DNA from: Owenia fusiformis
Taxonomy: Eukaryota > Annelida > Polychaeta > Sabellida > Oweniidae
DNA: 64,000 nt
Reading direction: 5' to 3'
Assembly: GCA_903813345.2 (NCBI GenBank)
Contig: CAIIXF020000004.1
Coordinates: 14,391,196 to 14,455,195 of the forward strand
Part shown: in pieces, positions 1 through 64,000 of the stretch
Layout: each line of letters opens with the position of its first letter
Numbering within the stretch: position 1 is the stretch's first letter
Position numbers and translations under genes: made by a program
The notes under the pieces: generated by a model
The model's database searches: none
The model's input: only the letters and a program-made list of their open reading frames with translations
What the model was told of the DNA's origin: nothing

Positions 1-1550
1 CCAACATGTGAAATCCTAGTAATAACAAGTTGAACGTTGTTAAACAATGAATTGAACAATGTCACGTTATGTGTATTGAAGAATGGTTGCTTGGCGGTAA
101 TAATTGAAACAAATTTTCCATTCTATTTTTGGTGAACATGCTCGACACTTTCAAAATATGATATTCCACTAGCCCTTCTTATGGATTACCTCGAGGTTTC
201 ACATTTGCGGAATACATATACTATAAGCTAGTCATCCGATAGACATGTTTCTCATATGACTATCAAAGATACAACCGTCTTTACCCAAATGCAAGATATT
301 GCCATCTTTCATCCTAAAACGTGACATGTACAAGATGACATTACACAAGATGACATTATGCATCGACAACATGGTAAGTTGGCAACAGATACACAGTTGA
401 TCATGAGTATCCAATTCCCATTCTACAAAACTAAGTTTTGATGTTATAACAATGGAGCTTTGTTGTAATGCGTATTCATGTATTTTCTACTATGTATTTC
501 TACTTGTTGTTATGATGTCACAACAATTGTGAAATGAAGCTCCAAAAAATTTGTAGCATATTGTACTCGTACCTGTGCAAAATCGTCCATTCTTGACTCG
601 CTTTGTTTATGTTTATAAATGTATCTTTTATTCCACCATAAATGATGAGTACGATATAACATAAAGTTATTTAAGATATAATATATAAGAATAGAAATAT
701 AGAAACTGTCTACAGCAAGCTAACACCTTTTGTTATACAAGTTACAGTGATATCCCCTTGTTTTAGGATATTTACAATTGTTGCGTTAAAATCGTGACCA
801 TGATAATTCGTTATTCTAACATAATCCAAAAGGGAACCCTCTTTTTCTAAGATTTCACAAGAGAATAGAAAGTGTACTATATATTTTCCTCTTCGGCATT
901 ACATAAAGCACATATTTTGTTACATGGCCATAAGCATTAAGGGGATATGTCCCAGTCAAAGTCTTTATCATAAAAGTACAGGGTTTAGTCAGGTGTAAAA
1001 GGGGTAGGAGGTCCTGTCAAATTACGGTCCTACTCTCCATTGATTTATATGGTGACCTAAATACAACTCTTTCCCTCATTATCGTAAACACAATTAGGGC
1101 CAGTAAGGGCCGTTAAGAAAGGGGACCATAATCACTGGGGGGGACCATCATTTCTTTCACACTGGTAAGTCCTAGCCTGTATTCACGATATTGATGGTTT
1201 CACTGCATTAATTACTTGTCTAAACTAGGGATCTCAAAACCATACAGTTAAATCTGCACTGGTGAAGTTCATGTTTGCGAACTACTAGAGATAGTATTGA
1301 TTTTACTAGCCTCATCCAGTAACCCTAAGAACATATCTCACTATTTGAAATCATTAACACCTTAATACCGGAGGTTAAGCGAATAGATATTTAAGTTTGT
1401 ATTGAATTCTCATGGTTGAGTTTAATGATTGGATGACGATCTCTGTGAACCGTAGTATTCTAGATGCTTAAATAGAGCGTAATGATTTTAAAATGCAGCG
1501 TACCGATGCTTTAATGCAGCTTACACTCAAATGCAGCGTCATACGTCTAT
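1..1550. other. Intron of copy A upstream of exon 3, homologous to copy B intron 2
   Basis: Positions 1-240 and 1370-1510 match 16690-16930 and 16960-17140 of copy B in order (for example CTTGGCGGT, then TATAAGCTAGTCATCCGA, then TGCTTAAAT.CAGCGTAAT). This shows that the tandem duplication includes introns. The segment 241-1369 has no counterpart in copy B and looks like inserted AT-rich DNA of unknown nature. No exon is seen. Confidence 0.6.
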
Positions 1551-1553
1551 CAT

Positions 1554-1688
1554 AAGGAGTTTTAGGTTGCATATAAATCGAAACGCCAACCTATGCGTAT
1601 GACCAATCGCCCATACAAATGCATCGCTTAAATATTTTCCGTTCACGTTTAGATTGTGAAAAATATTCCAAGCTTAAAGTGGCTGTGC
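1554..1688 (-). mobile_element. Short MITE-like element, family with AGGGAGTTTAAGCTTGCA ends
   Basis: This segment is the reverse complement of the element at 35057-35188, with about the same length and only scattered differences (shared core: CGCCAACCTAT, GACCAATCGCCCATAC, GCATCGCTTAAATATTTTCC). The terminal repeats are decayed here. It is non-coding. Confidence 0.7.
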
Positions 1689-2435
1689 GATGCTCATGGG
1701 GTCAAAATTCAGTTTATACATGTTTTAAATGAAGTAAACACCACTTACAAGTCAAACCATATACCGTTCTTGTAAATATTTCTATAAATGTGAAATTTGA
1801 TGTTCAAAATCGGGAACCCAATGTCAAGTGCGAATCGTGACATCACGATCAGAACAGGTTTTGAACAGGTTGCTGGAGTTTAGGATCTCCGAGTGACGGG
1901 CTTATAAAGTGTCAGTGTAATTGATTGCTACTGCATTCAATGCAGAGCGGAAACGATTCAACTTTGACTACTTTGGAGCCAAGATTTTTCATCCGATGAG
2001 CGAAAATATAATACCTCAATTAAAGCTCCCGACCCTGTGATGCGTTTTCACAAAGCTAGTCATGCAGAGTTACGTTCTTGCCAGTCAGAATACAGTATAT
2101 AAACTATACACGTTGAGTTGATCCTGTTACATAACTCAATGCTGTTTAAATCTTACAACCAAAAGGCATTGAACCATGAGGTGATTTCGAGAAGCGTTAC
2201 TCCTTTCTGGCCAATCAGAACACAGTATAACATGAACACTTTTGAATTTACATTCGAGTTGCACAACGCATTGCCGATTAAATCCATAACCGGTTCTGAT
2301 CGTGACGTCATGTTTTTTTTCCGGGAAATATTATTTTGGTACTGAAAGACAATCAGATGAAGATGTGAGTCTTTTGGTATACTGTTTCTATGGAAATTAC
2401 CGAATTGGCACTTTAAACTCCCTATTATGTTAAAG
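1689..2435 (+). other. Intron sequence before copy A exon 3
   Basis: No exon is seen. It holds a loose direct repeat (CCAGTCAGAATACAGTATA near 2080 and CCAATCAGAACACAGTATA near 2210) and a lone terminal-repeat end, TTTAAACTCCCTATTATG, at about 2412-2429 just before the acceptor. Open frames here are not supported. Confidence 0.5.
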
Positions 2436-2683
2436 GGACAACATGTGGAGGGAAGCGTTGGTATGAACTTGAGCCTGGTCACTGTTATTTCGGAGGACTT
2501 GCAAGGAATTGGACCCATAGTCGTGATTCATGTCGAAGTGCTGACGCGGAACTTGTACAGTTCGAGACCGAACATGAATACAATATTGTAAGGGAGTGGC
2601 TAAGACACACGTACCGGGCAGGTGGTCTCGATGTGAATTTCGACAGCGGCTGGATGTATTGGATTGGACTAACGAATAGAAGT
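2436..2683 (+). CDS. Copy A exon 3: N-terminal half of the C-type lectin-like domain
   Basis: 248 nt, the same length and phases as in copy B. It encodes TTCGGKRWYELEPGHCYF, then NWTHSRDSC and ending GWMYWIGLTNRS. NWT adds an N-glycosylation site that copy B lacks (NWL there). Acceptor TTAAAG, donor GTATGT. Confidence 0.9.
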
Positions 2684-5600
2684 GTATGTTTTTATTATTA
2701 ATATATCCATTATATTTGTTATCATTAGACATGTGTTAAAATATGAAACATGGTTTAATTCTTTGGACCTACGAATATAAATGTAGGCTATTTTATTAAT
2801 TTGTCTGTTATTTTGATATTTGTAATCTTGATATTAGACTTGTGTTAAAATTTGTAGCGCGGTTTAATTTGATTGTTATAACGAATAGAAATTAAAGCTA
2901 GTCATTAATATATTTATTATTTTGATATTTGATAGTTGTTATCGTTATTAGTTGTTAAAATACATGTATGTGGAACGGTCTTATTGAATTGGACTAACGG
3001 ATAGAAATGTAATTATATATAAGCTATTCAATACCTTATTCATTATTTTAATATGTGTCATCGTTACATTTGATTTGTGTAATGCGGTTTTAGTGGATTT
3101 AACTAAAGAATAGAAATGTAAGCTATTTGTTAGTTTATTTATTTTCTCAGATTAATTTTGTCATCGCCATCTTAAACTTTTAAACTCTCCATGGCCGAAA
3201 AGTCGTTCAAAATCGTGTATTTTTCACCATTCTGAGCACTTTTTATGCGATCATTGTCAAAAGTAAGCCCCTGGATCCCCCCCCCCCTTGGCATATCTTG
3301 GCTACGGGCCCGGTTTCAACGGAACTTTGAACAAAAAGTTAAGAGTTCTAAAGTCCATCGTTGCCTTGACATGTCATAACATTTAATGGTTGCAATAACT
3401 GGATTTGAAATCATATTCAGATTGTTAATGCTTGTCTTTATATAGTCTGATCACTTTTACTGGCTGAACAATAAAAACAGGCAATTGAGTAGTTATGGCT
3501 GGACGATTCCATGGGTCAATGAAGGTGATCTGAATGGTAATGACCGGAACCCTGATGGACTGCCTCGCGACGCAGTGGCTCTGCTTGGATCAAGGGACTA
3601 CAACTTCATATTCAGAAAGCTAAATAATAAGTTTAGGTGGTTAAAACACGATCTATATACTCACTTCATATGTGAGAAAGGTAAACTTTATATTTCCAAA
3701 CTTAATATATCGATGTGTAAGATTTGTCAAATGTTTTCAATGTCAATGTGTTTATAATAGTAATGGGCTCGATACTAATTTGCTTTATTCCGATATGCTC
3801 AATACATTTGTTCAATACCAAAATCTTGCATGCCAATATGTTCAATGTCAATATGTTGCATGTTACTTGATAAATGATGTAATATCAATAATAAAGTTAA
3901 TAGATGGGCCTCCGAATACACTGATGATCCACTCGATCACGCTGGTTACCGAAACGAACCGCTTTGGTAACAAAATGTCGGAACCTCGAAGGTCCTTTTT
4001 TCTTTTTTCCTTATTTCACGCGTTTAGGGCAGAATTCTCAAGACATTTTTATTACAAACGTGTGTCAGTATCATATGTTTGAAAAAATGTACATGTTTGC
4101 GAACAAATAGTTCAGAAGACAACAGAATATACAATCTCACTATTAAAGTTACGTAAACGTAATCGCAGATCTTAACCGTTGTCGAAGTTCCGTTTACGTA
4201 ACTTAAGTGGGGTTCTTTTGAACTATTTGTTCGCAAGCATGAACATTATTCTCAGACATATGATACTGACACATGTTTGTTATTAAAATGTCATTGGAAT
4301 TTTGCCTACAACGCATGAAATAAGGAAAAAAGAAAAGTCGTACCTTCGAGGTTTCTACATTTTGTTTCCGAAACGGGTCGTTTCGGTAACCAGCGTGATC
4401 GAGTGGATCACTAGTGGAATAAGCATTTACTAGACATGTCTCTTTGTTTACAATCAATTGAAATACTGTCTGACAAATATTTTGGCAGTTCCAAACGAGT
4501 GGGGTTACAAAGAGTTTCGTGCAAGTACAAACCACAGGGCGCAATTCTTTCTGGAAAATCAGCAAATTGCGCTTAATATTAGGGTACGTGAGATTTTTTC
4601 TTGTATTTAATTTCTTGTTTGTTTTAGTTATTTGTATGCTTGAATGATACCGTCTGGATATCGTTTTTTATTCGTTGTCAGTTTCTGGCCATTAGTGAAC
4701 AATATATCCAATTTTCAATTGCTTCATTTTCAATTTCCGACATTCAAAACGAATTTCGTTTAAATTGAAAACGACTGCAACGTTGAAGGCAGTTTTGAAG
4801 AACAATTTCCAGTAGGTTTTCACTCGCTTTCCAGTATTTGAGAGTTAATATAATCTATTTTTGACATGATTTTTAAAAAAAAATTGACTGATTCTAGGGT
4901 ATCTTACCGAGTTCTGATTATATAAAGTATATCTATGGACCCGCGGCTAAGGGGTTGTACTTTGCGACGGAAGATTTATTCAATTCCCGATTTCCATTAG
5001 ATAGTGAAGATTGGGCAAAGAAAGCTATACGTCTAAGCGTTCTCAAACTTGATCCAGATAACAATCAGGCACGTGGTATAACGTGTTATGGAAAGATAGA
5101 TTATGGAAAAACATAACCATATCTAGAAAAGAAGACCATCACAAAAGATTTGAACACGGGAGAAGTAACTAACACAGATTATCATAATCCGGCATTTGAT
5201 TGCAGTTTTAGTCCCAATCAAGGGTAAGTTCTAGCTATTTGATATTCTTTGTCTCATGGTCCGTTTTCCGATGACGCATCTAAAAATTAGCTGTGGTATA
5301 ATCGTTTTGTAATAAACGAATAATTATCCAATAGGATTTTAGAATTTGATTGCTTACTATATACGAGCAATTTGTGAACAGTTCAGTACTACAAATGTTT
5401 GCATTGCTTTAATTTTTCAGAGCATCATGCACGGTTTAGCTTAACAGTACTCATAATAAATTGATGTTGGATATAATGGAACCTTGTTTAAAGTGTTTGA
5501 TCATGCACTGACCAAAATCAAATACAACACTAAAACAATATATAATTAGTACTGATAATGACTGACCTATTTACACCAAATACATCACAAAATCTAATTG

Positions 5601-8600
5601 ACCATTAATATTATAGTATTATACAGTATTTTGTATACACTTATTGTTATTAAAAAGTCCTATTTCATCAGTGTGAGAGTTCAGATAGCAAGTAAAGCTG
5701 ACTTGATGCATACGCCAGGTCTTTACATTGTTACGGAAGAAGAACAGGGCATCAGTGATTCTATATTTGTTTTTGTATATGGTGAGTACATTCTGTACAG
5801 ATTGCAGAGGAACTTATATCTACTAACTTTCATCTCATAACATCTAAATGTGCTAAAATTATGGTTGTCATGGTTACTAGGGTGAGGGGTATGCGGAGCA
5901 TATATGCGGATCAGTTCCAGGATATCGCTTAAATGTGATAAATTGCTAAAGTATAACCATTTGAAACAGTGTTTAATATTGAATTTTCTATCAATGTTTT
6001 GTTCAATATTGTATCATTACTGCCATAGTATTCTCTTTAGTATAATGATATCATTGATACATATCAGAACCATGTAGTGTCACTGATCTTTATAAGCAAA
6101 GAAAAAATATACAAATGCTTGGAAAAAGGTCCCTGGATTAATAAAAAAGTCAATAGTGCACCTCTACAATGCACAGATTCACAAAGCAAAGAAAACAAAT
6201 CTTACAATTGAATATCTTGACATCAAACCTTTTTGTACAATGGCCCATATCCCCCCGATGTTAACAGAAATAATGTGAAATGACCAAATAATGTTACAGT
6301 ACTAATCCTTATGTTGTTTTGATACATAACTTGATGTAAAATAGTAACAGCTGGTTGAGTGCAAATATGATATGAGCAGGCAAAAGAATTATAAACACAA
6401 TCGTGACGCTGCTCCACATACCCCAAACTCCTGTTACCATAACAACCATAACTCTTTCAATTTGAAACACTATGTCATGACAGTTCAGGATAAATTGTTA
6501 TAATCCCAGTCTACAATCTTTATTAGTTTTATCTCACAACATGTAAATCTATTGAAATGAGAGTACTTGTATCTTTACTTTCCGGACACCCTGTATACTC
6601 GGAAGCGCATATTATTCAATTGATTCGCATATCCTGATTTTCTTAATTTTCTTATTTAGGAAGAAATGGATGGTCAAATTGGTCGCCTTGGTTTGAATGC
6701 CTATGTGATACTACGAGTGGTACTTTCAAACAGTTTCAGTACCGAAGATGCGATTCTATCAATTTTCCAAATGTTTGTATGGAGGATTTCGAAACAAGAT
6801 CTAAAGACTGTACACCGACAGCTGGAAAAAAGTGTCAAGGTAAAGATGTATTGGTTGATGATGATACTTTTTACGAACTTTTTTATTTTTATTGAGATTT
6901 ACACATACTAACTACCAACTACTTATAGCATGATTGAAAAATGATTCTTCATGCAAATATTTTTAGAAAAAATATCCCCCTTCTTGAGTGATAGAGTACC
7001 CCATCTATGTGATGTTTATAGTACATTCAACTGATATTCACCTTGTATCTGATTCTACAGTATATTTGCGCCGTTCTGATGACACAAAAACATTTAGGAA
7101 ATATATATAGGTTATTTCATATAGTGTATTTATTGCATCAATATTCGTAACATTAATATCTTCGGTTTTTACCCCACGGAGTAAGTTTAACCGAACATAA
7201 ACAAAACCAGTTACAACAAATGGTACCTACTATCCCACATATAATTGACTGTCTTACACAACAAATATGTAAGATGCTTCAAAACTGTATTCGACCCGAT
7301 CAAATATAAATTTGATAAGTATTTTAAACATATGCGATGCCAAGTACCGTTCGTGTTGGGTAAACATATTCATTTGTGGGGTAAGTCACGTGACTTACCG
7401 AATGATTTAACATAAACCAATGTTCACTGTTTTGATGTGGGGTAAGTCACGTGACTTCGGTCGCATGACTTGCGCCATCTATATATTCTAAGAGCTCTGG
7501 TGTGATTCTCAAATCGCGAACACGTATCTTCTATTAAGAAACGATCGCTTGTAGCCTCATGCTGCAATGATCTAATAACTTCTCAATTTCCTCTCTAATT
7601 TGTGAATATGAATCTTGTTCAAATTCTTTTTCCTCGCTTGTTTCATCCATTTTGAAATAATTTCTACGTCACTGGTCACGTGATTTAACGAATGGTTTTA
7701 TGCTACATGCAGCATGTGTCATTTATGTGGGGTAAGTCACGTGACTTACCCAACATGATTTTATGCGAAAGTACTTGTCATTAATTATGTGGGGTAAGCC
7801 ACTATATGTCCGTGCTATTTTGTACTCTATGATTGTTCGGTAAATGAACATTGTTTGGTTCTAAAGTGCATTTGTATTTGATGCGTGATCTAGATATATG
7901 TGTCAATCGTCTTTGTTCGTGTGTGTACATGGACTTAAATATGTGATATTTTATCAAACACTGAATAACATAAACCGCATATACAAGTGCATTTACCGCA
8001 TATATAGGTACATATATCAAATATAAATGTGTAAAAACAAACAAATTTGTTACGTGTTTCGAATTATTTTAATAGAGTGGAATATCAAATGGTTGTTATC
8101 AAATACAAAAGTGTGAAAATCAAATAAAGATGCAGAAAAAATTCCATAATTTCATGCTTTATTTTCAATATAAATTTTATTCCAGGGTAATATGATATTG
8201 ACCAAGGGAAATATGATATTGACCGAACGAGCGTAGCGAGTGAGTGTCAATAAAATATTTACCGAGGTCAATGTCATATTTCCCGTGGAATAAAATTCAT
8301 ATTGAAAATCAAGCATGAAATAACCTTTTTATTCCATAATTTAATTTTTGAGAATTCAAGGAAAAAGATATTTGAAGAAAATTTTTGGAAAAAATGAAAA
8401 AGTGATTCAAAATTGAAATTTTTTTAAATAAATGAAAATCTTTGAAAAATTGCAATTTTTTGAAAAAATGATAATTTCTGAATTTTTTTTTCGAAAATTG
8501 GAAAATTTGGAAAAATCTAATTTTTTGGAAAAAATGATTTGAAAAAAATAGGGACAATATGATTTTTTGAGTATATATGATTTTTTTTGACAGGGACAAT

Positions 8601-10616
8601 ATGATTTTTCGAGTATATATGATTTTTAGAGGGATAATATGATTTTATTTTCCAGGGAAAACAGTAGTATTATGGAATAAATGATAAAACACATCAGATT
8701 TATTATTTTTTTAGTTGGATGTGTGGTCGGTGAATGGGGTCCATATCAATGTACGCCAAGCTGTGGGACTAATCTCCAATGTACTAAAACAAGAAGCCCC
8801 ACCCCATCCAGTGGACCTTGCGAACCATCAACACTTACTTTGACGACAGTTCAAGATAACCCATGCCCCACAAGTAACGGTAAAGTCTTTAAATAAACAT
8901 GTTGAAGTATCATAGTACCAACGGATACAAATACATTCCTTTCTTCCTATAATTGAAAGCACATATATAGCTTTTTCAAAGCATGTTAACGACGACCATT
9001 GTAGTTGATGAGCTTTACATTCTGAAAATCCAACGTTAAAGCATGTTAACTGTCGTCGACTATTGTAATTGATGTAACATTCTTGAAATTCAAATGTTAA
9101 AGTTCTTTTTAAAAATCAAATGTCAAAGCATGTTAATTGTCCTCGACTATTGCAATTTAGGAACTTTATATTTTTGAAATTCAAATGTTAAAGCATGTTA
9201 ATTGTCGTAGAGTATTGTAATTAATGAACTTTACATTCTTAAAAATCTAATGTTAAAGGATGTTAATAGTCGTCGACTATGCGGAATTTTGTTTTCTTGA
9301 AACTCTATTCAATTCGGACTTTCTTACTGGTACTACACCTACTACAAGGCAGGGTAAACCTGCCAGTTATTTCAAAATAATGTATCGATATTTCTGATTC
9401 TCTCTTATTCATGCATTTGAAAGCTGTTGAAAGTAGTTGAGCTACGTGTTTATAAAAAACATATGTATGTGGACATGTAAAATCATGGTTCTCGGAGACT
9501 TCAGAATGTTTACCCTTCCTAATTTAATTAAAAGAGATAAGGATAAAAAAGTGTAATTCCGTATCTGGAAGAACTAATCGAGAGGGGGGAGTAATCCTTA
9601 TTTGTCATTATAATTTAACATGTTCACATAAATGTTTTGTTAAAAATAAGAATCTCCCTAATAATGTAGGTCAAACACCGCAAGCGATCGACGGAAGCGG
9701 GTCATCTTCTGGAAATAACGAACCTTCTGGAAACAATCAACATGCTGAAAATAACCAACCTACTGAAAATAACCAACCTACTGAAAGTAACCAATCCGCT
9801 GAAAATAACGAACCTGTTGGAAATAAACAACCTGCTGGAAATAACAAGCCTACTGTCAATAAGCCACCTGCAGAGGATAATTCCCCCGGAGGTTTAGCAG
9901 GTAAAAATTCCTTGTGCCTATTTAATTAATGAAACACGTTGCTGACTACACTTTTTATTACACGATTACATTTGACGTAATTCAATGAAATAATGAAATC
10001 AAACGTACCATTGGAAAGATTGTCCAGAGACCTAAAAGGTATATTATTTTTGTCAGAAATGAGAAAGAATTTCTCTCAATGACAGGTGGTCAACATTTAT
10101 CACTGTCGTACATATTTACATGAAATAGAGTCTGCATTAGGGTTATCGATAGTGCACATTTGTTATATACAATCTAGATTCTTCCAATTGAAATAAGAGA
10201 TACTTTAAACAGACAATTGACTCACTACAAATACCCTTATTATTTGAATTTTGAGATCAATCCACCCATGGCGCAAGAATAACGTCACATTCTTAAGTTT
10301 GCAAATATTTTCAGCAATGACAGGTCCAATCATCGGAGGTGTACTTGTAGGCGTATTAGTTGTGATTTGCTGTTGTATTGTCATAATAAGAAAGAAAATG
10401 GAAGCAGCTGAATTACAAAAACGAGCAGCTCATCCTCATGAATTGGATGGTTCAGATGAGAGTGATGACGACACTGACTCTGATTCTAATTTGAAAGCCC
10501 AGCCGGTAAAGAGTGGCTTCCATGGACGAGGTCGTGGACGAGGTCGTGGACGGGGTCGTGGACGAGGACATGGGCAAGGTCGTGGACAAAGACGAGATTA
10601 TGAACGTGAACGTTGA
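2436..10616 (+). CDS. Receptor copy A: tandem paralogue of copy B, 5' exons outside the window, one in-frame stop
   Basis: Nine exons match copy B exons 3-11: 2436-2683, 3446-3680, 4489-4583, 4898-5223, 5672-5781, 6660-6839, 8715-8879, 9670-9900 and 10315-10616. Exon lengths equal those of copy B for exons 3, 4, 5, 7, 8 and 9, and phases agree throughout. The signal and sushi exons should lie left of position 1, because positions 1-240 already match the copy B intron before exon 3. Everything reads open except TAA at 5114-5116 in exon 6. The gene may be a recent pseudogene, may give a soluble lectin-like fragment, or the stop may be an allele or assembly error. The C-terminal end also differs from copy B because of a frame change inside the RG repeat. 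Confidence 0.82.
3180..3315 (-). repeat. Dispersed repeat with poly-C run and TACGGGCC end
   Basis: A run of C after GGAT is followed by TTGG and CTACGGGCCC. The reverse complement matches 16422-16560 (GGCCCGTAGTCAG, CAGAATGGTGAAAA, GATTTTGAA), and a related end lies at 33598-33635. It sits in the copy A intron between exons 3 and 4. Confidence 0.6.
3446..3680 (+). CDS. Copy A exon 4: C-terminal half of the C-type lectin-like domain
   Basis: 235 nt, from SDHFYWLNNKNRQLSSYGW to THFICEK, closely similar to copy B. NPDGLPRD occupies the position where classical lectins carry EPN/QPD. The tryptophan-rich WLKHDLYTHFICE replaces WND-x-x-C, so the internal cysteine pair is missing here too. Donor GTAAAC. 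Confidence 0.9.
3925..4410. mobile_element. Foldback element with ~200-bp inverted repeats in a copy A intron
   Basis: The left end ATCCACTCGATCACGCTGGT is mirrored by the right end ACCAGCGTGATCGAGTGGAT. The arms stay complementary through TTACCGAAACG, ACCTCGAAGG and GAACAAATAGTTCAGA towards a centre near 4170. It lies between exons 4 and 5, is absent from copy B, and so was inserted after the duplication or lost from B. No transposase is visible. Confidence 0.82.
4489..4583 (+). CDS. Copy A exon 5: unrecognised middle region, part 1
   Basis: 95 nt encoding VPNEWGYKEFRASTNH then RAQFFLENQQIALNIR. Length, phases and the block AQFFLENQQIAL equal copy B. Acceptor TTTGGCAG, donor GTACGT. Confidence 0.86.
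4898..5223 (+). CDS. Copy A exon 6: unrecognised middle region, part 2, with an in-frame TAA
   Basis: 326 nt against 305 nt in copy B, phase 0 in and 2 out in both. The conserved blocks SSDYIKYIYGPAA, EDWAKKA..LSVLKLDP, GITCYG, KKTITKDL and NPAFDCSFS are all present. The reading frame from the acceptor meets TAA at 5114-5116, within a short stretch that is longer than in copy B, and then continues open to the donor. A 51-nt segment from GTATAACG (near 5077) to ATCTAG has GT-AG ends and would leave the frame intact if removed. It would be an exceptionally short intron, so a true stop is more likely. Confidence 0.8.
5672..5781 (+). CDS. Copy A exon 7: unrecognised middle region, part 3
   Basis: 110 nt encoding GVRVQIASKADLMHTPGLYI then VTEEEQGISDSIFVFVY. 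It is almost the same as copy B, and the changes are conservative, which suggests past selection on the protein. Donor GTGAGTAC. Confidence 0.88.
5845..6593. mobile_element. Truncated mariner-type non-autonomous element
   Basis: The right end CTTTACTTTCCGGACACCCTG followed by TA, and internal stretches such as GGTATGCGGAGCA and CTGCTCCACATACC, match the intact element at 19899-20970. The left terminal repeat is missing. It lies between copy A exons 7 and 8, a different intron from the one in copy B, so the two insertions are independent. Confidence 0.68.
6660..6839 (+). CDS. Copy A exon 8: first TSP1-like module
   Basis: 180 nt, phase 1-1. It contains WSNWSPWFECLCD, QYRRCDS and DCTPTAGKKC, aligning residue for residue with copy B. 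The WxxWxxW ladder is kept. Acceptor TTATTTAG, donor GTAAAG. Confidence 0.88.
7370..7801. repeat. Four dispersed copies of a CACGTG-centred palindrome
   Basis: GGTAAGTCACGTGACTTACC occurs at 7380-7399 and 7731-7750. A partly matching copy is at 7441-7457 and a fourth, half copy (GGGGTAAGCCAC) near 7789, each preceded by TGTGG. The centre CACGTG is an E-box/bHLH-type site. The repeats lie in the intron between copy A exons 8 and 9. Confidence 0.65.
8150..8318. mobile_element. Foldback element
   Basis: TTTTCAATATAAATTTTATTCC at the left is mirrored by GGAATAAAATTCATATTGAAAA at the right, with an inner GACCGAACGAGCGTAGCGAG segment. It lies in the intron before copy A exon 9. Confidence 0.7.
8320..8680. 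repeat. AT-rich degenerate repeat with short tandem units
   Basis: Runs of the type TTTGAAAAAATGATTTTT fill the segment. Between about 8547 and 8655 a unit containing GGGACAATATGATTTTT and GAGTATATATG repeats about three times. No coding sequence is seen. Confidence 0.6.
8715..8879 (+). CDS. Copy A exon 9: second TSP1-like module
   Basis: 165 nt, phase 1-1, encoding GEWGPYQCTPSCGTNLQC, then TKTRSPTPSSGPC and ending PCPTSNG. It lies directly after a long AT-rich repeat block at 8320-8680, which supplies the T-rich tract before its acceptor TTTTTTTAG. Donor GTAAAG. Confidence 0.84.
8977..9281 (+). repeat. Minisatellite of about 63-bp units, about five copies
   Basis: Units carry AAAGCATGTTAA, GTCGTCGACTATTGTAATT, GAACTTTACATTCTT and AAATCAAATGTT in the same order. 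The matching copy B intron has one unit (about 26533-26595). The array was therefore expanded in copy A or lost in copy B after duplication. Confidence 0.75.
9670..9900 (+). CDS. Copy A exon 10: hexapeptide repeat stalk, short version
   Basis: 231 nt, phase 1-1. Hexapeptides such as TENNQP, AENNEP, VGNKQP and AGNNKP run from about 9706 to 9880. It is 36 codons shorter than in copy B and has more glutamate. Either repeats were lost here or gained in copy B. The difference is a whole number of codons, as expected if the frame was kept by selection or by repeat-unit slippage. Confidence 0.86.
10315..10616 (+). CDS. Copy A exon 11: transmembrane helix, acidic stretch and RG tail
   Basis: Encodes AMTGPIIGGVLVGVLVVICC then CIVIIRKKMEAAE, the acidic DGSDESDDDTDSDSN and an RG repeat (about 10524-10593), ending GQRRDYERER. 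After TGA at 10614-10616 the DNA still matches the end of copy B (GACGGGGGAGGGGGAG and following), so the last residues of the two copies are read in different frames of related sequence. Confidence 0.88.
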
Positions 10617-10662
10617 CGGGGGAGGGGGAGAAGTAGAGGGAGACGAGAGTTTTAGGACAATC

Positions 10663-10668
10663 AATAAA
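10663..10668 (+). terminator. Polyadenylation signal of copy A
   Basis: AATAAA follows the copy A stop by about 46 bases. The preceding TTTTAGGACAAT is shared with copy B (CTTAGGACAAT), so the 3' untranslated region was part of the duplication. Confidence 0.55.
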
Positions 10669-10991
10669 ATAATACTTACATGTTAAATAAAAAAGATTGA
10701 TATGGCTACCTGTAGTAAAAGAAACAAAATATAAACCTGTACAACAATTGTGTAGAATACCTTTCTAGTTAATAATTTACCAAAAAATGTAATCAGTTAA
10801 TTTGTTGTCTAACCTTTCTTCATGCTAAGTGTTAAATCTCTTTGTGAATATTGAAGTTACAGAGCTTTCAAAGCTTTTCTTTAAACATGGCTTTGGAGAC
10901 CTTGCATTTTTGCGAGAATGCAGATGATTGAATATTCCGTAAAATGATTTTCGCCGATCCCATCATTTCCGCTTGGTTTATATTGGTTTAT

Positions 10992-12723
10992 GGTATGAGT
11001 ACCGTAATCCAACACCAAATTCGAAAATTCATAACAATACTTTGCACATATGGCGTTCGTGACCAACTATAAAACGCTTACCCCCCATAGTGTTATATAT
11101 CAAAATGTACCTGTTCATATAGGGGTTCGATTGATCTACATCATATTATAGGGAGTCAGGTTACTTTTTGAGATATCAGCGTCCATTTATTGTAACTCGC
11201 GTTTGCCACCACTTCCTCAATTCTGATATGACGAGCAAACGCGTAGTAGACATGCTCACGTCGGAACTATTTGTGACATACATCGCTATTTTCGTAATTC
11301 AAATGAAAGTTGAACTCATCCTCTTCATTTTGATACCAAATAGTGGCATACTAGGTACCCTAGAAGCCAACTATGGCGTTATTTAGAACAATACCACAGG
11401 TTTTTAAATGGACTATATAGGGGTCATACCTTTTGGCGGATGGATATGGAACCTCATACCTTAATGTCTTATGACATCACACTGATTTTTGTCTCTGCAA
11501 CTTTTTTTGGCGGAAAATATCATTTTTAGTTCAAAAATGCATAAAAACGTCGAAATTGGCTGAATATGTGAAAAATTTATCCATTTAGGCTAGAAAGGGT
11601 TAATTTGCCCTACCCCAAATACGTCTAAATATGCTAGTCTAACTTTGCCACTGTGACGTCACAAATCTAACCTGACTATCTCCGAGTTTATTGAAGAAAA
11701 TGATACGTCTGACAAACAGCTTTCATTCCCTATATGGCACACCTTCTACTAAGAGTTGCATCATTGACTAAATCTAAGACAAAGGCCCTGTGTCCCGAGG
11801 ATTTTGACTGAAATTTGGCCATTTTCGCCCAAATCTAACTAAATTGCAGTTTCCCTCACACCTGTATTTTGAAATAAATATTGCTACAATGTAGCAATTT
11901 GAAAATCATACATGCTTACTGTTTCTTTCGACCTGACACGTGTATCTAGCCTGTATAAATGAAAAATTGCTACATTGTAGCAATTTTACTGAGATATGGA
12001 CCCTGAAAATCATGCAATTTTAGCAAAAAATGAAGAAATAACCTGCAATTTTGACGGAATTTCAGAGGGCTTTCTTTCATTCGTGACCCTCCACGGGCCT
12101 CTTATGACCATTCTTATACTCACAGAATGGTTGAAAGTGATTTCAAATCATTGTTTGCCCTAAGCAGAACGAAAAAATCGATTCTATCCTCAAATTCTGC
12201 TGGAATATTGGTCTCTGGCCAACTAGCAGACAATTTTAGGCCTCATATTAAGGTATGAGTACCGTAATCCAACACCAAATTCGAAAATTCATAACAATAC
12301 TTTGCACATATGGCGTTCGTGACCAACTATAAAACGCTTACCCCCCATAGTGTTATATATCAAAATGTACCTGTTCATATAGGGGTTCGATTGATCTACA
12401 TCATATTATAGGGAGTCAGGTTACTTTTTGAGATATCAGCGTCCATTTATTGTAACTCGCGTTTGCCACCACTTCCTCAATTCTGATATGACGAGCAAAC
12501 GCGTAGTAGACATGCTCACGTCGGAACTATTTGTGACATACATCGCTATTTTCGTAATTCAAATGAAAGTTGAACTCATCCTCTTCATTTTGATACCAAA
12601 TAGTGGCATACTAGGTACCCTAGAAGCCAACTATGGCGTTATTTAGAACAATACCACAGGTTTTTAAATGGACTATATAGGGGTCATACCTTTTGGCGGA
12701 TGGATATGGAACCTCATACCTTA
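10992..12723. mobile_element. Composite element: two identical 472-bp direct repeats around a 788-bp core
   Basis: Positions 10992-11463 and 12252-12723 are identical over 472 bp by direct line-by-line reading. Each repeat starts GGTATGAG and has its inverse CTCATACC three bases from the end. Outside, both ends abut TTAT. Inside, both abut TTAA. The core has no long ORF. The 72-residue ORF found twice is simply the repeat. It could be a terminal-direct-repeat element, or a pair of short inverted-repeat elements that moved as a unit. The absence of TG...CA ends argues against a typical LTR element. Identity of the repeats implies a recent origin. Confidence 0.72.
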
Positions 12724-13130
12724 TATATGGAATGTCGATTTCAAAATCTTCGGAGTTTTCATCATTTTTCTACCTTTTATAATTTTCTAAACATAGAAAA
12801 ACCTAAAGAGGGATTCGAAATGATGTAAATTTGATTTTCCAGATAATAAAATGGTTCTTTAATCTTTACAGATAATGCAAATGAAAAGTCATTGACAAAT
12901 ATAAAGAGGCTTTTGCATGGGCAGTTAGGGTTAACAAACTTTCAGAGGGGGATGTAGCTTAAAACTTGAACTAGTATTCCCAGGTTTATCGTATTAGAAT
13001 CACACAAAAAACCTCGATTTTATAATTTATGGTAAATATATGACCTTAAATTTTATTCTGGCCACTGCCAAAGACCTCAATGGCTAGGCAATTTCTGTCT
13101 TTTAATGAACATAATAAATTTTTCGGTCAT
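12724..13130. other. Intergenic DNA upstream of copy B
   Basis: AT-rich sequence with no exon seen. GGCAGTTAGGGTTAACAAAC near 12920 faintly resembles the ends of the foldback family at 62868-63728. Confidence 0.4.
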
Positions 13131-13284
13131 ATATTGCGCTATAAATCATTAAACTTCGGTCTTGATTCCATAAATATATGTGATTTTCTGAGCAGATTGC
13201 GTCATTTGTTCTTAGCAACATTAACAACATTGATTTGAGCAATACTTTTCCTAGGTAACAAGAACAAAAAACAATTCACTATTG

Positions 13285-13421
13285 TCATATATAAAATGAC
13301 GTCATATATATTTATAGTTATTTGAAATTAGAATAAGAACTGTGACGTCAGAAATATATGTAATTCTTACAGTAGACTACGTCATTTCTTCTTAGGAACA
13401 AGAACAGCAAAAATATACAAA
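13285..13421 (+). promoter_or_regulatory. Candidate promoter / 5' leader of copy B with two CRE sites
   Basis: A TATATAAAA box (13288-13296) is followed by two perfect TGACGTCA palindromes at 13298-13305 and 13343-13350, the consensus for CREB/ATF-type bZIP factors. The ATG of exon 1 follows within 75 bases of the second. The surrounding segment 13130-13400 is a loose direct repeat, with GCGTCATTTGTTCTTAG at about 13200 and ACGTCATTTCTTCTTAGG near 13380. The transcription start is unknown, so the second site may lie in the leader. Confidence 0.4.
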
Positions 13422-13488
13422 ATGAAGTGCAAAAGGATTCAAGTTATATTTTTCATCATTCTGTGGACCAAACTCTACTTCAGCGATG
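13422..13488 (+). CDS. Copy B exon 1: start codon and signal peptide
   Basis: The exon encodes 22 residues beginning MKCKRIQVIFFIILW. A basic start followed by a hydrophobic core (VIFFIILW) is typical of a cleavable secretion signal. It ends in phase 1 after GAT G, with donor GTATTG. The exon is too short to stand out as an ORF and was placed by its signal character, the A-rich context before the ATG, and phase agreement with the sushi exon. The exact donor is less certain than the other junctions. Confidence 0.72.
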
Positions 13489-16400
13489 GTATTGTATACG
13501 TTTCTATTTACCGCTTAAGAGAGAGAGCTTTCAGCCAAACTTATATCGCAACTTTAAATTTTTAATGACGAAAACACCACTGGGGCCGTGAATTCGTACG
13601 ATCTGGATACATTTCGTCATGGTAATGATGCATTGTGGGATTAATCCAAGAATTTATCCAAAAATCGGTGAATTCGTACGATCCTGGGATTAACCTAATC
13701 TCAGGATAAATCTCAGAGGTGGATTACTTTTTGGATAACTTTTAGCCGAATTCCGATGCAAATTGGATAAATCTTGGGGATTCCCCCTCATAATCCTCGG
13801 ATCGTACGAATTCACCAAATATTTATCGGATTAGTATTCCAAGATTTATCCCAAAAGATAAAATTTATCTGGATTGAATTGGGGATCGTACGAATTCACG
13901 GCCCCTGGGGAGGAAGGCTGTTCCTCGTTTCCTAATTTAGGGAATTACTTTGTGAATATCCCGGCACTGGCAGAATTAATTTCTAAGTTGTAATCATAAT
14001 TTGAAACCGGAACTCACGAACTACATACTTGCCAAATATTTTGTTGTGATTTGAAGGATGAAAGCTCCCCAGTGCTATGCCTGACTTGTACAAGTGCAAG
14101 TTTGCGTTGCGTGATGGTGCATAGTGAGCACTATCAACACTGTTATTAGACTGCGGTAACCTTTGACTTATTTCTTAATTAAACACGTCCTCCAACCCAA
14201 AAGCCAATGGATGAAGTGCGTGCTAGCAGCTGCGTTTATTAGGTGCAACCAATACATGAAATGGTACAATAAGGAGAAACAAAATAGAATAGAGTTATTT
14301 TGCAATGCTTCTAGGTATTTTATAACGACCACGATGTCTATCAGCTTATAACAGCCGAGATGCTGAGTTGCACTTATGCAAGGAACATCCAGGTTCCATA
14401 CTCCCATTCAAAATCAACTCGATCCCTTGTTGTTAATTTTCGATGCTGAATTAACACTGTTTCAGGCATAAAGCCTATATGTCGGTCACGAAACAAAACA
14501 TCTAAATCTAACAACAAAAAATGATGATAAATTGTCATATTTTCATTACGGCGCCCGGCAGATTGAGTATTTTGTTCAAAATTTAATACAAATTTGAACA
14601 AAACACTCAATTGGCCTGGCGCCGGCCGATGGATTGGAACAAAAGTGACCCAGGCATTAATTCAATATCAGTTTTGGAATTTGCTTTTTCGAGGAGACAT
14701 AACGGTGTCATGTCTCCTCGAAAAATCAAATTCCAAACAAAATGTTCTAATTATTAAGATTTTAGAATTTCTAAACGCAGGCTTGCTACAAGCAGAATGC
14801 CTGAATACATTCAACCGAATCCTTTTATATTACTCAATATACTCATAATGATTCAAGCGAACGCTTTTCAAATCACGTTCGATTTCAATAACAGAGGACG
14901 TTGAACCAATCAAAAATAAAATAATTCAGCTCTAATTTCACACGCGCTGAATTTTAATTCTAGGTTGTTTATGCCTGTGTCACATTTGTTCCGATTCATC
15001 GGCCGGCGCCCGGCCGATTGGGTATTCTTTTCACAATTGTATATTATTCAGTTTTGAACAGAATACTCAATCGGCTGGGCGCCAGCCGATGAATCGGAGC
15101 AAATATGACCTAGGCATTATTGATTTGATCCTTTTTTAACCTTACACTTTGATTCCCAGTCGCTAGATGTCCTCCACATCGCTTGTGTTAATTGGAGCGA
15201 GTCGATTTGTCTTTCGTAACGTACGCGTTGCATAATTTGTTCTGGATTGTTAAACGATATTGTCTCGATCGATATTAATAAGAATGAAATTTGCGCTTAT
15301 AGATGTGGCATAAGATGACTTTTTGAAAATAAAAGTGGAAATATGGTGTCTTTACGTATTTTTTCTAATTCGCATAAAAAGACCCAGAATAACATTCATA
15401 ACCAGCACTTACATAGTCGTGAGACGGTAATCCATGAATCCAAGTTGCTAGATTGGTCCAACGTGGTTTATGTTAAATGGATCGAGAATACTAATGAATA
15501 AAGTCCTGTGTATGGATGGTTATACGTTAGTTTTTTTCGTAACGTTTTTGGTAAGGAATGATAAATAAATATTACAAAATTTAAATTTCTCTTAAATGTT
15601 GCTTGTTACTTGCTGATGTGATGCTGTTAATGAAATTGTGTTACAGGTGAGAGAAACGGACAGGTTGTTCGGAGATCTAGCACGACATGTGAGTCAATGA
15701 AACCAGCAATACCAAATAATGCTTTCGAGATGGCTTTCAGTATCGAAAATGCAAAGGGAACGGCGATTCAAGTAGTACTGTGTGACTTTGGCTACGAATT
15801 TGTTTTGGAAAATCGAGGGAAAAACGACCGGATGGCAGTTACAAACCTATGCAACGATGGCGTTTGGAAATATCCGCAACTCCCAAGTTGTAGATCGAGT
15901 ACGTCTTTCTTATTTTACTTTGTATGTAATGTATAATATTATTATATCACTATCTAGCTAGCGACAGTATGATTGGTCAAAACCGGGTCACATGTCGTGG
16001 GATATCTGGCGATATTCAATGGCAATGCTAATCAGATAAGACAACCGTGAGATATCTAGCGATATCCCACGCTCCCGGGAATTTTCAAAGAATTTGTTTT
16101 CGTTCAGTGTAAATAATTAAGTTCAGTGTAAGTCAAAATGGCAGACGAACCGAGTAGATTCGTAAAAATATCTGAAGATATATGTATTTCAATGTTAACC
16201 TATGACTTGATAATATTAGGGATGTTTAGCTAGACAGTGATACAATAAAACAAATATTTCACTCTATTTTCGGTGAACACCTGTAGCACTTTCACAAGGT
16301 GATATTCCACTTGCCCTTCGGGCTTCGTGGAATATCACTTGTGAAAGATGTACAGGTATTCACCTCAATAGAGTGAAATATTTGTTCAATACCACTGTCA

Positions 16401-19400
16401 AGCTTGCGACTGTATTACTGGTAAGGCCCGTAGTCAGATTTTGCCAGGTGGAGTAAACATTGAACAACTTTGGCCAAAAAATCACTTGAAATGTGCGCAG
16501 AATGGTGAAAAGTGCATGATTTTGAAAAAAAAATTGGCCAAGGGGTGGTTCGAGCCCGTAACCCCTTTTGCTGCCAGTCTCTTTGTCAAAACCTGGTTAA
16601 ATGTAATGAAATATTATGTGACACTCACTGACCAAACTTATCAGACAACCAGTTAATCATAAAAGTATCCATCACTTTAATTTTATGAGAATCTACATCC
16701 GGCCAAGTGAAATCCTACTAAATATACAACGTTTAAATATTTTAAAACAATGATCAGAACAATGTCAAGTTACATTTATGTGTAATAAAGTATAGTAGCT
16801 TGGCGGTGATCATTTCAACAAATGTTCCATTTTGTTTTGGAAAATACACGTGACATTTTCAAATATGATTTTCCACTTGGCCTTCTTGTTACTATTGCAA
16901 TGTTTTTCATTTGCTGAATACATGTACTATAAACTTGTCATCCGACATATGTTAAAAAGTTTAAAAGAGTTTAAATACACTAAATACAGACGGTATAGTC
17001 TATGGACGTTTTAGTTGTATTTCCATGGTTGCAGATGTTCATTGAAGGAATGACGACGATGTCTGTTAAGTGTATCATTCTAGACGCTTAAATGCAGCGT
17101 AATAATTTAGAATTTCGTCTAACAATGCCTAAATGCAGGAAAAGAAATACTCATATGAAGTGTTATAAATGAACAATATGTTACAGGGACAACTTGTGGA
17201 GGGAAGCGTTGGTATGAGCTTGAGCCTGGTCACTGTTATTTCGGAGGACTTGCAAGAAATTGGCTCCATAGTCGTGATTCATGCCGAAGTGTTGACGCGG
17301 AACTTGTACAGTTCGAGACCGAGCGTGAATTCAATCTTGTAAAGGAGTGGCTAGAAAAGACGTACCGGGCAGGTGGTTTCGGTATAAATTGGGACCGTGG
17401 CTGGATTTACTGGATTGGATTAACGAATAGACATGTAAGCTTTATTTTTACTGTAGAATCTGTTTAATGTCTTTATCTCCCGACTCTCGACATGTGGTGC
17501 ACTTTATATTGTTTCTCATACCTTGTCACCTACCAATATATAACCACTGGGTGTGTAGCAAATTAAGCGTGACAGTTGAACGCATGTGCTAAGGTACAAC
17601 ACGAGGATGATATAGATAGATATTTTGATATGTAAATGTATGTAACAGCATCCTAGACAGGGAACTTGGCCGTGAATTTCATAATTAACTCACAATGTAA
17701 TATACGGTATGACGCGCGAGTACATTTACCTGAGATACAATATAACGCAAATTTCACATTCCTTGTGTTGTACACGTACCGCACCATTACCGCGCGTTAT
17801 ATCGTATACTACATTTAGAGTTTGTATAGATTTAATTATGGAATTCATGGTCAATGTCACTGTCTAGAATGTTGTTTATACAGACATTACACATATAAAT
17901 ATCTAGAAACTAGACTAGATCTTTCTGGAAAAAATCTGAAAATATGAAAACATCCCTTTGCTAAAATGTCATCACCCTTGTGTTGTACAGTACACCGCGC
18001 GTTCGACTGCAACGCTTAATTTGGTACACACCCTGTGATAATGTTGCATAACTTTTTGTCTGCATAAATTTTGATTTCTCCTTCAGTACATCAAAACTAG
18101 ATTCCTTGGAGCAACAGTAAGGAAAGTTCCATGTGACTACTGTAGCTCAACTATATGCACCTTTATGAGCGTTACACGATGTGTTGTCTATTCCTTTGCA
18201 GGCACACCTAGATTCTACACAAAAAATGCCACCTACCTTTTGTTACAACTTTTGTAAATAAGTTATATGATTTTTGTTTAGAATCCGGGTCTGCCTGCAA
18301 AGGAATGGACGGCATTTAGTGCACATCTTGTAACGCTCATAAAAGTGCATCTAATTGAGTTAGTAATCTGGAACTTCCTGTTGAGTTGTTCCATGGCGCC
18401 AAATTCAAATGGAAAATTCTCAGGTCAAATGTTGTCTCAATATACCATATCCATTGGTTACAACAACTGATTAGAAACTCGAAACTCAAAAATAGTATAT
18501 ATACTTTTTAGTCTGAACACTTTTACTGGTTGAACAATAAAAACAGGCGTTTGAGTAGTTATGGCTGGACGATTCCATGGATTAATGGAGGTGACATGCA
18601 CGGCAATGACAAGAACCCTCTTGGACTGCCTCGCAATTCAGTGGCTGTGGTAGGAGCAAAGCACTACGACTTCAAATTCAGAAGACTGGCCAATGAGTAT
18701 AAGTGGTTAGGTCACTCTCAGTTTACTCACTTTATATGTGAGAAAGGTAAAGAAAACATTTATCTAAATAGAAGAATAAGTACTAAATCATTTGTTCGAT
18801 GTCAACGTGTTTAGTATCAATGGGTTCGATTTTAATGCGTTTAATACAAATATGTTGCCAAACAACTCATAGCGATCGGCTTTCAGTGGTCCATTATTCC
18901 TACATCAAAATCTTGGTTAATGACTACAGCCTAAATTCTTTACAAACATTTAGGACTGTCCTCCTGAATCAAATCCATGTCATTCTGATATCTGGGGTAG
19001 CAAAGTTCTTGATTTTAGTGTTTTTATATCTCGGTTTGTCTCTAAATTTCATCTGGCTTTCAGGAATTAATAGACAGAAATGGTCTGATCAAAACATCAT
19101 GGCCTCCCCTCACCCTCCGTCCCATTCTGCAGATACTAAATGTTATTTCTTTGAATCCAGAGAGAACATATCTAACAATCATTTATATAACTATAACATG
19201 ACGAAATGAAAAAAATGTGAAAATTACAATTTTTCCTGGCTATGACACAATTGAGAAGTTCTTGATCGTTTTGATATGAAATGTAACGAGGAAGTAATAC
19301 ATCAAGGGGCATATCTGCGTATCGTGGTTGATGTTTCTGTGAGAGTAAACGACCCATATTCATTCAAAAGAACAAATTAAATAAAAATGATTGCAAAGCC

Positions 19401-22400
19401 GCCAATATTCATCAAGAACACGTCGTACACTATGATAAAAAATTAATGGGTTTGCCTCAAAATAAGCATTCTCTAATTTTTGATCTATTGCCCTAGCTAT
19501 GGATCTAAAGTCTCTCTGCTTATAATCAATTAAATACTTGGCTTATATGTATTTTGTGTAGTTCCAAACGGTTGGAGTTACAAAGAGTTGCGTGCAAAAA
19601 GAGGCAACAGAGCACAATTCTTCCTGGAAAATCAACAAATTGCGCTTGGCCTTAAGGTGAGATATTTCATTGGATTTAGTTGCTTGCACGTTTTAGTAAC
19701 ATTTGTATTAGACTAAGTATGATTGTATAGAACCTTATGGATACATATCGTTTTATCTATTATCAATATTCACGTTCATTTCAATAAAGTCATAAAGTTT
19801 CAATTCCCAGCATTTATAGCCTATTTTGTGCACATCGGAACGCTATTACAAAGGTTAAAGCAATAATGAAAATGGGCGGAAGTTTTCTATAGCTACTACA
19901 GGGTGTCCGGAAAGTAAAGATACAAATGCTCTAATTTTAAGGGATTTACCTGTTTTGAGATAAAATTGCTCCAGAATGTAGAATGACATTATAAAAATAT
20001 ATCCAGCAACTGTCATGACTTTTAGTTTCAAAATGAAAAAGTTATGGTTGTTATGGTTACGGGAGTCGAGGGTATGTGGAGCAACATCACTATAGTGCTT
20101 TACAAATCACTTTCCTGCTCGTATAATCTTAGCACTCCACCATCTATTCCTATATTATATCAAATTATGTACCACAACAGCATAGGGATTAGTAATGTAA
20201 CATTATTTGATAATTTCATATTACTACTATCATTGAATATTCAGTATTTTTCCCATTATCTATACATTCTTGGTGTATCTTGACCGGTGATTCAAAGACC
20301 TGACAAAACCGCTGCTGTCCATCTCTCAGATTGCTGATAACATTGGCTTCAAGCTGAGTCTCATTTGGATGTTGAACTTTTTACAAATATTGCTTTCAAA
20401 TGGTCATTAAGGTAGAAGTCTAAAGAGGCTTTATCAGGTGAAAATGGGGTATTGTATAGAAAGGTTTAATGTCATGACACTCCATTGTAAGATTTGTTTT
20501 TTTGCTTTGTGAATTGGTGCATTGTGGAGATGCAATATTGACTTTCCTACTAATGGCCAGGGACCATTCTTCTAGGCACTTGTATAATACTTCTTTCATT
20601 TTACTGGTTAGTGACATAACTTAGTTCTGATATGTGCCAATGACATCATTATATAAAAGAAAACACTATGGCAGCAATAATACAATGATGAACAAAACAA
20701 AACATAGATAGAAAATACAACAAAAAACACTGTTTCAAATGGTTGTCTTTTAGCAATTTTTCACTTTTTAGCGTTGTTCTGGAACTGCTCCACATACCTC
20801 TCACATCCGTAACCATAACAACCGTAACTTGAACACATTTAGAATATATGTGATGAAAGTTTGTAGATATATTGTCATATTGTTCCTCTACAATCTGTTG
20901 TAATTTCATTTCAAAAAACCCAAGTTTCTTAAAATAAGAGTATTTGTATCTTTACTTTCCGGACACCCTGTATCTCTGCATTATTTGAGAGATTAAATAA
21001 TCTGGTTTCTGACTCTAGGATGTTCTACCTAGCTCCGACTATATAAAATATGTTTATGGACCCGCTGCCCTAAAGGAAGACTTTGCAATAGAAGAAAATG
21101 TTTTCATGGAAAGACTTCCAACAAGGAGTGAGGAGTGGGCGAAAAGAGCGACAGATCTAAGCGTTCTTAAACTTGATCCTGAAAAGAAAAAAGCATATGG
21201 TATAACGTGTCAAGGGAATGGTCACACTTTTAATCGTAAAAAGACCATTACAAAGGATTTGAAAACAGGAAAGATAACCAATGAGGTTTCCAACCCTGCA
21301 TTTGATTGCAGTTTCTCTCGCGGGTGAGTTCTGACTTTCTGCAACATTTTGTCACTTGGCTTAGCATGAATTCGTGAATGCAACTGACGGCTGTCAGCTA
21401 CCGGATTAACTTAGATAAATATATATGTGTTGCTATGTTTGAATACAGGTGAATTGCCTAAATTCGCCCTATTTTCCTCCACTTTTTCACATACAACAGA
21501 AAACACACAAACAAAATCAACTACTTATTAATAAACTAGAGTTTATGAGCAAAATAATCATGTATGATTTATTTGAAATTGGTGTCGTATTTTTTGTTTA
21601 ATGTACACCTGAAAATTTGAAGGTAACAAAAAATGAGCAAAAAAGGTCGCTGTTCACAGATTCTATTTTTAAAACTATATGACGTCACAATATGGGACGC
21701 TTTCTAGAATCCATTCTTTAAAATAGCACTTCAATCTACCTTTATCAAGACGAAAACATGTATAATAGTCAAATATTGTTTGAGTTATGAGCGTTTAAAG
21801 ACGAAAAATTATTCAAAATGTAACGGCGGATATTTGCCAGATTTTTGGGTAAAAACTCTTAGCAAAAAATAACGCGCAAGAATTAAGGAGTGTACTTGAT
21901 TTGAAACTTCATTAAAGCAGCTTTAAAATGGTATATAACTTTAATTAGAATATTATATTTTATTCCGAAGAATTAAAAATACATTCATGTGATACCCAAA
22001 AAACACAAATGCGCCACCTATTTGCGACCTGACTTACTATTTTATCGGCAACTAATTTAATAATGAATAGTACCTGTCACTATTCCATTCATATTTAAAC
22101 TAGTTGGTCATCGTGGAATAGTAGGTTTATCCGGTAGCCGACAACCGTTTTTTGCATTCGCGTATACAAGGTTAGTTTCGGCCAATTAAATGTAATTGAA
22201 AGATTGGCTGCGCAATCAAAGTTGTTGAATGATTTGAAGTGCAATACAGGATATATTGTGTTCGAGAAATTCTTCATACGAGACAAAGTCGAGTGACAAT
22301 GTAGAACATCGAGAGCACAATATATGCCTTTATTGCTCTTCAAATCATTCTATAACGGTTTTATTCTGTTAACTCAAGGTAGACACTTTTATTTTATGAA

Positions 22401-25400
22401 TTGAATCTTGATCGTACAGGTTTCATTCATGAAATAAAAGTATGTACATTTGGTTTTAGACCAAGTCGGGCTCTTTCCTAGGAATATAAAATGTAATAAG
22501 ATCACGCGATCAAAACAGAATTTCTTGGGCCCAATATATTTTTATTGCACATTTTTATTGCACTTTAAGTCATTCATGATTAATAACTTTTAATATTTCA
22601 ATTGACGAATTATCAGCCAATCAGATTTTAGTATTTCAGTACTTCTCTACACGGGCCATTTGTAAACAGATGATTAACTGTCGTTTTATACCAAATACAT
22701 CACAAAATCTTCTCAACCAATAATACGTATTTTATGTACTATTATCTAAAAAAGAGCTATATTGTCATCGGCCGGCGGACTCCACATTAATCAAATCTCG
22801 TCATCAACTCCAGGAAAACCGCTTACCTGTTCAACTTGAAATTTTATCACAGATTCAAGAGCAGACTAGTTCAAAGATCTGATTAGATTTAGGGCATGCT
22901 TAGTAAATTACTTGGCTGCCATTTTTTCCATAAATTTTTTAATCAAAATTTCAGAAAAAAGCTTATCCGGTCAACTTGAATTTTTACAAATGTAAGAGCA
23001 GATTAGTGTTAAGATCTGATAAAAGTTTGGTACAGTGACTCTACAACATGGCGGCCATCTTAAATATTTTGATAAATTGGCCATTTTGAATTTTTAAACT
23101 TGATTCAAAATGTTTTTAAACCATCTAAAAGTTCTCAAGAGTTCACATTTCATCTTATATTTGATATGCGACCTTTGGTTGACATTCGTAGATATTGGGG
23201 ATAATTTTCAAATTGTTTCTTTTTTGGATTCCAAATTTAAGTCAGCTTAATCACAAAATACCTACTGAGGTCTGAAAAAAGTATCTTTTGAGGCCGAAGC
23301 TCAAGGTCATCAGACTAGGTCACAAACTACAGGGTGGTCAAAAAAACTTGAAACCTTTACACAATTTCCCTCATATCTTTGTCATTTTGAAAAATAACTC
23401 CCTGATATTTTACACATTCATACATCATTCAATTTCCTACCAGTAGATTTTATTTCATGACCAGCAGATCGATAGTCACAATGTTACAGCACTTTAAAAA
23501 ACATTTTCCAGTGGCCACTATTGCGCTGTAGGGAAACCTACACATAACGTCCAAAATGTCCCTACCTTTGAGGACATGAGATAGAGTATATGAGAATGAC
23601 CTCTGTTGTTCAAAGTGTTGTAAAATTGTGACTATCAGTCTGTCTGGTCATGAAATATGGTAGGGTGGTAGGAAATCGGATGTTGTACAAATGTGTGAAA
23701 TATCAGTTATTTCTATAAATGACAAAGATATGAGGAAAATGCAGTGTTTCCGTTTTTACCACCCTGAAAATTCGAGACTACAAATTAATTCTTGTCATCA
23801 AAATTCCATAAAACAGCTGAGCTGAACAATTTACAAATGTTTGCAAAATTTTACAAATGTGAGAGCAGATTAGTGCCAAGATCTAATTAGGTTTTGGGCA
23901 TGCTTGGTTAATTACTTGGTGGCCATTTTGGTTTTCAAAGTGCGATATTTATCACTGTGTGTGTGTCTTATTAGAATTCTATTTTTCTTCAGTGTGACGG
24001 TTAAGATAGCAAGTAAAGCCGACTTAATTAATACACCAGGTATATACATTGTAACGGAAGAAGAACAAGGCATCAGTGATTCTGTATATGTTTTTGTTTA
24101 TGGTAAGTACAACGTCTAAACACAATGGCTAAGGCGAAACAATGTTCTGTTTATTTCCCTTTATATGTTTACGTGTATTTTTAAAATAACACAAGATAAT
24201 GTACACGAATGGCCGACACCATGAGCAAGTATAAATTTAAGGAATAACATAATTGACCCATCATGATATACCATGACATCTCATTTCTTCTCAGCCCTGA
24301 GATGTTCAGGTGAAACAAAAATATGCTATGAGTATCAGAATGTAATTGACCTAGTTAAAACATTTAATTGAGATGCGGACCTGCCTATACATTCAAAGAC
24401 CTTATGACAAGAGTCCAATCAAAGATCACTAAATAGAAATTCCATTAATGACAATTTTGGAAATTCGAAAATAAATTAAAAAACCGCTACGAATTAGCTG
24501 GCTGGATAAAAGTCAAGTGACGACACTCTGACACTTGATGGCAATTCCTCAAGATGTTTGCATAGATTTATGTATGAACGGAAAGCTCGAATTGTGTATA
24601 ATTCTGACATTTGATTGCTCTTTTAATTTTCTCACTATATAAGCAATAAATTGATCTCAAGATATATCTAAGATATGTAAAATATGTCATGAGCAATTTT
24701 TGGGGACATCACTATCATTTCGGGAAAAACCAAGAGACAATGTATCTTTGAAAAAATAACTAAAATGAATATTATATTTATTGATAGTAACTGACTTAAA
24801 GGATCCACATTACATGAATATAGTCTATATTCTCACAGCGTTTGTTACGAACCCCTCTAACACTCTCACTCTACTACATCTACCCCTTAGAAATGTATAA
24901 GATACTCTGTTTGTCTAATTGTATTGTTTAGTATATTTCTGAAACTACCTTATTAACATCTAACAGTTATCCAATAAACCATTCATAAGCAGCAGACACA
25001 TAAGAATGAATAACATAATCATTACTGAAAGGTCAAATGAGGTGCTCATGAACACAAAATACAAGGTAGAGTAGAGTGACTCTGACAAAGCAGATCACTA
25101 AATAGAATAACCAATATATGTCAGATGTGACCAGACATTAGATCACGTAAATTTGTCATGAATGTATGTTTGAAAAAGCATAGTATTTAATTAAGTAGCC
25201 GTGGATTCTTTGCATATTTTATTTCTATTCTTTTGAAATATTAGTGCTCGTAAAATATTATGAACTTCTATATACAGCAAATACAAAATCATTTGTTCAA
25301 ACTGTTATTTTAACAATAAAAAATGGAATGATAGCAAAATATTAATATTGTATATATAACTATGTGTTTCATATATAAATGTATGTGTCTAATTGAATTT

Positions 25401-28400
25401 GCTTACCCCGATCTTTTCTTTTTCTATTTAGGTAGCAACGGATGGTCAAGCTGGTCGCCTTGGTTAGAATGTATATGTGATGTTTCGAGTGGTTCCTTTA
25501 AACAGTTCAAGTTTCGAAAATGCGATACCATCAATTTTCCACAAATTTGTACGAAGCAATATGAAACAAAGTCTAAAGACTGTACACCGCCAGCTGGAGA
25601 AACGTGTCAAGGTAAGAAATAAGTGAAGTTTCGATTGCTCCAGCAAATATTTTAAAAAAGAAAATTACCCCTTTCTAAGTGATACCGTGTGTGATGTACG
25701 ATTGAATACTTTTGGGAACTATTGGAATGGACTGACGTATAGGCGATACGAGGATTGGTATCCAAAGTGTATCTGTCATGTTTTTTATCTTATAGTATAC
25801 GCTCACCGTTCTGGTGAAACACTGAATATCTAATCACAAGTGCCAAAGGGAGAGGACCAAAACTGTAAAGAAACCTAGCAAGAAAAGCAAACTCTAGGTG
25901 TAATTCTGTCATAAAAAATAGACCCTCCCAAAATCATGAAAAGAAATAATGTCTAAGCCTCCCCGCGCCTTCACCCCTCCAATCAAGAGCCAATATCCAA
26001 CTCCAGGACCAGAACTCCAAGGATCATTTCATTCATACTGAAGTCATTACTGTATTCAAAGATGATGTCTTAAATGATGCAGGATAGACGGAATCCAGAC
26101 TTGAAGTCACTATAGGCAATTCAACGGGTCGACATTCTTTCGCAATGCCGTCGACATAATCCATGAAACACAATAATTGACAAAATAAATCCTAAACATT
26201 TTGGAAAATATATAATATTCAAATATGCATGTCTTCCTTTAAGCCAAATGTAAGCCTGGTGAATGGGGACCAGACCAATGTACGCCGAGCTGTGGAAATA
26301 ATATTCAATGCATCAGAACAAGAAGCCCAGCCCCAGGCAGTGGACCCTGCAAACCCTTAGAACTTACCTCGACAATGAGCAAAAATAGGCCATGTCAACC
26401 AAGTAATAGTGAAATCTTCAAATAAAAATATTGAATTTAGAGTATCATCGGATTCAATTCATAAATGGAACTTTGTATACAGGTCACACTTTCCTTCCTT
26501 TCTTCAGTCATTGAAAGCGCCTACATAGCTGTGTTGAAGCAGTTAATTGTCGTCAAATAATGTAATTTAGGAACTTTACATTCTTAAAAATCACTCAAAC
26601 TGTGACTTGCGTACCAAAAGTTAAAGTCCCCATATAGAGTCTAAACCACTTTGACTTATATTGTAGTCTTACCAAATGTGTGATATGTGAAACTTTTTCA
26701 AAAAGTGGTTTTTGAAAGACTTTTTGTTCAAACAAATCGTGAATTTATTTAAAACTAACTTTAGAGATCACAAGTATCTTTTAGTAAGCCACGATTCATA
26801 AGAATGCATAAAGCATTCATCCTCGCATTTTTTGCCGAAAAAATTCAGAAAATGGGTTCAAAAATTAGGCAGGCAATTGAATTTGCTAACTTTATTTAAC
26901 AAAATATTGATATGTTTCTTCAGGTTCAACAGAGTAATAGGGCTTTAAAGTCAAAATTATTTTTCAAAAACTTCTCCCATAGAAATAACACAGGAAGCAA
27001 AAAATTATTTTCAAAAATGACTTTGAAGAGCTGTAACTTAAGTATTCATCAAATAAGCTAAACACTTAGTGTACGAAAAAGTTAGACAATTCAATTTTCT
27101 ATATAAAAGTATTTTTTCCTGAATCTTTTACTGAAAAGATATCCTGATTTCTGACTTGCCCCGAACCTTATATTTCCCATTGGATTACATGGGAATGACG
27201 ATTTTCAAAAAGTCATCAACTTTATCATCAATTTTCGACCTATTGTAATATAGGAGAAAAAATTTAGAAAATTTGGAGGTATTGGAAATAAAGTAAAATT
27301 ACGTTTCCATCAATATTACAAGTTATTTCATCGCCGGTTAAGTGAATTAAAATTCAAACTTATAGAGGCTTTAAAACGTAGTTCAATGGGGGAGCTAAGG
27401 TTGCCAAACTTATGGAGGGGAGTGTATCAGTGCATGTAAATGGATCAGAGAAAAATGCATTTCAAAATTTAAGTTCACATAGAAACCAATGGTACAATGA
27501 TATCTAAAACAATATATTCTTCCTTTTAACCTGGTTAGACAATCAACATTGGTTTAGCATTGAAGTTTAGCATATTTAGAAAAGATTGACATAGAAAAAT
27601 ATTTTCAATTTTTTCAAACAGTTTTTGACACCTGGGTGAGTCATAATGACATCACTAATGTTGCAAAATATTTTTGATTTGCTGAAACATTGAAGTGACC
27701 CATTAAATATGCCATTTTATTATTGAAATAGTTCAATCTTTGCATTGGTGTTAAAAATATTACCTTTTTGAAATAATATGAAGAACTTTTTGATGAATAC
27801 ATTTTTTAACTATTTTTGAAAAATGGCGGAAAATTTGAATATTTGAGAAATGAAATGCTCACATTTTTTTTTCAAAAAGCTCTAAAATAACTTTTGAAGT
27901 CATGAATAGTAAATAAATGATAAAAAATATTTTCAAACGTAGTAGTAGATATAATACGTGTTTTATCTACGAACGATGTTCTTCTTTCAAAACAGTCAAG
28001 GGACGTTTCGTGAACAAATGAGCATTGGTATCGCAAGTTTCAGACCATATGGGATTTTTAAATAGAAATCTCAAAATACTTATTCAAATGTGTGCTTCTT
28101 TTTCATATTATATTTATTGATTTTTGAAGGCTGAATAGTCTGCGTCTTTTGAGATAAAGACGTTCTTCGTGAACCGTTTCACTTTCATTTTACTAGCTTA
28201 AGTTTCACGTTTTAAAAAAAACGTGTACGTGAACGTGTATATTCATGGTCATCTGGATGATTACTTTCCCCATTATATACTAATTTACTTCTCTAATTTA
28301 TTTTGAATATATAGGAAATGTAATTTGTAATTTGCGATCGGAAAAACAAAGTTAGAGGGGAAAGTACTCGACGTGAGTCATGAAAATATACATCGTTCAC

Positions 28401-29345
28401 ATACACGTTATCTTTAAAACATGTAGCTCCCTTATCTTATAGATCAAAGACCGCCAACGAATACAGGAAGCAGTAACCCTCAATCTGCTGGAAGTAACCA
28501 ACCTGCTGGAAATAACCAACCTACTGGGAATAACCAGCCTGCTGGAAATAACCAACCTGCTGGAAATAACCAACCTACTGGAAATAACCAACCTGCTGGA
28601 AATAATCAACCTACTGAAAATAACAAACCTGCTGGAAATAACCAACCTGTTGGAAATAACAAACCTGCTGGAAACAATCCACCTGTTGTAAATAACCAAC
28701 CTGCTGGAAATAACAAGCCTGCCGGAAATGAGCAACAAGTTGGGAATAAGACCCCTGCAGCGAATGATGGAAGTAAATCAGGTATATAGAATCCTTGTGT
28801 GGTCATAAACATAACCTAATGCAGAAGACTCTTTCATTGTGGTCAAATCATAAGATTTCGATCAGTCCAAATACAAACTAAAGTTCTCCTGGGAAAGCCT
28901 TGTGTGCATTCGAGTTACCGGTAGTAAACATAAAATACAATTAAGATTCATCTTTCCTCAAAACTCGCCTAAATAGCAGGAACTATAACAAGCAATCGAC
29001 TACTTTAACAGTGACCGTTATTACTAGCTTATTGACCCCTTTTCTTATAATTTGCAAATTCTTTCAGCAATGACAGGTCCAATCATCGGAGGTGTACTTG
29101 TAGCAGTATTGGTTGTGATTTGCTGTTGTATTGTCGTTATAAGAAAGAAAATGGAAGCAGGTAAATCACAAAAACAAGCAGGTCAACCTGGTGAAATGGA
29201 TGCCCTTAATGGCTCAGATGGGAGCGATGACGACTCCGATTCCGATGCAGGAGCCCAGTCGGTTAGAGGAGGTTTCCGTGGACGAGGTCGTGGACGAGGA
29301 CGGGGGAGGGGGAGGGGGAGAGGAAGAGGGAGACGAGGATCTTAG
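13422..29345 (+). CDS. Receptor copy B: sushi / C-type lectin-like / TSP1x2 / TM / RG-tail protein, complete (11 exons)
   Basis: Joining exons 13422-13488, 15647-15898, 17187-17434, 18512-18746, 19562-19656, 21019-21323, 23993-24102, 25432-25611, 26244-26408, 28443-28781 and 29068-29345 gives 2,274 nt, or 757 residues plus a stop. Every junction is GT-AG and every phase matches. Approximate layout: signal peptide 1-22, sushi 37-104, C-type lectin-like domain 108-267, unrecognised region 268-437, TSP1-like modules 438-497 and 498-552, hexapeptide stalk 553-665, transmembrane helix about 669-692, then a cytoplasmic tail with an acidic SDxSD stretch and an RG repeat. A single-pass type I surface receptor is inferred. 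Sushi, lectin-like and TSP1 modules usually bind glycans or proteins, so a recognition or adhesion role, possibly in immunity, is plausible but not shown. No known family with this full order is recognised. The start is chosen because ATG 13422 opens a hydrophobic signal sequence followed by a usable splice donor. Confidence 0.88.
13582..13905. mobile_element. Inverted-repeat element with four GTGAATTCGTACGATC motifs
   Basis: GGGGCCGTGAATTCGTACGA at the left is mirrored by TCGTACGAATTCACGGCCCC at the right. Two further copies of the motif lie inside (about 13669 and 13800), one in each direction. It is non-coding and lies in copy B intron 1. Confidence 0.82.
14550..14665. mobile_element. GGCGCC-ended hairpin element, first copy
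   Basis: GGCGCCCGGCAGATTGAGTA pairs with the ACTCAATTGGCCTGGCGCC arm around an AT-rich centre, followed by CCGATGGATTGGAACAAA. It is related to the element at 14971-15117. Both lie in copy B intron 1. Confidence 0.68.
14674..14736. repeat. Near-perfect 63-bp hairpin
   Basis: TTGGAATTTGCTTTTTCGAG, then GAGACATAACGGTGTCATGTCTC, then CTCGAAAAATCAAATTCCAA form two arms around a tiny loop. It could be a foldback element. No function is visible. Confidence 0.7.
14971..15117. mobile_element. GGCGCC-centred foldback element, second copy
   Basis: The outer arms ATGCCTGTGTCACATTTGTT and AGCAAATATGACCTAGGCAT and the inner arms GCCCGGCCGATTGGGTATTC and GAATACTCAATCGGCTGGGC pair. It shares the CCGATGAATCGGA.CAAAT..GACC block with the first copy. 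Confidence 0.7.
15647..15898 (+). CDS. Copy B exon 2: sushi (CCP/SCR) domain
   Basis: The exon is 252 nt, with phase 1 at both ends. Four cysteines lie at predicted residues 37, 68, 91 and 104. The sushi hallmarks FGYEF after the second cysteine and DGVWKYPQLPSC at the end are visible. Sushi domains are about 60-residue beta modules with C1-C3 and C2-C4 disulphides, common in complement and adhesion proteins. A symmetric phase 1-1 exon holding one whole module is the classic form for exon shuffling. The acceptor is GTTACAG and the donor GTACGT. Confidence 0.88.
16227..16404. mobile_element. Long hairpin element, ~178 bp
   Basis: The arms AACAAATATTTCACTCTATT and AATAGAGTGAAATATTTGTT continue into CTTTCACAAGGTGATATTCCAC and its mirror around CCCTTCGGGCTTCG. 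Half of an older, diverged copy is visible at 16800-16890 and at 100-200 in copy A, so this family entered before the duplication as well as after it. Confidence 0.8.
16422..16560 (+). repeat. Dispersed repeat of the TACGGGCC / poly-C family
   Basis: It matches the reverse complement of 3180-3315 and starts AAGGCCCGTAGTCAGATTTTG. It lies in copy B intron 2. Confidence 0.6.
17187..17434 (+). CDS. Copy B exon 3: N-terminal half of the C-type lectin-like domain
   Basis: The exon encodes predicted residues 107-189. It contains the start of a long-form C-type lectin-like fold: CGGKRWYELEPGHCYF, the helix SRDSC..DAELVQFET, and the core motif WIYWIGLTNR (WIGL is the family signature). Cysteines 110 and 123 fit the extra N-terminal disulphide of long-form domains, and Cys139 is the partner expected for the final cysteine in exon 4. 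It begins in phase 1 and ends in phase 0 with donor GTAAGC. Confidence 0.9.
17545..18037. mobile_element. Inverted-repeat element with CACTGGGTGTG ends
   Basis: The left end CACTGGGTGTGTAGCAAATT followed by AAGCGTGACAGTTGAACGC is mirrored by GCGTTCGACTGCAACGCTT and AATTTGGTACACACCCTGTG. It lies in copy B between exons 3 and 4. Confidence 0.8.
18107..18392. mobile_element. Inverted-repeat element
   Basis: TTGGAGCAACAGTAAGGAAA at the left and the mirrored CTGGAACTTCCTGTTGAG at the right pair. Inner arms ATGAGCGTTACACGATGTG and CATCTTGTAACGCTCAT continue towards a centre with CCTTTGCAGGCA and TGCCTGCAAAGG. It lies immediately after the previous element in the same intron. Confidence 0.75.
18512..18746 (+). 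CDS. Copy B exon 4: C-terminal half of the C-type lectin-like domain
   Basis: The exon encodes predicted residues 190-267, from SEHFYWLNNKNR to FTHFICEK. The final FICEK is the usual lectin-like ending, with Cys265. The region that normally carries a calcium/sugar motif (EPN or QPD) and WND reads GNDKNPLGLPRNS and YKWLGHSQ instead. The internal C2-C3 cysteine pair is absent. The fold is therefore probably kept, while classical calcium-dependent sugar binding is doubtful. The exon begins in phase 0, ends in phase 1, and has donor GTAAAG. Confidence 0.9.
19562..19656 (+). CDS. Copy B exon 5: start of the unrecognised middle region
   Basis: This 95-nt exon encodes VPNGWSYKELRAKRGN then RAQFFLENQQIALGLK (residues 268-299). 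It is 95 nt in both copies, with the same phases (1 in, 0 out) and nearly the same protein, so it is a real exon. Acceptor TTTTGTGTAG, donor GTGAGA. I recognise no domain in it. Its position directly after the lectin-like domain makes it the first part of a region of about 170 residues spread over exons 5-7. Confidence 0.87.
19899..20970. mobile_element. Non-autonomous mariner-type element with TA target duplication
   Basis: CAGGGTGTCCGGAAAGTAAA at the left is mirrored by TTTACTTTCCGGACACCCTG at the right, flanked by TA on both sides. The arms extend through GATACAAATGCTCT. No transposase ORF is present in about 1.07 kb. It lies between copy B exons 5 and 6. TA duplication and CAGGGTG ends fit the Tc1/mariner superfamily. 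Confidence 0.85.
21019..21323 (+). CDS. Copy B exon 6: main part of the unrecognised middle region
   Basis: The exon encodes residues 300-400, starting DVLPSSDYIKYVYGPA. Conserved blocks shared with copy A are DYIKY.YGPAA, EEWAKRA..LSVLKLDP, YGITC, KKTITKDL.TG and NPAFDCSFS. There are two cysteines, in YGITC and FDCSF. Lysine, threonine and tyrosine content suggests a folded beta-rich extracellular domain, but this is only inference. The exon begins in phase 0 and ends in phase 2. It is intact here, unlike copy A. Confidence 0.88.
21324..22218. other. Intron of copy B after exon 6, no feature found
   Basis: AT-rich intron sequence. I see no exon, RNA gene or clear repeat between the donor of exon 6 and the foldback element at 22219. 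Confidence 0.45.
22219..22357. mobile_element. MITE with TTGAATGATTTGAAGTGCAA ends, copy 1
   Basis: TTGAATGATTTGAAGTGCAA and AGGATATATTGTG at the left are mirrored by CACAATATATGCC and CTCTTCAAATCATTC at the right. A second copy of the family is at 44638-44776. Confidence 0.78.
22790..23960 (+). repeat. Degenerate tandem repeat interrupted by an inserted element
   Basis: Units containing TTGAATTTTTACAAATGTAA (or similar), GAGCAGATTAGTG.TAAGATCT and GGGCATGCTT.GT.AATTAC recur at about 22830, 22970 and 23850. The last unit is separated from the others by the element at 23330-23766 and ends just before exon 7 of copy B. Confidence 0.55.
23330..23766. mobile_element. Inverted-repeat element with CAGGGTGG ends
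   Basis: CAGGGTGGTCAAAAAAACTT at the left and TTTTTACCACCCTG at the right are inverted. Inside, TTCCCTCATATCTTTGTCATT is mirrored by AATGACAAAGATATGAGGAAA and ATCGATAGTCACAATGTTAC is mirrored by AAAATTGTGACTATCAG. It is a non-coding foldback element. Confidence 0.78.
23993..24102 (+). CDS. Copy B exon 7: end of the unrecognised middle region
   Basis: The exon encodes residues 401-437, GVTVKIASKADLINTPGIYI followed by VTEEEQGISDSVYVFVY. Its alternating hydrophobic residues and final VYVFVY look like beta strands ending a domain. Copy A has a 110-nt exon with the same phases (2 in, 1 out) and almost the same sequence. The donor is GTAAGTAC. Confidence 0.88.
24103..25431. other. Intron of copy B between exons 7 and 8
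   Basis: AT-rich sequence without an exon, RNA gene or repeat that I can support. Confidence 0.45.
25432..25611 (+). CDS. Copy B exon 8: first thrombospondin type 1-like module
   Basis: The 180-nt exon has phase 1 at both ends. It encodes residues 438-497 with the TSP1 tryptophan ladder WSSWSPW, then ECICD, KFRKCDT and cysteines through DCTPPAGETC. TSP1 modules bind glycosaminoglycans or proteins and are often C-mannosylated on WxxW. The usual CSVTCG is replaced by CICD, so this is a variant module. As a whole-module symmetric exon it could be duplicated or shuffled without breaking frame. Confidence 0.88.
26244..26408 (+). CDS. Copy B exon 9: second, shorter TSP1-like module
   Basis: The 165-nt exon is phase 1-1 and encodes residues 498-552: CKPGEWGPDQCTPSCG, then QCIRTRSPAPGSGPC and PCQPSN. 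The pattern W..C...CG followed by R.R matches the start of a TSP1 repeat. The second half is short, so it may be a truncated or divergent module. The copy B donor reads GTGAAA, weaker than GTAAAG in copy A at the same codon. Confidence 0.82.
26850..27430 (+). mobile_element. Truncated copy of the foldback family found at 62868-63728
   Basis: Sequence from GGCAGGCAATTGAATTTGCT through CAATGGGGGAGCTAAGGTTG to ATGGAGGGGAGTG follows the right part of the element at 62868-63728 in the same direction. The left inverted arm is absent. It lies in the copy B intron between exons 9 and 10. Confidence 0.75.
27431..28442. other. Remainder of copy B intron 9
   Basis: AT-rich intron DNA with a few short self-complementary stretches (for example around 28200-28230). 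No exon is seen. Confidence 0.4.
28443..28781 (+). CDS. Copy B exon 10: Asn/Gln/Pro-rich hexapeptide repeat stalk
   Basis: The 339-nt exon is phase 1-1 and encodes residues 553-665. About fifteen copies of a hexapeptide of the type AGNNQP (variants TGNNQP, VGNNKP, TENNKP) run from 28487 to about 28758, coded by an 18-bp tandem repeat. The composition predicts an extended, disordered spacer that lifts the binding modules off the membrane. Copy A has the same exon with 231 nt and more glutamate variants, so repeat number changes between copies in whole codons. Confidence 0.88.
29068..29345 (+). CDS. Copy B exon 11: transmembrane helix, acidic stretch and RG-repeat tail
   Basis: The final exon encodes residues 666-757. 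The helix MTGPIIGGVLVAVLVVICCC is followed by IVVIRKKME, placing the tail inside the cell by the positive-inside rule. The CCC at the inner membrane face could be palmitoylated. The tail carries SDGSDDDSDSD, which fits casein kinase 2 sites, then nine or so GR pairs (29276-29342) ending RRGS. Such RG repeats are known from RNA-binding nuclear proteins and are arginine-methyltransferase substrates. In a receptor tail they are unusual. The stop TAG is at 29343-29345. Confidence 0.9.
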
Positions 29346-29413
29346 GACAATTGACTAAATAATATTTATATTTTAATTAAAACTGATGTCATGGCTACTT
29401 CGGTACTTGCAGT

Positions 29414-29419
29414 AATAAA
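29414..29419 (+). terminator. Polyadenylation signal of copy B
   Basis: AATAAA lies about 70 bases after the stop codon of copy B in an AT-rich 3' region. It is the first canonical signal downstream. Confidence 0.55.
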
Positions 29420-30279
29420 AATAGACATAAATGTGTTTTCTTAGTTACATTTGGTTTTATGTTAGATATCTACAACGGGTAGTTTGCCTTTAGATCATGC
29501 AATTACTACATAACCTATCTTTCTTTTATATTACTCGGAACATTATTTACCCATCCCTAGCTAACGATTGTCAGCAGCAACTTCATCCATTTTCTTCAAC
29601 AGAATCATTGTTTGATTCTTAAATTCAATGACAATAGATCTATTTTCTCATATATGTTTTATTGTAAAGTTGCATACGGAGACATGAAATGACAGAAGGC
29701 GATTTTGCCCAACCCTGAATAATCACTGTATACTTCTATTTATGAAATAAACCTTATGATTGAAAAAATATATGCTCTCTTGTTCGCCATATTGTGGCGT
29801 TTTAGAGCAAAGCTTAGTCAATAACATAAATTTTTGTGCATTGTACATATTCAAGTCATTACATACAAAAGTTCCGCAGTTGAGAGAGATTGCTAAATGC
29901 ATTTTTCATTCTTGCTAAAATCGATCTAAAAAAATTTAAAACTATCATCCGTTACGTTCGCTATTGTTGAAAACGACAGTTGAAGTCGTCGTTGTAATGG
30001 TATCACGGTGCTAAGGAAAATATGCAGTCCTTAAATCTACCTTACACCACACAAGCAGTGTATGACTAATACGCATTTGGTCACCATGGAAAATGCATAC
30101 TAAAACATTATTTACTGGTTTGTATTTAGCATTGAAATGATTTGATAAAACACCATTCCAATTGAATGTTTGATCGTGATCTTATTGTTGCCCTGAATTA
30201 AACTTAGTATGGACCACGACAATAGACACTTTTGAATGTTATTAAGAATTCGTGATTATGCTACTAACAATTGACTTAC
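29420..30279. other. Convergent intergenic region between copy B and a minus-strand exon
   Basis: There is no clear gene. On the minus strand an acceptor CTTAG at 30011-30014 is followed by a frame of 21 residues, HRDTITTTTSTVVFNNSERN plus G, then TGA (29945-30010). Its phase would fit the donor at 30280, so it could be a terminal exon of that gene. Support is weak because the expected further membrane segments are not found. Confidence 0.25.
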
Positions 30280-30472
30280 CAGTGTACCATTCCATATTGG
30301 AACAGCTGCTGCAATAGGGAACGCCATTCGATCACGTGACACGTGCAACGTCATAACCCCTGATATGACACTTGTAGCCCCCATAGAAACTTGAAACAGC
30401 GCCACTCGGAATAAATACTGGAACACCTTATCAATCAACTTTCGAAGTTCTGGAAGCACATTATAAAGGTGA
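30280..30472 (-). CDS. Exon of a putative MS4A/CD20-like multi-pass membrane protein
   Basis: Read on the minus strand, acceptor TTCAAG is followed by 193 nt open in one frame and then a strong donor GTAAGT. The protein runs HLYNVLPELRKLIDKVFQYL, FRVALFQVSMGATSVISGVM, TLHVSRDRMAFPIAAAVPIW and ends NGTL. The hydrophobic segment ALFQVSMGATSVISGVMTLHV and the following AxPIWNGTL resemble helix 1 and the start of helix 2 in MS4A-type four-helix proteins (known pattern: small-residue-rich helix, short loop, then P-x-W-x-G). No other exon of the gene can be placed with confidence, so it may be a fragment. There is no ATG in frame; the start must lie in an earlier exon. Confidence 0.45.
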
Positions 30473-31440
30473 CTTGAATAACATGATAATCATCACGGTG
30501 ATCATAGTCATGCGCATCAGTTGGTTCAACATGTGTATTCATATATAATATTATCACAAATTCTGAAATTTCCGCAATTATAACCTGGAATACGTACAAA
30601 TGAAGAAAACCTTTTGAAGAGCCCTTGTTTTATGCATCGATATTCAGACATTGGCACATACACCATAGTGATTCAGGATAGAGAATTTTTCTCCATCTTA
30701 ACGTATACGTACAAATGTGTGCTTATTACTAGACGTATTTCATAATATGTCATGGGGTCAGTCATCTCTGCATGATTTTATAATGTCAACCGTGTATGTT
30801 TTATATTTGATCACTATCTTAAATTTTTATCAGATATTATATAACAGGATTGTCAGGCAAACAAAAGTATGTTTGTAAAACTTCCAATATTTTACACTTT
30901 GTTTAGAACTAATGATCCGTGCTCAAGGAGTAAATTTACACCCCCCCCCCCCCAACACACACACAGTCCCTTGTTAGTTCGTGCTTTAACCATTCCTGAC
31001 CTCCGCCATGGTTGAAAATAAGAGAAACGAATAGACAAACAGCACGAAACCTAATCAACTATGATGAAAAATGGCGGCTGCTGATTACGGCACATCATTC
31101 ACTCGTTGCCAATATTTGTCTCATTATATTGATAACGACTTCAAATAGTTTCCACAGAGCACGAATTACACTGATTGATTCTGCATCAAAGACAATTATT
31201 ACATCATGTTTTTACAGACTGTGTTTAGAGATGAATCAATGGGGATTATTGGACAGTAACTATTTACTAATACCATAACAATACAGTATACTTAGCTGGG
31301 GTGTTCGGCCTGAAGTTTGTTCCAAACAATATATATTATTTGAGACAGATAAATAAACCAGAATTCAGATATGAACTCATGTTCAAGCATGTCAACTGTC
31401 AAGGAAGACCTCTGGGTTATACTTCACATGCTGACAGGTT
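30473..31440. other. Intergenic, no gene found
   Basis: It holds a C16 run followed by an ACAC run at about 30940-30965 and AT-rich sequence. Open frames around 31012 and 31301 lack splice-site or composition support. Confidence 0.45.
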
Positions 31441-31446
31441 CACCTC

Positions 31447-31495
31447 ACCCTTTGCATTCGTTCGACTTCACTTCTTAAAAGAGAGCTTCGTCTTC
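31447..31495 (-). pseudogene. Inverted fragment of the gene C helix exon
   Basis: The reverse complement contains CGAAGCTCTCTTTTAAGAAG followed by TGAAGTCGAACGAATGCAAA, nearly identical to 32083-32122. A stop lies just upstream in the same frame, so it is probably a fragment. Confidence 0.5.
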
Positions 31496-32004
31496 AGGGT
31501 AGTTTCATCTTTGAACTCTGGGGTAATTCCCACTTTTTGTCTGCTTAAAAGATGTATCTCTTGACCATACCTTTATCAGAAGACACACACGGATATAAAC
31601 TGAAATATAATAGCCGTGAAGAAAATGATTGGTTGACTGAAATTTCGTTTAGTGTACTGACTATTTGATTTAACAATTAATTGCTTTGTTTTTCTGAACA
31701 TAAGATTAAAGGACAGATTCAGGACACAATTACAGACAATCGTAAAGCAAAATAATTTGAATTGAAAGCCGTAGGAAACGTTAAAGGCCAATTGTCATTT
31801 TTGTTAATGGACAATTTGCTTTCGCATTTGTCATTGGTTTTCTCGATTTCAATGTATTGTCAAACTTCAATGAATGGTAATTCTTCCATTTGTTCACAAA
31901 TGAAATAAATAGTTTTTTCTCAGAATCTATAAATGTTGAGTGAATACTCTGGTAGCGAGCCTATTCCAGAGACCAATTAAAATTTCTTGAATTTCCCCTT
32001 TTAG

Positions 32005-32125
32005 GAATGACACATGGGAAAGAACACGTGACATAATGAGTAGAGTGATTGATAACCTGGAAAGACAGGTAAACGAATACCGAAGCTCTCTTTTAAGAAG
32101 TGAAGTCAAACGAATGCAAAGGGCA
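32005..32125 (+). CDS. Penultimate exon of unrecognised gene C, coiled-coil-like
   Basis: Acceptor CCCCTTTTAG, 121 nt, donor GTAAAC. The translated exon reads NDTWERTRDIMSRVIDNLER then QVNEYRSSLLRSEVKRMQRA. Charged and leucine/isoleucine residues alternate in a pattern expected of an amphipathic helix or coiled coil. It enters in phase 2 and leaves in phase 0, which matches the exon at 35249. A MITE begins 13 bases after the donor. Upstream exons were not found. Function is unknown. Confidence 0.5.
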
Positions 32126-32138
32126 GTAAACGTAATGA

Positions 32139-32349
32139 CACTCTACTATACCTTGCATTCGGTGTTCATGAGCAACGCATTTGGCTAATTAGCAATGATT
32201 ATGTACTTGTTTTTATTTGTCTGTTCCTTATTAATGGTTTATAGGTTGAAAGTTAGATGCTAATAAGGTACTTTCAAAAATATACTAAACAATACAATTG
32301 GACAAACAAAGTATCTTATGCATTTCTAGGTGTTGGGTATAGTAGTGTG
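32139..32349. mobile_element. MITE with CACTCTACTATACC ends, copy 1
   Basis: CACTCTACTATACC at the left and GGTATAGTAGTGTG at the right are inverted and flanked by ATGA on both sides. It is a close relative of 50070-50280 along its whole length. Confidence 0.82.
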
Positions 32350-32432
32350 ATGATGGGTCCAGGAAACTTGGCATGATGTAAGTCATGGCTATATATGGTG
32401 GCAAATATGCAATGTTGACATGAGATCAGTTC

Positions 32433-32510
32433 ACTCCGTAGCTCAAGTAGTAGTACTGCGTATCCAGCGTGTAACTGGGAGGTTCTGGGTTCGATTCCCA
32501 CCTAGGTGAA
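32433..32510 (+). repeat. tRNA-derived sequence, probable SINE head
   Basis: It contains an A-box-like TAGCTCAAGTAGT (32439-32451) and a perfect B box GGTTCGATTCC (32488-32498) in a T-arm-like GGGTTCGATTCCCA. The acceptor arms do not pair, so this is not a working tRNA. A SINE promoter or old tRNA pseudogene is likely. Confidence 0.6.
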
Positions 32511-33134
32511 GTGACGTTTTCACATCATCTCCTCGGATAAGATGTTATCATATGTTTCAGATTAAACAGTTTTCTAACAATGATCTACAATTTGTAGGGT
32601 ACATCCCCTACAATCATTCAAAACAAAGTTCGCCCCCTCCTCCAAATGATATGCATAAATCGGATAGCCATTGTTCAGTAGGGAAATTAAGTCACAGCCG
32701 AATTGCGAATTACAAATCTTGAAAAATGTGTGTTCGATTGTTTTACGGCGTGTTTTTAATTTATTAAGACTACAATTGTTCTCTATAGAGGTATAAATGT
32801 CAAACTCGGATAATTCTCGTAGATAAACACCAATTTAGAATAGGATTGTAAAACATGCCTGTAATTTTCTCTGCAATGTGAGACAGTGATTTATTGCATA
32901 ATGGCTGATTGAATCGAAGTAACATAATGTAATAAACCAATGATACAATAATACTTATCGTGCTTAAGAAAATAATGTGCAAACCTTACTTGTATACATG
33001 GCGAAGTAATGATGTGATGTCATTTCGAAATGAAATTAGAGGAGGGCAGATTTGCACCGAACTTCCAGGGCTGATTCTCAAAAGGGTTATGTCATTATAA
33101 TCCTGCCGGGGTGGAATAGATCCGCCAAACAGTT

Positions 33135-33590
33135 GGCCTGGAAATGCGTAGACAAGACTTTTCAGACAATATTTTAGGACAGAAAATCCCAAATGGCCAC
33201 CTTGTGACATTTACAAAAAAGACAAGATTTTAGGACGGAAAATCCAAAATGGCCACCTTGACATTTACCAAGAATGCCCAAAACTTAATCACTTTGAGGT
33301 TTGCATACTATGAACAATTCCTGACAATCTTAAATGCATCTGTGAATCGATTAGCCTGAAAACGCGTAGACAAGACTTAAGAGACACGATTTTTGGACGA
33401 CAAATCCAAAATGGCCGCCACAACATTTACCCAGAATACCCAAAACCTAATCAGTTAAAGTTTATCATACTAAGAATCATCACTGTAAATTTGAAATTGA
33501 TCTGTTATACGATTAGCCTGACAACGGGTAGGCAAGACTTTACAGACACGATTTTAGGACGGAAATCCAAAGTGGCCAGAACATTTATTC
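33135..33590 (+). repeat. Degenerate tandem repeat, ~3 units of roughly 180 bp
   Basis: Units share GCGTAGACAAGACTT (or GGGTAGGCAAGACTT), ACGATTTTAGGACGGAAA, ATCCAAAATGGCC and ACATTTACC. A poly-C run and GGTTACGGGCC at 33607-33635 follow, linking it to the TACGGGCC repeat family. Confidence 0.7.
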
Positions 33591-33639
33591 GCTCCAACGC
33601 CCGATACCCCCCCCCCCCTGGTTACGGGCCTGCAAGATA

Positions 33640-34830
33640 TTGTGAAAACGTCTGATTATAGCAGTCGATTAATTGACACAACAACGCATTGGACAGCTTA
33701 AAATGAGTACTTCATCATCTTATAACCTAATTGCAACTATGCATTTACGCTGGCTTTGTTTTAAGCACACCAGCCTTTTGCTTATATGCGACATCACGCA
33801 TCGTTGCCTTAGGTACATATTAGTTTTGTTTCGGAGTTATTATAAAGCCAAGAATTACTTGAAATCCAATATTCCATGTACAAAAGACCCCCAACACAGT
33901 GTTTAATATCCCCTTATGATTGATAATTAGATGCGAACTGCTAAAAGATAGACATGTATTTTTTGTTTGCAAATTGTTGTGGCGTAAATGATAATTAATT
34001 CTAAAGTATTGTTTATTTTGAGGAAAATTATTCACTTTTCTATTCAGTCTTCAATGAGCAGTTAATTTGTAATTCAAGGTACTGATACCTTGGTATGAGG
34101 TGAAGACGTCATCACTAGAAACGTACTCTGCGACGAATTAATTCCTCGCCAATGAACGATGTTGTCAGTTAAGAAAAGATAATTTAAAACCTATTCCCAA
34201 CCAATCTGAGAAGAATTTTCCGCTCATTAGAATTTCAGATCACATCGAGTCGTTAGTCATAATTGATAGCTTTTAAATAGCTGTAGGGTATAGAGATAAG
34301 CTTTTTAAATGAAAAATAGTTATGGACTATAACTTTTGCTGATCTCATTAAAATGAATTGTTCATACATAGCTCGGAAAGATATATAAAATACAAGCCAA
34401 TCAGAGCGTAGTTTCTAAAAATATGCATTCTTGAATTACAACCGAACATGGATACATTTACTTAAGTACATTCAGTAAAATTGATTTTTTAAAGTAGGCA
34501 ATCGTGTGAACACATAGAAATATTATCGTAAGAAATAGAAAGACAGGTGCTTAATGTATGTCGACTGTCAAATTGCTAGTGTTGTTTACTAGTTTTTACC
34601 ATTTAATCTTTCAGTGATTGAGGAAGTTTTAATTCACTCATGTCTTGTATCCCAAGAATTTGAACTAATACTACCGCACGCATTCAAAGTCTGAAAACAA
34701 AACTTTTGTTGTTAAATCATCCAGACCTACAATCCATTGAGTCCGTGGCTTCAACCCTTTAATCTATAACGGAATAAAGTCAGAATCAGTCATGCTAACC
34801 AATGCCGCAAAAAGAAAAATCAGAAAACCC
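33640..34830. other. Intergenic, nothing recognised
   Basis: AT-rich DNA without supported exons or RNA genes. At 34838 a lone end, CAGGGTGGCCGGGAAAAAGG, resembles mariner-type termini, but no partner end was found. Confidence 0.45.
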
Positions 34831-35056
34831 GCAAATATACAGGGTGGCCGGGAAAAAGGAGACCGAAACGATTTTGAATAACTTCTTCAATATTGATGAT
34901 TATGTTTTTCTGGTAAATATAGCTGATTCGACAAAATATTTTTCGATATATCATCTTAATAACAAATATGCTATAGGCATTCAATACTTGATAATAATCT
35001 AAATAAATAATACCATGGATCTTAATGTATGGTAAATGCGTTTCAGAAAAGATATT

Positions 35057-35188
35057 AGGGAGTTTAAGCTTGCAATGCTTTTCACAATCTAAACGTGAAC
35101 GGAAAATATTTAAGCGATGCATCTGTATGGGCGATTGGTCGAACGTATAGGTTGGCGTTTCAATTTTATATGCAAGCTTAAACTCCCT
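35057..35188 (+). mobile_element. MITE with AGGGAGTTTAAGCTTGCA ends, intact copy
   Basis: AGGGAGTTTAAGCTTGCA is mirrored exactly by TGCAAGCTTAAACTCCCT, with ATT on each side as a possible target duplication. It lies in the gene C intron just before its last exon. The older copy is at 1554-1688. Confidence 0.85.
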
Positions 35189-35248
35189 ATTGTTTCTTGG
35201 TCAGCTAGTGCACATATCTATTTCTATTCTATATCTATTTCTATACAG

Positions 35249-35407
35249 CAGAACGGGATAAGGCAGTCAGAAAACAGAAAAAACACAGAACATAACAATG
35301 ATCATGTATTCGATAATATTATTGACTCGGAAGGAAGGAACTTTGTGGATGATGTCTGGAACCCTGCGTTCGGAGGATGGGAAACGTGTTGTTCGACTTC
35401 AAATTAG
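35249..35407 (+). CDS. Last exon of unrecognised gene C
   Basis: Acceptor TTCTATACAG starts a frame in phase 0 that runs 52 codons to TAG at 35405-35407: QNGIRQSENRKNTEHNNDHV, FDNIIDSEGRNFVDDVWNPA and FGGWETCCSTSN. The composition is polar and protein-like, ending with two cysteines. It fits the phase of 32005-32125, giving at least 92 residues of C-terminal protein. I do not recognise the family. Confidence 0.5.
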   Translation, partial: QNGIRQSENRKNTEHNNDHVFDNIIDSEGRNFVDDVWNPAFGGWETCCSTSN

Positions 35408-35439
35408 TCCGGAACTGCAGCATATAGTGACCAACGTTT

Positions 35440-36785
35440 GCACAGCGTGAAAATAGTTTTCTTTTATAGCTCCCAACGGCAATATTTACAATGGCATTTA
35501 ATTAAACAAGTGTAATTTTCATTCATGACAAATTTGAATTGATATTACGGTTGTCGATCAGTCTTAATGGATGAACACAAAAGAATAGAATGTACTAAGT
35601 AATACTACAGTCTCGTATTTTTGAAAGTGGGTAATTTCTGTATTATGTGTTCATGTACTCGTACGTATTGATTCAGATACTTAGAGCTATACAATTAGGT
35701 TAGAACCAGGTTCGTACATCCTCTTTCGAGAGAAGCATTTCAAACATCAGACCTATTTATGGTCAAGTGGTATATTGTAAGTGACGTAAACCATTTTTCC
35801 TTGGAAGCGAAAGGCGAAAACGATGAGCTGCTAACTTAAATAACTGCTAAGCTAAATAACCCTAATGTGTTTGTAAATATAAAACTAATGACAAATTACC
35901 AGTATAACTAAACAGTTACTCTACACGAATGTTATGATACAGGGTGTTCCTATTTTAATAATCGTCAGTTTCTTTCGATGAATTGTCCATTACTGTGAAG
36001 AAAAGTGATGACAATGTTTACCTTTTCTGTTCATGGTATTCTTTGCCAAACATTTGCCATAATACCATTTAAGAGACACCCCGAGATGTTTTTATCATTA
36101 AACTTCGCGAAAGAATGATCGATCAATTCTCACGTATTTTGATATTCGCAAATGTCAAGCACTATGAAAACAAGTGACAAGGCTTAAATTTCTATTTGTA
36201 TATTATCTGCTGATTAATTTTTCATATTACCATTTTATGATATTTTTCTTCGTGAAAGTTCCTTTTGAGAGTGATCGATCAATTCTACATTATTTACGGA
36301 CTTCTATTCTAAAGATTGTTGGCTAATTAATCCTTGTCCGAAATACTAGACTCGGGTCATCTTAAGATTCAAATAAGATAACACTAGTGGGTCTGCAAAA
36401 ATTATATTACATAAGGACGTATAACCAATACTTCAAGTCACATAAAATCATAAGACAATTAATCATTTCATGTTTTGCAGGTATAGTAATTAAATTATTA
36501 ACATAGAAAACATTATATGCAGGGGGTTTTAACGAATTGAGACAACCATTATGGTTAATGAATTGATTTTTACCACCCAAATTCTATGTCCTGTATTTCT
36601 AAGTTTTCCTATCATATAAGTGCTCTTAGTATTTACCTAGCACTTTGTCTGCGTTGATATTTCAATTTTTAGATCGCTTTTTACAATTAGCGAATTGACA
36701 CTCAAGTATCACTGACTTAGGGAGACGGATGTTAAGCCATGAAAACGTAGCTACAGGAAGTAGAATTATGAGTACACCCGTTTCC
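35440..36785 (+). repeat. Segment duplicated at 50510-51660
   Basis: The two segments share order and sequence, for example TTTTATAGCTCCCAACGGCAATATT with TTTTATAGTTCCCGAGGGCAATATT, and a long block from TTGAGACAACCATTATGG through TGCTCTTAGTATTTACCTAG to GACACTCAAGTATCACTGA. There is no open frame in common, so it is a non-coding segmental duplicate, here just downstream of gene C. Confidence 0.75.
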
Positions 36786-37074
36786 TTTTTTATTTTCCTT
36801 GATCGAATATATCGTATACTTATTCATATATTTCTTTGTTATAGCAATATGTTTTTTTTGGAGTTGATGTATACTATATCTTTGCGGGTATTTATGTTTG
36901 TTGTCCGAGAAGATCTTTCCTGACGAGAAGCCCACATTATAGGGAGTTTAAGATTAGCGTAAACATGGGCTCTGGTAGAGCCCATGGCGTAAATAACCAC
37001 TTTACCTATACTTATACGTAGTTTGTTATTACACTAAGCGGTATTTTACCTAAACTCAGAAAAAGGTATTTATG

Positions 37075-37978
37075 ACGTGCACGGACCTGGGGACAATTCG
37101 GGAAATACGGGCTAATCTCAGCTTTGAGCGTTAATCTCTGCCTTATTTAAAAAGCTAACTATGTGTTTCATATATCATTTTAAAGTATTTTTTATTCGCA
37201 TTTCAGTGAAATTATTTTTCCTTCAAAATTTTGATGGGATCCAACATTTTTTTAAAGTTAAAAATATCCCGACATCGTCAAATACGCTGTAAGACGTAAC
37301 ACTTTACGCTTATAGGGCTCGTTGAAATTGGGATAACTTTTGAAATAATGATCAAAATCCCACTAAAATTTCACAATTTATTCAATGGAACATATTCATT
37401 TATGACGTCACGATTGCTTAACGGCTCCCGCTCAAATTATCGTATATAAACGCTTTTAAAATTTTCAAAATTGTGTAAGGTTTTAAAGGCGAATGGGACG
37501 AGCAATAAGTTGACCTTCATTTAACCTTCTAATTTAAGTCTGATTTGAAAGAAAAATTAATTGAACAATATTGTCATGGCGAAATTTACAAAACAATAAT
37601 CAGTTTGTTTATTTTGCAAATAATATTAAAATAAGAGCTGGTTTTCGAGACTTGAAAAAAATGTGATGCATCGATTTTTTACCACAAATTCCATACATAT
37701 CAATTTTTACCAACGCCCCAAGTGGATCTCTTGACCGTTTTCAAAAATTCAAAAACATTTTAGAAATATTGTTCTCGAGATCTTGCTACCCTGTGAATTT
37801 TGTCATGATTAGATAAGGATAAAGTATTTTATTTTTAGGTTGACTTAACTTGACAAAAATGTGACGCTTGTCGTTTTTGAGGTTGTAAGGCTGTTTGCGC
37901 CCTATGCTGCTCATTGTTTTGTCTTGGTTTTTGACGCCATAATGTTACGCTAATTGTCCCCAGTTTCGTGCGACGTGT
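37075..37978. mobile_element. Inverted-repeat element with CTGGGGACAATT ends
   Basis: ACGTGCACGGACCTGGGGAC and AATT at the left are mirrored by AATTGTCCCCAG and TTTCGTGCGACGT at the right. It spans about 0.9 kb without a long ORF. Confidence 0.6.
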
Positions 37979-37979
37979 A

Positions 37980-38940
37980 ATTGTATATTCTCATGGAAAA
38001 TTCGGTCATTGAGTTTTGTTGATTTGTTTAACGTCGATTGCTGTCGATTCAGGGAACAAAATTAAAAAACAATATTTAATATCGTAACTCCCAATAAACT
38101 AACATGTTCATATTATGTTTTGTCATTTATTTCCTCAAAAACACTCGGTTAACAATTAGAACTATACCAGATAAAATATGCTAAATGGGCCTATATCATG
38201 AGAAATCATGGCCTTCTATTAGCTTCTCTCTCTCTTAGCATATTTCCAGTTGAATCCAGAAAGATGTGATGAGTATCAGAATGATGGACTTGTAATCCCC
38301 ATTTGTATTCATATAGCATAAATCTTGTTCATATCTTATATCCACATTCGTTTTCGCACCGTTCAACACTAGGTACCCTGTATATAATATACCTTGACGG
38401 AGATCCTTGGCTCACGTGAGGTACGTTTAGAGATCTGGTATGGACCCTAATTCTAGGATTTGGTATGGAAATGACCACAAAGCTTTTGAGGTATGGCAAT
38501 GGTATGGCATTTTCTGGTAATAATGTTGCCTCTAACTTGTGTTATGTCAAGTAGTTCTACACATATTCTTTTGAGGTTGTTTTGGATCGTTTCCCTCAAA
38601 GATCTGCTTTCTTCTCAGGGGTTTAGACATTTTGAATGGCATTGGTCTTATATCTGGATATTTGGTATGTCAATTGTCCTATATTTGGACTTTTGTTATA
38701 ACGTACATTGGTTTTATATTTGGACATTTGTACATATTGCTTTTGGGCGTTGTTTTGGCTGGTATGGAAACACATTGAAATTTGACAGATTGGTATGGGA
38801 ACATATTGATACCTGAGGGTTCATCTAAGCAACCCTGCCAAATTTGTATACATTGACCCTCCCTCGCAGGCTGTTTAATACGCCTATTTTCACATGCCAA
38901 CAGCGTGCAATTCATTTGGAAATACCCTGCGTGCAGAGTC
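37980..38940. other. Intergenic, nothing recognised
   Basis: AT-rich sequence. A T/G-rich stretch at 38500-38815 gives open frames on both strands that look like base-composition artefacts. Confidence 0.4.
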
Positions 38941-38954
38941 TAGTTAAACAAGAC

Positions 38955-39000
38955 GAAGCTCTATTTTAAGAAGTGAAGTCAAACGAATGCAAAGGGTATT
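38955..39000 (+). pseudogene. Second direct fragment of the gene C helix exon
   Basis: CGAAGCTCTATTTTAAGAAG followed by TGAAGTCAAACGAATGCAAA matches 32083-32122. The frame continues for 25 codons (to VEVHI) before a TAG, but upstream it is blocked by TAA. It could be an alternative last exon or a decayed duplicate. Confidence 0.45.
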
Positions 39001-39399
39001 TGGAAATGTATTGAAGGTTACTTCGTTCAGACAGAACATTCCTGACGGGTTCCGCGTTGAGGTGCACATCTAGTCCATTTGTGCTTGTAAATTAAACATT
39101 GAAATGGATTTCATGTCATCGATGAACAAATATTGCAAATCTTTTTAAACCTTTGTATTATCAGTCGTGGATGACAAACATCTCTCGATATAGATTGCGT
39201 CAGATCTAAGTTATCGAGTTCAGGTTACTCTTTTGATACTCAAACTTGGGAATACTAAACGACAGATTTTACTTGAAGCTCAAACTCAACCAGTGATCCT
39301 AACAGTTAAGATTTCTAGCTCCGTTGTTATTTTACTATGACGTCATTAAATCCGTTGTGCTGAACCAAACCTGTAGTAACAATAACCTAAAAGGAACTT

Positions 39400-39665
39400 T
39401 TAACTTAAAGGACTTTATGTAATAACCCCCGCTGACATTGATAAATATAGTAAATGACGCAGACAATCTTATTACGGAATTGACAATCTGAAAGTATTGG
39501 TATAGATACTGCAATTTATGGCCAATTACTAAGCTAATGGGACTGTCGGGCCCAATTTACATCAAACACTTATCATGTATTTTTGACATTTGTAATTATA
39601 TATTTTTTGTTTAGGGCTTACTTGTAATGAGAAACCAAATAAACCGAACAGTCTAATTATTCGTT
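39400..39665 (+). repeat. Segment duplicated at 62035-62245
   Basis: Shared blocks in the same order are GAAAGTATTG, ATTGCAATTTATGGCCA (39,510 has CTGCAATTTATGGCCA) and GCTTACTTGTAAT.AGAAA. It is non-coding. Confidence 0.65.
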
Positions 39666-39669
39666 CATA

Positions 39670-40700
39670 AATCAAATAAGATTGATCGCCTATGGGCCAA
39701 TGTAAGCCAAACGTTACAATATCAAACGAAAAAATATTTTGAACATTTGTGTTATCTGGTTATAGCCGAATCACTATCACAATCAATTTGTTTGTAAATC
39801 AATCTTATAACAAATGCGCTAAAAATAATTAAATTGATCCAGATAAAACTGAATTAGACTCACTAACTGCAATCAAGCTTTACACTTTTAAGAGAACTAA
39901 CACATGGACTTGAAGAAAAATGGCTCTGTAGGGGTTAGTTTTTGAAGTAGTATTTACTCGTCCGATTGAGTATAAATGTATATAGAAAAAGGTCCCTGGA
40001 AAAAGCATTAGAGAGAGAGACAATAATTCTGTGGCCATTATAGCTCACGTTCACGTATACTTTTAAAATGCTGTGACATATAACCTTCCAAATTCAAACA
40101 TGTCATAATTGCGAGACTCTTTATATTGCATACGGCGATGGGTTTTAAATTGAAGAGATATTGTATCAAATTGCATTTTCATATTGAAGCTATCGAAAGC
40201 ATTATCAATTGACAACAATATAAGTGATTTGGGGGACGATAAGCTACACGTTTTATAACTTTCATACGTCAACGTGGAAAATCAAGGTTCTCTATGAATT
40301 ACTTCCCAAATTCGTTGTAATCACTTTGCATATAGATCATGAATATCTTAGGAAAGAGATTCATCATTCATTGCATAAATCTCTGAAAGAAAAATAAATA
40401 TGGAATGTCAACGCCGAAAAGTTTCGGTTCGCACATTTACGTTCCCTATCACCATAATTGACAATTTATCCAGTTGGCAAGACTTTTTTAGTGGATTCGT
40501 TCATTTGTGAGGGGGTATTTTCATAACTTTTCGTAATAGTTTATAGTTACATTGGTGCATTGAGACATTGTTGACATATTTGTTACTTGTTAGCAAAATT
40601 CACATATCCTTTCTGAGACCGTTTGGCTCTCGGTGTATATGCTAAACGTCAACTGTGTATATTTTGTAGAGATGTGTAACAAGTTGTAAAAACTCTCGAG
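39670..40700. other. Intergenic, nothing recognised
   Basis: AT-rich DNA. No exon, RNA gene or clear repeat could be supported. Confidence 0.4.
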
Positions 40701-41487
40701 CTTATACAATATCACGGGTAGTATCTAAAGCCCCGCTATGATTGAAAAGTCGCGAGCAAGTTCCCGCTGAAATCGCGAGCATAGTCCTGTTTATTTGTAT
40801 CACTTTGGAAAATGAACCAAAATGATGAAAATACTTATTACCGTTCTTTGATACTCCAGCAAAACTTTGAAAACAGATATATTTGACAAAAAATGACATG
40901 AAAAATGATTATGTTTTACTTGCATGAAGGAAAGGGGCGTCAACATGCACGTTTGCATAATTTACTGTTCATATATTACCTTTATCGTTAAAATAAAGGC
41001 AATAAATACGATTTACATACTCCATAATAAATATCGGATCAAGATGGTCTGTATTGATAAGTTACTGGACAATGACACCTGCCATGGGGGTCGAAATACA
41101 TTATTAAAGGTGTTCCAGTGGCCCCGCTGAAAAAATGAGGAGGCCCCGCTGAAAACATGAGGAGACCCCGCTGAAAACACGAGCAAATTTCACGACTACC
41201 CGCTTCGATCACGAGGAAAGCTTCATCATTATTCCATGAATATAGTGAGCTTCTTTATATGAACGTACACGAATGTGCAAATAACGTATTAATGACAATC
41301 ACATAACATATCATTCTATGGCAACATCACAAATATTTCTTCTTCAACTTCAGGCAGTCTAATCCATCTGTCAGCGGCATGATCAAAATTTTATATGTAA
41401 ATAGACTTCGTACATTTCAGAGTTAAATGTACATTCTACATAATTAACTATTCCAAGGATTATACTTCTGAGGACACATATATTTCA

Positions 41488-42110
41488 TTGGTTTCTTTGT
41501 CCGACCGTTCATTCGTGCGTGCATTCGACCGACCGTTCGTTCGTGCGTGCGTTCGTCCGACGGTCCGTTCGTTCATGCCTGCGTTCATCCGACCGATTGA
41601 TCGTTCGTGCGTGCATCGCCCAATCATGCGTTCGTGGCAGCGTTCGTCCGACCGTCCATTCGTTCGTTCGTGCGTGCATCCGTTCGTGCGATTGTCCGTC
41701 CGTTTGTGTGCGCATGCGTTCGTCTGACCGTCCGTTTGTGCTTGCTTTCGTCTGACTGCCCTTTCGTTCGTGGTTTCGTCCGTCTAGCCGTCCGTTCGTG
41801 CGTGCTTTCGTTCAACCGTCCATTCATGCGTGCGTTCGTCTGTTCGTTCTTTTTGCGTTCGTTTGTGTGTTCGTTCGTGCGTGCGTTCATTCGTGCGTTC
41901 GTTTGTAACTACGTTCTTGCGTGCGTGGGTTCGGTCTTTTGTAAATTGTTTTCTTCTATCTTTCCTTCATGCGTTCTTTTGGCCGCCTATCCGTCCGTTT
42001 GTTCATTCATTGTTTTTTCGGCTGTTCTTCTGTCCATCCGTGCGTTCTTTCCTCGTTCGTTTGTTCGTTTGCTGGTTTTCATCAAAATTTGTCTTTCCAC
42101 TGCCATATGA
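41488..42110 (+). repeat. CpG-rich CGTTCGT/CGTCCGAC simple-repeat block
   Basis: Units such as TTCGTGCGTGCG, GTTCGTCCGACCG and TCCGTTCGTG recur irregularly for about 600 bp. CpG density is far above the surroundings. ORFs of 68-167 residues here are S/F/V/R repeats on several frames and are not genes. Confidence 0.85.
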
Positions 42111-42189
42111 AAGAATGTAAATAATCAAGAAAGCAAGCAAGGACGTGAGGATGTAAACAAGCAACGAAGTAAGTCATTGAGTTAGCAAG

Positions 42190-44445
42190 CAAGTAAAGAA
42201 GGAATAGAGGAAATAAATTGAAGAAGTGAAGGTGGGAGTAATATAAGAAAGCAAGGAAGGAAAAAGGAAGGAAGGAGGGAAGGAAAGAAGCAATGAAGGA
42301 AGGAAGGAAGGAAGGAAGCAAGGAAACGAGAAAGCGAGGAGGGAAGAAAGCGAGGAAGCAAGCAAGGAAGCAACTGAGGAAGAAAGGAAGGAAGGAACCG
42401 AGGGAGCAAGGAAGGAACGATGCGAGTAAAGAATTAAGCAGGGAAGCTAGGAAGTAAGGAAGCGAGGAAGAAAGGAAGCCAGGAAGCAAAGAAGGAAGGA
42501 AACGAGGAAGCAAGGAAGGAAGCAAGCAAGCAAAGACGCAAGGAAAGGAAGGAAAAAAGCAAGGAAGTAAGTAAGGAAGGAAGGAAGAAGGCGAGAATGC
42601 AAGGAAGCAAGGAGGGAAGAAAGCAAGGAAGAAATGAAGCGAGAAATGAAGGACACGAGGAAAGAATGAAGGAAACGAGGAAACAAGGAAGGGGAAAAGG
42701 AGGAAGTGAGGAAGGAAGGAAGCAAGGAAGGAAGGAGGGAAGTGAGTAAGGAAGGAAGCGATGAAGTAAGGAAAGAAGGAAGCGAGGAAGCAAGGAAGGA
42801 GGAAAGATGGAAGCGAGGAAGCAAGAAAGGAATGGAGCGAAAAAGGAAGGACGCGAGAAAAAAAACGAAAGAAGCGAGGAAGCAAGGAATGAGGAAAGAA
42901 GGAAGCGAGGAAGGATGGAAGCAAGGAAGGAAGGAAGCAAGGAAGAAAGCGAGGAAGCAAGTAAGGAAGCGAGGAAGCATGGAAGGAGGGAATGAAGCAA
43001 GGAAGGAAGGAAGAAAGGAAGGAAGTGAGGAAGAAATTTGTGAAGGAAGCGAGGAAGCAAAGAAGAGGGAAAGAAGGGAGCGAGGACGGAAAAAAGCAAG
43101 GAAGGAAAGAGGGAAACGAGGAAAGGAAGGAAGCGAGGAAGCAAGGTAGGAAGTGAGGAAGGAAAGATTGCGAGGAAGGAAGGACACGAGGAAGCAAAGA
43201 AGGAAGGAAGGAAGCAAGGAAACGAGAAAGCGAGGAGGGAAAAAAGCGAGGAAGCAAGGAAGGAAGGAACTGAGGAAGAAAGAAAGGACGGAAGCGAGGG
43301 AACAAGGAAGGAACGATGCGAGGAAGCAAGAAAGGAAGGAACTGAGGAAGCAAGGAAGGAAGCAAGGAAGGGAAAGAGGAAGAAAGGAAGCCAGGAAGCA
43401 AAGAAGGAAGGAAACGATGAATCAAGGAAGGAAGGAAGCAAGCAAAGACGCAAGAAAGGAAGGAAGGAAAAAAGCAAGGAAGGAAGTAAGTAAGGAAAGA
43501 AGGAAGAAGGCGAGAAAGCAAGGAAGCAAGGAGGGAAGGAAGCAAGGAAGGAATGAAGCGACAAAAGAACAACGCGAGGAAAGAATGAAGGAAACGGGGA
43601 CGCAAGGAAGGAGGAAAGAAGGAAGTGAGGAAGGGTCGAAGCAAGGAAGGGAGGATGCAAGTGAGGAAGGAAGGAATCGAGGAAGCAAGGAAAGAAGAAA
43701 GCGAGGAAGCAAGGAAGGAGGAGAGAAGGAAGCGAGGGAGGAAGCGAGGAAGCAGGGAAGGAAAGAAGCAAGGAAGGGAGGAAGCAAGCAAAGGAGGAAG
43801 CAAGGAAGGGTGGAAGCAAGGAAGGGAGGGTGCAAGTGAGGAAGGAAGGAATCGAGGAAGCAAGGAAAGAAGAAAGCGAGGAAGCAAGGAAGGAGGAGAG
43901 AAGGAAGCGAGGGAGGAAGCAAGGAAGGAAAGAAGCAAGGAAGGGAGGAAGCAAGCAAAGGAGGAAGCAAGGAAGGAAGGATGCGAGGAAGAAAGTACGC
44001 AAGGAAGCAAGGAGGGAAGGAAGCAAGGAAGGAACGAAGCGAGGAAGGAAGGATGCGAGGAAGCGAAGAAGGAAGGAAGTGAGGAAGCAAGGAAGGGAGG
44101 AAGCGAGGAAGGGAGGATGCAAGAATGTGAGGAAGCAAGGAAGGGAGGAAGGAAGGAAGCGAGGAAGGAAGCGAGGAGGGAAGCAAGGAAGGAAGCAAGA
44201 AAGAAAAGAGGGAAGTGAGGAAGGAAGGAAGCTAGGAAGGGAGGAAGCGAAGGAATGAAGTGAGGAAGCAAGGAAAGAATGAAGCAAGGAAGCAAAGAAG
44301 GAAGGAAGCGAGGAAGGAAGGAAGCAAGGATGGAAGGAAGTGAGGAAGGAAGGATGTGAGGAAGCGAGGAAGGAAGCCAGGAAGCAAGGAAGGAAGCGAA
44401 GAAGCAAGGAAGGGAGGAAGCGAGCAAGCAAGTAAGCAAGAGGAG
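42190..44445 (+). repeat. Polypurine GGAA/GCAAGGAA/GCGAGGAA tract, ~2.3 kb
   Basis: The plus strand is almost entirely A and G, built from GGAAGGAAGGAAGC, GAGGAAGCAAGGAA and similar words, with C nearly only in GC-A/G words and few T. Long direct similarities, such as 43640-43770 with 43810-43920, show local duplications of repeat blocks. ORFs of up to 785 codons on the minus strand are Leu-Pro-Ser-Phe repeats with no protein character. Confidence 0.9.
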
Positions 44446-44637
44446 ATTGATAAAGGAATAATATTCATAAAATCTATTCTGACTAAATCATTTTATGTTG
44501 ACCTAAACGCACGCTTATTCATGTATCTTACTGAATATCGACTTGTAGTCAAAGATGGAACAGAGGGGACAGTTGCGATACATAGAATACAGAATATTTC
44601 CTATGGACTGCGTAGTAAGATCACACGATAAAAAAAC

Positions 44638-44776
44638 GTTATACAACGATTTGAAACGCAACATAGGATATATTGTGCTCTCGATATGCTGTATTTCCAA
44701 ATGATTTCATCTCGTGCCAATATAGAATTTTTTGAGCACAATATATCCTATATTGCACTTCAAATCATTCAATAAC
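44638..44776. mobile_element. MITE with TTGAATGATTTGAAGTGCAA ends, copy 2
   Basis: GATTTGAAACGCAACATAGG and ATATATTGTGCTC are mirrored by GAGCACAATATATCCTATAT and TGCACTTCAAATCATTCAAT. It is the same family as 22219-22357. Confidence 0.8.
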
Positions 44777-45799
44777 TTATATTACTTCAAATTATGAAAA
44801 TGAGGTTAAATGTTTAACATTTCGTCCAATCTAATACTCATCACATTTCTCAGATGATCTTTCTTATTCTGTAAAATGGCATGGAAATATGATACTGCAG
44901 TTTTCCATAACAACGTATCATAATATGAACTATATAGGGAATCAAGGTGGGTACGAAAGTGGAAAATTTTCAGGGTATAATCGGGATTCACTCCATTTTT
45001 GAGAGACACTTGCTCCTGTTTTCAGCGGGACCTCCTCATGTTTTCAGCGGGGCCTCCTCCTGATTTCAGCGGGATCTTTACTTAATTGCTCCTGCTAGAA
45101 GCGGGGCCTTGAGGGATATGATAAAATTTAAATATAAAATGTTCTGTAAAGCTTTAGGAAGTGAAACTCGGTACATCTTTATTTCATATCACTATCGTTA
45201 TTTCAACCACAGGACAACATCGTTCTTCACCAATAACGTATAGAAATATATAGATAAAGATTCAAAATGATACTTTCTCTCTTCAATTGACAAATAACGA
45301 ACCACAGAACGACCGTTCGTGATACATTTTTTCCAGCAGTTGCTTTTTTAGTCTCAATACCATGTAATCATTGGGAAAAATTAAAAGAAAACGTTTTGTA
45401 AATCATACAATTCAAGAACAGAAAAAGAACCCATGACTTCTTTTTATTCCTCGCGATTTCAGCGGGAACTTGCTCGCGATTTTTAAATCATAGCGGGGCT
45501 TTAGATACTACCCGTGAATATTGTTACACAAAATCCAGATCAGAGGTGGACAGTTTTTATATAATATGTAACATATGGGAGTATATAATCTAAGATTAGC
45601 TGATAATGGGGGTGGTCAATATGAAACACCCTGTATTTTCGATAGTAGTCAGATAGCGTCAGAGGACCTGATCCCAGGGACACCTCTACATAAAGATGAT
45701 ATAGTGTTACATTGTCGATCGATTTAGTTGCATAGGTGCATTTAACAACATAATTTTCAATAAATTTCGTGAAATGAAAATAAAAATAAAAAGTTGTCT

Positions 45800-45905
45800 C
45801 TTTATAGATCATAATGTATGCTAAGAAAGCAATTTGGGAAGCTAATGATATCTTACAATTGACTTATTATGGTTTACGATACAGTAAATCATTATTGTGA
45901 AAAAG
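45800..45905 (+). repeat. Segment duplicated near 53060-53165
   Basis: ACGATACAGTAAATCATTAT plus TGT, and upstream ATATCTTACA.TTGA, match in the same order at both sites. No frame is shared. Confidence 0.6.
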
Positions 45906-46479
45906 AGGAAAGGCCCTTAGGAAACATTCTAGGCTTTAACAAAGATAATAAAATAGTTTGGAGTTCAGTTTATTATTCTCTTGGTACTATTTCCTTTTGT
46001 ATATTATCGTCGTATCAAACTGCAAAACCAATAGTATGTCACCCTTATTGAAATGTTAACTGGTATTTCAATGGTACGATGCAGGAGAGGTATTTCCTCC
46101 ATTTATATCCAAAGAACATGTGTACGTTTTTATAGATTTTATTACATAAAATATAACATATTACAATTTAACCTTTTTGGCATGGGGAGACGGCTATCTA
46201 TCGATCAGAGCTTGCGTAATTGTATACCAAAGAAACGATTACGTAATCATGAGATAATGTTACGTAATGACAGCGCAAAATCATGATTATGCAACCTTCC
46301 TCCATTGGCCCGATGTATTAAAGTACAGGGTGTAGATAAAGAATATTTACAATTACACACAAACTCAGAGTGTGTGAAGTGTGAAGAAACTTAATGAAAA
46401 CCTCTACTACTAAAAATGAGCTCTGTAAATGTCACATATAATTGATTTTTCTGGAAACATATTCTTGACATTTTCGCAG

Positions 46480-46552
46480 TACCAAAGGAATTTTCAAGCA
46501 ATGGAGCGAACAGTTTTAGCCATAGCTTGCTCAACAACTGTTATTACGTAAC
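46480..46552 (+). CDS. Isolated candidate exon
   Basis: Acceptor TTTTCGCAG, 73 nt open in one frame, and donor GTAAGTAT. The peptide is PKEFSSNGANSFSHSLLNNC then YYV. It enters in phase 1 or with TA completing a codon. The strong donor is the main support. Neighbouring exons are not found, and the downstream sequence is shared with 57415-57510, so it may be a remnant. Confidence 0.22.
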
Positions 46553-46559
46553 GTAAGTA

Positions 46560-47230
46560 TAAATCTAATAATTCAGATCTCGTCATTGACAGTTATGTCA
46601 TTTGAAGTCATTTAATCGGAATAAAACCAGTTCAGTAGTTCAAATAAATGAAAAAGCCCCGGATGACAATAATTGATTCATATTGCACTTTTGCAACGTT
46701 CTCCTCATTAGATTACGATATTATTGTTCTATTGTAATTAAAGAGTATTTATAAACAAAGATACATTCATGGTTATATTGTAGCTTTGTCATACATAGAC
46801 GGCGCCCGTCAGGTACTACATAGCAAAGTTGGGTTAGAGGCATGATAAGGCATCAAACAAAGCAATTAAAGTTGTTTGATTTTCAACTTTCACGAAATCA
46901 ATTTTGATTATGATTAATATCAATCGATCGATGGTGTGAAAAGGTGTCTTTATTTTGGTAAAAGATCGATTCATATATTCAGGATATTTTGCATCATCCC
47001 ACCCAAAGTGTTCTATAGGCAAATTTACGATAATTGATATTCAAATATAGTCAAATTCTGTTATTCTACTAAAGTTTGTGCCATGTGTGTTAATATCAAA
47101 GATATTTAATGTTTGCATAATACCAAGACAACTGGCTATCATGGCCATGCGGTATATATTATACTGAAACTATTGCTTTTGTTTGTTAATATCAATAACA
47201 TAAATAACAATAACGTATCATGTGCTGATA
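46560..47230. other. Intergenic, nothing recognised
   Basis: AT-rich sequence without a supported exon or repeat. 46590-46650 has a diverged counterpart at 57445-57510 (GTCATTGA.AG.TATG.CAT). Confidence 0.4.
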
Positions 47231-47231
47231 A

Positions 47232-47790
47232 TTTCCAACTTGTTAATAAAGTTTGTTTGCAACCTGCTCTCAAACAGGGATTGTTTCATGATCAACACAC
47301 AGAATATATTTTATTATGTTCATATGATTTGTATCGGGATTTGTATCCTCCAAGACACTGCTTGAATAAACGAAGTTGATACGTTTTTGATGGATACTTT
47401 GTTGAAAGCTTCGCCAGAAAGTGCTCCGAGGGGGTACCTTTTAAATGACAGACAATAAAATATCAAGACGAAATATTGTTATTTTCGTGGTGAATTTAGG
47501 TTTTGTTGTCCAATAGTCTGTATCCTCTAAACAGGAAGATTTCAGCTATGCACCAATACGATTTCAAATGATTATTTTGAGAAATGAAACAAATTTGATA
47601 TAGTATTTAAATGATTGTAATATAAATTCTCAATAATATCTTATTTCTTAGTAAATTGAATGTGTTGAGCATGTGTTGGAGGATACAAATCATATGGACA
47701 TCATGTTATTTTATGAGTATGAAATATCAAGTAAATCCCTTTGAGAGCTGATTAAAGACATACTTTATAAACAAGTTAGTAACAATAACC
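47232..47790. mobile_element. Foldback element
   Basis: CCAACTTGTTAATAAAG, GCTCTCAAACAGGGATT and TCATATGATTTGTATC at the left are mirrored by CTTTATAAACAAGTTAG, AATCCCTTTGAGAGC and GATACAAATCATATGG at the right. The frame around 47113-47379 falls in its left arm and is not a gene. Confidence 0.72.
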
Positions 47791-47799
47791 CAGATGCGA

Positions 47800-49630
47800 G
47801 TAGAAATAATCTTGATTTACGTCATAAAAAATTCAAAATTCAGTCAAGCTAATATCATATTTGAAATCTACATGTAAAATTACATCTAGAAATGTGGTTT
47901 TAAAAAGTGTTTATCAACTTTGAAAAATTAATTTTCTTTGAAAATGTGACTTCTAGCTCGGGGAGATTCCCCATAGACCCCATGCTATAAAATCACAAAA
48001 AATGAAATATCTTTTCTTTTAGTGGACAGATAATATTTTGCTTTACTGGACATATTTTCATTAGTATAAGTATCAGACGCATCAGGGTTATATGAAAAGT
48101 GAGCCACTTAAATTGATAATATTCAAGTTTAAGGGAACTTTCTCATATACCTGCCATGTTAATTGACCCGAATCAGCCACCTGGTGGTGAAACTGGTAAC
48201 TACCTACTCGCATTTGGGTAATTGAGCCAGGCCACAGGAAAAGGGGTCTTATCACAAACAAAATAAACAAATCCCTTTAGATCTGATTTGCTGCCTGGGT
48301 TCAAGACGCTCGTGTCACGTGACAGAAATTTTCTTCGATGGCGTGGAGCTCAAATTGTTTAATTCTGTCTTTAAATGTTTTCTTCACTAGCTTGTTAGAA
48401 TGTGCATGACTAGAATCCGTCAATGAGACAATGTGATCTGATGAAATTTTCTAACGTTTTAGGTATTATAATCCGCGAAATATTTATGATTCAGTTTATC
48501 GCAGATGTGGCCAAACTGTTCTGTTCGCAATTTTGGCGCATGTTCAGATGCATTATTTCATGTATTCCAGTGTCTAATACTAACAAGAGCAATTGAATAA
48601 TGGAGGAAGATTCTATAAGTATTTCAACGATTTACGATTTACGCAGTAAATCAGTGTCCTACGTCACAGAGAAAATTACAGGCGTTTTGGACATTCCAAT
48701 TCTTAAATTGTATTTTATCTATAATGAATTTGAGATTGACGTTAATGCTTCTCTAAATAACAATTGTAGGCATTATTAAATCAAAAAGACGCTTGGGAAT
48801 CGCATTGAACAAGATAACATACAATCCTAGAATGCGTCAATATGTTTGAATGTTCGCCGTGTTTCCAATTCCACTATTGATATCTCAAAGCATTATAATA
48901 CTAAATAATAGGGTGCAAAGTTGGAATAAGATGACCCATAACTGCCATCAATTAGGTATTTATTAAACGGGTGCGTTGCAACAATTAATGATACGAGAGT
49001 GTTTTGAGGTTTGCGACAAAATTTTCTGTGGTGAACTACACCTGTATATTCCTGGTTGCTATCTATCCCAAACCTACACAAGAATGAGATACATAAGGGT
49101 TGTGTACTAGGAGATTTCGTCAATGTTAGGAAAAGTGGACCAAACGTTTTGAAGTATAAAAACATTTTTCAATTTCCAAGAAAATAATCAATCAGGTTAC
49201 AGTGTCGTTACTTGTTGAAACATGATGTCATTGATTCGAAGTTTTCTTTGGTCTTCGGTTGAATCATAATGATCATCGTGATATGCTATGTCTAGGGTGA
49301 CAAAAACATAGAACAGCAAAGCAATTCTTAAATTAATCACTACTGTAACAATTATCCTTATCGATATGCGACATCACGTAGTCGTGTTAGGCGTCTGTTC
49401 CATGATTGATTATAATGCCACGTGGTACCCAGTATGGATTAAAAACATCAGTCAGTAATTAGAGTACCAGAGGATTGGATTTACTCAATGATACAACCAT
49501 CGAAATGGATAATTGAATTGTCTATACGGCAAGTTGTTATTCGTTATGAAGGGAGGCCAATGGTATATACTAGTAGTTGCTTTGAGTATTGTAATAGGAA
49601 GGTTACCCCATGGGGTTTTAAGAGAACAAG
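47800..49630. other. Intergenic, nothing recognised
   Basis: AT-rich DNA. I see no exon pair, RNA gene or repeat that can be defended. Confidence 0.4.
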
Positions 49631-49635
49631 ATGAA

Positions 49636-49781
49636 CACTGGCGGATCCAAATGCTAACAAGGAGCTCCTAAATCCAAAAATTGGGCCCCGATTTTGAAAA
49701 TTTAAGGCCCACGTTTTTTCTGGGCCTACCACGTTTTTTCTGCCCCCCCCCCCCCCCCCCCCCCCCCTGGATCCGCCAGTG
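49636..49781. mobile_element. Short inverted-repeat element with CACTGGCGGATCC ends and a C25 run
   Basis: CACTGGCGGATCC at the left is mirrored by GGATCCGCCAGTG at the right, flanked by ATGAA on both sides as a target duplication. An uninterrupted run of about 25 C precedes the right end. Confidence 0.85.
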
Positions 49782-50069
49782 ATGAAGATAAGATGTCTTG
49801 TTCGAGACACTGTAAGGGAGTTCGCAAATACACGTCCTCTTAAAAAGTGTAACTTCAAACCCCCAATCGCTTGACCAAGAATTGCTGAGCGTTTGGAACC
49901 ATTTAGTGAAGCATGTACCACTACGTCAATATACGTATGTGCCCGATATCTTTTGCAGAAACATTTGATAAATGGGGTATACTATTTGCATTGATGCTGA
50001 TTAATCAGACCGTCTCTTATCTATTACTTGCACTGTGGTGTAGAAAATAATAAAAGAGTACTCGATAAT

Positions 50070-50280
50070 CACTCTACTATACCTTGCATTTGGTGTTCAT
50101 GAGCAACCCATTTGGCTTATTAATAAAAATTATGTATTTGTTTTTATTTGTCTGTTACTTATTAATGGTTTATCGGTTAAATGTTAGATGTTACTAAGGT
50201 ACTTTCAAAAATATACTAAACAATACAATTAGACAAATAATGTATCTCATGCATTTGTGGGTGTTAGGTATAGTAGAGTG
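50070..50280. mobile_element. MITE with CACTCTACTATACC ends, copy 2
   Basis: CACTCTACTATACCTTGCAT at the left and GGTATAGTAGAGTG at the right are inverted. It matches 32139-32349 along its length with better preserved ends. Confidence 0.85.
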
Positions 50281-50509
50281 CAATACCGATTTATTGATGC
50301 ATGGATGCATGGATTTCTACTCTAGATGATCTGGTGATTTTCCTTGTGACTTTAAGTTCGCATTTTCACAATAATCTGGATAAAGATTGAAACATATATT
50401 AATAAGAAGAGTATATTGGCGTCAGAGCAATTACTTTTTGTTCAATGCATAAGACAACGAGGTGTTTATATTGTGGTCCATTTGAAATGTTTATAATGTC
50501 AAAACATCA

Positions 50510-51660
50510 TATGGACTTTTATAGTTCCCGAGGGCAATATTTACATTCTTATTCTATTATGTACTTTAAACCTGTATTACCGCTGTCAATGAATTACATC
50601 TAGCGAGCTAAGTAGTGTAAATTGTAATTTAGCGATACACTCGAGTCTCATATTTTTTGCGCACAATGAGTGTTTTTAAAGGTACTTTGATGTACATGAT
50701 GGGTTTTTTTCATACACTGTTCGAAACATGTCAATGGCGAACCCCTTACATATCGAAACTTGGTTTTGTAGATTTTGATGGAGGGTGTAGATATTTTTCT
50801 CGTTGAAAAAAAGTTCAGTTTGCTCCCAGTGTTTGTTTATCTGAACATAATACAAGATTCAGAAATATCACTGTTTCATTACAATTTTCTCAGTTACGGT
50901 CTAAAAATATTACGTCAATACAACGTTATGTTATCAAAAGGTACCCACTTTTAAAATCATCACATCGTTTCACCTTTTAACTGTCATGAATTAAGAAGGA
51001 GAGAACTAAAACAATTCTCCTTCCTTGTATTCCTTGCCATCCCCCGAAGTAGGTGTCAAGAATACATAACTTATTCAATTTTCCATTGTCTATATTTTCA
51101 TCTCCCATCTAATGGGGAAATCTCATAAAGAATGATAGATTGATTCTAACTTATTTACTCGTCTTCTATGCTAAAGATTGTTCGATAAATATAACTATGA
51201 TACAAACTTATCCCATGGCCGAAATACATGTACCAAGCTGGTCATGTCTTAGGTTAAAAAAGAAATTATACTAAACGTATTGAAACTATCAAGAAAAGAA
51301 AAACTCGGAATTTAAGTGAACATTCCATAAATGATGAGATAAAATGTCACTTTCAGGTTTCACAATGCTAAAAATAGAATAAGGGCGTCAAAATACATCA
51401 TACTCGCGGATTTTCTACCAATTGAGACAACCATTATGGTTAATGAATTGATTTTTACCGCCCGAATTCTATGTATTTCTAAGGTTTTCCTATCATAAGT
51501 GCTCTTAGTATTTACCTAGCACTTTGTCTGCGTTGATATTGTAATTTTCAGATCGCTTTTTACAATTAGTGAATTGACACTCAAGTATCACTGAATGAGA
51601 GAGGCGGATGTAAAGCCATGAAAACGTTAGCTACAGGAACTAGAGATATCATTACACCCA
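50510..51660 (+). repeat. Duplicate of the 35440-36785 segment
   Basis: Same order of shared blocks as described for 35440-36785. Upstream of this copy no counterpart of the gene C last exon is found. Confidence 0.72.
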
Positions 51661-51664
51661 TACA

Positions 51665-52520
51665 TCGTATTACTTATTTCACTACTGACGTGATAAACAC
51701 AATTGATATATTCATAAATTGTTATTGTTTCATTGCGTTCTATTTGAACTTAGTGGAAAACGTTTGTTGTTAATTCGAGGTTTCAGTTCACCTGACTTAA
51801 TTTCTATGGTAAACTGCATTGGATTCTATGCTTTGACGGTATACGAAGTGTATTAGGACATTGACAATAGGTTCTATTATTTGCGGGGTAGGAATATATG
51901 TCTTTTAAGAAAAGTTTCGTCAAATTCAGTTTCTACTGTGACTTATGGCAATGCGGGAACCCAAAAAATCGAATGATTGAATTATACCTATCTGCGCCAA
52001 TCAAATTGTTTTGATAAACTACGTCATAGAGATCTTTTTTCGCAATAAGAATCAAAACGTGATGATAGACACTGGCAATGATTTCACATTGTGAACGGGG
52101 AAATCCAGATACAGTTTGTCTGTAACATTTTGTTTCAAGTTATATAATAGAGGTTAAACTCGAGACATAAAATCCATACGAGAACGTGTTCAAACGCGCA
52201 AATAATTGGTTAGCGTCTAGGGAAATGATTTGCATTATGTTTACTGAAAATAAATGTTTGGTTTTTGTTTTATGCATAGTTGTGTTTCTAAGAATAATGC
52301 TAAAGCTACGCGGGTACATAAGTGCGCGCGCACCAGTTACGTCCAACTTCGAATTCTTTTTTATAATACCATGATCATTGAAGATTACTAAATGCTTTTG
52401 GCATTCATGATTCAAAGTATTTTCAATCTTAAATCCTATTGACTTTGTGAGACGAAAACACATTTTCAATGAAAAACATATGTTGCACCCGATTTGCGTT
52501 CAATTATGCAATAGTTTTCC
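51665..52520. other. Intergenic, nothing recognised
   Basis: AT-rich DNA. An open frame of 62 codons near 52186-52374 starts at a GTG and has no splice or composition support. Confidence 0.4.
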
Positions 52521-52524
52521 AGAT

Positions 52525-52690
52525 GAAAGGCAGTAACTGTCAGTTGGCAATTGAATAATAGTTATTCTTCAACAGGAACATATCGACATTGAAAGACGCA
52601 AGAACACAAACAATTATATTTGATATCCTTGTAAGTAAGCTAAATGTGAAATGTCAGTACCAGAACGTCTATGTCAATATGTAATCACGA
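52525..52690 (+). repeat. Segment duplicated at 63845-64000
   Basis: Shared blocks in order are GGAACATAT.GACATT, AAGCTAAATGTGAAATGTCA and GTCAAT. The right copy runs to the window edge. Confidence 0.7.
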
Positions 52691-53567
52691 AAGCCAGCGT
52701 ATTATTCTTTTCAACGATTGGTATCATCGAGCGATTTAAAAGGTCGGAATGAACAATCTTAAAATGCGATTTGTCTCCTGGGATCAATCGTTCATGCAAA
52801 GCAATGTGTAAGGAACGACCAATCGGGTAAAGTTTAGATATGCCTATTGTCCACTGGTTCGGACATTTAACAAATCCCCTGTGAGTTATATGCCATTGTT
52901 TTATGATAGTCAGATGGTTTTAGAGGGCCCGATAGGGAGAATTCTATAAAGTTAATCCATTAAACTGTGTATTCGCAATAAAGATTGTTTTATGAACGAT
53001 TATGCAATCCATTTATCAATACAGTTCAATAAAATATTAAAATAAATAAAACGTCGTATGTTTATTGCCCATGATGTGTGCTAAAGAAGTAATTTTGGAG
53101 GCGTAGAATATCTTACAGTTGATTTGTTATGATTCACGATACAGTAAATCATTATTGTTAATGGGGAAAAAACCTGGAAAGAAGACAAGTATTTGTGTGC
53201 AGTAAAGCAATGTCTGAAATATGGTTATGGATACAAATCGGTGATGGAAGATTTGAGGTTTTAAGCCCAGGACTCATTGTAATTTGGAATGATCATTCCT
53301 TGAAGGTGCTGCTTTCCTAAATGTGCACGAGATGTGCAGCTTCGAGTGTTAATTTTAGGGAAGAACGTCTGAAAGGGACATGGTCATTCAACAAGGCATT
53401 GAGTATTTAGCTCAAATTTCTTTCACACATGTACATTGCAAAATATTTTCAACCCGTATCACTTAAAAGATACGAAATCACCAAAAGAACATATTTAATG
53501 AAACTTGGTGACAAAATACTGTGTTCAGATTGGCTGGAATGAGACAAACCTTGCCTAGATATGTGCA

Positions 53568-53733
53568 CCCCATGCAGACAGATCGCCTAAAATTACATTC
53601 GTATGATGCGAAACTCGACATTCACCCGGAAATTAGAAAAAATTGCCGAAAATTTTACTTTATTTCAAGTTTCCTGGTAAATGCCGAGTCCAACATCATA
53701 CGAATGTAATTTTAGTCAATCTGTCTGCATGGG
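53568..53733. mobile_element. MITE with CCCATGCAGACAG ends
   Basis: CCCATGCAGACAGATCGCCT and AAAATTACATTCGTATGATG at the left are mirrored by CATCATACGAATGTAATTTT and AGTCAATCTGTCTGCATGGG at the right, arms of about 45 bp. Confidence 0.85.
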
Positions 53734-53739
53734 TGATGT

Positions 53740-56700
53740 CTGAATGTCAGAACATGGTCTCCGTTAACGGATGACAGTTAACATCACACGATGTTGCATT
53801 GTTATAAACCCTTTATTTTTGTGACACACAAAATCTAGATTGGAATTTAACTACTAACGAGTCTGCAAGGGTGAAATTCAATCGTGTACTAATAGTGCAA
53901 TGCTTGAATAGCTATTGATAGGATAAAAAACTCACGTGGATTGTAATCGAATTGCTGTGATTTATTGATTTTAAAATTTGATTTTGTCTTTCCCAAGTCA
54001 TTTGAGATTGGATGCTCCATGTTGTTCGAGTATACAACCTTTTTGATGTTATATTTTTGATGCTAGATTATTTGTTTTACTAACACGTTCTGGTTCTTCA
54101 GAATGTCTTTAAATGGGTAAATAAAATGTCCCGTTATATTATCCTTTGAAAAACTGTTGAAAAAAGTTGAAATTGGCGTTATACATGTAGACCATTTTTC
54201 TTTACTTGAAACTAATTGATTTTTTTGTATTTTCGAGATAAGTGCCTGATTAATTACCTTTAACATAAATGTCGATTTGCATCAACGTGATCAAAGAATT
54301 ATTTGTTAAAAATTAAACCACCTGTTGCTGCTGCTATAACAAATGTCGATAGTCACGATTACGACATTGGTCTTATTTTACGACATCATGTTTTAAATCA
54401 TCACTTGTGTTTTTAAAAGCGTGTTTCCAAAGTTGTTTGTATATGTAAATGTATTTGAATCTGTCAACGTAACTCGACTAGATTTTTGTTTTGCTTGTAC
54501 ATGTAACATTTTAGAGGTAGTGTATTTGCTTTTTGGCCTTGAGGAGATTCCCCTTGTATTTAATACCCTGTGCTTTGCGAATGATGTTGATTAAACGGGA
54601 CGGAAAAACAGATAAAACCATTTGACCTTCTGATAATTCACTGATGTGAAAATTAGGGAAATCGTGATAAACTGCTGTTTATATAACCAGAAACCAGGGA
54701 TGTGTGAACTGAATCTATTAGATAATCTTAGTTAAATGGCTAAATAGGATTTTATCAAGAATGCTTACCTTCTTCTGTGTCTGTTTTTAGCTGAGGCATG
54801 GCGTCGACTTTTATTTCAGATCTACAACTAAATCCATAAAGTTATTTTAGCGCAAATCCAAAAACCTTAAGGTATTGCGTCAATTTTAAAACTCACGTGA
54901 GATAAAATACTACATGATGTGCATAACATCATATATTCCAAAGAGAATATTTTTGCATACAAATCAAAGTTGTTTTAGATTTCAATGTATTGTAATATGT
55001 TATCGTTTATATTTCAAAACAAACGCTCGTGTGATTCTTACGTAAGGTTACTATCAAATATAACATGCCATAATCCTTTTCAGTAAATCCATTTTTCCAA
55101 TTTGTTTTACGACGTTCAATTGCTGAACAGTGTCATATTGCTGTTAAACCAACATTATTTCACGGGTATACGCTTCATTGTACAAACTTTATATCCTTCC
55201 CGTTAAATGACCAGCGTTACTTTAACTTGGCGACCAACTGCGATATAACAAGCTGACTCCAAGTTTCGTCCGCTTTATATCATATCAGCGTATCAGGATG
55301 CTCCAACCTTGTAGAACCGTCTGATTTACTAATGTGTCTGCTTTTCAATTTCACCGACTGTCGTACGTTAATCCAACCAGAGCTTAAACTATCACCACGT
55401 TATTTACTTGCTGCTTTGTCATTCCAAGTATAGAACATTCAATGAATAATTTTCCAAGTTTTTGGATTTTTAGTAATCTCTCCGATATCTGCATCTTACG
55501 TTTTTTACTTATTTCTTTACTTGCTGCGCTGTCATTCTCAATTCTAAAACATAAAATCTTGAAGAATCAAAGTTTCGAACAACTTAATTATATGTCCGAT
55601 ATTTGTGTCATTCGTATCTTGCAAAGTTTAATACTATTTGGCTATAATGATATATACAATGGATTACTTCCAACGGTTAATTCGCATTCGATTCCTGGCA
55701 CTTCTTAACTGGCCTAAGGTTATTCTGCGTCCGAGCGGGGCTTTCAAGCAATTACTTATTAGATTAAGTTTCTAGGTTAGATGTATAGTTTCGATTTTCT
55801 TATCTTGTATTTGATAATGCATTTGTCAAGCATATTCTTTCCTGAATTGATCGGGAGATTTTTCTTTCCGTTAAATGAAATGTATTTTTATCGATAAATG
55901 TAATAAATATAGACCTATAATGAAATCAAATTATATATTTGTACAAAACCTTGTTTAACATACAGAGCGGGGTCCTTTGATTCATGATTAAATTACGTTG
56001 TTTTACTCATAAGAATAAATAAACTCGGTTATTTTTCTTTCTCCTTTAAAACCCCACGAGAAATTTATTTTCTAATTGACGCTAACATTTTTCTGCTATT
56101 GTAATGCTGATTCAGTAAGGGTGATATTTTTCCATTACCCTTGTTTTCTTAAGCAACACAGTTCCAGTGAATCGATTTAGCTATATCTCATTTGTACTTT
56201 AATAAAAGATGACACAAAGTTAACACAACTCTAACGGTCTACAATTTCGGACATCCGGGAATACAGAGCTGACTCTATTTTTTTTATTAAACATTGTTAA
56301 AGCTAAATGACTGCGATGTAAACACGTTAACATGTCAACGTCATGCAATTTTAAAAACTTTAAAGCCGACATAATTTCACCAAAGTTGAAAAATAGATAA
56401 TCAAAGTTGTATAGTCGATGATTATCGTTTTTCAATTCTAGGAGCACTCACTTTAATATGTTCTTTTAGTGATTTCGTATCTTTTGGATGATTTCGAAGA
56501 AAATATTTTGCAATGTGTAAAAATAATTTAAGCCAAGCCAAGACTTGATGCATTGTTGTTGATACATTCCCCACAGGCGTTATTTTCCTGAACTTCACGT
56601 ACACTCAATGCTGCTCATCTCATGCAAATTTTGAAATTACACATTTTTAGGAATGATTCAGTCCACATTGCACTAGGTCCAGGACTTAAAACATAAAACC

Positions 56701-56930
56701 CACTTACAAATTGCTAAATATGTTAATGAGCTGAAATATAATTCAAAAAGCTTCGACTGGTCTTCTCCATGAATCTTATCGTAATGGATAATAGATAATG
56801 GCTTCATTAGTAATTGTATCCATGTATTCATAAAGTAACGTAATAGGATATATTTTTATTCATAGGTTACAAAGACCATCCATTTCTCTGACGCCATATT
56901 ATGAAATACTTGATTCAGCCTATCCATTTC
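53740..56930. other. Intergenic, nothing recognised
   Basis: About 3.2 kb of AT-rich DNA. Around 55375-55625 a loose direct repeat (TTTACTTGCTGCTTTGTCATTC / TTTACTTGCTGCGCTGTCATTC, then TCCGATAT.TG..TC) is seen. No exon is supported. Confidence 0.45.
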
Positions 56931-56936
56931 AACTTA

Positions 56937-57222
56937 CCGGGTGTCTCAAAAATGTGTGCCCAAATAAAATGGAAACGAATCTGTTTTCGTTGAAGGAACT
57001 TTTTACAAAGCCAATTTTCCAATGGGCAGTTAGAATTTCATAGAAGTTTGTAAATTACTTAATTACTGAATTAAATGCACTGCTGGAAATTCGAACATTT
57101 GGTGATGGTACACAAAGAAATCTTACAGAGTTACCCAGTAATAAAGAATTTCAAGAGTATTTCTTCATAATTCACAGAGATATCCAATCGGAGTGTTGCA
57201 TTGGAGTGTTTTTGACACCCTG
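56937..57222. mobile_element. Mariner-type MITE with TA duplication
   Basis: CCGGGTGTCTCAAAAA at the left and TTTTTGACACCCTG at the right are inverted and flanked by TA. It has no ORF. The ends resemble those of 19899-20970 only in the outermost bases. Confidence 0.72.
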
Positions 57223-57229
57223 TATTAAC

Positions 57230-57795
57230 GTTCAAACTATCGTTCAATCAGCAGGAGAATCAATTCATTGTGCAGAATTTAATCATAATCAGACGCAATG
57301 GGAGATCGATTATTAAATAAATCACAGAGATTGGCTAACAATTGGATATAATACTGAGTACCGAGACTCATTTTATGCTGTAATGTTTATTCAACCGAAT
57401 TAATCACACTCAACCGTAAATATTCATAAATGCTGATCCCGTCATTGATAGATATGACATCTTTAAGCAATTAAATTGGAATAAAATCCCGAGTCTGTGG
57501 CTTTGAAGATATTTCTGTAATTGATTAAATTGTGTTTTATAACGTTTTATGGTAAAGCAGTATAATAAAACTGATTATTATTTTATTGTCTGGGTCGTTA
57601 TTGACATTGAAGGTGACTTAAGAAACTGATGAATACGTGCAGTCTCTTGGAAACAATATATATATATTTGATATCCCTCGCGCCAAACTAGTTTACATTA
57701 CATTCTTATTGAACTGTTGCCTAATTCTGCAATAAGATCGAGTTGGTTAATGAAAACACAGAACAAAATCCTTTCCTTAGGGCTGATGTGAAAAA
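57230..57795. other. Intergenic with a short duplicated segment
   Basis: 57415-57510 is a diverged copy of 46555-46650. Otherwise nothing is recognised. Confidence 0.4.
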
Positions 57796-57799
57796 GTCA

Positions 57800-57872
57800 G
57801 TCCAACCCAGTGGGGATCGAACCCACGACCCCTCGCTTACAAGGCGATTGCTCACTAGATGGACGTGCTAAG
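57800..57872 (-). repeat. tRNA-Thr-like sequence, probable SINE or tRNA pseudogene
   Basis: On the minus strand, GTGGGTTCGATCCCCAC forms a T arm with a perfect B box, and CGCCTTGTAAGCG gives an anticodon loop reading UGU (threonine). The D arm is shortened and the 5' acceptor strand needed to pair with TGGGTTG is absent, so it is unlikely to be a working tRNA. Confidence 0.6.
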
Positions 57873-57874
57873 AA

Positions 57875-59565
57875 CGAAATTCGTCTATCCTGTTCACAGA
57901 CAGGCCCAACTCGTCCGTAATCAAAGACAATTCCTAGGTGAAAAAGGAATTCAAAATATCCCACGTGTGTCAACTCTATTAACACTTAAACGTGGAGAGA
58001 GAACAATAATAGGGAGATTAAGTTTGACGATTTTAAAAGAACTTGAACTTGTACGTGAACGTGTTGATATATAATCCTCCGGGGACTTAACTCTCCTTCA
58101 ATTTGTAGTATTTTCTTGCCCCAATGGTTATAACTAGATCCCTGGAAAAGCGATTGAGAGGGGACACTTATCATTATCATTTTATTTACAGGTTCGTGTA
58201 CAAAGTCAGCCTCTTCCAAAGGCTGAGCTTAACATGCTGATCTTTCAACACGATTATAATGAAACAATCACAAGAAATGGATCACAAAGGGTCGATCTGG
58301 TATACAAGTACATCGCTCATACCAGAAGTCAAACATGAGACAATTATTGTAAGCCCATATTCATAAACTCTTTGTGATTTCTATACAGTTTAGAACATGA
58401 AGTGAGCGAATGTATGCATTATATAACTTGTTGAATAAACCACGTTTTATCCTTTCATCTCTTAGAATATCTACTTCACAACAGAGAATATATATGAAAC
58501 ATCTAAGAAGGCAACCATTCACGAGGAACACAAGCCTTGATGTATTCAAAATAATAATCTTATGAATTAAGTCCTCACCATTCAACAATCATGTAATGTA
58601 TTGTCAAAATGCCCTCGTCGCCATTCATGAATCATAATAGCACAGTCCGAATTCACAAAACTATTGCTCATTCCCCCCATACTCTCAGCTTTGGAATACA
58701 TGTTAAAGGACAAATTTGAAGAGAAATGGTTGTAGATTGGAATACTCGTGCATATGGAACAAGGCAATTGTGAGGTCATTACATCACTTTGTGTGATGTC
58801 ACTGGCAAGAACACCCCCTTTAAAAACCATCAATCATTACTAATGGGTTATATAAGATTGATAATGAGCTCATTATCCAAAAATCAACAATGTTATTCCA
58901 ATGTTCAATTACCTGATTGGAAAAGGAGTCCAACTAACGATTCTTTGATTTAAGGACATTTTGAAGAACAGTATTTTAGTTGCAGATTGGTGACGCAATG
59001 TTCTGTCTGTGAACTTCGTTAATATAATGTAAACATAATTACCATAAGGGTAAAAAACAAATTAACCACATAGGTATCTATATCAAATAACGTTAGGTGT
59101 ATCCCCTATAGATCTGACTCTGCCTTTAAATAAGCATTTTTCTAACTTGTCCCGGATACGTAGAATACCATTTACGAAGATAAAAGAATAAGAGACCATG
59201 TATATTGTGTCAGGGATTTACTCTATTGTATTCCCCACGATATCACATTATAAAAAAAATGAATGCTTTTACTCGGATCAGTTTGTAGCGATCGATCCTG
59301 TTATTATAGTCCTGGGAAACCCGGCGTCTGGTTGTTCTTCAAGGATGTCTGATGACCCTAGAAACTACTATTGAGATGGACGAGATTTATGCGAAGGTTG
59401 GAGGATTCAAATTAATCTCATTATTCAATACCTTTTTTACTTTCGATTGATCATGGTCCCACTTGTCTACCTTACAGGGACACTTACCTCGGGGAGAATT
59501 CCTTCTTTAAGTAGACGTTATAAGTGAACCATGAATTTAGTGTGTAATGGTCTTTAATTTTCCTT
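57875..59565. other. Intergenic, nothing recognised
   Basis: AT-rich DNA. AGGGAGATTAAG near 58014 with ACTTAACTCTCCTT near 58085 may be a decayed relative of the AGGGAGTTTAAGC family. Confidence 0.4.
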
Positions 59566-59570
59566 ATAGG

Positions 59571-60166
59571 AATATTCCTTGCCAGACCCTTTCTCTCTTG
59601 ATATGGTAGCTATAATCATATATATAGTTTCCATATTTAGCAAATCATGGGAAAATGTTTTAATATGGTCAATATTGATCATTTAAAAATCTAGTGCTTA
59701 TTTCCAGTGAGCTGCCATATTTTAAGATTTCTTGCAGGAAGTGATGTCATCAACTCTCAACTTCTATAACCTTGCCCATAACAGTATAGGAAGGTAGCAC
59801 AAAATCACTTCTAGACAAGTGATCATTACTTTCTGTGCAAAAATATTTTCAGGGCTTGTCAACTTAGAATAAAAGAAGAGATTTTCAGAAGGATTAAATA
59901 AGATACAAAGTTGAAAAAGAATATTTAGCTGGTTTTGTAATTCTTAATAGCTCCTCACCTAATGCTATATGCAAAGTTGAGAGTCGATGACATCACTTCC
60001 TGTGTCAAATTTTAAAAGATGGCAGCTTACTGGAATTGAGCATCACATTTCTAAGTAATCAAATTTGACCATATCAAAACATTTTTGCGTGTTTTGCTAA
60101 ACATGGCAAGCATATATAAGGTTATAGCTACCATATGAGGAGAGAGACGGTTTGGCAAGGAATATT
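59571..60166. mobile_element. Foldback element with ~200-bp arms
   Basis: AATATTCCTTGCCAGACCCT at the left is mirrored by GACGGTTTGGCAAGGAATATT (partly) at the right. Inner arms TATGGTAGCTATAA, TAATATGGTCAA, AGCTGCCAT and GAAGTGATGTCATC all have inverse partners. Confidence 0.82.
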
Positions 60167-60647
60167 ATTTTGCAATTAAAGCGGCATAGTAAACGTCCAG
60201 AAGTTCTAGGAAGGCAGGCTATGTCCCAAAACTCGGTCGAACAACAAACAATTCTCAACTTCTGTTGAAAATTATTTTCGAAACTTTATCACATACATTG
60301 CCTCATGCTCGACTACACAACATTTGATGACGTCACACAGAAGTGGGAATTCCCTCTCAGGTCAAATCTGACAAATTTATATTCATACCGATATAATATG
60401 ACGCATATCCATGTCATCGGAAGTCAGGGTTGGAAATGGATGACAGAAGAGAAAAGCAAGTCCTAGCTGGAAGCTACATACTTATTATGATAACATGACT
60501 AGAATTAGAGGTCACATGATTACAGCTTTATTCCATGTTAGAAGCAGGTATTGTTTCCAGAATTGTGACTCTCAATTACCCATAACACATCTGAGCCATT
60601 CCCGTATGTGCATATTCCTTACTCAATGATTTATTTAACAGGTCGGG

Positions 60648-61512
60648 GATTTCAGAAGAGTTTCACATTGATGACCATTATAATATTTTACCCTATATCT
60701 TATTAACGGTTAGTATACAAGTCTAGTGCAACATACAACAGTGTTCGGGAGAGACTTGCCTTACCTACTATAACAAGCTCACCCTGGGCTGTCCACCGAA
60801 TTTTTGAGATAAATAAACTTGAACACACTATCCACCTCTATCGTCAGATTTCTAAGAAAATTCTGGTAAAATCATCAAGGTCAAAATTACTCTGCCGTCA
60901 ACTTAAAATTAAATTTCCCTCTGCTAGTATCCTTACGCAGGACTGTATATCCCAATGGTTAACTGAATTGGTTTGTTTTCTTCCAACATGGCTATCGTTA
61001 GCATTTCAGGCATTATTTCGATCACAATGGTATATAACAATGCCAATGCACGGGGAAGGATCAATCCTGGCATCGCCCTCAAAACACAAAAATTGCTTCA
61101 AAATGTCATTATTTGGTACCGTAATTCAGCTAAGATACAGGCCTTTAATGACATACGCTATTAGGCTTCTTACTGAACCTGAAACCTCAAAAAGGGATAA
61201 AACCTACAAAATGCCCAAAAAGCGCTTGCTAATAGGTTGGAGACCTCAGAAGAGTTTCCCATTGATGATCATTATAACATTTTATTTATTATTAACGGTT
61301 AGTATCGAAACCTAGTGCAACATACAACAGTGTTCGGGAGGGACTTGCCCAGCTTGCTATAACAAACTTACCATGGGTTGTCCTCCGAATTTTTGAGATA
61401 ATAAGACTTAAAGACACTAACCCCCTCTATCGTTAGATTTCTCAGAAAATTCAGGTAAAATTATCAAGGTCAAAATCACTCCGCCGCCAACTTAAAATGA
61501 GATTTTCCCCTG
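60648..61512 (+). repeat. Two tandem units offset by ~590 bp
   Basis: Sequence from CAGAAGAGTTTC.CATTGATGA through GCAACATACAACAGTGTTCG to TCAAGGTCAAAAT.ACTC.GCC occurs at 60648-60925 and 61243-61512 in the same direction. It is probably a duplicated old transposon piece. ORFs here are not supported. Confidence 0.75.
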
Positions 61513-61519
61513 AACTTTG

Positions 61520-62860
61520 ACATGTTTTGAGATAAATTAGGACCTACAATGTACCTTATACTTATGGAGTAGCGATTCACTTACCAAACGCCACATTGCG
61601 CTCTGGTGGTTAAGGGAAGGAGAAAAAACGACGTTTTATACAGAAAACCAAATCATTAAGCAGACAAGAAGTCAGACTTTTTCAAAATCATGCAGCTTAA
61701 TTCATCATTTTGGGCACATTCTGAGTGACTTTAGACCAAAATTGTCAAATTTGAGCCCCTCCCCTGATCATCATTGTTAACAATTGAACCCCTTTGACAA
61801 AAACGGTCCGGATTTAGTTAAGTTTTTTAAGGAAATTTTCAAAGATCTGTCCAATAGTCCCCCTGGAATGCATCAGTTTCCCATTGCGAAGACTCGTATA
61901 ATTAATGTTATGATACTCTCGAATAAAAAAAAGTACAGTTTCTTGAAAAAGCCCATCTTTTAATATTGAGTTATTTGATTCAATTTCGATCGTTCTCTTC
62001 TAATAATACTAAACTGGAAGTTGAAATTGATATCAAGGGGCCAAAGGACTGACGTAAATTATCTACTCATAGAATTGGCAATCCGAAAGTATTGTTAGAT
62101 ATTGCAATTTATGGCCAGATTTTTTTGCAAACGGGACTCTTGGGTCCAGTTTACTTCAGCCACTTATCTTTGTGTTTTTGTCATTCGTAACCTATTTTGT
62201 TTAAGAGCTTACTTGTAATTAGAAATGAAATGAGCTCGGTACTTAGTCTATTGGATTTTGCAATAACAATATGAATTCATGTCTTGACTCGACACTTTCT
62301 ATACTTTCTACTTATATTTCAATTAATTCGTGATGGTGTGGAATACCGAACGGATACATGATATGTGTACATATTAGAAAGGGGTGTAAAGTGCGAAATG
62401 TAAACTTCGCATTAAAAGTTAAGAAGCAGTTATATCTCATTTATCAACTAACGCTACTAACTGAGAAACTACCTATAGGTGAAAAATAGCTTAGCCAATT
62501 CTGATTTATCAGAGTCTCTCTTTATCTTAAGATTGTAAGAAACTGATTTATCATGAGAAAAACATGTTCCAAGCCAGCGCATTCCCCATGGTCAATTAAT
62601 CCCTCTAGTTAATTTAATTGACTGCATTTTTGGCATTATCCCACATTCTCTCTATTCCAAAGGAGAGTAGAGATAGTGGGTCCTTCAATGAGCTTCGCCT
62701 TATATAATAAACAGCTTTATGTTAAGAGCAATAACTAAGTGTTAACATTCCCCATGGTCAATTTATCTCTTGAATTAATTCAATCTGTGCATGCATTTTT
62801 GACTAATAGGAAACCCTTTCTGCAGTCACTATCCCACAGTCTTGCTATTCCAAGGTACAC
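61520..62860. other. Intergenic with duplicated fragments
   Basis: 62035-62245 is a diverged copy of 39400-39665. CATTCCCCATGGTCAATTAA near 62580 recurs as CATTCCCCATGGTCAATTTA near 62746. No gene is seen. Confidence 0.45.
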
Positions 62861-62867
62861 TCCCCTC

Positions 62868-63728
62868 CATAAGTTTGGCAACCTTAGCTCCCCCATTGAA
62901 CGACGTGTTAAAGCCTCTTTTTTTTGAATTTTTATTTACTTCACCTGCGATGAAAAAACTTATACTGTTCATTGAAACGTAATTTGACCTTATTTCCAAT
63001 ACCTCCAAATTTTCTCAATTTTTTCCTCAATTACAATGGATCGAAAATTGATGATCAATTTGATGCATTTTTGAAAATCGACATTCCCATGTTAACCAAT
63101 TGAAAATGGTAGGTTTGCCGCAAGTAATATGACAGAATATCCATCACTCCAAGTCCTTGCAAAAAATACAAGTTAGGTAGGCAATTGAATTGCTAACTTT
63201 ATTTAACAAAAAATTGATACCTTTCATCAGGATCGGCAAAGTTATAGGTCTTTAAAGTCAAAATTATTTTTCAAAAAACCTCTCCCATTGAAATAACACA
63301 GGAGGCGAAAAATGTTTTCAAAATGACTTTGAAGCTCTGTAACTTTAGTATTCATCAAGTAAGCTATTAAACACTTAGTGTACAAACAGTAAGACAATTC
63401 AATTTTCTATACAAAAATATTTTTTGGCTGAATCTTTTACTGAATAGATATCCTGATTTCCGATTTGCCCCGAACCCACCATTTCCCATTGGTTCACATG
63501 GGAGTGACGATTTTCAAAAGTTCATCAAAATCATCAATTTTCGACGTATTGTAATCGAGGAAAAAATTGGGAAAATTTGAAGGTATTGGAAATGAAATCA
63601 AGTTACGTTTCCATCAATATTATAAGTTATTTCATGGCAGGTTAAGTGAATAAAAATTCAAACGTAAAGCGGCTTTAACACGTAGTTCAATGGGGGAGCT
63701 AAGGATGCCAAACTTATGGAGGGGAGTG
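62868..63728. mobile_element. Foldback element with long arms and TA duplication
   Basis: CACTCCCCTCCATAAGTTTG and GCAACCTTAGCTCCCCCATT at the left are mirrored by AATGGGGGAGCTAAGGATGC and CAAACTTATGGAGGGGAGTG at the right, flanked by TA. Arms extend about 200 bp or more, to near CGAAAATTGATGA. A truncated relative is at 26850-27430. Confidence 0.85.
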
Positions 63729-63844
63729 TATACTAGAGACTATGTATTCCACACTGAGCTTAACAAATATGAATTGTACATACATTCAAGATCAATTACT
63801 ACGTGTTAAACTACAAAGAAAATTAAAATGCCGGTGTGTAAGTT

Positions 63845-64000
63845 TGGAGAAGCGATAACTGCCAGTAAGCAATTAACGAATAGTAATTCTTTAACGGGAA
63901 CATATTGACATTCAAATAGAGAAAGACGTGTGAACAATTGCATTGCTATTAATGTTAGAAAGCTAAATGTGAAATGTCAAAACCAAAACGAGATGTCAAT
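63845..64000 (+). repeat. Copy of the 52525-52690 segment, cut by the window edge
   Basis: See 52525-52690; shares TAATTCTTTAACGGGAACAT (or similar) and AAAGCTAAATGTGAAATGTC. Confidence 0.68.

Follow-up and report, generated by a model that had tools for sequence, protein, structure and literature searches.

The locus at positions 13,422 to 29,345 of the window, which is the whole 64,000-nucleotide stretch of DNA analysed (contig C4, 14391196-14455195), raises the question of what kind of protein its eleven exons encode and whether that protein belongs to a new kind of system. A sequence-only reading had described a receptor composed of a sushi module, a lectin-like module, a region of unknown type, two TSP1 modules, a repeat stalk, a transmembrane segment and an RG-repeat tail, and had offered it as an undescribed system. 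The genome searched comprises 525 contigs (498,259,871 bases) and is probably that of an annelid, as it has three matches to the erythrocruorin linker family, which is specific to annelids; a search for mitochondrial COX1 gave no match. We consider it about an even chance that the product of the gene is a type I recognition or adhesion receptor of the cell surface, in which an ectodomain of the type found in a paralog on contig C1 is carried on a membrane chassis of the type found in two mini-genes on contig C8.

All eleven exons proposed earlier were found on the plus strand. They join in frame with consistent phases, the exit phases of exons 1-10 being 1, 1, 0, 1, 0, 2, 1, 1, 1 and 1. The resulting coding sequence of 2,268 nt gives 755 amino acids, which corrects the earlier figure of 757. 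Exon borders were chosen by eye with this gene (copy B) and two further copies (Z and A) set side by side, and GT-AG ends are present in 30 of the 30 introns of the three copies. In copy B, ATTAAA and AATAAA occur 31 and 69 bases past the stop; across the three copies, AATAAA or ATTAAA lies 9-74 bases past the stops. Copy B is judged to be a real gene with the predicted 11-exon chain, as exon order and phases recur in all three copies and the frame is under selection (see below).

Copies Z and A are located upstream of copy B, and translated comparison shows that exon order and phases are identical in all three. The tandem arrangement described earlier is therefore correct, with the amendment that the gene is triplicated. 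In window coordinates, copy Z spans -16026 to -6080; its frame is open throughout and encodes 777 amino acids. Copy A extends from -4545 to 10616, so that its exons 1 and 2 are upstream of the window, and contains 737 codons ahead of a final TGA, an in-frame TAA among them. This premature TAA is in exon 6 (5114-5116), while the final TGA in exon 11 (10614-10616) falls 12 codons short of the end shared by copies B and Z. Since exons 5-7 together are bounded by phase 1 on both sides, skipping them in copy A would keep the frame around the exon 6 stop.

Selection on the three copies is purifying overall. Computed outside the stalk, dN/dS is 0.40 for B-Z (637 codons), 0.41 for B-A (638 codons) and 0.50 for Z-A (638 codons), at dS values of 0.48, 0.45 and 0.37 respectively. 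None of these three pairs has a whole-gene dN/dS above 1. A value above 1 was obtained in one exon of one pair (exon 8, Z-A, 1.32), where it is based on 2.5 synonymous changes. Per-exon dS spans 0.07 to 1.01 on small counts, a range that suggests mosaic exchange between the copies.

Six modules lie between the signal and membrane exons: a four-cysteine module, a lectin-like module, a middle region (module X), two TSP1-like modules and a stalk. Each is bounded by phase-1 introns on both sides in all three copies. Such phase-1 borders are typical of extracellular modules spread by exon shuffling.

By profile comparison, the lectin-like module is the sole well-supported module of the ectodomain. 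Its first half is encoded by exon 3 (17187-17434, phase 1-0; 2436-2683 in copy A) and its second half by exon 4 (18512-18746, phase 0-1; 3446-3680 in copy A). Pfam Lectin_C (PF00059) scores 22.5 bits in copy B, against a cut-off of 22.6, as well as 25.6 in copy Z and 33.1 in the C1 paralog. The combined profile of exons 3 and 4 matches C-type lectins in the PDB with an E-value of 8.6e-7, and this part of the earlier description is upheld. Calcium-dependent sugar-binding C-type lectins carry an EPN or QPD motif plus a WND motif. These motifs are absent from the lectin-like domain in all three C4 copies and in the C1 paralog.

The sushi assignment of exon 2 (15647-15898, phase 1-1) has less support than first supposed. 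In an alignment of the module, four cysteines in a CD..Y and C..G.W.Y...P.C pattern are present in four of four rows, which is consistent with a possible CCP/sushi module. Profile searches did not detect such a module: sushi/CCP (PF00084) gave no Pfam match at E<=10 in copy B, copy Z or the C1 paralog, with HMMER filters that discard most matches above E ~0.1, and no CCP chain was among the two PDB matches of exon 2. At other loci of the genome the same Pfam model has at least 150 matches, with 150 of its 979 candidates scored. Compared with this genome's own CCPs (a set of 25 rows, of which L060 and L061 are on the wrong strand), exon 2 reached 5.9% in hhalign, and 40 shuffles of it reached a maximum of 3.6%. 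The signal is unclear, given that shuffled TSP1-like modules reached 12.0 and 13.1% against the same set, above the value of exon 2. A fold model of the exon was too poor for use (pLDDT 39.9). Elsewhere in the genome, C1:21970151-21978388 contains a dense sushi array, in which a single 2766-codon open frame takes in about 40 of the CCP matches listed.

The two proposed TSP1 modules differ in their support. Exon 8 (25432-25611, phase 1-1; 6660-6839 in copy A) encodes the first, which has no match to Pfam PF00090 in the C4 gene. In the PDB, it matches thrombospondin-1 with an E-value of 0.0018 over the first half of the module; 12 of the 16 chains listed are thrombospondin-1 or properdin, all except the best at E >=0.05. 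Its hhalign value of 30.4% compares with a maximum of 3.0% among 40 shuffles. Taken together, these results point weakly to a TSP1-like module. The second, encoded by exon 9 (26244-26402, phase 1-1; 8715-8873 in copy A), has no Pfam or PDB match of its own in the C4 copies, and its hhalign value is 14.0% compared with a maximum of 11.2% among 40 shuffles. It is assigned through the C1 paralog, where the exon in the same fifth-module place matches Pfam TSP_1 (E 3.8e-7). That C1 exon is missed by the profile of C4 exon 9.

The middle region is one module spread over three exons. Exon 5 (19562-19656, phase 1-0; 4489-4583 in copy A) contains the start of module X, exon 6 (21019-21323, phase 0-2; 4898-5223 in copy A) its centre, and exon 7 (23993-24102, phase 2-1; 5672-5781 in copy A) its end. 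The C1 counterpart of exon 5 was picked by place, phase and alignment. Neither Pfam nor the PDB yielded a useful sequence match for module X, with Pfam scans covering copy B, copy Z and the C1 paralog, in agreement with its earlier description as a region of unknown type. A fold model of the central exon is poor (pLDDT 49.0). The best of its 442 Foldseek matches has an E-value of 0.25, and many of the best 50 are beta-propeller enzymes. Two candidate identities were rejected. Scoring of all 27 candidate places for ependymin (PF00811) left 15 matches in the genome, and this locus is not among them. An Ig-type fold was dismissed on weak ground, namely that exon 6 has two cysteines of which the C1 paralog lacks one.

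A dispersed repeat occupies 23328-23766 in intron 6 of copy B. It has at least 155 matches of 84-88% identity on several contigs (40 scored of 1302 first-look candidates), and parts of it match in both orientations, as an inverted-repeat element would.

The ends of the protein suggest the layout of a type I membrane protein, as first proposed, with a signal-like N end and, in all three copies, one transmembrane segment followed by basic residues. Exon 1 (13422-13488, exit phase 1) encodes the start codon and a signal-peptide-like segment; its hydrophobic core of 10 residues is under the 19-residue threshold applied to the transmembrane segment, and it is classed as signal-like by this hydrophobicity. 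Exon 10 (28443-28781, phase 1-1; 9670-9900 in copy A) encodes an Asn/Pro-rich stalk of 77-138 residues across the copies, built from an 18-bp (6-residue) repeat present in 13.8 copies in B and 9.1 in A. Exon 11 (29068-29345; 10315-10616 in copy A) encodes a single strongly hydrophobic segment close to the C terminus, basic residues, an acidic stretch rich in serine and aspartate, 7-11 RG dipeptides and the stop. The repeat stalk, membrane segment and RG tail named earlier are thus all present.

No known signalling motif was recognised in the tail, and ITAM and ITIM motifs are absent. There is no tyrosine in the tails of copies B and Z, and the one in copy A is outside any motif. Since the tails of the intact copies are tyrosine-free, direct signalling of the ITAM/ITIM type is unlikely. 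RG is encoded with five Arg codons in copy B and three in copy Z, with three Gly codons in each, and this mixed usage makes selection at the protein level plausible. The RG tail of copy A is partly a 12-bp tandem repeat. Nucleolar proteins have GAR tails that resemble the RG repeats seen here. A search of the open-access literature for such a tail yielded nothing relevant by title and abstract.

These features bear on the reading that the gene is a membrane receptor chimera of doubtful function, with copy A decaying and the RG tail a product of drift in 12-bp repeats. The two premature stops of copy A (exons 6 and 11) would fit, as would the tandem-repeat DNA in the stalk (A and B) and in the RG tail (A). 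However, copies B and Z have no interrupting stop and show a dN/dS of 0.40 at a dS of 0.48, and their RG dipeptides are not written in a single repeated codon pair. We regard this reading as improbable.

The combination has counterparts in two other kinds of gene in the same genome. A paralog at C1:57119013-57125620 repeats the five-module layout and the exon phases of the C4 genes, including a TSP1 module in the fifth place. Its identity to copy B is 33% in the four-cysteine module, 35% in the lectin-like module, 28% in the X-like module and 35% in the first TSP1-like module. Of the C4 ectodomain exons, 2, 3, 4, 7 and 8 have profiles that match it; the profiles of 5, 6 and 9 miss it. It differs from the C4 genes in its signal exon, which was proposed by eye, and in that its model has no stalk or transmembrane exon and ends after the second TSP1. 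The predicted C1 protein of 617 aa is probably secreted. Downstream of this paralog, at C1:57126900-57134600 (20.9-28.6 kb of the C1 block), are exons that by eye resemble a gene of PLAA type with WD40, PFU and PUL parts.

The C8 mini-genes (C8:37119903-37121446 and C8:37124003-37126908) encode 136 and 224 residues and consist of a signal exon, a stalk and a membrane exon only. Ectodomain modules were not found in them with the C4 exon profiles. In common with the C4 genes they have the signal exon, which is near-identical to exon 1 of copy B, the stalk, the membrane exon and intron and 5' flank DNA, but are without the ectodomain and the RG tail. At the DNA level, the shared sequence comprises the 5' flank and exon 1 with the initial 20-70 bases of intron 1, as well as exon 10 and portions of intron 10 and of exon 11. 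C8 DNA also matches the end of intron 9 in copies B and A (27954-28077 in B), a match that may be a repeat. A second repeat is present in intron 9 of copy B (26877-27430), in two stretches of opposite orientation at 62855-63734 of the window and upstream of the C1 paralog (11636-12167 of the C1 block).

Because exons 2-9 correspond to the C1-type cassette and the remaining parts to a C8-type chassis, the C4 receptor combines both. Phase-1 introns would have allowed the five-module ectodomain to be joined to the signal-stalk-membrane chassis. A match between an intron of one mini-gene (C8b) and intron 6 of copy B was considered as a deletion trace and rejected; the matching sequence is the dispersed repeat described above and is therefore uninformative on the direction of assembly. 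The family found comprises three C4, one C1 and two C8 loci, in a search that more distant members could escape. One genome contains the receptor together with both kinds of gene whose parts it joins, and the module edges are in phase 1. A bolder reading goes further: an annelid-line receptor family arose when a secreted five-module ectodomain was inserted via phase-1 introns into a signal-stalk-membrane gene, and the tail of acidic serine and RG sequence itself signals through methylation of its arginines or by binding nucleic acid, perhaps once freed from the membrane. We think this full scenario improbable.

A secreted form is also possible for the C4 genes. When exon 9 is read past its donor, seven residues and a stop follow in all three copies (SNSEIFK, SNCPVLN and SNGKVFK), an arrangement that would allow a product like the predicted C1 protein. 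Similarity between B and Z past this donor is 72 and 82% over about 80 bases. AATAAA is located at +19 past the donor in copies B and A; copy Z has none in the first 600 bases. It could be argued that the secreted ectodomain is the main product, with the transcript ending past exon 9 and the stalk and membrane exons forming either another end of the transcript or a unit of their own. Besides the short extension and the AATAAA, the C1 paralog likewise ends after its second TSP1, and chassis genes of C8 type exist on their own. Nevertheless, all three C4 copies place the ectodomain exons between signal and stalk exons of chassis type with matching phases. Similarity past the donor is found at other exons in some pairs (e.g. 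exon 4 in Z-A, 70, 72 and 68%), and chance alone is expected to give short in-frame extensions. Secretion as the main fate is hence unlikely.

Under the favored reading of a membrane-anchored recognition or adhesion receptor, the signal peptide would be removed and the N-terminal modules exposed at the cell surface. The four-cysteine sushi-like module, the lectin-like module free of a calcium site, module X and the two TSP1-like modules may then bind a protein or glycan ligand. The variable stalk would space these modules from the membrane, in which the single transmembrane segment would act as the anchor. The tail might bind partners through phospho-serine or arginine-methylated RG, or provide anchoring only.

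Two more specific roles can be proposed, each of them tentative. In the first, the protein is an immune pattern-recognition receptor proper, whose tandem copies diversify for microbial surfaces through mosaic exchange of exons. The tandem triplication and the spread in per-exon synonymous divergence, as would follow from gene conversion, are in line with this role, as are the combinations of lectin domains with sushi and other modules that are reported among invertebrate immune genes (PMC10140915, PMC11797021). Against it, there are just three C4 copies, one of them with stops, and the whole-gene dN/dS is 0.40-0.50, with a single exon of one pair (exon 8, Z-A) above 1. Given the small family and purifying selection overall, an immune role is no more than a possibility. 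Should the protein turn out to be a recognition receptor, annelid immunity or adhesion would gain a lineage-specific family.

In the second, which is likewise doubtful in this specific form, the protein serves cell-cell or cell-matrix adhesion in development or in epithelia, and its stalk and TSP1-like modules are mechanical. The TSP1-like modules, the long stalk and the tail without a tyrosine motif agree with this role, and so do the few copies and purifying selection. However, the lectin-like N-terminal part points to specific binding.

With respect to novelty, no described family with this module order was found in the open-access literature, as the sequence-only reading had supposed. Several known groups are nonetheless similar in part. 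Group XIV C-type lectins (thrombomodulin, CD93) are type I proteins with a C-type lectin-like domain first, followed by EGF repeats and a stalk. The C4 receptor resembles them in its type I layout, its C-type lectin-like domain and its stalk before the membrane; to our knowledge, they have no TSP1 modules and no RG tail. Selectins and Drosophila Furrowed are membrane proteins in which a C-type lectin domain adjoins several sushi modules, with EGF in selectins. The C4 receptor likewise combines a C-type lectin-like domain with a possibly sushi-related module in a membrane protein, and we know of no TSP1, module X or RG tail in selectins or Furrowed. Unlike group XIV lectins and selectins, it has no EGF module after the lectin domain, and the Pfam scan of copy B found no EGF family.

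Invertebrate genomes contain many lineage-specific combinations of lectin and sushi modules, and for this reason we rate the C4 architecture as familiar in kind. The C4 genes look like a lineage-specific family of recognition or adhesion receptors and not a new kind of system; the earlier description as an undescribed system was overstated for what resembles a small exon-shuffled receptor family. In the accessible parts of the literature on invertebrate multidomain C-type lectins, lectin, sushi and other modules are likewise combined in lineage-specific architectures, and the order CCP-CTL-X-TSP1-TSP1-TM is not named there (PMC10140915, PMC11797021). For a surface receptor, both module X and a cytoplasmic tail of RG repeats are out of the ordinary.

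Further along the window, a purine-rich array of AAGGAAGG type occupies 42245-44420, with 272 units of 8 bp at 66% matches. It coincides with a strong GC skew at 40-44 kb and with long low-complexity open reading frames, for example one of 801 aa on the minus strand.
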